Assembly (NCBI GenBank): GCA_025266875.1
Contig: JALLLT010000074.1
Span: 47,598-111,597, forward strand
Length of the DNA stretch: 64,000 nt
DNA from: Fennellomyces sp. T-0311
Taxonomy: Eukaryota > Mucoromycota > Mucoromycetes > Mucorales > Lichtheimiaceae
Reading direction: 5' to 3'
The notes beneath the pieces were generated by a model. That model did no database searches. It was not told where the DNA came from and saw only the letters and a list, made by a program, of their open reading frames with translations. A program made the position numbers and the translations under genes. Below are positions 1 through 64,000 of this stretch, piece by piece (position 1 is the first letter of the stretch; each line of letters begins with the position of its first letter).

Positions 1-1312
1 TACATAGTTTCGGAATCGCGTGTAAAGCCCTTGGAGAGATGGGTTTCAAAGTTTTTTTTAATGTGCCATGCACATAACGTATGAGGAGTGTCCGGGTACA
101 CTGCACGTAGAGCTGCACCTAGAGCCTTGTCATCGTCAGTGACAAAGATGCCTGGGTTGATCGCGCCATTATCGAAAACGACAGACTTTAGCTGTCTCAG
201 CAACCATTCGTAGGACGCCTCTTTTTCGTTTGAAATTAAGACCGAACCAATGTAAAATGATCGAAGCGACTTGGACGATTGGTTGGACGCGAGGTTATCG
301 ATACCGACAATGTTGACCAAAGGCATTTTGTTCGTCACAGTTTTGTAGGTCGCATCGAGAACAATGACCTCACTAAACCGTCTGGCCCGCTCAATACTTT
401 TCTTGTGCGTCACAAAAAGCTTGTCGATCGTATCTTCGGTTTTGCTGTAACGCAATAGATACCCATGGCTTTTAAGATAGTCATGAAGAGTACGTGCTTC
501 AGACTGCTTCATCGCTCGTGCCACCTCTTCCCTGATTTTATACACATCTTTGGGTATCTGTGTCTGCTCACCATTCGCTCCGGCCGTTTGGCGCAAGATC
601 TGAGCAGGTGTGAGCATGTTTTCAGACATTTCGATAATCTCAGCCCTTTTCTCTGGATCATCGTTCCGGTATTCGTGGTAGACCAGCTTACTGGTCGCCA
701 TAGGATGGGAATGCTCAGAACATTTAAGGGTTGCCCTCCAAAGACCGTCGGATTTCTTTTGGGATGCATAAACTAGCCAGGGACAGCCGATTTTCTTAGA
801 GGGACGAATGGGGTTCTTTTTCACAACTCCATTGCTGCACTTATGAGACCCTTCTTTGACACCCTACATTATGTAATAGTAAGTAACAAAAGTCACGTTG
901 ACTTGTATACATAATATAGTATAATAAATATGTCAACCTCCTCGAGCACTTCTGTATCGTCGTTACATGCTGTATCGCCAATTTTGTTTTCACCGCCATT
1001 CTACAGACACAGATTCACATATAAATGGGCGGCTTTATAGATATCTTTATTTTTCGTAACTACCATTTTCTTGACTTCATACGATTCTTTCTCATCATTC
1101 CCGGCTCCCAACTGTTTTTTAGTGCGGTGACCACGAGCCTCACCACCATGACCACAAATAAAATTCGTTTTCACCGTGCCTTGGTTAGGGTTCATGTTGC
1201 TTGCACCAATTTTTACAGTAAAGCCTCCCTCTTTAGCCACTGCCTTAAGGTCCGCGTAAAGTTGCTCCCGGTTCAAGTAAGTTTTTTTGGTAATGGACTC
1301 CATTAATGACAT
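1..1312 (-). CDS. FAR1/MULE-type transposase, 5' two-thirds, runs off the window
   Basis: Mutator-like transposase that would cut and paste its element in the nucleus. Reading starts at the ATG at 1310-1312 (MSLMES). Exon 1 holds a FAR1-like N-terminus (GGFTVKIG, then CGHGG). An intron ends at an acceptor near 863, after which come HKCSNG, GCPW and CSEHSHP, the Cys/His positions of the FAR1 zinc-binding module. Next are RNase H-fold DDE landmarks: VIVLDATYKT (first Asp), VGIDNLASN, FVTDDDKAL (second Asp) and the CMWH motif. The catalytic Glu and any SWIM finger lie beyond base 1. The second MULE at 42.5-45.3 kb shares the same blocks in the same order, which confirms the frame. The donor of the first intron is uncertain (a GTATGA near 1086 is the best candidate). 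No stop codon is visible in the main exon, so this copy may be intact. Confidence 0.85.
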
Positions 1313-1351
1313 TTTGATCTGATGATCTTAAGCAAAAAACTTTTGACTGAA

Positions 1352-1468
1352 TTTGGTGTGCGCAAGGTGATTTGGTGTGCGCAAGGTGATTTCTATTCTC
1401 AGCACATTTTACTAAAGTGACTGGGTGGTTTGGTGTGCGCGAGGTAAAAATTTGGTGTGCGCGAGGTA
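1352..1468. repeat. Four copies of TTTGGTGTGCGC(A/G)AGGT
   Basis: An 18-19 bp unit occurs at about 1352, 1371, 1429 and 1451. The first two copies are head to tail. The last two carry G for A and follow a 40-bp spacer. The cluster lies just upstream of the MULE start codon and at the point where the Ty3-type fragment stops matching its relative. It may therefore be subterminal or promoter sequence of the MULE, or a junction scar. Confidence 0.6.
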
Positions 1469-2067
1469 AAACCCTTACTGAGTCTCTTACTTTTCTTGTT
1501 CACGTTATCACAGTCACGCTTGGGAGGTAGGCCAGGGAGCTTGTCTTGGAAAACATTGCTGAATTCTGCAACTAGAGCTTTGGCCATCTGATCATTGGCC
1601 TTGTCAGTGGGTTCCGTTTCTTGTGGCCGTAGGAAACACACGAAGACATCGTCAATTTCCTTGTAGCGCTCCAAGCGTTGAACTTGGCGATGTGAGATCA
1701 GGTATGCAAGCTCAGGGATCACACGTTTATGTCGTGGACGAATAACATATTCATGATCACCCTTTTGGATCTGCTAGGTATCCAACTCCCAATCTGGAAT
1801 AGGTTGTACTGTCTTGAGCCAATCATGCCCAAGAATCACATCAAATTTTGTGTCGAGGATATAAGCAGGAGCGGCATGCTCATACCCTTGGGCATTCAAC
1901 AACAAAGTGGCTTGCTGGCTGATCGACATGACATGCCCTCCGGCAGTTTCGACTTCTCGGATGGGTACTTCGTGTGTGGGCAAGGCCTTTGCGATTCTTG
2001 GCGCAACATAGGACCCAGTGGCACCGGAATCGATCAGCACGAGCACAGGACAACCATTACAAGACAT
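1399..2067 (-). pseudogene. Ty3-type pol fragment A1: retropepsin and start of RT linker
   Basis: The 1774-2067 segment is an aspartic protease: VLIDSGATGSYV is the catalytic DSG loop and FDVILGHDWL is the second conserved block. Downstream, 1399-1722 gives RHKRVIPELAYLISHRQVQ and FSNVFQDKLPGLPP, the linker before reverse transcriptase. Both match the corresponding parts of the copy at 39.7-41.7 kb. The protease lies in a different frame from the segment upstream at 2094-2312, so at least one frameshift exists near 2090, where the relative reads through. Similarity ends near 1470 with no RT. This is a dead fragment. Confidence 0.85.
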
Positions 2068-2093
2068 GGGATACAGAGGTAAAACGGTTTCTT

Positions 2094-3256
2094 TTATTGA
2101 TAGCGAGGAATCAAGTACTGTTTATCCTCCTGTAGCATCTCCTGCAGCAAACGAGCATCTTCGTTCTGGTCGTCGGACAGGTCAATCAATTGGCCTTCAG
2201 AAATGTGTGGTGGTTCTTGCTCAACCATGTTAAGGGATTGTGATTGGCGCGGGGGAACTCCCTCTAATTTGACCGCACTTGGCCTTTTGGGTGGCTTCGA
2301 GAGCTGGAACAATTATTGCCTGGACGACGGCCACCATTGCCACCTTGATGGCAGGGAGCCGATGAACAGTAGCGAGCAATGTGGCCAACACCACTGCAGT
2401 TAAAACATTCTCTGTCGTCTGCACCTCCATTGTCTTGTCGTTGCCAGTTGTTGGAAGCACCACCGCGACCAGGCGAGCGCCTGCTGAAACCTGGTCCTCT
2501 TGAGCGAATGGCGTCCAGGTCCATAGGTGCCACTCCAGATGAACGAAGATACTCGGGTACGTGGTATTGTCCTTGCTGCTGGTGGGGGACTTGCTGCTGG
2601 ACACCTTGCTGATACCAGTACTGGGCCTGTTGTTGCAAGCTTTCATAGGCCAGAGCAATCTGCATGGCTTCATCGGTTGTCTTGGTGAAACGGGATCTAA
2701 CATGCATGAACAGCTCGGGCTGCAGACCTCGCTTGAACCGATCCTTCGCCTCGTCGTCTGTCATCGGGGGCATGGCAGTCCAAATAGCCTGAAACTGTGT
2801 GACATAGTCAGCCACGGTGCTGGTTTGTGCCAAATGGGCTAGATGGTCTCTTGCAAGACGTGGTGCATCTGGTGGGCTGAACATCTGCAACAAACGTTTC
2901 ATGAATTCCTTCCAGTGGTCAATGTCAGCGCGTGCTTCTTGCTGTTGCCACCAAATTTCAGCTTCACCTCGCAGAAGTGTTGCTGCGTAGGCGACCTATT
3001 GGTGTTCCTCTGGGTCAGCCATCTCCAGGTACCGCTCGACTGATCTAAGCCAACTCTGTGCAGCATGTAAGGTTCGGTTGCCATGGTACATGTCAGGTTC
3101 ACGTATACGCACATGGAAAGGCTTGGGCTCTTGTTGGTTGTTAAGTAGAGCAGCCAGGGTTTCTAGAATGGCCTTTGTGGGATCTTGCTGTGCCATTTCT
3201 TCTTGATCGGAGTCTTCAAAGGTGAGTTCTTGCCGTGTCGTGATATCTTCTTCCAC
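2094..3256 (-). pseudogene. Ty3-type gag (A1) with CCHC knuckle, one in-frame TAG
   Basis: Retrotransposon capsid/nucleocapsid precursor. The N-terminus at 3256 (MEEDITT) leads to a capsid region with WLRSVERYLEM, LLRGEAEIWWQQQE and PPDAPRLARDHLAHLA. A Gln-rich stretch follows, then the zinc knuckle CFNCSGVGHIARYC at about 2390-2430. An in-frame TAG at 2996-2998 lies between EEHQ and VAYAATLL, where the reading frame otherwise continues without a shift. The end of gag (2264) overlaps the start of pol (2312) in the -1 frame, a usual arrangement for this group. LTR-a starts 40 bp upstream, so this is the 5' end of an element in minus orientation. Confidence 0.85.
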
Positions 3257-3296
3257 AGGTGAATCGTCGTCGATGGGGTCAGAGGTTAAGCGATAT

Positions 3297-3515
3297 TGTC
3301 GTCTTTATAATTGCTTGAACCACGGAGGAATGGACGACCCACAAAGAAAAAGACCGCAAAGGTAAGTAACCACAAAGGTGTATGACCACGAAGAATATAA
3401 GCAGATAGATGATGATTTATTTAATAAACTGTGCTGATATTTATACTATTTTCTAACACTAAAATTATATACAATACGCTGCGGTGCGTAGCAATGGTAA
3501 TCGGTCTTGACAACA
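3297..3515 (-). repeat. LTR-a, ~219 bp, upstream of gag A1
   Basis: On the plus strand the block begins TGTCGTCTTTATAA and ends TTGACAACA, so it has TG..CA ends. It aligns in layout with LTR-b (3677-3894) and LTR-E (41724-41921): all three have the TGTCGT end and an AT-rich core containing ATATTTATA followed by TTTTCTAA. It lies directly upstream of gag A1. The putative primer site after the LTR does not begin TGG, so the priming tRNA is not evident. Confidence 0.7.
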
Positions 3516-3654
3516 AAAGAGGTAAGTAGCTGCGCATTACGTTAAAGCATATTGCTGCGCGTCGCAGTAGACGAAGTGTTGCCGGTAATAAGAATTGCCG
3601 AATAATGTACTATGACAATATTCTTGAAAACTGGGATGGAAAAATTTATCACTC

Positions 3655-3894
3655 ATAAACCGCTTTCGCTACCAATTGTCGTCTTCGTAATTTGGCGGAA
3701 TAGACCTTAGCTGGAGAATAGACTTTTGAAACAGAAATGAATAAAGAGGATAACTGATGGATGATGTTTATTGCTATTACATGCCCAGATATTTATATGT
3801 TTTACTAATTCTAATTATAATATAAAATGACGTATGAAGAAGACAATGCTGAGCATTACCAAGATACTAAGCAGGTGTAGTAGCGTTGGCAACA
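3655..3894 (-). repeat. LTR-b (3677-3894) with adjoining primer-binding-like site
   Basis: The 218-bp block begins TGTCGTCTTCG and ends GTTGGCAACA (plus strand). It shares TTGAAACAGAA, ATGTTTATT and ATATTTATATGTTTT with LTR-E at 41.7 kb. Just inside it, in minus orientation, lies TTGGTAGCGAAAGCGG, almost identical to the sequence after LTR-E (TTCGTAGCGAAAGTGG). It is therefore probably a primer-binding site. A short possible gag start (MSDKFFHPSFQEY) follows and is cut off before LTR-a. Confidence 0.7.
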
Positions 3895-4188
3895 ATTGCG
3901 CAGCAAAACGGCAGAAGAGGTATCCAAAAAGGAAATGGGAGTAAGTCCGCTAGGAAGGCTACGACACGGATAATACCAAAGCCAATGGATCAGCGAATTA
4001 GGCGAAGGAAAACAAAAGAATAAAGATGACTTGATGGATACCTTTATTGTCTACAATGATGGAGGATATATATATATGTTTTTCTAACTAGTTGGTTATA
4101 CTAAATGTGTGATAGAGATATATGTGTTCAGCAGAAAAAGAGCTACGTGTTGCATTGACCAGAGACTACGTCTCGAAGAGATCGTGTC
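3895..4188 (-). repeat. Degenerate LTR-like sequence at the 3' end of element A
   Basis: There is no gene here. The stretch 4005-4105 repeats the internal layout of LTR-a/b (GATGGATACCTTTATTG, then TATATATATGTTTTTCTAACTA), and the block ends GTGTCTTAACA near 4193. A purine-rich TTTGGGGGGAGG on the minus strand (about 4263-4277) looks like the polypurine tract of element A. Exact LTR limits could not be fixed. Confidence 0.45.
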
Positions 4189-5016
4189 TTAACAAGAAGC
4201 AACTACATGTTCATGGTGGTACACACCAAAAAAGGAATGCCTGCCGCTTCTGGCTACAACAATACCTCCCCCCAAACTGTTGGTCGTCCTCGAACAACAT
4301 AGCAAGTAGACCAGCTGCTTGTAAGTAACGTCGTTCAACAGCATGTGTAGCGATGGGGTCATACCAAGGATCCTTGAGAGTACCAGACCTGATGTAGATG
4401 GGGCATAAACGGTCAGTATGCACCATGAGGAATAAACTTGGCCTTGGAGATCTTGAAGTTTGTAAATGTCTGTGTCAGGTTTTGTGGCAATAACCTTGTA
4501 AGGGCCTTTCCAGTTGAATTCGAGGCTCAGCTTGTTTTCATGTCGCAACAAAACATGATCGCCAATAACAAACTTCTGTGGCTTCAAAGTAGCATCCCAG
4601 CGGGCTTTATCCTTGGCATCATTGTCTCGAAGTCGGCTTTCCGCAAGTAGACGTGCCTCACGTAATCGACGAACCTCTGGGACACGGCCTGTGATAGCGG
4701 GTGCTTCTTCTTGATCAGTGTCAGGTGGCACTACAAATGGCCGAAGGTGATCACCAGGAAGACGAGGTTCAACACCATACAACAGAAAGTATGGGCTAAA
4801 TCCGGTAGTGCGGTGCTTGCATACACGACAGGCAAAAACGGCAGGAGCGACGAACTGATCCCAGCGATGAATCTGGCCTTGAGTGTACTTACGTAGCATT
4901 TGCTTGAGAATGCCGTTTGTACGTTCGACTTTGGAGTTGGTACGTGGATGAAAAGCAGATGTAAAAATGTGATTGACCTTGATGCGTCCCAAATAATATG
5001 CTAGCACCTTGGACAT
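4189..5016 (-). pseudogene. Element A integrase, C-terminal half
   Basis: This is the second half of the retroviral-type integrase core and its C-terminal domain. HPRTNSKVERTNG carries the catalytic Glu. Then come FACRVCKHRTTGFSPYFLLYG and FVIGDHVLLRH...FNWKGPYKVI, the SH3-like GPY/F region. Near 4425 the frame shifts by one base: the natural continuation (VHTDRLCPIYI) is in another frame from the preceding GQVYSSW. The upstream half lies at 5467 onward, separated by the solo LTR. Confidence 0.85.
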
Positions 5017-5466
5017 TGTAGAGAAGTAACTCAACACGCAACCTAAAGCAACAAGATTCCCCGCTAACTATCATGTGGAACACAAACTATAGCCCATACA
5101 TATAATCTACCAAACCCTCACAATAAAAAGACAGACTCTTTCTTCCCACAAATCCCTTTGACTCCGTATAGTTGAAGAAAAGTGGCCGTTTCCTCTTTGT
5201 ACGTGGTGACTTAAGAGCTCTCACGAAAGCTTACGACGGTACCGAATATTAACGACAATGCTGGATTATATAGTTTTGCACTTGTTGTCTACCGTTCCTG
5301 ATTACATTTGTATCGCTTATAACTCACTGTATACTTGTTACCCGGTATTTGACTGGTACGTTCCCTTTCCCGTCATTAAGAAGTTTACATCCCCAAACCA
5401 ATCGCTTAAATGTAACATTGTTATTGGCAGGTAGTGACGCCTAAAAGAAATAAAACCCTCGCAACA
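5017..5466 (-). repeat. Solo LTR of the element-C family, 450 bp, TSD ACAT
   Basis: It begins TGTAGAGAAGTAACTC and ends CCCTCGCAACA, the same 450 bp as the two LTRs of element C (15088-18525 less its insert, and 24620-25069). It is flanked by ACAT at 5013-5016 and 5467-5470. Removing LTR and one ACAT rejoins the integrase reading GANFM to SKVLAYYLG. This is the product of insertion followed by LTR-LTR recombination. Confidence 0.92.
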
Positions 5467-6222
5467 ACATGAAATTTGCACCACGATCCATGCAGATTTC
5501 CTCAGAGCAACCAAATGGCAAGACAATTTCTTCATATAGAAGTTGGCGATAGCTTCACCAGTGGCGTCGGGAATGGCACGGACAATGGTCCAGTTGGTAG
5601 CATAGTCAATGGCAACCAACAGCCAATGATTATGATTGACAGTGGTTGGGAGCTCCCCCACAAAATCCAAATGCCAGCGAGAAAAAACAGGCAGAACTTC
5701 CAAGGGCTTCATAGGCACATGATGTATGGTGCGATCTGCATTGGCTGCTAATTGGCACTGTGGACAAAGAGCGAGCCATTCTTGAATATTAGATCGCATA
5801 TCGGGCCACTACCAACGCTTGCGCATCAAGTCATATACAGTTGTCTTCCCAGCATGGCCAAAAGCGTTATGAAACTGCACAACCAAATCCGCATGGCGAG
5901 CAAACATGACGTAGTGGATCTCATGGATGGCATCACTGACTTTGACCTTGCGAAAAACCATACTATCATGTACCACGAACTTGTCTTTGTGCCTAAGCAG
6001 GAGATCCTTGTACATGGACGGCCATTGTTTCTCAGGGACAGCATAGAATTTTGGCCAGTCTGATTCCTGTATGCTCTTGACTGCGTAAAGGTAATCAGGT
6101 TCCAAACTGGGCTCCGTGGTAACACAAGTAGCGCCATCTCGTCTTGAAAGCAGATTAGGTACGTGATTGTCTTTACCAGGCTTGTATTGGATGTCCAGGT
6201 CATAGAGTTCGATTTTGGCAAT
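5467..6222 (-). pseudogene. Element A integrase, zinc finger and N-terminal core
   Basis: The HHCC zinc-binding region is visible as FHNAFGHAGKTTVYDL and CPQCQ. The first catalytic Asp follows in WHLDFVGELP, then the second in CMDRGANFM. An in-frame TAG sits where Trp is expected (KRW-TAG-WPDM). One base is missing near 5540, so the reading jumps from NFY to YEEIVLPFG in another frame. The upstream part (5970-6222) is the usual RNase H-integrase tether (YKPGKDNHVPNLLSRR), with another TAG at its start. Confidence 0.85.
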
Positions 6223-6945
6223 CTAACAGGTCAAATGTGGGGTTGGCTTCTTTTGCGTTCGAAAATACTTGAGTGGATGATGGTCAGTGCGAACCACATA
6301 GGGCCTGCCTTCAATGAAACACTGCCAAGTACGCAGCATTGTAAGAATCGCCAGAAGTTCCCGTTCCTGCGCTGCATATTGTTTCTCGGTCTCAGAGAGC
6401 TTCTTCGATTCAAACGCAAGAGGGTGCAGCTGGCCATCCAGGCCTTCTTGAAGCAGCACACCTCCCACAGCGTAGTCACTGCTGTCGCATTCGATCACAT
6501 AGGGCAGGGCAGGATCTGGTGGCTGGAGGACAGGAGCGTTGCACAGGACGGACGTGATTTGCTCAAAAGCATCCTGACACACCAGAGTCTACGTAATTGC
6601 CCTTTTCTTCACGCCTGTCCCTCTTGTCAAGTCGGTCAGTGGCGCGGCCATGGCACTGAACCCTCGAATGAATCGTCGGAAATGGCTTGCCAAACCCACG
6701 AATTGGCGCGCTTCCTGAACATTGGTTGGCTCCGGCCAGTCTTGAATTGCTTGCACCTTTTTTTTGGAAGGGAGAATACCACGCGCCGACACCTCAAAGC
6801 CGCAGAACTCTAACGACGCCTTGTTGAACTCACATTTCTTGATATTCGCCACTAGTTTTGCAGCACGCAACCGCTCCAGCACGCGATGGCAATCTTGATA
6901 GTGTGACTCCTCGTCTTTGCTGAAGACCAGCAGATCGTCGAGGTA
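6223..6945 (-). pseudogene. Element A RT thumb and RNase H
   Basis: From the right: YLDDLLVFS (RT active site, just inside the B insertion point), KCEFNKASLEFCGFEVSARG and the RT thumb VGLASHFRRFIRGFS. RNase H follows with YVIECDSSDYAVGGVL and RTDHHPLKYF. A TAG interrupts the two parts (KRAIT-TAG-TLVCQDAFEQI) where relatives have Trp. The domain order and spacing match ordinary Ty3-type pol. Confidence 0.88.
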
Positions 6946-7253
6946 AAGTATGTTGAATCAAGAGAGAGAATAAGTATGAAAGACAAATATGTCAACGAGA
7001 CTCAAAAAGGTAACTGATTTATTTCATATGTTTTGCTCTCTCAATTTATAATAAATGCTTATCCATGATGGGATTTCCTTAAGCCGGTATTTCCGTGAGT
7101 GATGTGTAATGTCAACCTTATTATCATTGGGCAGTTACGGATCGTGATGATCGATAGGATGAATGCTGACAGAGCATATCCGTGAAGAGACGCGTTGACC
7201 GCAAGGTCGTGTCTATGAGTAATCTGATTGGCTGAGTATTTGGTAAGCATAAA

Positions 7254-7766
7254 CATCGGGGAAGGATGTCATTCTATCCGAGGATACAAAGGGACATGGA
7301 TATTTATATCAGGTATCTGAGGTATATAGGAGAAAATATTTTATGTAGGCCCATTTAAAAATCCATCAAAAGCTTGATACTCCGTTATAACCACGTATTT
7401 ATGCGCTGCGTAAAATAAAGAGGTATACAGCTTTGGAGATAAATATATAGCTTTGGTAGAGTGCTCTTACAATCTGTATACGCCTTTACATTTCTATAAA
7501 TGCCTATGCAGATAGCACAAACCCTATATGGATATCGACATTCTGTATTGGTCTGCCTAAATCCTGTATGTACCTATTCATCCCTATATGCTTCTATAAA
7601 GGTCTATATACACAATATACAAAGGTTATATACTTACCGTATATACTTTACTTAGCCTATTGAGGTCATTGTTCACGAAGTGGCGTTAGTGCCATGGAAA
7701 CTGTCGTACTTCTTTTAACCGTGATCCTAAAAGTTCGAAGCCGACATGCATACTATGTAAACGTAA
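7254..7766. repeat. Left subterminal region of Plavaka-1
   Basis: There is no gene. Short CTATATGG/CTATAAAGG/CCTGTATG-like motifs recur from about 7310 to 7640 (for example CCCTATATGG, CTTCTATAAAGG, GTCTATATAC). The right end carries related CCTATATAGGC motifs, so these are probably transposase-binding subterminal repeats. Confidence 0.55.
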
Positions 7767-10700
7767 TTACAAGGAAATACTTTCTTCTAAGTACCATGGG
7801 AGCACTTCTATATCATCATCATCGGGGTGATTATCGCTTTGTATTACGGGCTCTGATTCCTCGCTTTCATCGATTGTTGCATCCGCACATTCCTCATTCC
7901 ACGTAACCAACTTCTCTTTATCCACTGTTTTAAGAATACCTCTATCACGGCCTTCAAACCAGTGATACTGCGAAGCATCGTAATTGACAAGATACTGGTC
8001 ATACGGGTACTTGCTGATTACTGAATACGCTGGGCACGCAAAATCCGGAACGATATGTGCAGATCGAACTATTTCCGAAACAGGTGCTACGAATCGACCT
8101 TCGTAGTCCCAGTTTTCAGTCGTATATACCACTTCTAGGCCAGTTGCGTGCTCATCAAAAGCTGGATCGTACCGTTGACAATAGCATAAGTCATACTGTA
8201 GACCATCATACGCTATGCTGAAGAATGACAGAACTTGACCGTAATAGCCTCCCTTGAAGAACACATAATGGCGCCTTTCATCACCGCGAAAGTCAGATGA
8301 AGATCGCAAGATTTCCCGGTTCATCTCGTTTTCATCAATGCATTCATTCAGTGCAAGGGCTTGATAAAATCGTGCCTGTGTTAACTATTAGTAATAGGCA
8401 ATAGAAGATTCTTAACGTCAGTAATAGAAGTTTAAACGGCCATACCAATTGATAGTCAGGCTCTGGTAAGTCTGCCGTACTATTAACTCTTGACGTATTT
8501 CCATCGGTAGCTGTATGCAAGAAGTAACAGACCAATTCGTAAAGGTCAGAGAACTCTACACCATTGCACTGCGCAAACTGATGAAACTTCGCCAAAGTCC
8601 CATTGTAAAGCGGGTACAGCAATTCATACTTCGATGACTCCATAGACTGAGACTGTTGATTACCCATTGCTGCTATATAACGTATCGGAATTGGATATTC
8701 GTCATGCAGAAGATCTCGACGGTTGATAAACTTTGAGACCTATTTCAAGTGACATAAGTATCTCCAATATTAAAACCGCATATGCAGCATACACGTTACC
8801 TGTGTAACAAACCCTGCTTTGTGATAATTGGCGCGTTTTGAAGGCTTCTTAGCGTCTCTCTTATGCTGCAATTCTGTATGGTTGGTAGTATATGCGCTTA
8901 CTACACCGTGACTTACGATATCCGTGATATATTTGAATAAGCAGTGATTCTTTGGAAATTTCATGTGCGACTTTCATGTCAAAGACTCCAGTGAGCATAG
9001 GTTTCAATTAAATTCATTCATCTCTGCTTACCGGCGAATATTTTTCGAAGATAGGACTATGCTTATTGTACAGTTCAAGGGATATTTTCATTTGGTTCAG
9101 CGATTTATAGTCGTGCTCTTTAGCTGTCGCAAGGTAATAGAAGTCAATGAAGTACCGAAGACACAATGAAGCTTGCAAAGGAATTTGATCATGTATGCAA
9201 GGCAACAATATCTGCAAAGTCCCAATAGAGGTAGAAGTATTCATGGTAAATCGGTGCTATAGCTGTAAACAATAGCACATCGTACCTTCATATGCTCGCG
9301 TAGCTCCCCATATGTCGGGTTTTTTAGTGCACTTAGCAAGAAACCAGAAGTAAACTTGCGCAGGCCAGTAAAGTCTGGAATATTTGCAGCGCTGTATAAT
9401 TCATATGAGAAGAAGTTACTATCACACTCTGCTATTGTCACTCACCGATCATTTACACACTTGATATTGCCAGTGCTACGTATCATCTTCTCCGTACATT
9501 TGAGCAGGTACTTGTAGGTTCCACCTAGCTGGTGCAAATCGTCTACCACAAGTGCAGAATAGATGTCGAAGTTTTCTACCGACCAAAACGCGTTCTGAAA
9601 TTGAGACGTTTTAGTATGGATCCCTGATAGAGGCTTCAAAGCGATTACCTCCACTGGAAAAATTGAATGATCTTTGCAAAATTTCCTGGTTCCGGCGACA
9701 CTGTTGATAGACATTGCTTGCCTGTATAGATTGTACATATCGAAATTCGCACGCACTCTAACATCCTCAAATGGCACCAGCTCGTTGAATTTTTCTGTTG
9801 GTACATAGCATCTGGGACACGAAAAAGCAGTGTTTCCACTTTTCACACACGCGAGTAACCTCCTAAATTGTGTTCTGTCAGAAGAAATCACAATAGTCCA
9901 ACTCTTTATATGCGTACTGCTCAGGGAGATCTGCACTATAAGCAGCAAGCGCCGGGATACAATGATAAATCAAGTTGCCAGGTCCTCGAAGCAACAGAGA
10001 CCTATGTACCATCAAGCGTGCGTTAGCAACATAGGGCACTTTATTAAAGAAGGAGTCATATTTTGAATACGTACCCATCATCCAAACGGTCTTTATTCAA
10101 CGGCTCAAGGATTTTCTTCATACAGCTGTGAATAATCGCACTCTTCGCCCCAGACCACCAAGGTCTTGATCTTCCATCTGCTGGGTTGTCAATGATCGGC
10201 AAATACGCAATAACACGACTAGCATTGTGCTCTGGGATGTCACGAATCTCTTTTGGGATGTTTGCTACAATTAGTATTCTGTTATTAGCAATCTTTCATT
10301 TTACGATGCGCTGTACTTCAGGTAAACGTACCCAGTTTTAAATAAACAGGCCACAGCTTGAACCGTCCATTAACTGAAACAGCGGTTTGGTCTGACGATA
10401 ACATCAGCGCCAAGATCACATGGGTCGAAGGTATTGTTGACTAGTATAATATAATATGTTATAACATCGTTAAGCTTGACTTATTACATATATTAAGCAA
10501 ATAGGAAGGTAATTCAAATACCTGTACTTGCTGCCACCATTTTCCAGTGTGTATATCAGTAAACACCCGTTCGTTTCCACGCATTTGTATTACTGGTCGC
10601 AGGATCATTTTTTCAGAAAAACGTGGATTGGAGAAAAGTAGCTGCGAAACCTTCTTTATGTCCCTTTTGCAAAGTTGGACTTCTCCCAGGACAGCAGAGA

Positions 10701-11565
10701 GATCTTCGAGGTCACAATCATCAGGTAAACCCTCGATATCTGTAATCGGTATTGATGTAGTTTCCAGTGGCTGTATGAATTGATCGTCGGTTTAGTGCTA
10801 TATATGCGTAATATGACTCGGTAGTACCATACCACTTTGATAAGCTCATCTGCATCCTGATTGAGGCGGCTGTTCAGCGTTTCTGTGGTTCGTACTGTTA
10901 TCGAAACTCTCTCTGAACTATCTCTCGCATGATCCATAGCAAACTGAATAAAGTCAGCTAATCTGTAAGAGTATTTGTAAGCAGACATTTAAGAAACGTT
11001 TACACAGTATCTTACTCTGTATACTCTGCGTTCGACAGGTTTTTATCGAGAGAGTATAATGCTAGACGCTGCTCGATCACATTGAGCGTTCCCAATTTTC
11101 TTGGCGTCTCACTCTTGTACGCATGAGGAACACCTCCAACTTTCACTAAAGTACTGTATGATTAAATGTATTTTCAATCCCACTAAAGAATCTTTTCACC
11201 TTCATGTAAAGGTTGCTTTACTCCTTGTCCACTGGCGCTGCCCGTATCACTTGTGGATGGTGGCGAATATCCCGCGGTGGTATCCATGGGCTCGCTTTCG
11301 TCCATGCGCTGGACCATTTCACGAGCAGTCTATTAATCGAATAAACTCAATAAGTTTCGCAACTTGATTGTTTCCTTACAATGTACCTCTCTAGGTATGA
11401 TTGGCTGTGGTAACTGGGCACTTGTACACGGTCGCTCCGGTGGCAATGGAGGCAATGGCTGCCGTGAATGGTCCATGCGCACATGAGCTCGGACTCCGTC
11501 AACAGAATCAAACCCTTTTGAGCATGCTTCGGTGAATGGACAAGGAAATTTCTTGGGCTTTGGCA
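7767..11565 (-). CDS. Plavaka-type transposase, multi-exon (Plavaka-1)
   Basis: Predicted cut-and-paste transposase of the fungal Plavaka group. The ATG at 11563-11565 opens MPKPKKFPCPF, a C2H2 zinc finger (CPFTEAC...HVRMDH). Further exons give GKWWQQVQ; LSSDQTAVSVNGRFKLWPVY (SDQT with the probable first catalytic Asp); NIPKEIRDIP and VIAYLPI; GPGNLIYHCIPALAAY; FSCPRCYVP; VDDLHQLGGTY; FTSGFLLSALKNPTY; FPKNHCLFKY. The last exons form a conserved C-terminal domain (YYGQVLSFF, HATGLEVV, AHIVPDF, YLVNYDASQYHW). Order and intron positions agree with Plavaka-2. Introns are 55-75 bp. I saw no stop inside these exons, but the exon joins were made by eye. Stop codon TAA. Confidence 0.85.
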
Positions 11566-11767
11566 TCAGCGAGTGCTTTTTAAGAGAACCGTTTTTGACA
11601 CGAGGCAATATACTTCTATTGCCCTGAATTTAAGCTGTTTCCCCGCCACCAAAAAATTTAATTTCAATGCCAGAAAATTAGGTATATCGGACAAGAGGGG
11701 CCATGCACAATTGCATAAAACGCTGAGTTTTTTTTTCATGCAGAAAAAAGTTCCCTCTTTTTCCTGT

Positions 11768-13739
11768 ATGACACGAAACAAGAACACACCACCACCACGA
11801 CGGGTCACCACGCGTTCCCAATCGCAAAGTAAGGTTAATCTACCTTTTTTAATCACCTTTTTTAAAAGAACAGATTCTAATTGTTGAGCAGCACAAGAAG
11901 AAGAGCAGAGAAGCCAAAGTTCGCGTGCCCAACAAGGCAACCCCTTTCCTGTTTGACATTGTTCGAAGTGCACCATGAGCTAATCCATTGTACAGCCGTG
12001 TCAAATGTGCCGCCAATCGTCAACGCGGGTCAAGCTCGTACATCGGTGGCTGGTCAGTCATTCCCTTTGATCACACCATCACCAATATCTGGAACGAGCC
12101 AAGGCCACCTTGCTTCACCCATGCAGTCACGAGACCAGACACCCTTTATGCTCCAAGCCTCGCGTTTTGCTTCTGTCTCTACACCTGAACAAGGCGTCCA
12201 TGTACTCCCGCAATCACTTGCTCCTCAGCCTGTGCACTCTCCACAGCAGCAGCAATACATTCCAGAAAGGTAAGCAGCTGTTATATGCTACTTGCAAGTG
12301 CTAACTTACGTTACTTTTATCGTCTATTACATACTTGAAGTTCGATAGCAGGTGTAAGCGGTATGCTCCCGGCTTATCCACAGTACCAGTACGCAGGCCA
12401 TGTACAAAGGAGCCCGGCAACGCCTACGCAACAACAGCCATTGGAACAGCAGCAGTTTATCGAACAGCCGTCGTCCCAGCAGCAGTCTATCCAACAACAG
12501 CCATTGCGCCCGATACAAGAAGATCCTCTTCAGCAACAGAACCAAGAAACAGCTTTCGAAAGTCTTGTTTCAGAGCAGGCTCCTCAGCTTCAAGGATTAC
12601 AGCAGCCGTCTCATGAACAACTGGATCAACCACGGTAAAAAGTATGCGGATTTCAGATATTACTTACAATCTTTTTTTTATACTAGTGCTCTCGTTCAAC
12701 CTTTGCCATTGGAGTTCCGGCGAACCCACCCGTACCTGGTCCCTGAGTAAATCGAAAGATTTTATCGCAATGCTTTACTAATGCGGTACTTATGTATTAT
12801 ATCAGGAAACTTCTGACTTTGGCAGGCCTGGAGAACGGGGATGAGCGGTTTTGGAGGGCAGTTAGAAAAGAGGTGTTCCTACACGATGCCCTGCCCGAGT
12901 TCCGTGCGCAAGTGGCCGCTGTCAAAATTTTAAAGGAAATGCACAATGTGAACGACCCCTATAACGAGCACTTTCGTTACACAGCGACGGAAGACGTTGT
13001 CCGAAAGGTGTGTAGTGATGTCGTGTCTGTGTTTTAGCTTACCTTACAATGGTTTTCTATTTATTAGCTCACGACCATTGCTAGCAGCGAAAGAACCAAA
13101 TGTCAAACAGCTGCGTCAAGTTGGCTGACTGGCTATTATTTCCACTTTGGTCAGTACATTCCGCCAATCGATGACAGCATCGATCCGAGAGTGCACATGT
13201 ACGAACAATTGATGGAGAAGAGCCGGTGCGTATTTTGCTTTACTTTGGGGTTATTACATGTAACTTATCTCTGACATTCTAATATGCTAGGTTTGCTCGG
13301 CAGGGTTATCGACTGGACGGGCCATTGTTACAAAACAAGTGTATCGCCGACTGCATGTACACCATCTTTTGTCATCCAAACTCTAGTCGCCCTCGCCTCA
13401 ATAGTATCCCACGGCCTATCCCACGATCACTTATTGCATATACTTATAGCTTGGTAGGAACTTAGGATCCCCTTACGTATAGTGGTTAACTGATTAGCTC
13501 TGTAGATATATTATCGTTTGGGACTGGGATGCAAGCATGAAAAGACCAAGAAGCCAAAAGGAAAGTCGTTTTCGAAGGATTCAAACTGGGCAAAAGCGTA
13601 CCAACACATTCTGGATCCGGAATCTGTGTTTGGAAAAGCGATTGATTGGGAATCAGTGCAACAGTTTCTTGCAGAGACGCTTCCCGACGGCGATGGTCAT
13701 AGTGATACAGATGGCTTCGATCCTCATGAATATTTTTAA
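11768..13739 (+). CDS. Plavaka-1 second gene, unknown function, Gln-rich plus conserved C-terminal domain
   Basis: A divergent partner of the transposase. The likely start is the ATG at 11768 (MTRNKNTPPPRR). About eight exons follow: a Pro/Gln-rich low-complexity part (12000-12635, e.g. TPTQQQPLEQQQF), then FRRTHPYLVPE, FWRAVRKEVFLHDALPEF, SSWLTGYYFHFGQYIPP, RFARQGYRLDGPLLQNKC and GLGCKHEKTKKPKGKSF, ending with an acidic tail and TAA. The blocks RFAR.G....G.L..N.C and F..(K/D)S.W...Y...L..PES recur in the divergent gene of Plavaka-2 (45866-47637). I recognise no known domain. By position it resembles the accessory (TnpA-like) proteins of CACTA elements, an inference only. Confidence 0.75.
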
Positions 13740-14163
13740 TAATCTGTATCGTATTTAGCATAACAAAAGTATATAGCACATATATTGCACACCATTATCA
13801 AGTAAAAAAAGTATAATAGCGGTTAATAAATCATACTACTAAAGGCTGTCAAATACTTCTTTTCAAAGTTATATGGCCTGGATTGCTTTGATGTTTCATG
13901 CCGCCTCTATACCACTATATAGGCTATATAGGTTGCTCAAGCTATTTTCACCTATATAGGCTTTATAGTGTGTAGAACCTATACAGCCTATAGATTCTAT
14001 ATAGAGAAGCTGACCGGCGATATAGGTAATAGTATCACATTTGTCTACAGATATATATTCCACCAATCTATAAAGAGGGGGGGATATCCTATTTGCCTGC
14101 GTCACATATATAGACTAATATAGCCCGTCATAGGCCTATAGCACCTATCCATCAGTTACCGAT
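13740..14163. repeat. Right subterminal region of Plavaka-1
   Basis: No gene. Repeated CTATATAGGC/CCTATATAGG/CCTATACAGCC motifs occupy 13905-14150 in both orientations, up to the terminal CCGATG. They are the counterpart of the left-end motifs. Confidence 0.6.
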
Positions 14164-14468
14164 GAAGCTCAACGTTCTGATGTCAGAAGTGGGAAGCGGC
14201 GGTAAGAATGGAAAGCTCTTATTTGCTGACGGACAGCATAGATAACAAAGAAGCTTGTTAGGGTGTGTTCATGTTGGATACAATATTGCCCCCCACCAGG
14301 TTGGAGCAACCGTCGGAATGAGCAGATGGAGTGATAGAGTGATGAAGTAAAGAATGAGAGTCGAATGAAATAAATGTGTGTGTGTGCACTTGTGATAAAT
14401 CGGGAAGTCTGAAAAACTCAGTTATAAAACCCAGTGGGAGAAAATTGTTGCTTTGAGAAAAGACAACC

Positions 14469-15083
14469 CTAAGTGCGAGTGGGCTTGGATGAGCGAGTAT
14501 TGTAGCGTGCAGGCTTAGCCATGCGTTTGCATTTGTTTTGGCTAGGGTTGCGGCGTTGCCAGTATTTCTCAATGATCGTTCTGTCATTGAAGTGATGTGG
14601 TGGCTCCCACGTGTCATCTTGTTCTGTGTAGCCTTTCCAACGAACCCTGTATTGGTATTTGCCATTTTTACCTCTGTGATCCGCAATGCTGAGCATCTCG
14701 TAAAAGTCATTGCCTGAGGCGATTGTGTCTTGTGAGATCAGCTTGATGTGGGAAGGTGGTATGTCACATGCGAGAAGGGCACCTGTTTCATCTGTAAGGA
14801 CGTAAGGACCACTTGATCCAGCTCATTTGCCATGTATGGTAAAGGGTCCTTCATAACGGGCGTCAGTCTTTGACTTCCGGTTTACATTAAGGATCATGAC
14901 CTTGCTACCGATAGGGAATTCTGAGGGAATCCGATTGTTCTTGGTGAACTTTTTGCTTTGAGCTTCGTGTAAGGCATTGATACGCTCTGTGATTGCAGGA
15001 ATGATGATAGATTCCATTTCCTCTAATCGTTTGTCTGAGTTGCGAGCAGCGTTCATGTCAGCCAGTTGTGTCTTGGAATAATC
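14469..15083 (-). pseudogene. Element B integrase C-terminus and chromodomain
   Basis: The 3' end of B pol. From the right: RLEEMESIIIPAITERINALHE and FPIGSKVMILNV..ARYEGPFTIHG, the integrase C-terminal GPF module, then a TGA (GK-TGA-AGSSGPYVL, probably a former CGA). A chromodomain follows (KYQYRVRWKGYTEQDDTWEP, then IIEKYW), which would target integration to modified chromatin. The reading continues from the RT/integrase ORF at 25074 once element C and one CTGC copy are removed. Confidence 0.88.
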
Positions 15084-15236
15084 CTGCTGTTGCAAGGGTT
15101 TTATTTCTTTTAGGCGTCACTACCTGCCAATAACAATGTTACATTTAAGCGATCGGTTTGGGGATGTAAACTTCTTAATGACGGGAAAGGGAACGTACCA
15201 GTCAAATACTGGGTAACAAGTATACAGTGAGTTATA

Positions 15237-18222
15237 TGGTGCAACCGATCTTAAACCGACAAAATTTCAAATTGTAACAATTTTTTTGATTTGAAATTCC
15301 GCTTCTATATATGGTTAGGCTACTCATGGCGGCCGACCCTGCGGTGTGATATATATTGCTTTTGTAATTTTTTCAAGAGCTTATCATGCTCAGGACCAAC
15401 TATTGTTCCTTCTGCATAGAACTCGATGTATGCCCATGCTTTTGATGCGAAGCGTCGAATCATTGGCAATGGGACTGAGTCAAGGATTGATGGAAGACGT
15501 CGTTCCAGTGACGTAAAAGAGTAATCGCACTGCATGCGGGCTTCTCTCTTTGCTCTTCCCCAGAAACGCTCTATGAAATTCGTTTCACAATGAAATTTGG
15601 GGTAAAGCTCAAACTTATGATGTGATTTCACCACCAGTTCCTGGAGAGCAGATTTTTGAGCTTTGAAGTCAGGCTCATTAGCCAAAACATGGCGGGCACA
15701 GCATTGACTGTCAACTGAGCTTGCGGCGCCACAGCTTGCGCGGAGTCCTCCAGCTGGCCACTTGCCTCTTTCCTTAAGAATCTAAATGATCGCGCAACTT
15801 ATGGCTCAGTACTTACCACTACAGTACAATAATGCTGATGCCTTACCGTGACCATGCCCTTAAAATACCGCTGTTTAAAACGGGTTCCGTCTCGGCGCCG
15901 TGTAAACTGTTTGTCTTCATAATAGAAGTCAAATGGCTTTGCACGGCCAGCGTTAAGAGTATATCCACGTTCTTTGAATGGATATCTCATTCTTTCGACT
16001 TCTTGGTCTTTAACGATCATTCGACTTGGGAGCAAGGCATCAGCAGCATAAGCATTATGATTTGAGCTTTGATCAAAGCAGAAAACACCTACAAAATAAT
16101 TGTAAGCTAGTTAAGTACAGAAGCTAATGTTTACATACCAATGCAGTTGGGGTGGAGAGCTTCAAAAATAGGCAATGCCTTTTTTTCAACTTGCTCCAGC
16201 ATGTGCTCACTTTTCCAATACCCCTCGTTATTCTTCCCTGCCTTAAAGTATTCACGAGCCTGTTCAGGAAGGCCTCGTGCTTTAGCAACTTCTGAATCCA
16301 GGCGCATTGGTCCATGGCACTCGCAAAGAAAGTCGCTGATCATGATGGAACCACCAAGGCCTTTCTTACGGAGTGCAGTCTCCCCGTCCTGTAACCATAG
16401 ATCTGCCTTCGCATCGTTTGAGTAAAATGTCGATTCGTCGTGAGTAACCAGAACATGGCGTAGGTGACTGCCATCCAGGGCAGGCTCCGTTATGATATCC
16501 ATATCGTCGCCAGAATACTTGTTCATCCACTTCCGGTGTTCAAGCATTCTTTTTGCCCACTCCTGTCGATAAGCCACAACATCAGGTCTTTCATGGCCAT
16601 CATAGTAAAGCTGTTAAGCGCCTGTTAGTTTCAATATATATATATCTAAAAATAGCTTAAATTATTCCACTCACATCTTGAGAGTGCTTTTTGTATCTGT
16701 AGCCCCAGGCATGCAAATGTGTCAATATGGTATCCTCGGCTACGGATCCTTGCACCCCAAGTATTTGAGGAATGATATGATCTTCAAGTTCGCGCTTCAA
16801 CAGGGCTGCTGATCGTTTTGAAGGTTCGACAGCTTTGAAGTAGTCAAGACATGCCTTCTTCACATCCTCATCACTCAAAAAGGATTTGCGTTTCGAATGC
16901 TTGCCTTGGCGGTGGAGTGGCAAATGACCTCCAAGGTTCAGGAAAGCTTTTGCCCACCAGCCAATCGCGCGACTACGATATGTAAACGCTTTATCCCAAA
17001 GAGTGGTAGCAACAGTCATGCAAGCACGACCTTTCTTCATGCCGTCCAGTCGATATTGAAGGTACTTAGATACACTCAAAAGGCGCAGAGATTCGTATGC
17101 ATTCAAGGTGCCAGCGTCGGATTGAGAGTTTCGAATGAGCTTGATCTGCTCTTTCAACTCTGGCTGATATTTGCGAATCAGCTCAAGCTCCCGTTCACTT
17201 TTGGACTCTTCATGTATATCATCGACAAGATTATCGTTGACAGGTGTAGTATCGGTCGCGTGGTCGGTATTCACAGATGTCAAAGGTGCAGCACCATCAG
17301 TGCGTTGAAAAAAATCCGTAATCGGGTAACACGATCGAGCAACCTTCTCCATATCTCGACTTTTCTCAGCTTTTCGCCATTTAGACATACGTGAATCACC
17401 TATATAAGTATGAAATCCTGTTTACAATCTTCTCTCTATGACTTTTATGGACATATTTCTCAATCATACCTGTATACAACGCTCGTAGGTGATCATCACT
17501 GCCACTTTTCCATTGAAGAAGATTTTTCCACAAGGTGGCTTTTATCTCCTTTTCTGAAAACCGCAAAGTACCCAGTCTTCGACCTCTTCGACATCTTCTT
17601 CTACGGACGTGGTCTCGAGCTCGTTCAATATTACATCTTCAATATCGAATACGTCGGATGTATATTGCATGCTTTCTTCTCCAGGTACAACCTCAGAAGC
17701 AGGGAGAGCAGGTATAGAAGCAGTAGACTTATATTACGCAACAATATATCTTAACATTAAGCTCACATATATTATTTATAATATTCCAACCTGTGTTGTG
17801 GAAGTATATTTTCCATCAACAGTTCGTTGTCTTTTGTGAGCTGCAGCAGCTTTTCCTTTTCTCTTTGGCATAGTGATATTGAATGGAAATGAAGAAAACA
17901 ACGAACATGGTATAAAAAAGCAGATGTATTATTGGGTCACCCAGAGATCTTGTGTAACGTAGCTGACTTTTTTGTTACACAAGCGACGGAGCTGCGTTTA
18001 AATTGTAACATTTCAACCCTTTCCCCTGCCAAAACTCCCTTCAAGTCGTCAACTTCAAATGCTATCTACTTCTTCACATCGACAGTTATAAAAAATGTAA
18101 GCCAAAACTTTTCTTCTATACATGTTAATGCATCAAAGTTATCGCTTAGTTTCTCTAAATTTTCATTTTTGGCAGACTAGATATACTTTAAAAATTTTGT
18201 CGGTTTAAGATCGGTTGCACCA
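15237..18222. mobile_element. Tc1/mariner-like element 1, 2,986 bp, TA TSD
   Basis: Perfect terminal inverted repeats of at least 31 bp start TGGTGCAACCGATCTTAAAC. TA flanks both ends (15235-15236, 18223-18224). The empty site is seen in the intact LTR at 24620-25069. It carries one intron-containing transposase gene on the minus strand. Bases 17872-18222 and 15237-15319 are noncoding ends. Confidence 0.95.
15320..17871 (-). CDS. DDE transposase of Tc1/mariner-like element 1, multi-exon
   Basis: Cut-and-paste transposase. The likely start is the ATG at 17869-17871 (MPKRKGKAAA). Two or three small acidic exons lie between 17470 and 17740, then well-supported exons at about 17399-16675, 16610-16139, 16088-15847 and 15781-15320. 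These contain MSKWRKAEK; the basic tract LPLHRQGKHSKRKSFL; GYRYKKHSQD; VTHDESTFYSNDAK (first Asp); GGSIMISDF; CFDQSSNH (second Asp); CCARHVL; and LYPKFHCETNFIERFWG (Glu). Stop TAG. The protein matches the uninterrupted ORF at 28412-30592 along its length. The N-terminal exon joins are tentative. Unusually, the gap between second Asp and Glu is about 150 residues. Confidence 0.85.
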
Positions 18223-18778
18223 TAAGCGATACAAATGTAATCAGGAACGGTAGACAACAAGTGCAAAACTATATAATCCAGCATTGTTGTTAATATTCGG
18301 TACTGTCGTAAGCTTTCGTGAGAGCTCTTAAGTCACCACGTACAAAGAGGAAACGGCCACTTTTCTTCAACTATACGGAGTCAAAGGGATTTGTGGGAAG
18401 AAAGAATCTGTCTTTTTATTGTGAGGGTTTGGTAGATTATATGTATGAGCTATAGTTTGTGTTCCACATGATAGTTAGCGGGGAATCTTGTTGCTTTAGG
18501 TTGCGTGTTGAGTTACTTCTCTACAAATAGGGCCTTGAACACCTGTAGTGGTCCCCACAAAGTTGTCCACATCACATCGAGCGTCTACCAGGTAAGGGTT
18601 ATACATTTAGGGTTGAATTCTAAAGCTAGAGGGAAAATAATTATAGATGGGTTACGCCATCTACATCCGTAAGCGACAGCATAAAGAAAGAAGCGGATAA
18701 AAGAAGGATGGGTGGGGGTTAATGTATAGTAAAAGGATGCAATAAGGTCCCGAATATTCAAGAAATATAATGTAATCA

Positions 18779-21700
18779 TCAAACGGTGATGTTTCCTCGT
18801 TCAGGCCGGGGACGAGAGACGTACATCTTAATACGGTTTGCATGATAGAATCCTGGCATGGGGAGTTCTTGATCACGCAGGCGGTATGTATCGTTCCCGC
18901 ACTTCTCGGCTATAGTAAATGGGCCCAGCCACTCGGATACAAACTCGTTGCTGATATTTGAGGTCGCGTCGTTATAGATCATTACCCGGTCCCCAACCAA
19001 ATATCGTCGTATCTTCGTATTCCGATCGTACTTCTCTTTCATCGCCGCCTTATATAGAATCATTCTTGTCTCAGCCTATGGTAATGTCTCTTCGTGATGT
19101 CGCACCAGTTCATGCATCCTTGCGGATAAAATTTCCAGCAGAGTTGCATCGTCGTCGTCTAGCGTACCAGGGTCTTCTTGATCTTGATTGTATTCAGAGT
19201 TGGTTCTTGGTTCTCGGCCATAAGCCAAGAAGAACGGCGAATAGCCATGGTCACCTCTTGCCGTGGTCCGCATAATGTATAAGGCGGCATTGAGCCAGGT
19301 TTCCCAGGTTCCGTGATATTGGGTTGCCAATCTCCTCATAATAGTTCGAATGGTGCAGACAGTTCGTTCGATTTGCCCTTGACGGTGGGGATGGTACTGT
19401 GCCCCTGTCTTCACCTTGAACCCATAAGCTTTCTTCATTTGCACTGCTAACTCGCTGCCACTAAAATGCCATGCATTGTCCGAAACTGTGACCTCTGGTT
19501 GCCCGAATCGACATATCCACTCAAACAAGAACACTAATACTGCTTCTGCACTCTTTGTGGCTGTGGGCTTTGCCTCTACCCATCCAGTGAACGTGTCAAT
19601 CCCCACAAGGACTGCGTTGTGCCCATGTTTTGATATTGGCATGCTGAAAAAGTCAATCATTATGCGGCTAAATGGCCCACCCGCTGCTGGTGCCCATGGA
19701 TGTAATGGTACTGGTGGGTTTCGCGGTCCAAACTGCTGGCACGTTGGGCATGAGAGCACGTATTTTTGAACTGATTCGAAGTACTTCAGCCAATAATAGT
19801 GTCGACGTATCTTGTTAAATGTTCGTGACACACCTTGGTGACCTGCCAAGAGATGGTCATGCTCTTCTTGCAGTATCCTGAGAACTTCTCCCTTCTTGAC
19901 TACCAGCTTGTCTGAGTCCTTTGAATGTCTATGCAACTGCTTGTTGATCAGGCGATACTTTCGGGAGACTCGTCGGATATAGGCTCGGTTTTCTTTGCTC
20001 GATCCTGGCTGAAATGTCAGGCTACCGAGATAACGCACCAAAGCGTTGTATTCGTCCATATCCATTCCTCCCCAAATATCTTGATCGTTCTCAACTTTTC
20101 GTCGCTTGTTCTGGGGGTCGTGGTCCATAGACACGTAGACTTCGTCATGTAATGGCAAGTACCCGTCCACAATTACGTCTGCAATGTTGATTTGGTCCAT
20201 CACTTTCACTGGGAGCCTTGACATCGCATCGGCATGTATGTTTAGCCGCCCTGGTTTATACCGGATTTCGAAATCATACATCGAAAGTGTCACTAACCAC
20301 CTAGCGACTCGAGCCGATATATCCTCTTTCAGGTTGGCGAGAAATGATAGTGCCTTTTGGTCACAGATGGCCACAAAAAATCTTCCCAATAGATACATCT
20401 GGAAATAATGAATAAAATAAACCAGACTCATGAACTCTCGTTCATAAGTAGAATATTTCTGTTCACATGTGGATAATGCACGGCTCCCGAAGTAAATTGG
20501 TTGGTAGATGGCTTCGTCTTCAGGATCAGTTTGCATGAGCACGCCGCCAATGCCATACGAGCTAGCATCCGTGAATAGGAAGAAGCACCTGTCCTCCATG
20601 GGATGAGCCAGTATAGGTTCCTGGCTGATGAGGTTCTTGCATCGTTCGAACGCTGCTGTCTGATCCTTGCCCCATTTGTATGGCATATTCTTCTTGCGCA
20701 AAGCATTGAGCGGTGCTAATTCCGCCGAAAAGTTCGGAATATATCGTCGGTAATATTGCAGACACCCAATAAAACGGTTCAGCTCAGCAAGTCCCTTTGG
20801 CGCTGGCCAGTCTAGGAACTTTTGTACTCGTTTCTTGTCCATGGAGAACCCTTGTTGTCCCACAATATGACCCAGCACTGGTTGCTCCGTATATGCAAAT
20901 CGACACTTTGCCTTTGACAAGGAAAGATTGACCTTCTTTGCCATTGTCAAAACCGAATCAACGTGTGCACAATGCAACTCCAGCGTTTCGCTGAAAATCA
21001 CCAGATCGTCGATATAAATTGCCAGATATCCGTCGGTGATCGCGTCCCGCATACACTCCTCTAGTCCGGATTGCCATACCGCTGGTGAGAACTTAAGTCC
21101 CATACTCAAACGGCACCAGCACCACTCTCCAAATGTCGTAACAAAACCGGTGTAATCGCGTGACTCTTCGGCAATAGGATATTGCCAAAATCCCTTTAGG
21201 CCATCACAGACCGTCCAGTATCGTGCCTTTCCCATTATTGTAAACAACCGATTGATATTTGGGATTGGATATGCTGTGTCTTTACATACAGCATTCACTG
21301 GTTTGTAGTTGAGGCAAAGCCTATAGGGATCCTTTTTTCCTGCTTGGTGCGGAGGTGCGGTACATGTATATTCTCGCAATTGTCCTGCGACATCTGGTTT
21401 TACTTGCGTCGTGTTGGTAGTGTCTCCTGGATAGGAGGCTTGATAGTAGCTTTCTGTGGCTATCTCCAACTCATCCTCTGGATTAGGGGATGCCAGATCT
21501 TGATCGGCTCTGGTAATCGTCCACACAGCAGCAGGTGGGCTTTTGTTGTTTATCTTCAACCTTGGCACCCCCTTCATTGGCTTGACACGACGCGGCGTTC
21601 TTGGTTTTCTCTTGTCGGGGTCTGAGGGTATCAGGACTGTACCTACCCCCCAAGGGCCTGTACACTTTTCAATGAATCCTAGGGCCTCCAGCTCGGCTAG

Positions 21701-23512
21701 GTACCCCTTCAACCATCGATTTGCCTCGATCGGTACTGTATACGGCGGCACTTTGACTGGCTTAGCGTCTGGCTTGACTCGGATTACGTATGGGGGAACA
21801 TTTAATATTCCAACTTCTGCCAAAGAGGTCGCAAAACGGTCTTTGTGTTTGCGCAGTATCTTCAGAATACTTCGCCGCTCATGAACTGCCAACTGCAGAT
21901 TAACATTAAAACCTAGAGTGTCGTCCTCCTCCGACACCATGTGGACTGAGTATGGCTCGCTCTTTGGTGGGTCCTGATATATCTGCACCTTGTTCATGGT
22001 TGGCGGGCCTTGGTCTGGGTACCAGGCTAACTCTTCAAGTAAATGCATAACTTCCTCGATTGAAAGAGTACTAGCATTCTTCATAAGCCCTTCCACCGTT
22101 CGTACCAAACAAACCAGGTCGCGTGCCTTGATCCCAACCCTCTGTTGAGTGCGATTTGTCATCATGAGCATCACCGTGTGATCTTCTCGGACCTGAGATG
22201 GCCAAACTGCTATGCCTATGTGTGCCTTTGGATGGGTCTCCAGTACTGCTTTGTTTAGCGTGTTGGGCGCGTCGTTTTGAAGCTGCAACCGTACAGCGAG
22301 CACTTCATCCGCATCCAGAACCAAATCTGTCTGCAGCACAATTGACCTCTCAGAGCGTTCGTCTTGACTTGTACATACAAGATGAGCCGATATTGTGTCT
22401 GGTTCCTCTTCAACTGAAGGCGAAACGTCTTGTGCGTGAGTTCGTCCCTTTGGGCCGAACCCCCAGTGCGTAGGTATTTCCTTCGCCGCGCCCTGTGAGG
22501 CCTCATCGTCCTGGTTAGGATCCCGAAATGACAAGCATTGACGATACGGGTCAACAATGGCTCGGGTGTGGTAGAGAAAATCATGGCCCAGGATGAGCGG
22601 AGTATTTGGGTTAGCTACCACCATGAACCCATGATGTACCACTAACTCCTCTGAAAGAATGATGTCGGCAAAGAGGTAGCCCACAGGCTTTTCGGTGGTC
22701 CCTTCACCAAAACGTATTAGCCGCGTTGTTGGCTTCAACTTGTCCTCATATCGTAACGCTTGCACTAATGATAAGGGCAGAATGGATACATGCGACCCAC
22801 CATCCACCAATGCCTCTGCTTGTTGGTTTCCGATGATGAAATATACCGCTTGTAGCTCTCTCATGTCCAAGTTTTCCAGCGTCGTGTCGATGAACAATGT
22901 ATCATCTCGAACAGTATTAACAGGCGCATTACTAGGAGTGCCCTTGTGTTTCATTCCCGTATTAGCTGAGGCTCCCATGGCTTTCAACGTTTCGTGTTTG
23001 AGCATGGGCGAGTAGTACAGCAGTTGAGGCAAAGGGACTTCTACGACAGCATTCCATAAGGCCTTAGTCATATCGAATTGCCTGATTTGATTCGCGTCGT
23101 CCAAGATCAACAGGAATTCTTGTGCTGCTTTGGCCAACATGGAGAGTGGGATTTCTCCTCTTGCCCTAGCCTCGTCGTCTACGCGTTTCTTCTCGACTTT
23201 AGCCTGTCTAGCCTTAGCTAGTCTCTCGAGTAGCTTCGCATGTTTCTCATCACGTTGTATTTGCGTGGTGTTTTTCGTTTTGGCTTCTGCATCGACATCC
23301 ATTTCGATGTCTTCTTCGTTTAGTGGGCGCTTGTTGTTTCTTGTTCGATGTGCTATTGGTTCGCCCTCACCAGTAGCAAAGACATCTTGGATTGCGTTGA
23401 CAGGTCTTGTTTTAGTTGAGGCCGCCTCGCCTGCCTTCACTGGCGGCCTGGCCAAAAATCTGTCGATGAGGATGCTTGGGCTTTGGGCTGGGTGCGTTGT
23501 CTGGCTGGACAA
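18779..23512 (-). CDS. Element C pol polyprotein: protease, RT, RNase H, integrase
   Basis: About 1,478 codons open to 19076, then a TAG (TLP-TAG-AETRM), then the same frame continues to 18779. Domains in order: retropepsin (AEALVDGGSHVSILPL); RT (PYRLCLNYKPVNAV, GLKGFWQYPI, IYIDDLVIFSE); RNase H (FFLFTDASSYGIGGVL); integrase zinc finger (HLLAGHQG...CPTCQQFG); core (IMIDFFSMP, VSDNAWHFSG, QGQIERTV); and a GPF-type C-terminal domain after the TAG (FVSEWLGPFTI). Pol overlaps the end of gag by about 76 bp in the -1 frame. The overlap holds a TTTTT run read as GAT TTT TGG in gag and AGA TTT TTG in pol, a possible slippage site. No chromodomain seen. Confidence 0.9.
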
Positions 23513-24507
23513 TCCTTAGACTTGTGATCTTGCGATCTGCAACGTCGGCAGAGCTGTTCGCAATCAAACGCTCGGTGCCCTTCTGCGTTGCAATTGAAGC
23601 AACGAGTTGGCTGTTCCTCTTGAGCTTGGACGCCTTGTTTCATAATTTCTCGAGGGCCTTGCATGTTGCTTCCCAGTCCTATGTATGATTTAAAGAGGGC
23701 CTCCATTCGGTCAAGCGCATTTGCGAGACTATTGTTGAACTGCTCTTGTAATTGCTTTGTCTGGGCCGTGAGTGTCCCCTGCTGGTTACCGCCCACCTGT
23801 TGCACGGTGTGATTAACCGATACTACTGCTCTCTGGTGATGAGGGGCTAGCCCGTTTGCTGGGTGCGGTTGAGTAGAATACAGTAAAGCTCCTAGGCCTA
23901 CAGTGTGTCGAATGACTTCCATCTGCCTTTCTGCAGCAGCTAGCGCCTTGCGCAATTCCGTTAAAGTAGTGGGGTTTTCGGCTGCCACTAGATCTTGGTA
24001 CTCGGCTCGTAATCCACCAATGATGTCTGCCACTTTGTCTTCCGTGAGCATTTTCCTATCGCTCCCTTGTTCAAAACGTTTGGCAAGAGCGACCTTGTTC
24101 GTCATGTATTCTGAACCTTTCTCTTGCAGCAGCTGAACTCTTCTCCGATACTCGAGCATATATCGCGCGGTCCAACGCGGTGTCAGAAATGCGAGTTTAA
24201 ATTGGGCCGCAAATGACAAATCAGTATTGTCATCAAAGCCCGTAGACTCATCGTGGATGAACTCTTCTCGAAACCATTCTTTGGCTAACCCTTTCAGGGA
24301 GAGGCTAGCCATTTCGATTTTGCGACTTTCCATTTGCCAATTGTTGGCAACGGCGGCATCTTTGAATTCCTCCAGAAATTGCAGTGGATCATCCCGATCG
24401 GGATCACCATAGAATTTGGGGGCTTCGACACGATTGGTCTCCATATGGAATACCATGCATTGATTTTTAGGGGAAGAAGGAAGATTCGTGATTTCTTGTC
24501 CGGTCAT
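23437..24507 (-). CDS. Element C gag with two CCHC zinc knuckles
   Basis: 356 residues starting MTGQEITNLP at 24507. The capsid region has FYGDPDRDDPLQFLEEF and LSLKGLAKEWFREE, followed by YQDLVAAENPTTLTELRKAL. The nucleocapsid carries CFNCNAEGHRAFDC and, 5 residues on, CRRCRSQDHKSKDC. It ends PGRQ-TGA. No internal stop. Downstream pol lies in the -1 frame, so expression of Pol probably needs ribosomal frameshifting. Confidence 0.9.
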   Translation of the reverse strand: MTGQEITNLPSSPKNQCMVFHMETNRVEAPKFYGDPDRDDPLQFLEEFKDAAVANNWQMESRKIEMASLSLKGLAKEWFREEFIHDESTGFDDNTDLSFAAQFKLAFLTPRWTARYMLEYRRRVQLLQEKGSEYMTNKVALAKRFEQGSDRKMLTEDKVADIIGGLRAEYQDLVAAENPTTLTELRKALAAAERQMEVIRHTVGLGALLYSTQPHPANGLAPHHQRAVVSVNHTVQQVGGNQQGTLTAQTKQLQEQFNNSLANALDRMEALFKSYIGLGSNMQGPREIMKQGVQAQEEQPTRCFNCNAEGHRAFDCEQLCRRCRSQDHKSKDCPARQRTQPKAQASSSTDFWPGRQ

Positions 24508-24619
24508 GTGTGGTATAAAGTGTTTCAGATGCAGGATTAGTCTTGGCGTACTAGCCGAACGATCACAGGTGTTTCGTGAGCAGATAGTGTGGAGGCCTCG
24601 CCCAGCTTCTCCACCACTT

Positions 24620-25069
24620 TGTTGCGAGGGTTTTATTTCTTTTAGGCGTCACTACCTGCCAATAACAATGTTACATTTAAGCGATTGGTTTGGGGATGTA
24701 AACTTCTTAATGACGGGAAAGGGAACGTACCAGTCAAATACTGGGTAACAAGTATACAGTGAGTTATAAGCGATACAAATGTAATCAGGAATGGTAGACA
24801 ACAAGTGCAAAACTATATAATCCAGCATTGTCGTTAATATTCGGTACCGTCGTAAGCTTTCGTGAGAGCTCTTAAGTCACCACGTACAAAGAGGAAACGG
24901 CCACTTTTCTTCAACTATACGGAGTCAAAGGGATTTGTGGGAAGAAAGAATCTGTCTTTTTATTGTGAGGGTTTGGTAGATTATATGTATGAGCTATAGT
25001 TTGTGTTCCACATGATAGTTAGCAGGGAATCTTGTTGCTTTAGGTTGCGTGTTGAGTTACTTCTCTACA
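24620..25069 (-). repeat. Right (5') LTR of element C, 450 bp
   Basis: Plus-strand ends are TGTTGCGAGGG and CTTCTCTACA. It contains the uninterrupted GAGTTATAAGCG, which serves as the empty site for Tc1/mariner-like element 1. The adjoining 24508-24619 is the untranslated leader with the primer-binding-like TGGTGGAGAAGC. Confidence 0.95.
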
Positions 25070-27224
25070 CTGCCAAGTGTTTGGTTGTCTTGCAAACATA
25101 AGAGAAAATGGGCGAGAGCCATGGATGGCCGCATGCTTCGAGTTGATAGCAAGCTGAGTGGCAGAAAGGTACAGATCCCAATCTGTTTTCTTACCAAGTA
25201 GTCTCTTGTTGAGAACCGACTTTGTGGTATGTACCCATTTCTCGGCAACACCATTGGCGCGTGGATGCCATGGAGCAACCAGGCGATGGTCTACACCGGA
25301 GTGTTCAACCACGAGACGAACAAGCTCATTTGAGAATTCGGCGCCATTGTCAGACTGTAGCACTTTGGGCCAGCCAACAAGGTTGAAGACGTTGATAAGC
25401 TGTTTTGCGATGGTCAGAGAGGTTTTGTCTGGAATTGCACGGAGTATGCAGAAACGCGAGAAGATGTCAACCATGACGAGAATGTAGTTGTTCCCACTTG
25501 GGGTAGTAGCATTCATATCTGCCAAGTCAATAGCCCAGTGATCGCCAGGACGATCTGCAGTGATTCTGCGTAAAGGTGAATAACCGTGTTTGCCAACGTT
25601 GAATCTTTGACATTCAGGACACTTAGCTACGGTGTTAAGTGCATCTTGCTTTATGGTATTCCAGTGGAAACCGTCGCTATGCAACTCGTTGATAATGGCG
25701 TCGGTGCCAAAGTGACCGTTGAGATGAGCATTCATAAGTAGATCGCTACGTGCGCTCTCTGGTGGAGTGATGTAGTCAATGAGTTCCGCTGCGCGTTGAT
25801 TGTGCGTAGTAGTGGAAGAAGAGGCTTGTGTGCTCTTGTTTTTCCGAGACGAGATAAAATCGCCTAAATAAGAAGAACGTGCGAAATTGTTGTCTTCGTC
25901 TGACACATTACCCCTCTCCAGCACGTTCGATGGAAAGAGGCAACTTAATGCATCGGGAAGGATGTTGCGAATGCCAGGCAGATATACAACGTCGAAGTCG
26001 TAATTGCAAATAGTGTCGAGCCAGTTGACCATCATTGGAGATGCTACCGGTTGAGTGTGCAGATATTGCAGGGACTTGTGGTCACACATGACCATGAGTT
26101 TGTGTTGCCAAGTAAACTTGTGGAACTTGGTCAAGCCATAAACAATCGCTAAAAGTTCCCGGCGACTAGTTGAATAGTTGCATTCAGCTTTGTTCAGGGA
26201 ACGAGCCATAAAGCCAATGTAGCGGTAGGTATTGTCCACGATCTGGTAGAGACAACAGCTGATTGAGTACTGAGAAGCATCAGTGGCCAAGTAGTAAGGC
26301 AAGCCTTCTACAGGTTGGCTAAGAACTGGTGCAGATTGTAAGGCGAGTTTGACCTTGTTGAAGGCAATTGAATGCTCTTCAGTCCATATACCCTCAAGGC
26401 TTTTAGCCGAGCGAAGGGCGTCCAATGGCGCAGTGATGTATGCATAGTTGGGAATGTGTTCCCTAAAATAGCCAGTAAGGCCAAGAAAGGACATGATGTC
26501 TTTGCCTGTTTTGGGTTGTGGCCAATCCGTGACGTTACAGAATTTGCGTGGATCAGGCGCGATGATGCCTTCCTGAATGCAATAGCCAAGGAGATAGACA
26601 CATTTCTGATAGAAGCGTGCTTTGTCAATGTTGATACAAAGGTTGTATTCAGTCAGTCGACGGATAGTGCAAGAAGTTGCTTCAAGCAGCGAGTCAAAAT
26701 CATCACCCCAAATGATGGCATCATCAATGTAGAATTGAGTCCGCTCGAGGTCATGGGTGATTGTGTGCAACGTGTGCATGTAGTGGCTACTAGCACCTGC
26801 TAGACCAAAAGGCATTCTGGCAAACATGTATTGGCGACCATCGAAGGTGAATGATACCTTATGTTGGTGACCAGGAAAGATAGGTAGTGCCGTAAAGGCG
26901 TCGCTCAAGTTAAGAAAAATGAAGTATTTTGCGAGTCGCAGTTTTCTGAAAATATTCTTGATAAGCAGAATCGGGTATCTTGAGACTTCACTAATGGCGT
27001 TAAGTCTGCGTGGGTCAAGACAAATTCTTAAGGATTTGATGTTCCCGGAGGAATCACACTTAGGAACGAAGGTAAGAGGGTTGTTAAAAGTGTTGCCTGG
27101 AGGTGCAGGAACAACAACGCCGTCATTGATCCGTTTGTTGATCTGTTCCCGAATTGCCGGCATTGCCTTATCAGGTAAGGGATATTGCTGTTTATAAGCT
27201 GTTTCGCCTTCCTTGGTAGGAATA
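25070..27224 (-). pseudogene. Element B pol middle: RT, RNase H, integrase core
   Basis: A long open stretch, cut at both ends by insertions (CACTA on the right, C on the left). RT: AMPAIREQINKRINDGVVV, RICLDPRRLNAI, FLNLSDAFTALPI, and the active site FYIDDAIIWGDD. RNase H: YYLATDASQYSISCCL and MVMCDHKSLQYL. Integrase: the HLNGHFG..CPECQRF zinc finger, then HWAIDLADMNA (Asp), VLQSDNGAEFSN (Asp) and HPRANGVAEKWVHTTK (Glu). The reading joins LPEAMLY (37300) on one side and QDYSKTQLADMN (15080) on the other. Confidence 0.92.
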
Positions 27225-27227
27225 TAG

Positions 27228-28054
27228 CACTACAAAAAAGGATATCTTTCAGTATCTGTCAGTGGCTGAAAGATGTGCTGAAAGATTCATCTTTCAGACT
27301 TATTTCAGCCTTCTAAAATGTTTGCCTAAAAGGTTATATTTCAGAAATCTTTCAGACATACTGTCAGCATGCTGAAATATGCACTCTGCGAAAACAGTTG
27401 CTACGATATACAAATTTACTTACGAGGATTATGGTTTTTTAATAGCAATGCTTTTGACTCCGTTATTAACGCTACATGAGGTTACATTGTTACATCATGT
27501 TGTCATTACGTAACAAATTAAAGACAACATTACCGACTTACTCATTGTACTTTTTTTTCAAACACTTCACCCATCACCTCATTTTGTTTTATTAATCTTA
27601 CTTCAGCTGCATATATATTGATATAGATACAAATAACAAATATATACTTTCTACTTGTGATTATTATTGGTACAGACTACCTGAATTGCGCGAGAATTTA
27701 AGTTCTCGGCATATATTTGCAGAAGCATATTATTGGCAAGCTGTAAAGTGGTCTTTATGTCTCTAAAAGTCCACAAGTAGAAAGATATGGTTGTGTGTCA
27801 CAGAGCACCATATGGAATAAGGTATTTTTAGAGAAACGGACGGCTTGTTACCGAGAGTGTTACACCACAGCACTGCACCTTTAACCACCTTCCGTTCCAA
27901 AGGTTCATCTTGAATTATAAACGAGTACTCTCTGTTATCTTTTATACTAACATTGCCTGAAGGTATAATTAATGAATTACTGCTGATGCAATCTTCGGAT
28001 TATCTTCAATTTAGATTCTTGATTATGACGAAGTACTGATGCACAAGTTATGTA
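27228..28054. repeat. Left TIR and subterminal region of the CACTA element
   Basis: No gene. About ten CTTTCAG/CTGAAAG heptamers in both orientations lie within 27245-27375. The remainder to 28054 is AT-rich with no recognisable feature. Confidence 0.75.
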
Positions 28055-30691
28055 TGGTGCATACTGTTTTGAATAGTGAAGAATTTTCAAATCCCGATGA
28101 AAAACTTCCAGATGTATAAACGCAACGAGAAGTTGGTATTTTCTAAAACGGCGCACAATATCTATTTGTTATGCTATAAAGAACAATTATTGTGCGGGAA
28201 ATTGCATGAAAACAAAAACTGGAGAAGTTTAAAGGGTTCAAAGTTTTGTCGGAAAATGAAATTTAAGCAGAGGGGTCCTGGATTTCGAACAGGGCATCTT
28301 ATCCCGTAGGCGTACTTTAAGCTGTGTGTAACCATAATGACATTGTGTAACTATACTTCTCGATGCTGCGGTTGTGGCTGTCATTCTTCCCTTCTCTTTT
28401 CTTCTTTCAATATGCCACGAAGCAAGCGTTCCAAGGCAGCTCTTAAGAAGCTCCGTGATAAAGACGGAAACTACGTAAAAGCTCCAACATCAGTGGAAGT
28501 AACCAGTTCAATTGACATTGCTGACGATTTCGCGATCTTGGATGAACTTTCGGAAAGTGAGAGTGAAGAGCTATTGAAGGAGGCGTCATATCAGCCAAGC
28601 GCCCTTACCTGCCTTTCCGATACAACAGAGAAGACTTCCCGCGGAAAATACTGGGGTACTGGACGTACAACAAAATGGGACAAAAAGCGAAAGGCAGCAG
28701 AAATGGTCATAGGAAATATGTCAATTTCTAGTTTTTTCCTTCCTATCGCAACCCTCAACCTCACAGCAGCCGAAAATACGGTTACTGTGGAATCAGAGTC
28801 TCAGATGAACCCAGCTGATTTTGTTGATTCTGAAATCATTGATATGGTATTTCCATATGACAATGACATCGACGCAATGAAAGCCGCATACAAAGCCTTG
28901 GAGCCTATTGCTGATACCCACATGAATCAGACGCACCCAGCAAACAGTATGCCCGATTACGAACGATCTAAGTACAGAAGCGTCTACTGGTACTTCGGGT
29001 ATCGCATCGCAGGCATGCGGACAATGAAGGCATCGCAAGAGGCAGCAGCCAAGGCATGGACGAAACCTTCGAAATATTACCGCCCATTATCGATCCGACT
29101 TTGGGCAAAGGAATACCTACAGTTTCAAAAAATATTGGAACACCAAAAAGGGAAGCATGCGAAAAGAGCTTCTCTTTTGAACGATGAAGACATCCAACTT
29201 GCTGCCAAGGATTTGATCCTAAACACAAGGCAAACAAAGCGTACCTTGGGGGATATTGCCAAAGACCTAAACACAAAGGTTATACCTAACCTGATTGGAA
29301 TGCCAGGCAATATCTCTCCTTCAGTTCTTCGAAACCATATGATTTCTTGGGGATATCGATATGCAAAGTATAAGAAAGACGTTTACTTCGACGGCCATGA
29401 ACGCGCTGATGTTGTGGAATACCGCAAAGAATGGACAAAGCGCATGGTGGAGCGCAAGAAGTTGATGGAGGACTACGAAGGAGACGAAGAAGAGATAGTC
29501 AAGGCGCCGGTGATACCAAACGGTAAAAAGAAAATTGTGATAGTTACTCACGACGAGAGTACTTTCTACTCAAACGATGCGAAGGAAGACGTGTGGACGC
29601 ATGAGGACGAATCCACTATCCGTAAAAAGTCAATTGGTGGATCCATTATGGTTAGTGAATTCCAGTGTCCTTGCCATGGAACAATGAGATCGAGAGCCTG
29701 GACATCACGTACCTTCAAGGAAGCCAACAGCCGTAACGGTTATTGGAAAGCCACTGATCTGTATACCCAACTGGTGGATGATGCAATCCCATTATTTGAA
29801 CGGCTTCATGACGATTGCCAGGCGCTCTTTATCTTTGACCAGTCAAGCAACCATCGAGCGTATCCAGACGATGCTCTTTTGGTATCCCGAATGAACTTAG
29901 AAGATAAGGAAATTGTCAAGGATGCCCCAAGGCCCATGCGAAATGGCTGGATGATGTACAAAGGCAACGTCCTTTCACAGCCAATGTACTACAGCAAATT
30001 GGTGAGCGTTAGAACAAACAGAGGAGGAACAAGAGAGGTCGAGCATTTCTATGCTAAAGGCGTCCGTACTGTCCTAAAAGAACGCAATCTTGGGCGCTTT
30101 AAAGAGTTTGAGGACCAAGGCAAGACATGGAAGGCAAAATGCGGCGAAAAAGAGCCACAAGATGAAGAAGGAAACTGCTGTCCGTATCATATGCTGTCAC
30201 AGCAACCCGATTTCAATGGTCAAAAGACCATGCTTGAAGAAGTTGTGGTAGAGAAAGGTCACATTTTTGACCTGTACCCAAAATTTCACTGCGAAACCAA
30301 CTGGATTGAACGCTACTGGGGAGCCGCAAAACTAATCGCACGTAGAGAATGTGACTATTCGTTGCCTGCATTGCGGAAGAACCTCAATGGCTTCCTTGAT
30401 TCAATTTCGCCAGTGTATAACGATCCTGACGGCGAGGTTACCCCTACGAAGATCAGGCGCTTTTACAAGCGTTGCTGGAGATATATCCAGGCATACCATG
30501 ACATTGCTGATGGAAAAGAAGCATATGACTCAGTCAAAAAGTTTACTACACGTACATATGCCTCACATCGCAGACCAGGTGTTTGCGACTAACATAATAC
30601 AGTTGTCGGCACATTATTGATCCGCGGGGATTAAAAAATTTGAGGATTTCGAACAAAATAAAGTTTTTACGATTCAAAACAGTATGCATCA
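28055..30691. mobile_element. Tc1/mariner-like element 2, 2,637 bp, TA TSD, inside the CACTA element
   Basis: The ends TGGTGCATACTGTTTTGAAT and, inverted, TGATGCATACTGTTTTGAAT differ at one of 20 positions. TA flanks it at 28053-28054 and 30692-30693. The first bases (TGGTGCA) match element 1, and the encoded protein is homologous to its transposase. Confidence 0.9.
28412..30592 (+). CDS. DDE transposase of Tc1/mariner-like element 2, single exon
   Basis: 726 residues. I chose the ATG at 28412 (MPRSKRSKAAL) rather than the in-frame ATG at 28337 because it aligns with the start of element 1. Blocks in order: a basic/acidic N-terminus; WDKKRKAAEMVIGNMSISSF; the basic tract EHQKGKHAKRASLLND; GYRYAKYKKDVYFDGHERA; VTHDESTFYSNDAK (first Asp); GGSIMVSEF; LFIFDQSSNH (second Asp); NCCPYHMLSQQPDF; LYPKFHCETNWIERYWG (Glu). 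The second Asp and Glu are about 155 residues apart. The frame is open throughout and has no intron, unlike element 1. It looks intact. A TTCAATATGCC start context suits a eukaryotic gene. Confidence 0.92.
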   Translation: MPRSKRSKAALKKLRDKDGNYVKAPTSVEVTSSIDIADDFAILDELSESESEELLKEASYQPSALTCLSDTTEKTSRGKYWGTGRTTKWDKKRKAAEMVIGNMSISSFFLPIATLNLTAAENTVTVESESQMNPADFVDSEIIDMVFPYDNDIDAMKAAYKALEPIADTHMNQTHPANSMPDYERSKYRSVYWYFGYRIAGMRTMKASQEAAAKAWTKPSKYYRPLSIRLWAKEYLQFQKILEHQKGKHAKRASLLNDEDIQLAAKDLILNTRQTKRTLGDIAKDLNTKVIPNLIGMPGNISPSVLRNHMISWGYRYAKYKKDVYFDGHERADVVEYRKEWTKRMVERKKLMEDYEGDEEEIVKAPVIPNGKKKIVIVTHDESTFYSNDAKEDVWTHEDESTIRKKSIGGSIMVSEFQCPCHGTMRSRAWTSRTFKEANSRNGYWKATDLYTQLVDDAIPLFERLHDDCQALFIFDQSSNHRAYPDDALLVSRMNLEDKEIVKDAPRPMRNGWMMYKGNVLSQPMYYSKLVSVRTNRGGTREVEHFYAKGVRTVLKERNLGRFKEFEDQGKTWKAKCGEKEPQDEEGNCCPYHMLSQQPDFNGQKTMLEEVVVEKGHIFDLYPKFHCETNWIERYWGAAKLIARRECDYSLPALRKNLNGFLDSISPVYNDPDGEVTPTKIRRFYKRCWRYIQAYHDIADGKEAYDSVKKFTTRTYASHRRPGVCD

Positions 30692-30807
30692 TACGACTTC
30701 TCTCTTTGGTGCGATGAAAACAGACAAGTAAGGTTATGATGTTGTTACCGTATTTAAAGAGTTTAGGGTTGTGTTCAGTGGAATAATCCTCATTCAATTT
30801 CAAAATT

Positions 30808-31466
30808 ATGAGCTACGACGCAAGCACGAACAATGACAAGTAATTTTATATGATCCATATCAAACTAACAGCACCACTAACTCTGATGTAGTATTCTGGA
30901 TGAGATTGCAGAGGTCCAAAAGACCTTCCCGAAGGAGGACGACGACTGGCTGGTCAACAGCAATGCCGCGAAAAAGCTGAACGAATTTGAGGAGATGATG
31001 GCTGACCTTCGCCGTTATCTGTAAGTACCCCTGTATATACGCGACTTCATCATAACCAAGTGTTAATCATAATAATTTAGTGTAATAGAGGCGCTGAAGG
31101 AAAACAGTGACGATGAGTATGTTCTCGCATCATACTATCGTGGTTATTATAGGGGAGAGAGTGCGCTTCAGGAGGTGGTGAAAAGAAAATGGTATGACGG
31201 ATACGTTTATTTTTATCAAAAATATGATGCTGACGATTTATGCTTATAGGAACCAGAGTCGAAATCTTCTTTTTGCTTTGCAGCTGGACAATTACGTTTC
31301 CAGACGCAGCTGCTACATCCCATAGAGGTACGAGTCCCATAAGGACATGTATTTTGGACGGAAGCGTGAGGCAGACGAACAGGAGGATGAAGATGACGAT
31401 GACACACTCCCTCCATCCGATCTCGAGGATGAACGCCCAGCAAAACGCCAGCGTAGCACAGATTAA
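30808..31466 (+). pseudogene. Small acidic gene inside the CACTA element, one in-frame TAG
   Basis: Apparent exons: MSYDASTNND (30808), ILDEIAEVQKTFPKEDDDWL..MADLRRYL, VIEALKENSDDEYVLASYY..VVKRKW, then NQSRNLLFALQLDNYV, separated by short introns with GTAAGT/GTATGA donors. A TAG near 31323 interrupts CYIP and RYESHKDMYFGRKR. After it the same frame runs to a strongly acidic tail and a basic end (PAKRQRSTD, TAA). I recognise no domain. It lies outside Tc1/mariner-like element 2 and upstream of the Tnp2-type gene, so it probably belongs to the CACTA element. Confidence 0.55.
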
Positions 31467-31559
31467 TTGTCTTGGAATAAATGGCATTCTGTGCACAGAC
31501 CATTTTTTTACTTTGTCTTTTCTTTTGTAATCAATTGATACACTACTCTGCGATCCAAA

Positions 31560-34500
31560 ATGCCATCCTATCGTCCATGCCACTGTAGTGAATGCAAGGG
31601 TGCCAAAAATCAGTTACCGCGCACCATTGTGAATCACGTACTTCGAGATGAAGAGAGAGAGCTTAATATGCTGGTTGGCAATGGTATATAGCTATATACA
31701 CAGAAAGCACAACGGTGCTTCGATATCTTGCTCACTGAAGTTCTTCCCGTAGCTAACGAAGCTTCTGCTGTGAATGACAACAACACGTCTCTTACTGATA
31801 ATGAGGATAACAACTACCAAATGGACGTCGACGATGGTAGGCCATAAATTATGATTGATGTATGCTTGAAGTTGCTAAAGCAAATTAGATCAAGACCAGG
31901 CCGGATGGATTGCCGACGATTTCCACCACTTCCACGATGAACAACAACAGCAGCAGCAATCGATACCAGAAGTTCAGAAAACTCGCGATGCCGGAGGCTT
32001 CGCTGCTTTTGAGCAGGAGCATGTGCTGCAAACAGTTGAAGAAGCGGAAATGGAGATGTTTGAAGACGAGGATGACTTTCTTCCTGATGTGACTACAATT
32101 GAAGAAGCTGTTCCCGAAAGTATGCTCAGTCTTAATTTATTCCACGATACCCTTTCTGACATTTTTCTATATTAGACCATATGCCAATCCAAAATTTGCT
32201 CTACTTCATTGCCTACTTCGTTTCGCTTTTCCACTTGCTCTCACTCACTGACAAGGCTGCAACGACGCTGCTCTATTTCTTCAACATGATATTGCCACTG
32301 TTCAGCAGCGATGCTGGCATCACAGTTGCACCATCCACTGTGAAGAAAGTAATCGGCTTCGACCAGTACTCAAGTCAAGTCAAGCGCATTGTTGTATGTC
32401 CTGAATGCCATAAAACGTATGATATGGTTCGCGAAGAAATCCCGCTTACGTTTGACTATGTCCGCTATCCGAATCACCCTTGGGCAAGCCATCGCCAACC
32501 ATGTGGGCACTCTCTGTTCAAGGATGCACAGAAGCAGCGACCACGCAAGGAATATGCATACAATAGCCTCAAAGAGCATATCAAGCAGCTGTTTGCGCGC
32601 GAAGGCTTTGAGGAAAGCATTAACCTGTGGCGTAATCGCCAAGTGCTGCCGGAAACTTATTCTGACATATATGATGGAGATATGTGGCACGCAATTCGAG
32701 ACCCTGACGACGAGTTATACAGTTATGTCGAGGATCATCGCCGAGCACTCCTTCTTACATTGAATATTGATTGGTTTAACCCGTTCGAAGGGTCAATGTA
32801 TTCATGTGGTGCTATATATCTGACTATCAACAATCTTCCTCGTACGCAACGCTTCAAAAAAGAAAACGTCATTCTTGTCGGGATCATGCCTGAGCCAAAA
32901 GAACCATCCACATATGAGATCAATAATTATCTCAAGCCCCTCGTCGACGAATTGGAAGAATTGTACCGGAGAGGAGTCAACGCTCCTACTGACAACCCAG
33001 ACCTCGAAGATGATCATGTACAAGCAGCGCTGCTTAATGTCGCCTGCGATATACATGCCGCAAGAAAGGTATGTGGCTTTCTAGGCCATATGAGTCGTCG
33101 CGCTTGCAACAAGTGTGATCGAACATTTGAGATCGTCGATGGCAGCGTGCAGTATTCTGGTTTCACCACTGTTTACGACCAGCAAACTGCGGATCAAAAC
33201 CGTGCTGCTGCCGCCGAATGGCTTAAAGCAACCACAAAGTCAGGCCAGGAAGAGAAGGAGAAGCAGTTTGGTGTACGATGGTTGCAGCTGCACCGACTTT
33301 TGTACTTTGACGTAGTCAACTGTACAATCGTTGATCCAATGCATAACCTATTGTTCGGGACAACTGAGCATATGATGAAGACATGGATCGAGAATGGGGA
33401 CCTTACCAACGAGCATATGCAGAGCATCAAGACCAAAGCTGAATGCATCATCGTTCCGCCAAACTTTGACGTCTTAAAGACACAGAATATCTCGTCCTCT
33501 GGATTCTCGTTTATGAAGGCAGCGGACTGGAAAAGTTGGTGTTTGATTTATTCGCCATATCTACTCCATGGGTTACTCCACAAGGCCAAGTTTGACAACT
33601 GGATGAGCTTTGTCAATGCCTGCCGTTTGTTATTCAAGCCTTCGTTAACAAAAGCAGAGGTCGACAGCGCTCACACATTCCTGCTCGATTTCTGCACAGA
33701 GTTTGAGGCGCTTTACGGCGGCGATAAAGTTACTCCAAACATGCATATGCACATCCACCTCCACAAGACCATCGGTTCATTCGGTCCGGTATATGCATAT
33801 TGGCTTTTCGGATTCGAACGCTATAACGGGATGCTTGGGCGGATTCAAACCAACCGCAAAGATTCCTTCGAGGTGACGTTTATGAAACGGTTTATAGAGC
33901 TTACTTTGTCTACAAACTTCATCAACTCACCAAAGGCAAAAGCTCGCCTCAATGTCCAACAAAGAGAGTTTTTGACACTTATGGCCAACACCCCACCATC
34001 CTCCACCATTGCTGCTCGCTTAAACTCGGCTGATGCTTTCAATATCCACGAGTTTACCCTTAACTCAACCCAGTTACGCAACTCAACTGGCGCAGAAGTA
34101 CTTCCTCCGGGCAGTATTACAAGCAACTTCCAGTCCTGCAGTCTTGGACGCTCATTGCTTTATCATGCTCTTGTCGAATATTATAATGTGACATACCACG
34201 GCCGCACTAATCATGGTGTATGCGATCATCTAAATCCGAAACCTGGATGTGTGATCATCAACCCAGATATCGACAAGTTCATGTCACTGACCCTCCAAGG
34301 ATACCAGTATCAGTGCATTGAAGGAAGAGCCATTCGTGGATCTTATATCCAAGCAATCTTTCTCCAAAGCAACAGCAACCACACGACCGCATATCCTGGG
34401 CAGGTCCAATTCTACTTCAGGCACAAGCAGGTAATTGCTGGTCACGAGCAAGAGCATTACTTCGCCTACGTTCGTTGGTACCTTTCTCATCCTACTGGTC

Positions 34501-34679
34501 AAAATTTTGAGAGCGAAGACTTGTATGTATGGGATGAAGAGTTTGAAAGGATAAGCTTTCATTCCATACTTCCAGTTGCACGGATCTATTCGCCAGTTGC
34601 CATTGCAAAGTACAAAGCTACTGCACGTTCAAAACCGTGTATTCTTGTAATTCCAGTGCTGAAAAAAGTGCATGCATAA
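31560..34679 (+). CDS. CACTA Tnp2-type transposase
   Basis: Catalytic transposase of the CACTA element. Start ATG at 31560 (MPSYRPCHCSECKGA, a Cys cluster typical of the N-terminus of fungal Tnp2 proteins). Three short introns precede the long final exon (from about 32176). That exon contains CPECHKTYDMV, PCGHSLF, FNPFEGSMYSCGAIYLTINN (substrate-domain region), ILVGIMPEPKEPS, CDIHAARKVCGFLGHMS, CNKCDR, TIVDPMHNLLFGTTEHMM and MHMHIHLHKTIGSFGPVYAY followed by FERYNGMLG. These are the landmarks of the Tnp2 family. The final exon is open for over 830 codons and ends with TAA. It appears intact. Confidence 0.92.
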
Positions 34680-34751
34680 ATTATCGTGGCCAAAAAAGCC
34701 CATGCCCAGCCCTCCACCTTACCACGCTGGTTTATTTTTTATTATTTTTTT

Positions 34752-35843
34752 TTACCTAAATCTTCTATCGATCATCCATGGTTTGAGCCCATCTGGCTTT
34801 CCAACATCCACAATCTCGATCTCTCTATCTGCAGCACGAGAGCCTCCCTTTCTACCACATAGTGTTTCTGGGGTTTCCTTTGCCTTCCCGTCCAGTTCGT
34901 CCAGCAGGTCGTTGAACTAGTTAATTATAAACATGTTAATTACACGTACTAACTTAACCCTCATTGTATTCCCTCTTTACTACGCCACCTTGGACGCTGA
35001 ACACGGTAGCTCTCACCATCAGTCTCATCACCTGAGGCGTACGCCTTGGAAAGTGCCCGCGCAATTTCTGCAATGGGCTGATTCAATTTGGTCGACATTT
35101 CCTGCCGGCAATGCCTGAATGCAGCCATTCTCTTATGAACCTTCTACAGTTTTGTAGTTCAGTACGTGTTTATGTCAAAGTATTTATAGCAAACCTCTCC
35201 CAATCGCCCATTGCGCCGGCTCTTCATATTTCTCGCAGCTCGTTGCGCTGGAGTCAGATTGACTTCTCGCGCAGTGTTATGGAAGTTCTTGCGCACCATA
35301 TACTTAACCTTGCGAGTATAGTCCGTGATCTGCGGGAACTTATCACGTTTTTCATACAGTATATCTCGCAGTTTCTGTGCGATCTTGCTGTTGTGCCTGG
35401 TTCCGAATTTCGCCTGGTAGTCGTAGGCATTTTCTTCTGGATCATCCTGGACAAGTCCTTCATAAGCTATCCTTAGCTGCGACTATAGAGGTTATGTGTT
35501 AATGAATGATACTTATTTTCTGGTAGCAATCCCAACGTACACTTAGCTCAGGCTGCCTTCCATTGCAGTCGTCATCGCTTTCTACCGTGGTGGTTGGCAG
35601 TGGATCCGGTGTTGCTTGTATTGCAGTAGGCAGAACTGACAGAGCAGACCTAACACTCTCTGCAACCAATGCTTTGAGAGCATCAGCATCTGTCTGACCA
35701 CCAGTGATCCCGTTCTGGTTAGCCTCCAGGACCCGCATACGGCTGTTCAGCTGCCTTTGCAACTGAAGCACACCGTCCAATGTGATCTGGGGAGAGGTCG
35801 CAGGTAGTGGGGATGGATTGCGGTTTTCGTCAGGAGCAGACAT
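34752..35843 (-). CDS. CACTA accessory gene, helical/basic, unknown function
   Basis: Convergent with the transposase gene. Start at 35843 (MSAPDENRNPSPLP). Four exons by eye: VLQLQRQLNSRMRVLEANQ (likely coiled coil) to QPELS; SQLRIAYEGLVQDDPEENAY..KIAQKLRDILYEKRDKFPQI and NLTPAQRAARNMKSRRNG; KVHKRMAAFRHCRQEMSTKL; and FNDLLDELDGKAKETPETL to a TAA at 34752. Introns are about 60-70 bp. The composition (coiled coil, basic patches, no catalytic motif) is what one expects of a DNA-binding TnpA-like helper that recognises subterminal repeats. That role is inference. Confidence 0.65.
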
Positions 35844-37287
35844 GAGAAGACTAAGTTTTAGGTAATCAATAATAGATAATTCAATCTGGATGCACATACT
35901 TCAGTAGCGATAAAAGTAAAAGTTTGTGACCGAAAAAGGGGACGAAGTTGAAGGTGTTGTCAATCGCTACGATTTATACATCAGTCGGATCCAAGCAGCT
36001 TTCCGTATTTGTCGACATTCCCATTTTGAGTGAAGTATTTTGGCAACCCCAAAACAAGGAACCAAGACGCGCGGCTCTGCCACTCATATTTTTTCCGTTA
36101 CTCTCATTCTTTACGCGTAAATCACAAATGCTCATTGAGGTTAGTAATTGACCTTTGCATACAAAAACACTAAAGCCTTTAAGTATATACAACAGCTTTC
36201 ATGATTACTCGAGAGGTTAGTCTTGAAGATGTGCAAACTGAATGCCGCTTACAAAGCTATAGGTTATGAGCTAAAGCCCTTGAGTAGGTACGGTTGTATA
36301 TATATTGTCAGCAACACCTAAACATACAAATACTAATAACTGCTGCCTGTAGTTTTGTCAAGATAAAGCTTCATAAGCATTATGGAATTCGTTCCTGACT
36401 AATGGTAAGACTCTTTGTATAGGTGGCTAACCTACAGTTTCGTTACATATGACAATGATGATCCATTGACGTCACCATACAAAGGTAAGCTTTTGAGGGT
36501 AAAACGCTCAAATCCCAATGCTGATCAAACTTCCATAATATACAGAACACTGGCTGATAGTATAAGGAAACGTGGTAAAATCTTAACTTCCTCTTCTATA
36601 TGCTCCATTGACTAAGCTTGATTTTGACTTTTCTATATTATGAATGTGCACTATATAAGCTTTGTAATTTTGTTCTGAATAACACAGAATTGATCTATAT
36701 CTTATAGGAAAGTTAATCCGATTGTTCTATTCCTCATCAAGCAAATCACTGTTACTGTTGGTATTTATCGTGTTTTCCTCACCAAATATACGTCCTAATA
36801 ATCACACGTCTTTAGGGTTGATATGAAATGCCAATCCATATTATTGATGTGGCAATGGCCTTTTCCCACCAACGGATCAATCTCAATGGACTGTATATGC
36901 GACTGTGTTATGCAGTCCTTGCGTCTCATTGGTCTGGTTATATACTTTTGGCCATAGTTTAGCATAGAAAGTGATACAAAAAATAAATAAAGAAGTAAAC
37001 ATATTTGGAAGAAAACGATATTTATACATTGGCTTCTTTTGGAGATCTATAAGGTTCTCCGTCTAATAATAGATTCTTATAAGGATCTTATTTGAACCTT
37101 TCAGGCACTGAAAGGTTGCTGAAAGATAATATTTCAGCCGCTGAAATGTGGTAAGTCAGCCGCTGAAAGATGGCTGAAAGATTGAGCTTTCAGCGGCTGA
37201 AAGGTGTCTGAAATTGGATGGCAGAATGTCTTTCAGCCTAATTTTAGACACCTTTCAGCCATCTGAAAGATATCCTTTCTTGTAGTG
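35844..37287. repeat. Right noncoding and subterminal region of the CACTA element
   Basis: No gene recognised from 35900 to 37080. From 37100 to 37287 the heptamer CTGAAAG/CTTTCAG recurs at least ten times, often as CAGCCGCTGAAAG, leading into the terminal inverted repeat. Confidence 0.75.
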
Positions 37288-37290
37288 TAG

Positions 37291-37750
37291 AGCATAGCTT
37301 CAGGAAGTGGACACGATGCTGTACGAGGAATAGCAGCATTTACATCAAGTAGAGGTTGTAATGCAGCAACAAAATTTGCATGTTCTTCAGAAGTGCCTGC
37401 TGAAGAATTGCTAGGCTCATGCAAGGAAGTAGTAGCCGGAGCTAAAGGTCTGTTGGGTTTGTGCCAGCAATAAGCGAGACCTTGCAAGTAAATACCAATG
37501 TGAGGCATAAGATCAGCACCGATAGAAATATCAGCATCAGCATTGAAGTCCATGACTTCGAAGGTGTGAACAGTAGTGTAGCCGTTATGAGAGATCTTTA
37601 TTTGGACGGATCCAATTCTATCTATCTGTAGCCCGGGGGCCGCGAGACCAATCTTGCCAATGGATGGCATAACCAAAAGACCTAGACGAGAGGCCAAGGA
37701 AGGAGTGATCGCGCTAAACGTAGCACTGGAATCGACAAAGCCGAAGGTGT
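37291..37750 (-). pseudogene. Element B retropepsin-like protease
   Basis: FGFVDSSATFSAITPSLASR corresponds to the catalytic D-S/T-G/S loop (here DSSA). DADISIGADLMPHIGI is the second conserved block (usually (I/L)LG.D). The reading runs to EAMLY, where the CACTA element interrupts it, and resumes at 27224. A stop just upstream separates it from the gag part. Confidence 0.75.
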
Positions 37751-39253
37751 TTACTGAGAGGAGACGTTGCGGAGGTTGGGCTCCACATTGGACATGACGA
37801 TGTCCTCAGGTGTCGTGGGCGACGAGGACGAAGCTACGTTGGTAGTGAGTGGTGGTGGCGATGGCTCGGAAGCCACGGAAGCGGGGTTGGTAGGCAAATT
37901 GTCCGAAACAGGAAGTGCAGAAGTGGCAGGAGCAGGTGGTGGTGTGACTGGTGTTGTGGTGGTGTTTTCTTCGAGGAGAAGTGTTGCCGATCGAATTGCC
38001 ATGTGGTTAACCTTGCACGCATGGTCCGGAGACCAAGGTGCTTTGCAGCGGAAGCAAAGGTTTCCTGAGGCGGAAGACGACAAACCAGCACACGAACCCG
38101 AACCAGAACCAGAAGACGATGAAGCGGCATGCTTCGAAACTTTTGCACCAGAAGTGCGAACCTTGAGAGCGGGGTCAGGCTTGCAACACTCCTCGGTCAA
38201 ATGGTAGCAGTGACCGTGCATCTAGCAAAACTTCTTGTTGTTGTGCTCGGAGGGCACGGACCTCTTGACAGCCTTGCCTTTGTTGTTGGCACCAGAGTCA
38301 TAGGCAGCGGCCTGCTTGCTGTGCTGCGAGAGCACGACTTTGCCATACAGGTTGCAGGCCAGGTTGGCGGCTTGGTCAGTGGAGGTGCGCTAATCAGCAG
38401 ACAAGTGAGCTTGCCCAAGACTCACGTGCTACTGGAGCTCTGGAAGCAGGGAGTTGGTGAAGATGGTGGCGATGATGTGGCTGTCCTCACAACCTGCCTC
38501 GCGGCGAACCTTGTGGAATCGATCGGTGTACGACTCGACCGACTCGTTGTACTGCATGTGCATGTTCACCAGTCCTTGCATGTGTTGCGCCTGGCGCTCA
38601 GCATCTTGGATGCCATACTTGTTGATGATGGTCTTGCGAGCGAACGACCAAGGCAAAGAGGCATGGGGCTTGAGGTGGTCCACGAACCAGAAGCGTTGAT
38701 CCAGAGACAACATGCGGGGAAGGAGACGACACCAGGCAGAGTCCAAGTCTTGCACGTATGATTCGACGATGCCTTCGAACCAGTCGAGACACTCTTGCAC
38801 GGAGGCAAAAACAGGCTTGGTGCAGTTGGATACGTTGCCGGCCCACTGGAGTAGAGGTAGGTCCGAGGGCACAACAAGGCGGTTGGTGGTATTTGGAGCC
38901 GGAATAGGAGTTGCTGGCTGGGACTCGGCAGTCAACTTTTGCAGGCTTGCCTGAAGGGACGCCAAGGAACGATCGGCCAGATCATGTCGAGCAAGTGCCA
39001 GTTGGAGCTGCACCAGCGGCAGATCCATACAAGACAGCTGAATCGCCCAATGGATGAGATTCTGGGTGGCGCGGTCGACCACTTCTTGTGTGTGCTCGAT
39101 GGGTGAGCGATCGCCATTTGACGTAATAGGATCTTGCATGTCAAAGTCCAGGGAGTCTTGGTGAGTATTGGTGGTGGTAGCTTGGATCCTAGGTTGCTGG
39201 GGAACTGAACCAGTTTCGGAGGCGTTGGATGAAGTGGTAGGTTGGTGAGACAT
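37751..39253 (-). pseudogene. Element B gag with zinc knuckle, three in-frame TAG codons
   Basis: Starts MSHQPTTSSNAS at 39253. The capsid region includes WFEGIVESYVQDLDSAW and FVDHLKPHASLPWSFARK, with MQYNESVESYTDRFHKVRRE. Three TAG codons follow in one unshifted frame: ELQ-TAG-HVSLGQ, SAD-TAG-RTSTDQ and KFC-TAG-MHGHC. At each a Gln (CAG) would be natural. After the last come MHGHCYHLTEEC and the knuckle CFRCKAPWSPDHAC. Pro/Ser/Thr-rich spacer to 37751. Confidence 0.85.
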
Positions 39254-39297
39254 GGTAAATGGATAGAAATAATCAGACGAGAATTCGTTGAAAAAAA

Positions 39298-39719
39298 TGT
39301 TGAATCAAGAGAGAGAATAAGTATGAAAGACAAATATGTCAACGAGACTCAAAAAGGTAACTGATTTATTTCATATGTTTTGCTCTCTCGATTTATAATA
39401 AATGCTTATCCATGATGGGATTTCCTTAAGCCGGTATTTCTGTGAGTGATGTATAATGTCAACCTTATTATCATTGGGCAGTTACGGATCGTGATGATCG
39501 ATAGGATGAATGCTGACAGAGCATATCCATGAAAAGACGCGTTGACCGGAAGGTGGTGTCTATAAGTAACCTGATTGGCTGAGTATTTGGTAAGCATGAA
39601 GCTCAACGTTCCGATGTCGAAAGTGGGAAGCGGCAGTAAGGATGGAAAGCTCTTATTCACTGACGGACAGCATAGATGACAAAGAAGCTTGTTAGGGTGT
39701 GTTCATGTTGGATACGACA
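39298..39719 (-). repeat. Right (5') LTR of element B, 422 bp
   Basis: The intact copy: begins TGTTGAATCAAGAGAG and ends GGATACGACA on the plus strand. It matches the split left LTR. The minus-strand sequence after it is TTTTTTTCAACGAATTC, not a TGG-type tRNA primer site, so the element may prime differently or the site has decayed. Confidence 0.93.
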
Positions 39720-39724
39720 AAGTA

Positions 39725-40415
39725 GACAGTAAGTATCGATGCAGTCACCCAATGCCTCATTCATCATAGCTTGAAACACTGGAGCCAAGTTGTGTAAACC
39801 AAAAGGAAGAACTCGCCAGCAGTATTGGCCATATCGCGTGTTGAACGCCGCCTTGTCCTCATCTTCAGGTCGACGCTGAACTTGATGGTAGCCACTTCGT
39901 AAATCCAAGGAGGTGAATCGTGTCGCCTTGAATAGCCGCTCTAGGCACTCATCAATGCGAGGCAACGCCGTGCTGTTGCAACGCGTTAAACGATTTGTAG
40001 CGCGGTAGTCGACGCACATGTGCAGAGAGCCATCCTTTTTTCATACAAAGAGCACCGGTGCCCCCCAAGGTGAAGAACTAGGCCGAATGAGTCTTAAGTG
40101 GAGCAACTCTTTCAACTGCCGTCGTAATTCATCTAACTCGAGTGGGCTCATCTTGTACGGTAGACGAGACATAGGATCGGCATCACTGGTGTCAACGACA
40201 TGCTGGACTCCTCTATCAGGTGGCAACCCTGGCAACGTATCCTGAAATGCATCGCTGAACTCGGACACCAGTTCTTGAAACTTGCTATCTAGTGATGGTG
40301 TAGGCTTGACGTCCTCGGCCTTGACAAAATACACAAATACATCATCAATCCTCTTGCTGCGCTCTAAGCGCTGGACTTGGCGGTGCGAGATAAGGTAGGC
40401 CAACTCAGGGATCAC
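39725..40415 (-). pseudogene. Element A RT, N-terminal part
   Basis: The linker RVIPELAYLISHRQVQ matches A1. Then FSDAFQDTLPGLPP, LRLIRPSSSPWGAPVLFV, a TGA (expected Arg, CGA), KKDGSLHMCVDYRATN, FTSLDLRSGYHQV and RVLPFGLHNLAPVFQ, ending DTYCLL at the insertion of element B. RT continues at 6945 with YLDD. Confidence 0.88.
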
Positions 40416-40424
40416 ACGTTTATG

Positions 40425-40922
40425 TTATGAACGAATAACATATTCATGAGCACCCTTATGAATCCGCCAGGTATCCAATTCCCAACCTAGCACCGGTTGT
40501 ACCGCTTTGAGCCAATCGCGCCCGAGAATCACGTCGAACTTTGTATCCAGGACATATGCAGTGGTCTCATGCACAAAACCTTGAGCATCCAGGGACAACG
40601 TAGCTTGCTTACTGATGGCCATGACATGACCTCCAGCGGTTTCAACTTCGCGATTAGGCACCTCCCGAGTAGGCAAGGATATTGCGATTCTTGGCACAAC
40701 ATAAGAGCTAGTGGCACCAGGATCGATCAGAACTTGGACAGGACAGCCATTACACAACATTATATACAGGGGTAAATTGGTTTCTTTTATTGAAAGCAGT
40801 GAATCCAGATACTGTTTGTCCTCCTGTAGAGTTTCTTGAAGCAGGCGTGCGTCTTCGTCCTGGTCGTCAGATGAGTCGATCAGTTGGCCCTCAGGGACCA
40901 TAGGCAGCTCTTGTCTCATCAC
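40425..40922 (-). pseudogene. Element A retropepsin
   Basis: VQVLIDPGATSSYVVPRIA is the active-site region. The usual DSG is DPG here, which would alter the catalytic loop. FDVILGRDWLKAV is the second block. Before the protease, SDDQDEDARLLQETLQEDKQ matches A1. The frame ends EYVIRS-TAA, where A1 reads through with Pro-Arg (CCACGA), so the stop arose by C-to-T and G-to-A changes. Confidence 0.87.
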
Positions 40923-41723
40923 ATTCAGAGATTGTGATTGGCGCGAGGGAACTCTCTCTAATTCGACCGCGCTTGGCCTTTTGGGTGGCTTTGGAAACTT
41001 GAGCGACCGTTGGCTTGACCACGACCATTACCACTCTGACGACGATGACGACGGGCAGATGAACAATTGCGCACAATGTGACCAAGGCCACCACAATTGT
41101 AATACTCGCAGTTATGCTCGTCATTGCTATCTTGTCGACGTTCCCCGAAACTGTTACTGCGACCAAACGAATGCCCGTTGGGGCTAGAGTCTCTTGAGCG
41201 GATAGCGTCCAAGTCCATCGGAGCAACGCCAGACGAACGAAGATACTCAAGCACATGTTGTCCAAAATGCAGTTGGGGAGCTTGTTGTTGGACGTGCTGC
41301 TGGTACTAGTACTGACTTTGTTGCTGTGAGCTTTCAAACGCCAAAGCAACTTGCATTGCCTCGTCAGTGGATTGCGCCGAACGAGAGCGAACGTGCATGT
41401 ACATTGTGGTTGCAGTCCTCGCTCGAAACGGTCTTGGGCTTCGTCGTCTGTCATGTGCGGCATGGCTGTCTAGATAGCTTGGAATTGCGCGACATACTCA
41501 GCAACGGTATCTTGCTATGCCAAATGAGCCAGGTGGTCTCTTGCAAGTCGATTCGCATCAGGTGGACTATACATAGCCAGCAGGCGTTTCTTGAACTCGT
41601 TCCAGTCGTCAATGTCAGTGCGTTTCTCCTGCTGCTGCCACCAGATCTCTGCCTCGCCGCGCAGAAGGGTAGCTGTTGCACAGGTCGCTGCAGTATATCG
41701 CAGCACCTCTTTGTACTCCCTTT
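40891..41723 (-). pseudogene. Element A gag, truncated at its N-terminus
   Basis: LLRGEAEIWWQQQEKR, PPDANRLARDHLAHLA and EYLRSSGVAPMDLDAIRS match A1. A knuckle-like CEYYNCGGLGHIVRNC is present. Three TAG codons lie in otherwise conserved sequence: after AHLA, at FQAI-TAG-TAMPH (A1 has TGG) and at QY-TAG-YQQ (A1 has TGG). The N-terminal part is missing: the frame meets the LTR-E boundary at 41723. Confidence 0.85.
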
Positions 41724-41921
41724 TGTTATTATCGTTATCATCACATTTATTATCCACATCATGCGCAGCAATTCGCAGTAAGCCACAGTAGTATTTTATT
41801 AACATTAGAAAACATATAAATATCCCTTTAGACTAAAAGAATAAACATTATCTTACAACTTCTGTTTCAAACCTTTGATCTGTTATTGGCTACGGTCTAA
41901 CCGCCAACAAGTAACACGACA
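41724..41921 (+). repeat. LTR-E, ~198 bp, plus orientation
   Basis: Begins TGTTATTATCG and ends AACACGACA. The reverse complement aligns with LTR-b (GGCGG..AGACC, TTTGAAACAGAA, ATATTTATATGTTTTCTAAT). It is followed by ATTCGTAGCGAAAGTGG, the same primer-site-like sequence as beside LTR-b. It interrupts gag of element A. Confidence 0.75.
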
Positions 41922-41941
41922 ATTCGTAGCGAAAGTGGTTT

Positions 41942-42229
41942 ATGGCTGATAACAACAGAAAAGTATCAAGACTTGAAGGCCCCAGTTTCCAAGGATATCA
42001 ACAAGAAGACACAAATTCCGATCCAGAAGATTTTACCACGAAGACTGAACTGCTCATTGGAATTGACGAACCAATGCCACAAGGAACTAGACAGGATGAT
42101 CAGATGCGTTTGGGCATGCAAGCATTGACCAGAATTCTGGAAACCAAGGATACCGTGGGCACAACACCAAGCTTGGGATTTCAACCACGTTGTGCTGTGG
42201 GGTTGATAAATAGTAAGGTGAGGCAATAA
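41942..42229 (+). pseudogene. Gag N-terminal fragment of the LTR-E element
   Basis: MADNNRKVSRLEGPSFQGYQ starts 20 bp after LTR-E, the position of a gag start. It stays open for 95 codons (TKTELLIGIDEPMPQGTR, RLGMQALTRILE) and then ends. No capsid or knuckle motif follows, so the rest of the element is lost. Confidence 0.5.
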
Positions 42230-42510
42230 AGACGAATCCTTTGAGATACAGATTTATTTCTGAAAATCAGAACAACTTGCTTTCTATTATTACGATGGTT
42301 CTTTTATACTCGATCGCTTCCTTCGATTCATATGACAGATTTGCATAATAAATTCTCTTAGTCTTTCTCTTAGTACCTCTTAGTACTTCTTAGTGTCTCT
42401 TAGTGTCTTTTAGTATGTTCGAAGTAACGGAGTATTGACAGATCGACGCTAACAAATTTGGTAACACGTAGGTGACGTATTCTCGATTTGGACTTCTTTA
42501 TCGGACTTAG
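42230..42510. other. Gene-free junction with CTTAGT(N) short repeats
   Basis: No coding sequence recognised. Between about 42358 and 42414 a 9-11 bp unit (CTCTTAGTAC, CTTCTTAGTG, TCTCTTAGTG) recurs imperfectly. The AT-rich stretch may be a truncated LTR end, but no TG..CA limits could be fixed. Confidence 0.35.
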
Positions 42511-45303
42511 TCCTTGGACACCACACCACTGATACTCGCGACCAGCTGAGAGCGAAGCTCAATGAGTATTTGTGTGCTAAAGGATACAAAGGAGGCATTG
42601 TAATTGTGACACGTGTGGTGCTTAGAGATGGACGGAAAATGGATGGGAACAAAACCCGAAATAAGAAATAGGTAAAAAGAAAAGGGTAGAAGAAGAACGA
42701 TAGATGTAAGGTTACTGGTAAGTACCGAACAAATGTCGACAATAACAGGTTCGAGAAGTTACGGGTCGAATGCAGTGTCAACAGTTAATGAGAAAAGTAA
42801 TACGTCGAATTAGTAAGACTATCACCAAAGTCTATCCACACTAAACGACCGTATTCCCAAAAAAAAATCAGAGTAAGAGACGAAAAAACGACCTTGATTT
42901 ATTATTGGCCAACTGGCCTTTTTATACCTATTCTCAAATAGGCAACACGACGATCTACGCTATGACTAACTGAATGATAAACGAGAGTGAACGTGAGAGA
43001 ATGACGGGGAAGGAATTACGGACAGGGTTGAGAGGTTGAGAAGTTATAGTTAAGTAGGACATAGGGCAAGAAGTACATATATAGGAATCATGACATAATG
43101 AAGGAAGATAAAAGAATGACCGGAGGAGCGTGAATACGTGAGAAACAAAGACATAAGCATAAAGAAGTACCCAAAAAGGAAGTAACGTGGAAAGAACAGT
43201 ACGTGGATCGAAAGGTCAGCATAATTAATGAGGGAACGTGCGTAGAAGAAAATGGTAACATAAGGTTAAAGCGCGGAAAAGGGGAAAAAGGGATGGCAAA
43301 AAGAAAAAGAGACTGTGGGAAAAGAGTGACAAAATGCAAAGGCAGGGAAGAGCGGTTACACCAACGATGAGCAACCCTGCCTTCCCTGCTCACGTGACGG
43401 TGGATGAGGCCGGCAAATCCACCATATGTCGTGTCAATTGCATCAAGCGGAACCAAAAGCAATGGTACCCAATATTGCTACTTCAAGTGTAAGCAGGGTG
43501 GCGAGTACCAACCACACAGATCCAGCTTCAAGAACCACAGTGCCCCAGTTGTGGGCAATGGGGCAATTGACTCAAACTCGACTGGTGCCCATGATGTTGG
43601 ATGTATGACGCACTACAAGTGTACAAACGGTGTCATAAAGTCTAGACCTGAAACAAAAACTGTTCGCATTGATTGCCCATACCTTCTTTACATGGCGAAG
43701 GGGAAGGACTGTGCCAAGTGGACTTTCGTCATGAACTCGTCGAAGATCAATTTGCAGCATACCTGTTGTACTGAAGATGACCGCACTGACCCTCGCATTT
43801 TTTCTGAAGTCAGAAAGCAAGGAATTACTCGCGAGGATGCCATGGAGTTTGTGCAGCAATCATCTGTTGGGATTATGCCTACCCAAATGTTACGACTTAA
43901 GCGTGGCAACGATCCTACGGTGACGACGATCCCTCGGGACATCCGGAAGGTTCTGGAAATATCCAACATTCAAAAGGACTGTGACAACCAGTTCACGAGT
44001 ATTGATAGATCACTCAGAACTGGAAGATATGCCTATCGATATGAACTGACAGATGAAAGAGAGCTATGCCAGCTATTTGTCGCTCATAAAGATTCAATCG
44101 TCAAAGCTCAACGATTTCTGGAAGTCGTAATTATTGATGCGATCTACAAGACAAACATATCCAGCGTTCCACTTGTACAAATTGTTGGTGTCGACAATTT
44201 GGCGACTAACGATAGTACTGACTCCTTACGCAGTTTCCTTATCGGCTATGCACTTGTGAACAACGAACAAACGGATACCTACGCTTGGATGGTGAACTGC
44301 TTGAAAACTGTCATTTATGATGCAGCAAAAGAGCCATGTATGCCGGGACTATTTGTCACAGATAATGATCGATCACTTCGTTCTGCTCTCAAGCGCGTTT
44401 TTCCGTCAGTTCCTCGTTCTCTGTGTTCATGGCATGTGCAAATGAATTTCGAGAAAAAGCTACCAAATGGCATAGACGAAACCGCCAAGAACAGCTTTGT
44501 ATCTGCTGTGCGTGGAATGCTGTATGCGCGAAGCTTGGCTGGCTTTCAAACAGCGAAACACAAGTACTACGAGCGACCAAACAAATGCCAAGTGAAAACT
44601 ATTTGAATGGCTACCTTGGAAGGTATGTATCACGCAAAACTCTAAGAGCTCCTGAATTTATATTACATGTGTACTTACTTCTTCATAAAAACGTATCAAG
44701 TTTACTCAAGGATGATGAGGAAGAGTGGGCGGGCTATATTGCCAGAAATCGCTTTAACCTCAGTGTCAGATCGACCCAGCGCGTCGAAGGAACTCACGCC
44801 GTTGTTAAAGAGATTATACAAAAGCCCGGAAAGCTCTATACTATTATAGGCTATATTCATACCTTTTTGGAGAAGGTAAATACATACTTACTTTATACGT
44901 CCGAAGATTGGCTTAGTCTAAATACGCACATCAATAGAAACTGGCGAGAGACAAGGAAGAGTCCGAGGAACACTATAAAAAGCTCATCTATAAAAATGCA
45001 ATGAAAACGGCAATAGATAGCGAAGTGGCCAATATTCTAAAGCCCTTAGAGCATGCGATTGGCCACTTTGCTATCAGACGTATACGAAACGAGATCAGCA
45101 AAGCAAGGAAAGCAACAGTAGAAGATGAAGTCACTGGTGACGATAGCCCTTGCAACTGCGCGGCATGGATCAACTACCACCTACCTTGCTATCATCAAAT
45201 TTTACAGAACAGTAGCGACACTAAGATAATTATCGATCCAGCCACCATTGACAACTGCTGGTATTTGGATACAACATGTCAACGCGGTATGTTTAACTTG
45301 TAA
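42511..45303 (+). pseudogene. FAR1/MULE transposase 2, core (split by solo LTR, one frameshift)
   Basis: FAR1-like N-terminus: DQLRAKLNEYLCAKGYKG in 42511-42606, rejoining after the LTR at 43441 with ASSGTKSNGTQYCYFKCKQG. Then YKCTNGVIKS, DCPYLLYMAKG and NLQHTC, the zinc-binding positions. DDE core: VVIIDAIYKTN (Asp), VGVDNLATND, FVTDNDRSLRSA (Asp), LCSWHVQMNFEK. Near 44575 the frame shifts by one base, after which MPSENYLNGYL, RSTQRVEGTHAVVKE (Glu region) and the SWIM finger CNCAAWINYHLPCYH follow. It matches the MULE at 1-1312 block by block. No start codon identified upstream of 42511. Confidence 0.85.
42607..43436. repeat. Solo LTR, 830 bp, TSD ATTG, in MULE-2
   Basis: Ends TGACACGTGTGG and GTCGTGTCA (7-bp inverted TGACACG). 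ATTG lies at 42603-42606 and 43437-43440. Excision restores the MULE reading GGIVI-ASSGTKSNG. There is no significant coding sequence inside. A polyA-signal-like and T-rich stretch occurs around 42850-42930. Confidence 0.85.
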
Positions 45304-45540
45304 TTACTGCTCATAGTTACTGCAACAACTTCATCGCATTTCCAGAAAATACTTACTGAATATATTTAATTATAGAACCGTTTCATTATTTTATGATTGT
45401 CGTATCCTACACCTTCCCACAGAGAATGCCTTCTTGTTTCAGTCTCAGACACATCCATTCTATTCGTTCTTTCGACGGCACCAACCGTACGTCATCCATT
45501 GGTCCAGTTTCTGCCAACATCTGTCCAAAACTACTTTGAT
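45304..45540 (+). other. MULE-2 intron and probable short exon before Plavaka-2
   Basis: A GTATGT donor follows DTTCQR near 45288. Acceptors occur near 45374 and 45420. From the second, ENAFLFQSQTHPFYSFFRR is open up to the Plavaka-2 boundary. The exon is plausible but unproven. Confidence 0.35.
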
Positions 45541-45865
45541 CTACATCCCAAAAGTCGTTTTTCCATTCTGGCCCATTCATGAGTCTCAATGGCCTTTGAA
45601 GGCACCAATGGCTTGACTGGCTACCCCCCATCTCGCATGGCCTCCAATGGCCCTAAATGGTAAATTATACGAAATTTTATGGCCATTTAACACGAACGTT
45701 GTTTCTTGCTAGGTCATTAATGGCTGTTTATATCCATTGAGAACTCTTCTACATATACAAGTAATGGCTATTTTTTCGACTGGAAAACATATTTTGGTGT
45801 CTTTATATCACAGCATCCACTTTATTCAATGATAACAAACATTGTACGAAATATATAACTAGAAG

Positions 45866-47637
45866 CTACTCGTCATCCGTCATCTCACCTTCTGAATCCG
45901 TATGCACTGTCAAAAGATCCGCTAGGCAAAAGTTGCTTTCAGAGTTCGACTTCTCCAAGGAATCAACAACGTTTTGCTGAATTTCAAGTGCATTTTTCCA
46001 CTTAACCATTCGACTTTCTGGTCCGTTCAGCATTCCAAAATATGTGTTTCTCCACTCTGATTTCTCCGAGAACTCCTGGTTCACCTTTGTCGCGACCGTC
46101 TTGTGCCCAAATCCACTCGCCATTGTGAAACACATCTAGTTGTTGCGATATATTAGTATGTGCCGTATATCATGATGTTTAATAAGGTCGAACATACCAC
46201 AGTGTACGTAAGGATCAATACCGGGACCGTCACCACGTGTTGTTGATAATCCAATCGTTTTCTCGAAGACTGCTTGTTAAAAAAAAGCTGATGGATAAAA
46301 TGGCCAAGACATGGGTTCTCCATCAAAGCACCAGTATCATTGAAGCCCTCGCGCGCGAAACTGTATAGCATAATAATTTGAGCAGAGCGTATTAAAATTT
46401 AATCAAGAGGTTGCTGTAGCTTACCGGGACCCATTTAAAAGCCAATGGTATTGTACGCGGGAACGCTGTATTGTGACACCCCTTTTCCGAAGCGCCATGC
46501 CATCGAAGTCATAGTCACGTAGGTAATCTGCAGCAGATAGAACCAGGGCAGATCGGGAATCAGATACAGCTTTACGGAACTGTAAATTAAAATTAGAATC
46601 GTCTTTCGGGTGCCTCTGAATCATACACACCATTTTTCGCAACCGATGGTCCACACGATAGCGTAAATCTTCGTTGTATGGAAGACCAAGAGCTTCCAAT
46701 GCGGTTTGGACACAACCGTTGGTAACCTCATCATTGTTGGGAAACGTGGTTTCAAGATAACCAAAACGTCTTGCTTGCTTTCTGAACTCAGACTTGTCTT
46801 TCTCTTTTGTGATTCTCAAGTTTTCTCTACATATAGATGCATATTTTCAGTCATCGATCTTTTCTTATAAAAAACATACCGGTGGAAGTCCTTGACTACA
46901 ATCCCACGTAGCTGACGGTTGTCAAGACTACAGTAGTGAAAACAGCGATCAGTTGTTATTCACATACTGTTAACGAGACTTACTTTATATCTTCCTCTGA
47001 GTCTTCGCTTGATGCTTTCCCGTTCGAATCGTCTTCAGACTCACTGTTGCCCTCTTCTTCGGTATCGTCGTGAAGATACTGTTTAGCTCTAGTATCGTCA
47101 CGTTCGTCGCCACTATCCAGTTCGCCGCGCCCTTCAGAATCATCAGCATCATCAGAAGCCGATGCGAAATCGACATTCAAACTTTCGGTGCCCACAAGAA
47201 GAATTAATTAAAACGTTTGCGAATGACTTTAGTCGTAAGTAGATACTTACGCGGCATTGGGTTCATTTGTTGGTACTTCAGCCAATACTCTGGACACAGC
47301 TGTACCTTTCGCGTGGGTAACACTGGATGGGACTGGAGTTAGATTAGTGTTTGCTCTATATAAACAAGGATCGATTAATTTTAAAAAAATTACACATTCC
47401 GTTCAAGCAATGTATTACTTTTTTGTCACTTTTGGTGCTGGATCATGAAGAGACGGTGCAGGCCGCGTCTTTCGCTTGTTTTGAGATTTTTGGGAATTAA
47501 CGCTTTGTTCCTTGTTAAGTTCGTTTGATCGATCCTGAAGAACGGCTGCAGAAATACTTAACCCACAACATATATATTCGATCTTTACTGATCGTACCTG
47601 GTACTACTTTCCTTGTTGACTTATTTTTAATTCTCAT
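45866..47637 (-). CDS. Plavaka-2 second gene, homologue of the Plavaka-1 partner gene
   Basis: Start MRIKNKSTRKVVP at 47637. Exons then give DRSNELNKEQSVN, SVTHAKGTAVSRVLAEVP and an acidic Asp/Ser/Glu-rich part (DSEGRGELDSGDERDDT). The conserved domain follows: RKQARRFGYLETTFPNNDE, DLRYRVDHRLRKMVCMIQ and YHWLLNGSR, then FAREGFNDTGALMENPC, LILTYTVV, SEKSEWRNTYFGMLNGPES and the tail MTDDE, ending TAG. FAR-G-G-L-N-C and S-W-Y-L-PES match the Plavaka-1 gene, and the intron before FAR is at the same place. Function unknown. Low complexity in this copy is acidic rather than Gln-rich. Confidence 0.75.
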
Positions 47638-47733
47638 TGTTGAAAGCGGAAGAAGTGTTGTCCTGCTGCGGCTGCGGCTGCATTGTTTCAAGTAACACCA
47701 ACTCAGCCCCAAGTGGTCGCTCCACTTTGACAA

Positions 47734-50700
47734 ATGACAGCTACCTGTGAGCATAAGTCATGCCAGAAAACTTTCAAAACACCAAGTGCCCTCGAACGGC
47801 ATTACGATGCTGTGCATAGTACGGAGTCGCTGGCCGCAAAAGAAATAACTATACGACCAAACCGATCAGTGAAGCGCAAAGTATTCAAATCATGCGATCC
47901 CGACAGCGCTCGTAAAAAGCAAGCTGTTAATGATCCTCGTTCAACGCCACTTTACTCATTGAGCCCTCCCGAGAAATCTAATCAAGAGGAATCTCAAAGC
48001 TCGAGGCTATTCAAAAGTATAGTGTCACAAAACCACGCGAATCATTTCACTAACATATTTTTGTTTCAGTACCACTCGTTCCTGTGGAAGAAGATAGTGT
48101 CATTAAAAACAGCAAAGAAGACGGCAAGACTACGAGAAAAGAGGCTGAGTTACCGAAATATCCTGGATCGTTGAACGCTCTAGAGCAAATGCTGGCAGAG
48201 TTTGCTTTTGACACAGAGTTGTCGAATTCGGAATACGAGAGGTAACAGCTTTACGAACGTGAACTGGTAATACTTACGTATTAATATCTCTGTATAAAGT
48301 TTTGTGAAAATTGTACAGGCAGGAATGAGTATGACACACACAGCTAAAAAGACGATCGAAATCAAAACGACCACCTTGGATAAACTCAAAAGCACTTTAA
48401 AAAAAGATGCGGATCCTTGTTCACTAGTGGTAATTAATCAAAGAACTACATTACTTTTGGCATAAAATTCAATATTTAATGGTAAATGTCTAGGAGTTTA
48501 TAACCTGTCCTATCGATGTGCATGCCATCGACGATTTTCCCAAAGGACACGAAAAGGAGTTTACTGAAGGCATAGTAGAACCCCTGGAACTTGTTTACCG
48601 AGATATGCATGACCTCTGTGAGCATCTGTTCAGCCATCCGTCATTCTCTGAAGTTATGAACATTTATCCAAGTATTTACCGGCGTGATGACGATGTCAAT
48701 GGTCCACGAGTGTATGGCGATATTGACTCCGGTAATTGGTGGCAATCATTGCAGGTAAGGATCCAGAAATATATATAAAGCATCAGTTAACAATAATATA
48801 CATACAGGCGGAGCTGTCTGATGAGTATGTTTTACTACCTATCATGCTTGCCTCGGACCAGACCACAGTATCAGGAAATTTTCGTACGAAAGCCTGGCCA
48901 GTATACATGAAGTTAGGTAAGCACTGGACTAAAATCCAGTTGTATATCAAGTATTCTTATAGCGTAAACATATTGTAATGTAGGCAATATTCCAGTGGAA
49001 GCCCGGGATCAGCCTTGCTATAGAGCAAGTCGTCTGCTTGCTTACTTCCCCACAATAGATTGGAAAGCAACCACGAATGTCCCTTCATGGTTCACCACTG
49101 CGAAGTATGCAGTCATACACTACTGTTTATCTAAAATACTTGGTCGCTTTTGCAATACCGCAGATAAGTTAGTATTTCTGAATTGGAGAGTTAAACGTAT
49201 CTGAAATACTTATCATTATAGCATTTAGAGTACAAGCGTTTCGGATGAATGGTCCTGGCAATAAACAATATAAGTGTATCCCAGCACTTGCCTGTTACAT
49301 AGCAGACTTACCAGAACAGTATGTGACTTTTGTACCAAGATTATTGAAGATTAACATATATATATATGTATTTTTAGAAGGATGTTGGCACTCGTCAAAG
49401 GTGGTTCTTCAAATTTTTCGTGTCCTCGATGCAAAGTTGGCACGTGCAGTTTCCATTGTCAGTATGAGTTTTCGTTTGATCAAGGAAAATCCGTGGGCCG
49501 TACCAAAAAGTATATGAAAAAATTATATGAAAAAGGCAAGAGTCTTGGAAAGTCAGAATCTTTAAAACATGGACAAAGGCATTCATATCATCTTGTCGAG
49601 GTTAGTGAGCACAGAAATACTATGTGCTGACATACTCACGATATAAACCAGAACGCATTTTGGAAAGCTCCTTTATTTGATATATATCAGGCATTGACAG
49701 TTGATGATTTACATCAGATTGGCGGAATGTATTCGAACTTGTTAAGTCTTATTGAAAATATCTTGAAAGATCGTGGCGCCAATGATGTTATCAAGCAAAT
49801 TACAAAAAGGTCGGTATCTATAGCTCGAATACTGCATAAAAAATCTTATACTCTTTGACACTGTAGAGCATCGATATTGCCCCTTTTTCGTAAACTTCGT
49901 CCTTTTACAAGCGGATTCTTTCCCAGCGCGCTAAAAAACCCAACATACACCGAACTAAGAAGTCATATGGCGGTATGTGTAATATTGTGATTTTATAGGG
50001 ATAGACTGTAACTAATGCTTTGAGTTATCAGATTTTTATGGCATGCACTCATGATCTTTTACCGCCACAAATTGTACGGTGCATGCGTCATTTCATCGAC
50101 TTTGTCCAGCAGGCTTTGGCAAAAGAACACACAGAAGAAACACTGGCGGACATGCAGGAATCCTTACGATTATATAACAAGTATAGCGCAGTTTTCAGCT
50201 CCACAGTACTTTATATTTGTCGCTACAACGTTATATTCTTGGTTACTGATTTCTTACCGTTAGAACAAAATGATCTTTCCAAAAAATCATGCATTGTGGA
50301 AGTATATGTTTGATATCCGCCAAAAGGGATGTATAAACGGCTACAGCACCTTGCACTCAGAGAGCCAGCACAAATTTGACGCAAAACAGCCAGCAAAACG
50401 GACGAACTTTGTAAACAGCACATTCGCTATTCAGATGGCAAATTACGTCATGTATCGTGATTTATTGTTTGACACATATCAAGCTGCCTCCTCTGAAGAA
50501 ATTAAGAGTAAGATGAAAGGCAAGATCTCCAACTGTGGCAACATGAATACACCGGACACAGCACAAGACCCGGACCTCGTTCCATCATCCCCATTGATGA
50601 GCAACAATCCGACTAACTTTGACGAACTTTCAGAAAAGCATCCTTCGCTCAAAGAACTTTATAATCTTACACGTATATACCTCAGTACTCTTAAAGACGG

Positions 50701-51333
50701 TGAAAAACCGGTGAAACTCAAAAATATGCCAAAGCCAAAAAATAACAAGGTAATTACGTTTAGTGCATCAATTCCGTTTCAAATGGGAATTTTTTGTTTC
50801 TATTTTTATAGATATATGCTTATCAAACTCTCAAGATAAATGATACCGATGATCGTGGAACAAGTTATACGGAATTCATCAGAGCAAACCCATCATTTCA
50901 TCGACGAGCTCGGTACGACTTTGTACAGACCAAGGATGGGTATTTTGTACAAGTCTTGCTTTTTTTCAACATTGAAAGGACCTTCACGATGGAAAGTGAT
51001 GATCCATTTTGTGATGTTGTTGAAGAGCGGTTATGTCTTGTACGTGTATTCACCTACATTGAAGAGGTTCATGCGAGTGGATTGCAAGTTGTTAAATACC
51101 CAAACGACTCGGATATACGACAGCAAGGGTTATGTGTCATGTCAATCAAAAACATCGAACGTCTTGTACACGTCGTTCCTGATTTTTCTACTGCCTTGAA
51201 TCAAATCGAAGAAGAGGACGGAATTTATGATTGTTACTTGGTCAATCATGATATTGATCCAAATCATTGGTCGTACGGCGCAACTAAGAATTTCATTGAT
51301 ATCCCGGATCAAGAACTTGTAAAATGGTCTTAA
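47734..51333 (+). CDS. Plavaka-type transposase, multi-exon (Plavaka-2)
   Basis: ATG at 47734: MTATCEHKSCQKTFKTPSAL with a C2H2 zinc finger (CEHKSC...HYDAVH). Following exons: SLNALEQMLAEFAFDTEL; DPCSLV; DDFPKGHEKEF; GNWWQSLQ; MLASDQTTVSGNFRTKAWPV (probable first Asp in SDQT); GNIPVEARDQPC, RLLAYFP; GPGNKQYKCIPALACYIADL; NFSCPRCKVG; AFWKAPLFDIYQ, VDDLHQIGGMY; FTSGFFPSALKNPTYTEL; RCMRHFIDFVQQALAKEHTE; FPKNHALWKYMFDI. The C-terminal domain has YFVQVLLFF, VHVVPDF and YLVNHDIDPNHW, ending TAA. Exon order equals Plavaka-1. No internal stop noticed. Introns are 50-75 bp. Confidence 0.87.
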
Positions 51334-51662
51334 TAAAGCGTTAACTTGGCCGTATAATGTAAGATAAAAACGCTAGCTAAAGTTGGAATATGTACTCTTG
51401 ATAAACGGAGTGAATTAAAGATATCTGTTACTCTATAGTACGTGAATTGGTAAAATAGGCCTTAGATTCTACTATGTTTGCTTTCAGTGCCATTAAAGGC
51501 TATATATAAGTCGTCCTAATCTATTTCGTGTGTTAAATGGCCATGCAAGACCATTTAAGGTTTCACATTATCATTTTGGGCACTCAAAGGTTAAAATGGC
51601 CTTGAAAGGGTGATATGTTGCCATTTGATGTCCCAAATGGTTTTTACCATTTTGTGATGTAG
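51334..51662. repeat. Right subterminal region of Plavaka-2
   Basis: No gene. At least eight ATGGCC/GGCCATTT/AAATGG motifs lie between 51490 and 51660 and end in the terminal repeat TTTTGTGATGTAG. The left end (45580-45720) has the same motif set. Confidence 0.7.
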
Positions 51663-51667
51663 ATTAG

Positions 51668-52455
51668 GACATCAAAGAACTCATCGAGTTTACCCGAAAC
51701 ATGGATAAGTTACTTAACAGGACGCTCGTCCTATATCGCCGCCTAAACATGGATTTGGAACATCACCAAGAAGCGTTCATCCCGATCGCTTCAATAATAT
51801 AAATATCTGAGTAGTTTGTCATCAATAAAGACATGTTTAATTCGGGCTCGCACTTTCACGTCTGATCTTATTTGAGAATATCACAATGATGCCTCATACA
51901 GCACAGTCAGCCGATAAGCGATCTCGAGAGATGCTGCTATCAGATATTGAGAAGGCATATGCTCGCTGTCCTGATGACCAGCAAAAATTGAAATTTATAG
52001 AATATATCGCAGCAGCAGCAAACAACTTTCATGTCGTCTCGATAGAGCAGATATCGGTCCCAGCTCACATCAATTCAAGAGGACGACGCCCAAATGTAGT
52101 TGGATCTAGGATCTCGTCACAGCACGGGTAAAAAAAAGATGGCTCCACTGCCCTTGAATTCTTCAGTTCAAGTACCAGAATTGATACTGCAAAAGAGAAA
52201 CCGTGAAGAAAATGGGAAAGGTAGTTCACATCAGTACATTATACGCGAAGATTATACGTATGTAGAGACTAACTAATTCATCCACTTTCTCCACTTACGT
52301 TTTATGAAGGACCAGAATCTAAACGGCAAGCAATTATCAAGCCTAATGGTGAGATCGAACGTTTGTTGGCAGAGAAAAAGGAACTTGAAGAGGTCGATGA
52401 GAATGGTATATATACTACATTGACAAGTGGTGAAACATTAATTTCTAAAAAAATA
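51668..52455 (+). pseudogene. MULE-2 continuation: helical spacer and basic motif
   Basis: After an acceptor-like TTAG: DIKELIEFTRNMDKLLNRTL (helical). Then 51886-52131 gives TAQSADKRSREMLLSDIEKA, FIEYIAAAANNFHVVSI and HINSRGRRPNVVGSR, the Arg-rich sequence usually seen near the end of MULE proteins. Further exons (KRQAIIKPNGEIERLLAEKK) run up to a GT donor near 52406. The intron is then broken by the pogo element. The assignment to the MULE gene rests on position and on the basic motif. Confidence 0.5.
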
Positions 52456-54691
52456 CAGTGGAACCCCGCTTTTCACACAGGCGGCTTTCAGTGAAAAAAA
52501 GTGCAAAAAGCGGGGGTGTGCAAAAAGTGAGGTTGCTGCCTGACGGAAAATATAATACCCATTAGTTTTCGCCAACCAATAAGATACAGTAATTAGATAA
52601 CGGCGCTACAATAGAAGCTTGTGCATCTTGACGGAACTTGTTCATTTGTTTATCTTTTTTTCATTATCAAACATGCCACCCAAAGGCCAATCTAGAATTG
52701 ATCCAAAGCACAAAGAAGCCATTATCGATTGCTTTTTTGAGTTTGAAAAGGCAAACAGGAAGATCACTGTTCCAGACGTAATGAATTGGGCCATAAATGA
52801 AAAGAAGTTCGCGGACGTACCTGATAGAACCACTGTTGGTCGCTGGATAACGAAGAGAAAGAAGGAAGATGAAGCTGGCATTACTAGAAATGTCAAGCAG
52901 AGAGCACGAGCGAAATTTCCTGTATGTGGCAAAGTAAAGAAGGGGAAATCTCTGTCTTCATCGTTGACAAATAGCTATATAATATATATGTTGGAGCAAG
53001 CTCTTTATATGTGGATTGAACAAAGAGCTTTTGAGAGAACGCCAGTCAACTGGCATGTCATCAGAGCTGCTGGCAAAGACTTTGCTAAAAAGCTAGGCAT
53101 GTCCGAGTCCGAACTGAGGTTTACCAATGGCTGGCAAGACCGCTTCCGCACTCGATATGGGCTGAAGATGGTGAAACTGCATGAAGAAGGCAGTTCTGCT
53201 GATTTTGAACTTGCAGCAGCGAAGTTACCTGAAGTTCAGCAGAAGGTAAAAGAGTATGCAGCCAAGGACGTTTACAATATGGACGAGACTGCATTTTTTT
53301 ATGCCAGTGCTCCTACTACTACCATTGCTACTGCCGGCTTCAAAGGTGTCAAGCAGGACAAGTCCAGATTGACAATTGTCCTGACTGTTAATGCTGATAG
53401 GTCAGATAAGCGTGACCCTTGGTTCATTAGCAAAGCTAAAAGACCAAATTGTTTTTCAAGAGTAAGTAATCACTGCACTAGTATTGAACTCGGTACTTAT
53501 AAATGCGAAAGGCAAATAAGGATAAGGTCAATATTAGCGATTACTATGCCAATGTGAATGCCTGGATGACCCGTGATATATTTACCTTGTATTTGCGAAG
53601 ACTGGACAGAGCCATGAAGTATCAAAACCGCAAGATTCTTTTGCTCCTGAATAACTTCTCGTGACACTTTGCAAATTACGAGCCAACAAACGTTGAGCTG
53701 TTATACTTGCCACCCAATACAACTTCAATGATGCAGCCATTAGATGCTGGCATCATTAAGAGCTTTAAAGTGCACGCCAAGTATGTTGTCATTATCTGCC
53801 TAATATAATTTGACAGTAATTTAATTTATCTGCTATTAAATCAATAGGAATCTACAGTATGAACATGCATATGAAAAGATCAAGTTTCGCATGGAGAAAG
53901 GCCTTACTGCAAATGATGGAAACACATTTCGCGTTGACGTCCTTACAGGTCTTAAGTAGGCACATTGTGCTTGGAATAAGGTTACACGAACCACTATCAC
54001 CAACTGCTTTAGAAAAACAAAAGTGCTGGATGGGGAGGGTGAGGGTACTGATGTTGGATTAGATGCAGCAGAAGAAGTAGCACTAAATCAGATCCGTGAC
54101 CATTTGGATCACATTTATGGAGAAGATTCTACAGAAGCCATAGACTTTGACGCAAATCCACCTGAGGAAGCTAGTGCTTGTCATCAAGTGCTTTCCAATG
54201 ATGAAATTATCAGTACTCTCCTCGAGGAGGAGCTTGCAAGTGAATCTTCCGTAGAAGCAAGTGATGAATCACAGCAGCAGGATACTGTTGCTTCCCTCAT
54301 TCGAGAGTACACGTTTAAAGAAAAAGTCAGTATGATTGATAGTGCGCTTAGTGTTTTGAACGAACTAGAGCATCGAAAACTTAAAGATGACTTGCAGAAA
54401 GTGCGCGATGATTTTCGTAAGAAGAGTCAGGCAAGCCAATCGGTGCTGACCTCTTTTTTCAACCAATAAAAATAGTATACTTCTGCCACATGTTATAGAT
54501 GAAGCTACTTCATTCGAATCTCGCTATCAGCAGCCAGATATATGGAAATACAATATAAGCGGAAAATTGCACATCCCAATTTTGAAAGTGCAAAGTGCAA
54601 AAAGCAGGGTGTGCAATTTTCTTAAGTACTGAGCGAGTTTTTGCCCAAGCTTGATGCAAAAAGCGGGGGTGCAAAAAGCGGGGTTCCACTG
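52456..54691 (+). mobile_element. pogo-type element, 2,236 bp, TA TSD, inactive
   Basis: Ends CAGTGGAACCCCGCTTTT and, inverted, CAGTGGAACCCCGCTTTTT. TA lies at 52454-52455 and 54692-54693. Subterminal copies of AAAAAGCGGGGGTG(T) lie inside both ends. It carries a CENP-B/Tigger-like transposase. Confidence 0.95.
52673..54469 (+). pseudogene. pogo/Tigger-like transposase, dead (D-to-N and stops)
   Basis: Starts MPPKGQSRIDPKHKEAI. Helix-turn-helix regions: PDVMNWAINEKKFADVPDRT and a CENP-B-like FAKKLGMSESELRFTNGWQDR. DDE domain: VYNMDETAFFYA (first Asp). The second site reads LLLLNNFS-TGA-HFANYEP, where pogo proteins have Asp in LLLDN, so the catalytic Asp is Asn and a stop follows. The third site is MMQPLDAGIIKSFK. 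A TAG interrupts VLTGLK and AHCAWNKV. The C-terminal acidic and helical tail continues to TAA at 54469. Two introns are likely (near 53463 and 53785). Confidence 0.88.
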
Positions 54692-54693
54692 TA

Positions 54694-55137
54694 TCTAGGT
54701 GAAGAAAGATTAAGGCAGGAAGCCTCTAGTAGTGCGCGCGATCTTCGGGCCCAGAGGCATTCAGCAACTCAAAACAGCTACTATCAAGAAGCAAAGCACG
54801 ATTATATCATGAAAAAAAATCTGTAAGTGATTGTGAAGAAATATGTTGTACTGACTAATAATACATACATTTTCCAATCACCATTGCCTGTATGCTGCTC
54901 TTGTAGTGTCAAGGACAAAAACTATCCCCTGAATGTTGTCCCAAATTCCCAGAATGCTTGCTTTATCAACTGTGTACTCCATGTGCTTTTGCGAGCTGTG
55001 ATGCCGTACATCCCTCAGCCGCTAAGGATTGGAGGTGACCAGCGAAGCAATCTGTTTGCTGACATGTGGGATGCAGTAAGCCAAAACGACTTTACTACGC
55101 CTATTGTTGGCGCCGTTTTGAGTCAGGTGTACAGTAG
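54694..55137 (+). pseudogene. C19/USP-like peptidase fragment, Cys box (end of MULE-2)
   Basis: An exon LGEERLRQEASSSARDLR and an intron (54825-54892) precede CCSCSVKDKNYPLNVVPN and SQNACFINCVLHVLLRAV. The latter resembles the Cys box of ubiquitin-specific proteases (Asn/Gln ... N-x-C-F-x-N), with the nucleophile codon at 54959-54961. It then reads LFADMWDAVSQNDFTTPIVG. The natural continuation appears at 55805. Whether this is fused to the MULE transposase or a separate gene in the element cannot be settled here. Confidence 0.6.
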
Positions 55138-55763
55138 TCGGTTGTTGTGTAAATTGGTAGTTGAGTACACCAAAATATAGTAAGCACCAGCAACAATATC
55201 GTTTGTTACGGACGTTTGTATAAAGGGATCCTAAAGAGGATTGAGGATTGAAAATAGAAAATGGGTAGGAAAGCAAATTGTCTTTATTGCTTGATCGATA
55301 AACAGTAATCCTAATTGCGGGATACTAAACAACACTGATAACTATAAAATATTTAGGTTGGGGTGTTGATAAATGTAATCAATTGACCAATGTTTATTTA
55401 ATGAAAAGCGCTTCTTATTTATATCTTTCGATACAATGGCGCAGCACTAGCTATTCTAGCTGTGATAGGTGCGTACGGTAACCAATTGATGATGGTGTAG
55501 TTGCCACAGCAGTGGGGGCAAAGGTGATTGGTGTTGTTCATGCAGGCTAATTGCTGGCTAGTGGTGGCGCAGCTGCCGCAGTAATTGAGATGTAGAGTGC
55601 CACAGCAAAGAAGATTCTGGCTACTGGGCTACTCTATTGGGTAATTGTGGGTGTTTGAGGTACTTGTGGGTTTCAGGTTTTTATATTATTTATTGTTTTT
55701 GGTTTTTGTACATCTTTTTTAATACTGATAATGATAATATATATGATATGATAATACAAGAGG

Positions 55764-55794
<31 letters not shown>

Positions 55795-55804
55795 AGGGAA
55801 AGTT
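55138..55804. other. ~670 bp of unexplained sequence inside the USP-like gene
   Basis: It separates the Cys box from the rest of the peptidase. It is AT-rich at first, then G-rich with GTGGTGGCGCAG-like stretches, then a (GA)n run at 55762-55787 and GGAAAAAAGGGAAAG. TGTTGTG near 55143 and GCCAACA near 55820 could be LTR-type ends, but I see no target duplication. Confidence 0.4.
55762..55787. repeat. (GA)n microsatellite
   Basis: An uninterrupted GAGAGA tract of about 26 bp within a purine-rich stretch. Confidence 0.95.
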
Positions 55805-56823
55805 GGTGGGGCTGCCAACATGTCTATCACTATACATGCCGCACGTAATTTCTGTTGGGCAGATAAGACATATGTACAGGCCTCGCGTGGTGCTTTTGGT
55901 GATCCAGCCGATGTGATCCAGCTACTTCTAGACGATCGAGGTGGAGGTATCCTCACCACGTACTTCCAGGTTGATCTTCGGAACACAATTTTAGAATTGA
56001 AAACACCTAAGCGTGATGGTGGTTGGGCTCTTACTGGTGAACAGCATTTGACCAAGCCAAAAAAATCACTGCTTGTAATTTGTATCAGCATTCAAGATCT
56101 CGACAGACACGATCTCGACAATCGCCACCAATCGTCATTTGAACAAATGATGCTAGAGGAGAAGATATATCGAAGCGAATGCGACTCAAAAGCACAGCAA
56201 CTAAAGCGGCGCAAAATTGTTGCATATGCACAGTTTATCCTCATCCACGATCCATCAATTCTTCAAGATTTAAACTGGAGGAGAAATGAGGCCCATAAGA
56301 CGACCAACACTGTGTATTATCCACCGTCCTTTAACATTGAATAAGCCACCTATGAGCTTTATGGTCGACTGCGCTCTACACACGCTGATGGTGTTCATTT
56401 TACCTGCATGTGCGAGATTCCTGATGGCCGTGTATATGAGTTTAATAACTCAAATTCCAGAGCCAAATGGAAGAAAAATATTCATGGTAAAATCGAATTT
56501 ACACATACCGTCCTATATCGCCGGACAACTCCAGAAAGCGAACTTCTGAAGTATTGCAGCGAAGAAAACGAAGTGGACTTGGCGCTCACAGATGTGTAAG
56601 TAATTGTGTGCCTTGTTTTTTTAAAAAAAAGATACTGATTCAACAAATCCCTTTCTGTGCTTTTGTAGAGTTACCATGGTCAATGAATTATCGAAGTCCT
56701 CCATATACGTTTATATATGTATCTTCATCTCTCTCTGCAACTATAATTATCGCAAATCAATTCCTGTTTACTATAATTGATACTATCAGCTTCCATTACA
56801 TGCTTCGTATAATTGATGTATAG
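55805..56823 (+). pseudogene. C19/USP-like peptidase fragment, QDA and His boxes, one TAA
   Basis: RGAFGDPADVIQLLLDDRG corresponds to the Q-D-A-x-E-F/LL region of ubiquitin-specific proteases. KPKKSLLVICISIQDL corresponds to the strand before the His box. After TAA at 56342-56344 the same frame continues ATYELYGRLRST, ADGVHFTCMCEIPDGRVYEF, matching the YxLxxVxxHxGxxxxGHYTAxx..xWYxFxD His box (His codon 56396-56398, then Asn). A GT donor at 56600 and a last small exon (VTMVNELSKSS) follow. With 54694-55137 all three landmark boxes of a USP fold are present in order. Confidence 0.6.
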
Positions 56824-56873
56824 GGTAAGATTGGATCTAAATGTTGTTACATAATACGTACGGAACTACACAT

Positions 56874-57440
56874 ATCTATATATAAAAGAATCGAGTGTGG
56901 CTAACTTTTGTAGCTAACTTACTCCGCTAACTTTTGTGGCTAACTTTTAAAAAAGGAAATCGCAGTCTTGCCTCCAAAAACCTTACTGCACCTCGCCACC
57001 ACCTTTTTTCTTTTCTGACCACTGACAACCACTACTGAAATACTGAGCCGCGTGCTATCTTGCCGTTTTTTTTTACGTTTAACAGCTCTTTAAGCAGCCT
57101 GACTACCTATTAAAAGAATCAAGTCCTCGCTAACTTACTCCACTAACTTTCATGGCTAACTTTCAAAAAAGGAAATCACAGCCTCACTCTGAAAAACCCT
57201 TACTGTACCTCGCCATCAGCTTTTTTTCCCACCACCTTTTTTCTTTTCTAACCACTGACGACCGTTATTGCAATACTGAGAACCTTCCTATGTTGTCTTT
57301 TCTTTTTTTTTCGTCTGGCAACTCTTTGACCAACCTGCTTTTTTAATTGGGTCTCATTACCACCATTTGGTTTCGCCTCTTTCAATATGTTCACCATCTG
57401 TTCATCATGAGATTCTGATACTTTTTTTTCAAGCAGCAAC
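56874..57440. repeat. Helitron-like 5' terminus and two ~230-bp direct repeats
   Basis: ATCTATATATAAAAGAATC begins at 56873. TCTATATATAAAAG preceded by A resembles many Helitron 5' ends. From there, a block with CTCCGCTAACTT, AAAAAAGGAAATC, CTTACTG.ACCTCGCCA and CTTTTCT.ACCACTGAC occurs twice, starting near 56880 and 57110. There is no transposase. The stretch to 57520 contains no convincing gene. Confidence 0.45.
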
Positions 57441-57524
57441 TTTTCACGTTGTGAACTAGTGCTACATCTGAGCTAACTGACACTGTTGTTTTCCAACTCA
57501 CTTCCTTCTTACAAACGTCTTTTA

Positions 57525-57730
57525 GATCGCCCTCTCAAACAGGACCTGTTGGATGATCAGGCTTTGGTCGAGAATGCTGTGTCAGCAGAGAGCAGTGACT
57601 CTGCAGTAAGAAAATACTATGCTGCTTCCCTGTGTACATTGTTAACTTTTGCTATGAAATGATGGTGGATGACCTGTACCCGTTCTACCAGTCTGCGTTC
57701 GATGACGTTGAGGAAGAGAACGATCGATAA
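57525..57730 (+). pseudogene. Two short exon-like pieces, unidentified
   Basis: After a TTTTAG acceptor: RPLKQDLLDDQALVENAV to a GTAAGA donor. After a possible ATG-preceding junction: MVDDLYPFYQSAFDDVEEEN and TAA at about 57728. The pair reads like the acidic end of a spliced gene, possibly captured by a Helitron-like element. No family recognised. Confidence 0.3.
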
Positions 57731-57774
57731 AGCAGTTTTTACTTCTTATAAAAACCGTGTCTAGGTACAGTCTC

Positions 57775-58980
57775 ACAACTGTTCAGCTTTGCCAGTGCGC
57801 AATATACAGTTGCCTTTCCAATCAAATGATCGTACATTGTCATCTACCTAAGCCAACCAGGTAAACTAATGTGTCTTTACTATGAATAACAAGCATGATG
57901 AGCCGGCTCAACGTTGAATGACCCGAAGCGTAGCGAAGGGGATCATTCAGTCGAGCGTAGCGAGACAGGTGACGTGCTCCTTAACACAATAATAAGCATA
58001 ATAATATACACAACAGCAATCCAATAGGGTTTAGGGTGTAGTTAATGACAATGTAGCCTTGCCAGTGCGCAATACACATTTGCTTTCCCAGCCAAGTTAT
58101 CAAACATAGTCATCTATCTAACCCAACCTGGTGAATTAATGTATCTTTACTACATAGAACAAGCATGATGAGCCGGCTCACCGTTGAATGACCCGAAGCG
58201 TAGCGAAGGGGATCATTCAGGCGAGCGTAGCGAGACACGTGACGTGCTCCTAACCACAGTAACATACACAATAGCATTCCAATAGGGTTTAGGGCGTAGT
58301 TAGCCATTTAGCGTGTAGTTAATGACAATGCCGCTTTGCCTGCATGCAATATACAGTTGCCTTTCAAACCGAATGATCAAATATTATCATCTATATAACG
58401 CAACCAGGTAAACTAATGTGTCATTATTATGAACAGCAAGCATGATGAGCCGGCTCACCGTTGAATGACCCGAAGCGCAGCGAAGGGGATCATTCAGTCG
58501 AGCATAGCGAGACAGGTGACGTGCTCCTAAGCATGATAATATACACAATAGCATTCCTATAGGGTTTAGGGTGTAGATAGTCATTTAGGGTATAGTTAGC
58601 CATTTAGGGTGTAGTTAGTGGCAGTGCAGCTTTGTCAGCGTGCAATATACACTTGCCTTACAATTATCAAACATTGTCATCTATCTTAACCTAACCAGGT
58701 GAATTAATGTGTCTTTACTACGTATAACAACCATGATGAGCCGGCTCACCGTTGAATGACCCGCAGCGTAGCGAAGGGGATCATTCAGTCGAGCGTAGCG
58801 AGACAGGTGACGTGCTCCTAAGCATAATGCTATGCACAATAGCATTCCAATAGGGTTTAGGGTATAGTTAGCCATTTAGGGTGTAGTTAGTGACAATGCA
58901 GCTTTACCACCGTGCAATATACAGCCGCCTTTCAAACTGAATTATCAAACATTGCCTTCCAAACAAATTATCAAACATTG
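57775..58980. repeat. Four tandem units of 270-291 bp with hairpins
   Basis: The landmark AGCCGGCTCA occurs at 57901, 58171, 58448 and 58739. Each unit contains GAATGACCCGAAGCG..CGAAGGGGATCATTC (a hairpin with GAATGA/TCATTC arms), GTCGAGCGTAGCGAGAC-type palindromes, GTGACGTGCTCC and AATAGGGTTTAGGG. A small minus-strand reading frame (NPIGMLLC, SRYARLNDPLR) is kept in three units only because the repeat is conserved. I do not call it a gene. Confidence 0.85.
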
Positions 58981-58997
58981 CCTCTCAAAACACACCG

Positions 58998-59110
58998 GAG
59001 CGGAGCGAAATAAAGTGCAGCCCAAAGGGTGCAGTGACACGCAGCGCAGCGGAGGGGCTCACAAACCCTGCGGCGAAGCGAAGGCTGCACTTTATCTATA
59101 TATAAAAGAG
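58998..59110. repeat. Large hairpin followed by TCTATATATAAAAG
   Basis: ATAAAGTGCAGCC (about 59009) is inverted as GGCTGCACTTTAT (59079-59091), with GCGCAGCGGAGG/GCGGCGAAGCGAAG between. Directly after it, ATCTATATATAAAAGAG repeats the Helitron-like start seen at 56874. It could mark the 3' end of one rolling-circle element abutting the 5' end of another. Confidence 0.5.
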
Positions 59111-59458
59111 TAAAAGAAAAAACTTTTAATACCTTTGCTATATAAGATAATGTTGTATGGTACCTAGAGAAGCTGTTGTATCTAACATAGTAGACGCCAT
59201 AATGAACCGCGATATCACTAAGAATTTCGAATAGCAATAATAAACTTAATTCCGAGTGCTGTAGAAGGTTAGCAGCTGAGAGACTGAGAGTGTAAAAGCT
59301 CACATCATTGCTAACGAATGAATCGACGGAATGCATACGTAGATGAAGTTGAAAAAAAGTAGTAAAAGAAGTCGTTCCTGGATACAAATATTGTTGTCAT
59401 GAAGTATTATTGATTACAAACTCAATATATATTCGGCAGCAGCATTAATCTGACGATC

Positions 59459-61060
59459 ATGGAAGCGAATGTGGCGACCAAGAGGTTGCCATCAAAAAAG
59501 TCGCCATCAGAAAAGTCGGCATGGATAACACTAGAGGGGTCGGAAGAGCCAATCATATTGAATCCTAATAAAATTGTTTTGGCCAATGGTTTTGCATCCT
59601 ATTGCAGCTTGTGTAAGGTTAGACGCCTTAATCTGAGTTTTTTGTTTCTTCGTTGTACGTAAACCTCTTTCATTGAAACACTATGGAAAACATCGACAAA
59701 AATATAAAAACAACGACTAGCAAATCAAAAACCCGTGGCAGACCCCCAGGAGGAAAGAATCCCCCTAATAGGAAAAGAGTGGGAAGACCGAAGAAGAAAA
59801 AACCTGTCGATCATGCACAGGCAAAGCTACTTGGGTTTGGTTTTACTACACCACGCGCGTCAAGCAGTTCCACTGAAGATCTGATCGATGCTGATCGCGT
59901 AATCTCGGACAGCAATGTCCAGAATCCAGCAAACGATCTCTCAGAGCCGACTGAGGAACAAAGCAACGCGTCAGTTACGCAATCCGAGTATGTCTCGTTG
60001 GCTGAACTGTTGCTTAGCAACGAGCAAGAAGCTGAAGACACGGAGCCTGTAATTCGTGAGGATATTGATCCTATTGAAGAAGAAGCTGACGATCTGGAAC
60101 TCTCCGCCGAGGATCGCGCAGACGGAGAGCAGAAGGAGAGCATACTGCGAGCATACTTCGAGGAAGTACAAGAACGTATAAAGGCTAAAGATGGAGATGA
60201 GCCCAGAGAATACAGGGCGGGTAAATTCTAGGTGGAGCCTAAGGACCCTTTCTTTGCGTTACGCGATGGTTTGGATCCTTCCAAGCTATACCAACCTCGT
60301 GTATTTCTTTGGTTTCCACATCTCCTCGTCAAGAAAATCAAACCACTAAAGTGCCCTACATGTCAAAGCTCATATAGCGTGAAAGGATATACGAAAGAAC
60401 CTCACGCTCGCCGAATAGTTGATCTCGATAGGTAAAAGAAAACCTTTATATTGCCGGTTTTGAAAAGAGCTGATACTGGACCAATATTTATAGTTGCTTC
60501 TATATAATGGGTACTCGTTATGAGTGCACAGGCCCCTCTAATTGCCCAACAAGATACGTAACAAGCAACGATGAGTTCATTATCCGCCAGCTTCCAATGT
60601 TTCTTCAATCTAGCTATCCAGTTTACACGACGCATTCCGGAGGAGTTTCGCGACGACTTGGTGACCTCATGAGACCATTAATCCAGAATTCTCCCGGGCC
60701 CAAGTGTCTTCAAAAAATACTGAGAGAGATGCATACATTGCGACACGCAAAAGACGAACTCCAGTACCTTCTCGCCAACATTTTCAGACGTGACAACCCG
60801 TCAATCGATGGCATGTTTACCTCGTCGACGGATGTTGAGCCATTTTCCCCGTTTGACAACAAGTTTGGGTACGCGGGCTATGTACCATCTGCCCAATATC
60901 TACGATCATTTTACACAGCATACATCAGTGAGATTAGACACTTGATCGACAAGCAAATGATGCTTCTTGGTGGTAGATTCTTAAAAGGCGACCATACATT
61001 CAAAACCATCAAACACCTCGGCAAGATTAACGGCACACCGATTTTTACTGCAGTCTACAC
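59459..61060 (+). pseudogene. AT-hook + DUF6729-type protein, truncated, one in-frame TAG
   Basis: From the ATG at 59683: KTRGRPPGGK and RVGRPKKKK, two AT-hooks that would bind AT-rich DNA. A Ser/Glu-rich linker follows (SEYVSLAELLLSNEQEAE). TAG at 60229-60231 separates REYRAGKF from VEPKDPFFALRDGLDP. Then come VFLWFPHLLVKKI, CPTCQSSYSVKGY and RRIVDLDR. An intron follows, then GTRYECTGPSNCPTRY, YTTHSGGVSRRLGDLM, GYVPSAQYLRSFYTAY and LKGDHTFKTIKHLGKIN, where the Asp starts an RNase H-like transposase core. The protein stops being recognisable at about 61060. An upstream piece at 59459 (FASYCSLCK) may be its first exon. Confidence 0.65.
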
Positions 61061-61098
61061 CATCGGAAAAGATACCGCGCTGATTAAGCCCTTATGAA

Positions 61099-61290
61099 GG
61101 TTGCGGGGATTGAGTGAAGGTTGACAGGGTTTATAAACCTACCAAAACATTTAGCGGGGTTGAGAGAGGGTTGACAGGGTTTATAATCCTATCAAAATGT
61201 TGGCGGGGTTGAGAGAGGGTTGACAGGGTTTATAAACTTGCCAAAATGTTGGCGGGGTTGAGAGAGGGTTGAGAGCGTTTAAAATCGTGA
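61099..61290. repeat. 49-bp tandem repeat, ~3.5 copies
   Basis: The unit GGCGGGGTTGAGAGAGGGTT + GACAGGGTTTATAAA.. recurs with starts of GGGGTT at about 61104, 61155, 61204 and 61253. Probably the subterminal repeat of Plavaka-3, since it lies between its presumed end and its gene. The rest to 61408 is AT-rich and without features. Confidence 0.85.
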
Positions 61291-61408
61291 ACAGATTTTA
61301 TCTACCTTGAATTGTGTTGAAGCGGGTTAAGCACCTTTATAAACAATAACCAAGTATATGAATACGCAACGTTTTATAGACAATAATATCAAATACTCTT
61401 AGGTAGAT

Positions 61409-64000
61409 CTAGGCGTCATCATCTTCCGTGCCTACTTGCTTGGGATTATCGTACTCCTTATTCCAGTGAACAAACTCTTTGCTTCTTTCATTGATATGTG
61501 GAAGTCGGCCTCTGCTGTTGCACCAGGAAAACCGATCCGAATCATGATTCAGTAAATACTTTCCATACATTGATCCCAGGACAGGATCAACGAAAGCATC
61601 TGAATCATAATCCGGAACGACATGGATTGTACGCTTTACCCGTTCGATTTGGCTTATAAACAGGCCTTTATACGTATCGTCAAGGTCAGGTGAAATAACC
61701 TCTAACCCAGTCTTGTGTGTTTCGCCCAAAGGACAGTATCGGCGTGCCAGTACCAGATCGTATTCTCTACCCCTGTACTTCGCCCGGAAGACCATGAGGA
61801 CTTGGCCATACGACTCGTATATCTCTTTGTCGCTCCTGTCCTTGATGTTGGGGAACTCAAATACCGCGAAATCTTTCCTTTCACGGCCATGGAACTGATC
61901 ATGTGTTCTGACCTTGTCGATAATAACCTTGCCATTGGTGTCGCAGTCCTCTACTATCAAGGTTTGATACACCTTGATCGTATCGTCGTCGAGCTGTGGT
62001 AAGTTGCGTAGTGCAACACGTGCGAAGTTGTTATCGATAGTGGTGTGGAAGAAGGAGTGAAGGATTATGGACAATCCATGGAAAGTGCCTTGCTGTGATA
62101 ATACGGATACTTCTTTGGGATCTGTTTCTGATGCGAGCTTATATGACAGTTGGCTTCGTCTGGAAATGATCTTGGAAATTGTCGCTTTTGCGCGAAGCGA
62201 TGTTGTAAGAGTACTTGATTGGTTTATGGCAACGTCAAAAAGTAGGTCCTTCTTTTAAATAAAGTTGGCCATTTGGGACAGCGAATCAAACCGACCGTTA
62301 GTTCGTTTTTCCGGCTTCTTTACATCGATAGTGTGTTGATGCTCGGAGCTGGTTGTGCTATAGCCTCTGATTATACCCCGAGATCGGATATCGTGGGCAT
62401 ACTTTTGAAGCATGTGATTTTTGGGGAAGTTCAAACCAGATGGAGAGTACTTTTGGAATATTGGACTGTACTTATAGTATGCATCCAATGACTCCTCCAT
62501 TTCAGTAAGACTATCCTCGGTATGTTCCTCGGCGGTGGCGTGCATTATGAAATCCAAGAAATGACGCAAGCAAAGTGCTGCTTGTAGCGGAATATAATCG
62601 TAACAGCAAGGTAAGATGATAGCCATATTGCTTCGCCATTCTGTATAAGTTGGATTTCGCAAAAAGCATGGAAAAATGCCTTGGTTGAACCGACGATGAT
62701 CTTTGTACTGAGGTATCATGGATGCTCGATTGTTAATTTCTTCAATGATGGAAGCTCCTTTGGTACCATTCAGATCCATGATCAGTTTGTCGAGACAGTT
62801 GAGCAAGTGTTCGTATACACCGCCAAGCTGGTGCAAGTCATCCACAAGTAGTGAATCATGGAGATCAAAGAATGGTTGAGGAAGTTTCCAACATGCGTTC
62901 TATCATATATAGTAGGGGGTTTCAGAGTTGAAAATATAGTTGCATATGCAAAAAATTTACATAAACTATTCATTTCCCGATGGCCAATAAGATTTTATGT
63001 CATTTTTTCAACTCTGAAACCCCCATGCATAAACTTGCTATAAACTTGACAAAAAAAAACACTGTTTACAAAATGATTACACAAACTAGCGTAGTTACAA
63101 GATGATTACACAAACTTCGTTTTCTTCTTCGGAAACAGTTTATTGTGTAGAAGGCATGGGCAGCTTATTTACACATTCTTTTAATAACTCACGTTTCAAG
63201 TGAAGCAATGATAGAAGGATATGTGATGACTGTATGAAGCAAGCACACAAATTTTTTGTCATTTATATAGCTGTGTAAAAAGTTATCACATCTTATTTTC
63301 AAAGCCTTTCTTACTCTCACTTGTTCGTGGATTCTGTTAGCTGCAACGCGATAACAATCCTGAGTCACTTGCTTATATCCTATGTGAGGGCTCATCAATG
63401 CAATGTCAGTTCAACATATCACGAGTCATGTCTTCTTCATTAGCCCAGATTTTTTCATCAGCATGATCTACTTTGCTCTCTATGATCCTGTTGGCTTGAT
63501 GACCACACTGACCCTGAGTCACCTCTGACTTCCACCTGTGATATCCTATCACCGCTTGTATTATATTGGATGAGTCATTCTCAGTTTGTTCACTCGGTAG
63601 TACGAAATGTCTGCTTGTGATACCATCGACTTTATGTCAACTTTTGCATATGCAAAAAAATTTTTATGTCATTTTCCAGGTGACATAAAAAAATTTTGCA
63701 TATGCATAAACTTTCAGCCAATCAGATTTTATGTCAAAAAGTTTATGCTTTGCATATGCAACCACATTTTCAACTCTGAAACCCCCTAGTATAATGCCAT
63801 GTTTAGCAAAAAAGTAAAATATCTACATTATTGATTGATAGTACCTGGATGTTATGCATTGAAATCTCCATGAATATTTCCTCATCTTCTTCATCTTCTT
63901 CATCTTCTTCTTTTTCTCCTTCGGTGCCGTGCAAAAGACCGTTTCCAAGTTTGTACAAATGTTCCATCTTGGATGACGTTCGTAGTTCCGCTGTACCGTT
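61409..64000 (-). pseudogene. Plavaka-type transposase 3, partial, one TAA
   Basis: The C-terminal two-thirds of a Plavaka transposase; the 5' end is outside. Exon 63845-64000: LYKLGNGLLHGTEGEK, EDEEIFMEISMHNIQ. Intron 62900-63844 (contains the 872-bp TIR element). Main exon 62899-61409: NACWKLPQPFF, VDDLHQLGGVYEHLLNC, FLRNPTYTEWRSNM, RHFLDFIMHATAEEHTEDSL, FPKNHMLQKYAHDI, then QMANFI-TAA-KKDLLFDVA. The conserved C-terminal domain follows (YGQVLMVFRAKY, HKTGLEVI, IHVVPDYDS, YLLNHDSDRFSW), with stop TAG. It lacks several introns present in copies 1 and 2. Confidence 0.85.
62915..63786. mobile_element. 872-bp nonautonomous TIR element, TSD TAGTA
   Basis: Ends GGGGGTTTCAGAGTTGAAAA on both sides (inverted), continuing to about 36 bp with two mismatches through TTGCATATGCAAA. 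TAGTA lies at 62910-62914 and 63787-63791. An extra inverted end (TTTTTCAACTCTGAAACCCC) at about 63007-63027 makes the first ~113 bp a mini-element by itself. There is no coding capacity. It sits wholly inside an intron of the Plavaka-3 transposase. Confidence 0.9.

What the first reader, a model, noticed from the sequence alone, without database searches (positions are those of the whole stretch)
45541..51662. Plavaka-2 repeats the same two-gene divergent layout, with a homologous partner gene
The gene at 45866-47637 shares ordered blocks with the Plavaka-1 partner (FAR.G....G.L..N.C; a TYT block; S.W...Y...L..PES) and an intron at the same point, although the two elements have different subterminal repeats. 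Retention of the pair across diverged elements implies selection on both genes. This is the best candidate here for a poorly described system.
Basis: partly seen in the sequence, partly recalled or inferred. Interest (0 to 1): 0.8.

Follow-up and report, generated by a model that had tools for sequence, protein, structure and literature searches.

The report
Two-gene Plavaka transposon with DUF6532 partner
This is a recently active fungal jumping gene that carries, beside its transposase, a second conserved gene of a protein family with no known function (DUF6532); the two genes travel and evolve together, which suggests that the second protein helps the element to move.

Summary
Confirmed and extended. 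The window comes from the Mucorales fungus Fennellomyces sp. T-0311 (protein name match). Plavaka-2 is a 6116-bp DNA transposon, window 45544-51659, with CATCCCAAAA/TTTTGTGATG ends and a TA target duplication; an identical copy flanked by TG lies on contig C121. Its two head-to-head genes are a Plavaka transposase (PF18759, 161 bits) and the partner, which equals the public protein P0001 in nine exons. Both window partners independently match Pfam PF20149 (DUF6532) above the cut-off. A divergent partner was found in 16 of 20 fetched loci and just outside a 17th. Genome-wide, 57 of 84 partner genes have a divergent transposase within 10 kb, chance about 1%; 24 have none. Partner and transposase distances correlate (r 0.84, 14 families); partner dN/dS is 0.08 in the most informative family. 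I read the partner as a TNPA-like transposition factor for family-specific subterminal repeats; that step is inferred. Full-text searches found one paper naming DUF6532, in a list.

The parts
45544..51659 (.). Plavaka-2 element, 6116 bp
   Evidence: 100% identical copy in L029 on contig C121; the match ends at these bases, give or take one chance base
45542..45543 (.). target site duplication TA, left copy
   Evidence: TA on both sides here; TG on both sides of the C121 copy
51660..51661 (.). target site duplication TA, right copy
45544..45553 (+). left terminal inverted repeat, CATCCCAAAA
   Evidence: inverted repeat I10 and copy boundary
51650..51659 (-). right terminal inverted repeat, TTTTGTGATG
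45589..45768 (.). left subterminal repeats, core ATGGC (or GCCAT) at 45589, 45608, 45637, 45647, 45679, 45682, 45720, 45764
   Evidence: AATGGC 10 times in the terminal 600 bp against 2 in the interior; none of 300 shuffles had a 6-mer that frequent
51489..51624 (.). right subterminal repeats, core ATGGC/GCCAT at 51489, 51537, 51540, 51596, 51620
45866..47637 (-). partner gene, DUF6532 protein of 433 aa; exons 47637-47598, 47545-47419, 47355-47251, 47181-46984, 46927-46880, 46826-46631, 46579-46425, 46360-46198, 46135-45866
   Evidence: spliced translation equals P0001; PF20149 41.1 bits, cut-off 24
47638..47733 (.). 96 bp between the two start codons, presumed shared bidirectional promoter
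   Evidence: sequence; promoter role and transposase start codon inferred
47734..51333 (+). Plavaka transposase gene, multi-exon
   Evidence: PF18759 161 bits for the joined exons; end from the ORF list; exon junctions joined by eye
47746..47817 (+). C2H2 zinc-finger-like motif at the transposase N-terminus
   Evidence: zf-C2H2 19.2 bits, below the cut-off of 25.2; a loosened pattern also finds it in Plavaka-1 and L033 and nowhere else in the searched loci apart from their copies
11768..13736 (+). Plavaka-1 partner gene, DUF6532 protein; core exons 12687-12746, 12806-13007, 13068-13225, 13291-13453, 13506-13736 (5' exons and start not settled)
   Evidence: PF20149 29.8 bits for the core; exons by eye
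7767..11566 (-). Plavaka-1 transposase gene (start codon by eye)
   Evidence: similar to the Plavaka-2 transposase, PF18759 hits in the genome search; element right end at 14164

Best explanation
Plavaka-2 is a recently mobile, two-gene cut-and-paste DNA transposon of the Plavaka group. One gene makes the catalytic transposase. The other, read from the opposite strand out of a 96-bp shared promoter region, makes a DUF6532 protein. Shown: the pair lies inside the transposon ends, is the common form of Plavaka elements in this genome, evolves together, and the partner is under purifying selection. Inferred: the partner is a second transposition factor that works as TNPA works in the plant En/Spm element. 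It would bind the short repeats of its own family next to the ends, help to bring the ends together for the transposase and tune expression from the shared promoter. I hold the two-gene unit as about 95% certain and the TNPA-like role as about 45%.
For: Inside the ends: both genes lie between inverted repeats with 2-bp duplications for Plavaka-2 (TA, copy TG), L012/L025/L026 (AC, AT, GT), L010 (AT) and L027 (AA), and L016 and L017 (TA, TA, found by a search that itself demanded equal flanks). Common form: 57 of 84 partner genes are divergent to a transposase within 10 kb, 54 of them within 3.6 kb, chance about 0.9%; 16 of 20 fetched loci by profile plus L028, whose partner lies just outside the fetched stretch (C99:327087-328012). 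Co-evolution: Mantel r 0.84, none of 20,000 permutations reached it; five groups are well supported in both trees. Selection: dN/dS 0.08. TNPA-like pattern: subterminal repeats differ by family (AATGGC, AAAGGC, TTCAAA, CAACCC), and the partner is less conserved than the transposase in 91 of 91 family pairs, mean identity 0.28 against 0.43. The En/Spm literature describes this: similar transposases, fast-diverging proteins for diverging subterminal repeats, both proteins required (PMC2613891, passages).
Confidence: 0.5

Rival explanations
1. The partner is an anti-silencing or regulatory factor, not part of the transposition complex: it keeps element copies expressed (as TET/JBP enzymes are proposed to do in other Plavaka elements), and the transposase alone moves the element.
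For: Transposon-borne TET/JBP genes, found in some Plavaka families, are read as anti-silencing (PMC12730594, abstract and passages). Some transposases have their own finger-like motif. The partner diverges fast.
Against: It is present in most loci examined here (16 of 20, and L028), whereas TET genes were found in Plavaka families of two species in that paper. No enzyme family scored convincingly in the Pfam scans.
Confidence: 0.25
2. The partner is a transposase helper like the ORF1 protein of PIF/Harbinger: it binds the transposase and carries it to the nucleus or to the ends, with no recognition of the subterminal repeats.
For: Harbinger elements carry two independent genes, both required, and ORF1 binds the ends and positions the transposase (PMC2836001, passages). 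Correlated distances of the two proteins fit direct contact. Of five partners measured, two have a strongly basic N-terminal part and all five an acidic C-terminal part.
Against: No Myb/SANT domain was found in the partner. Basic N-terminal parts are not uniform.
Confidence: 0.2
3. The partner is cargo or a captured host gene carried by chance.
For: Twenty-four of 84 partner genes have no transposase hit within 10 kb.
Against: Same divergent layout and intron positions across families whose partners share about 20-60% identity; matching supported groups in the trees; purifying selection.
Confidence: 0.03

Closest known systems
Plavaka DNA transposons (PF18759), lineage PlavakaB of PMC12730594 (2025)
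   Same: Transposase family; ends of the CATC..GATG type; 2-bp target duplications (section 3.2.2 of PMC12730594)
   Different: Our left end reads CATCCC, not CATCA; other families here mostly read CATCGG. A DUF6532 gene is not mentioned in the main text of that paper (term search; supplements not read). Its Plavaka families come from Agaricomycotina; this host is a Mucorales fungus.
En/Spm (CACTA) elements with TNPD and TNPA
   Same: Similar transposases plus a fast-evolving second protein; family-specific subterminal repeats (PMC2613891 passages)
   Different: Two separate divergent genes here, not alternatively spliced transcripts; no match of the partner to an En/Spm family in the Pfam scan; ends are not CACTA; 2-bp, not 3-bp, duplications
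PIF/Harbinger elements with ORF1 (Myb-like) and transposase
   Same: Two independent genes per element (PMC2836001 passages)
   Different: No Myb/SANT domain in the partner; the transposase here is Plavaka; 3-bp duplications there
DUF6532 proteins, PF20149
   Same: Both window partners and P0002 score above the curated cut-off
   Different: Three more relatives (P0003, P0005, P0006) score 18-23 bits, below the cut-off of 24, and P0004 and P0007 do not match: this branch is distant from the Pfam seed

Membership tests
Plavaka transposon (PF18759) | Plavaka transposase domain above the curated cut-off | tested here: met
   161 bits, cut-off 26.3
Plavaka transposon (PF18759) | PlavakaB ends 5'-CATCA..TGATG-3' and 2-3 bp target duplications | tested here: inconclusive
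   2-bp duplications met for Plavaka-2 and several families; right end TGATG met; left end CATCCC, so only CATC is shared. L012 begins CATCAGAG. L011 and L023 show no clean duplication.
Plavaka transposon (PF18759) | place inside the Plavaka clade of a transposase tree that includes other superfamilies | not tested
   no reference set of the other lineages was at hand
DUF6532 (PF20149) | profile score above 24 bits | tested here: met
   P0001 41.1, P0002 39.3, Plavaka-1 partner core 29.8; 11 of 15 members of A1 match at E<=1
En/Spm-like (TNPA) second protein | binds subterminal repeats | not testable with these tools
   no binding data
En/Spm-like (TNPA) second protein | family-specific subterminal repeats in the element | tested here: met
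   enriched 6-mers differ between families; above shuffles in 4 of 5 (p below 0.01), Plavaka-1 p 0.07
En/Spm-like (TNPA) second protein | sequence or fold relationship | tested here: inconclusive
   no En/Spm family in the Pfam scan; fold comparisons inconclusive
PIF/Harbinger ORF1 | Myb/SANT domain | tested here: not met
   none listed in Pfam scans of 15 partner cores at E<=1 and 7 homologues at E<=1

The most novel reading that the evidence does not exclude
DUF6532 is the general second gene of Plavaka transposons across fungi, mushrooms included: a large, unrecognised family of TNPA-like end-binding proteins. DUF6532 'hypothetical' genes annotated in fungal genomes would then mostly be transposon genes, and those without a transposase nearby (24 of 84 here) would include stranded or domesticated copies.
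Probability: 0.4. Interest if true: 0.65.

Novelty: new variant of a known kind. Interest (0 to 1): 0.55.

Why it matters
It gives a domain of unknown function a home and a testable role, and turns Plavaka from a one-gene to a two-gene transposon group in this fungus. Plavaka and KDZ elements make up about half of the DNA transposons of the mushroom Marasmius oreades and are called understudied there (PMC8290104, passages). A second required protein would explain why a transposase alone might fail in assays, and would correct gene counts in which DUF6532 proteins are taken for host genes. It also bears on why distant transposon groups keep a separate end-binding protein. The two identical full-length copies make a direct excision test possible.

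Tried and rejected
Rejected: chance resemblance (E 2e-20). Rejected: partner as a host gene beside the element (inside ends and duplications). Disfavoured: cargo.

One of the 24 partners counted as without a transposase (C120:92282) has a divergent one at 10.7 kb, just past the limit; several others lie near contig ends. The genome tool scores only its best candidates, so counts are lower bounds. One search compared 'window' rows that mixed both elements; those two rows are void and one search replaces them. L018 and L019 overlap physically but were centred on two elements. Stitched partner cores can hold a few residues from intron edges; the transposase pieces used for L032 and L019b were partial.

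Full report
What was checked first. The stretch 45541-51662 was read on both strands. An inverted repeat pairs 45539-45553 with 51650-51664. A second copy on contig C121 (locus L029) is 100% identical and the match runs from 45544 to 51660. Comparing flanks gives the element as 45544-51659, 6116 bp, with TA on both sides in the window and TG on both sides of the copy. Two identical copies at different sites with their own 2-bp duplications point to recent movement. The genome is that of Fennellomyces sp. T-0311 by the name of the matching public protein, a Mucorales fungus.

The two genes. The plus-strand gene is a Plavaka transposase: PF18759, 161 bits against a cut-off of 26.3 for the joined exons. 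The minus-strand gene is the partner. My first model had eight exons; the public model P0001 removes one more intron, and the nine-exon splice from the window gives P0001 letter for letter. The presumed start codons lie 96 bp apart, at 47637 and 47734 (sequence).

The partner is DUF6532. My model of the Plavaka-2 partner scores 32.5 bits and P0001 41.1 bits against PF20149 (cut-off 24). The core of the Plavaka-1 partner scores 29.8. Of 15 partner cores of diverse families 11 match PF20149 at E<=1. Of seven homologues scanned, two pass the cut-off, three score 18-23 bits and two do not match. The two window partners align with each other at E 2e-20. Six columns are invariant in the 15 cores: P, R, F, W, Y and W. 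A search of the genome with the Pfam model itself finds only four places, one above the cut-off: the exons are short and distant from the seed, so later searches used the proteins themselves.

Genome-wide pairing. With a profile built from the partners, 16 of 20 loci fetched around transposases have the partner upstream on the opposite strand. Of the four others, L028 is split by a foreign frame and its partner lies just outside the fetched stretch, at C99:327087-328012 on the opposite strand; L024 and L014 show long frames of other kinds on the 5' side; L022 has stretches in its 5' flank that match the flanks of other loci. For these last three no partner was found. In the whole genome I merged hits into 84 partner genes and 81 transposase elements: 57 partners have a divergent transposase within 10 kb (54 within 3.6 kb), 3 have one in another orientation, 24 have none; chance would give about 0.9%. 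Fifty-seven of 81 transposases have a divergent partner hit; seven of the other 24 score like the L012 family, whose three fetched copies have the partner by profile; the other 17 were examined only where fetched. The pairs lie within the ends: L012, L025, L026 with AC, AT, GT duplications, L010 with AT, L027 with AA, and L016 and L017 with TA, found by a search that demanded equal flanks. L011 and L023 show no clean 2-bp duplication.

Common descent and selection. Breaks between profile hits fall at the same positions (about 74/75, 123/124, 178) in most families, as shared introns would give. For 14 families with both genes the distance matrices correlate, r 0.84, and none of 20,000 permutations reached it; W2+L032, L016+L017, L009+L013, L020+L019b and the group L015+W2+L032+L016+L017 are well supported in both trees, while the deeper branches are weak and L012 is placed differently. 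The partner is less conserved than the transposase in 91 of 91 pairs, mean identity 0.276 against 0.433. dN/dS of the partner: L013/L027 0.082 (23 synonymous, 8 other changes, p 4e-10), L023/L027 0.074 (not independent), L032/L033 0.31 (p 0.026), L010/L011 0.47 (p 0.12, not significant); transposase for comparison: L023/L027 0.13, L010/L011 0.34 (p 0.10). More distant pairs are saturated or nearly so at synonymous sites.

Ends and subterminal repeats. The terminal 600 bp of Plavaka-2 hold AATGGC 10 times against 2 in the interior; L012 has AAAGGC (7 against 3), L010 TTCAAA (8 against 4), L027 CAACCC (13 against 0), Plavaka-1 CCTATA (7 against 4, shuffle p 0.07, not significant). The ends read CATCCCAAA at both ends of L017 and at one end of W2 and L016 (other ends CATCACAAA, CATCTCAAA), and CATCGG or CATCAGAG in L010, L012 and L027; the left end of Plavaka-1 lacks a clear CATC. 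W2, L016 and L017 also group together in both trees.

What is known. Full-text searches for DUF6532 and PF20149 found one paper, which lists the domain among others, next to Plavaka and KDZ (PMC8955403, passage). Searches for Plavaka and PF18759 found 11 papers (10 listed) and 2 papers. I opened six of them for passages or one section (PMC12730594, PMC8955403, PMC8290104, PMC9674265, PMC11075540, PMC6396904); the passages shown describe no second Plavaka protein other than TET/JBP. Four listed papers were not opened. The founding Plavaka paper (Iyer et al. 2014, cited) and supplements were not read. Novelty therefore holds only for what was searched.

Verdict. The finding is a two-gene variant of a known transposon group with a newly placed DUF; the mechanism is open and directly testable.

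Noticed in passing
window 61409-62914, minus strand: A third, partial Plavaka transposase; its partner would lie beyond the window, where the contig ends (C155 is 111597 bases).
   Followed up: partly
L013, L023, L027: Mosaic elements: L013 and L027 share a 99.9% identical transposase part but a 97.7% identical partner part; L013 and L023 have nearly identical partner coding sequence but differ in the transposase. This suggests recombination between the halves.
   Followed up: partly
L012, L025, L026 (contigs C2, C95, C95): Three of seven like-scoring copies were fetched; they are 99.97-100% identical over 6.28 kb, each with its own 2-bp duplication: another very recently active family.
   Followed up: partly
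C96:118443 and 126047, C105:538052, C2:170884, C117:1078001: DUF6532 partner genes with no transposase hit within 10 kb: stranded or possibly domesticated copies.
   Followed up: no
window 32160-34679, plus strand: An 839-aa frame with Transposase_21 (tnp2, 58.9 bits): a separate CACTA-type element.
   Followed up: no
window 43398-45303 and 52601-53557, plus strand: A MULE transposase domain (68.1 bits) at 43398-44606, with further frames up to 45303, about 240 bp left of Plavaka-2; a Tc5-type HTH protein (48 bits) starts at 52601. The window is rich in mobile elements.
   Followed up: no
window 28310-30592, plus strand: A 760-aa open frame with no Pfam match at E<=0.01; broken frames at 15320-17421 minus look similar by eye, not aligned.
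   Followed up: no
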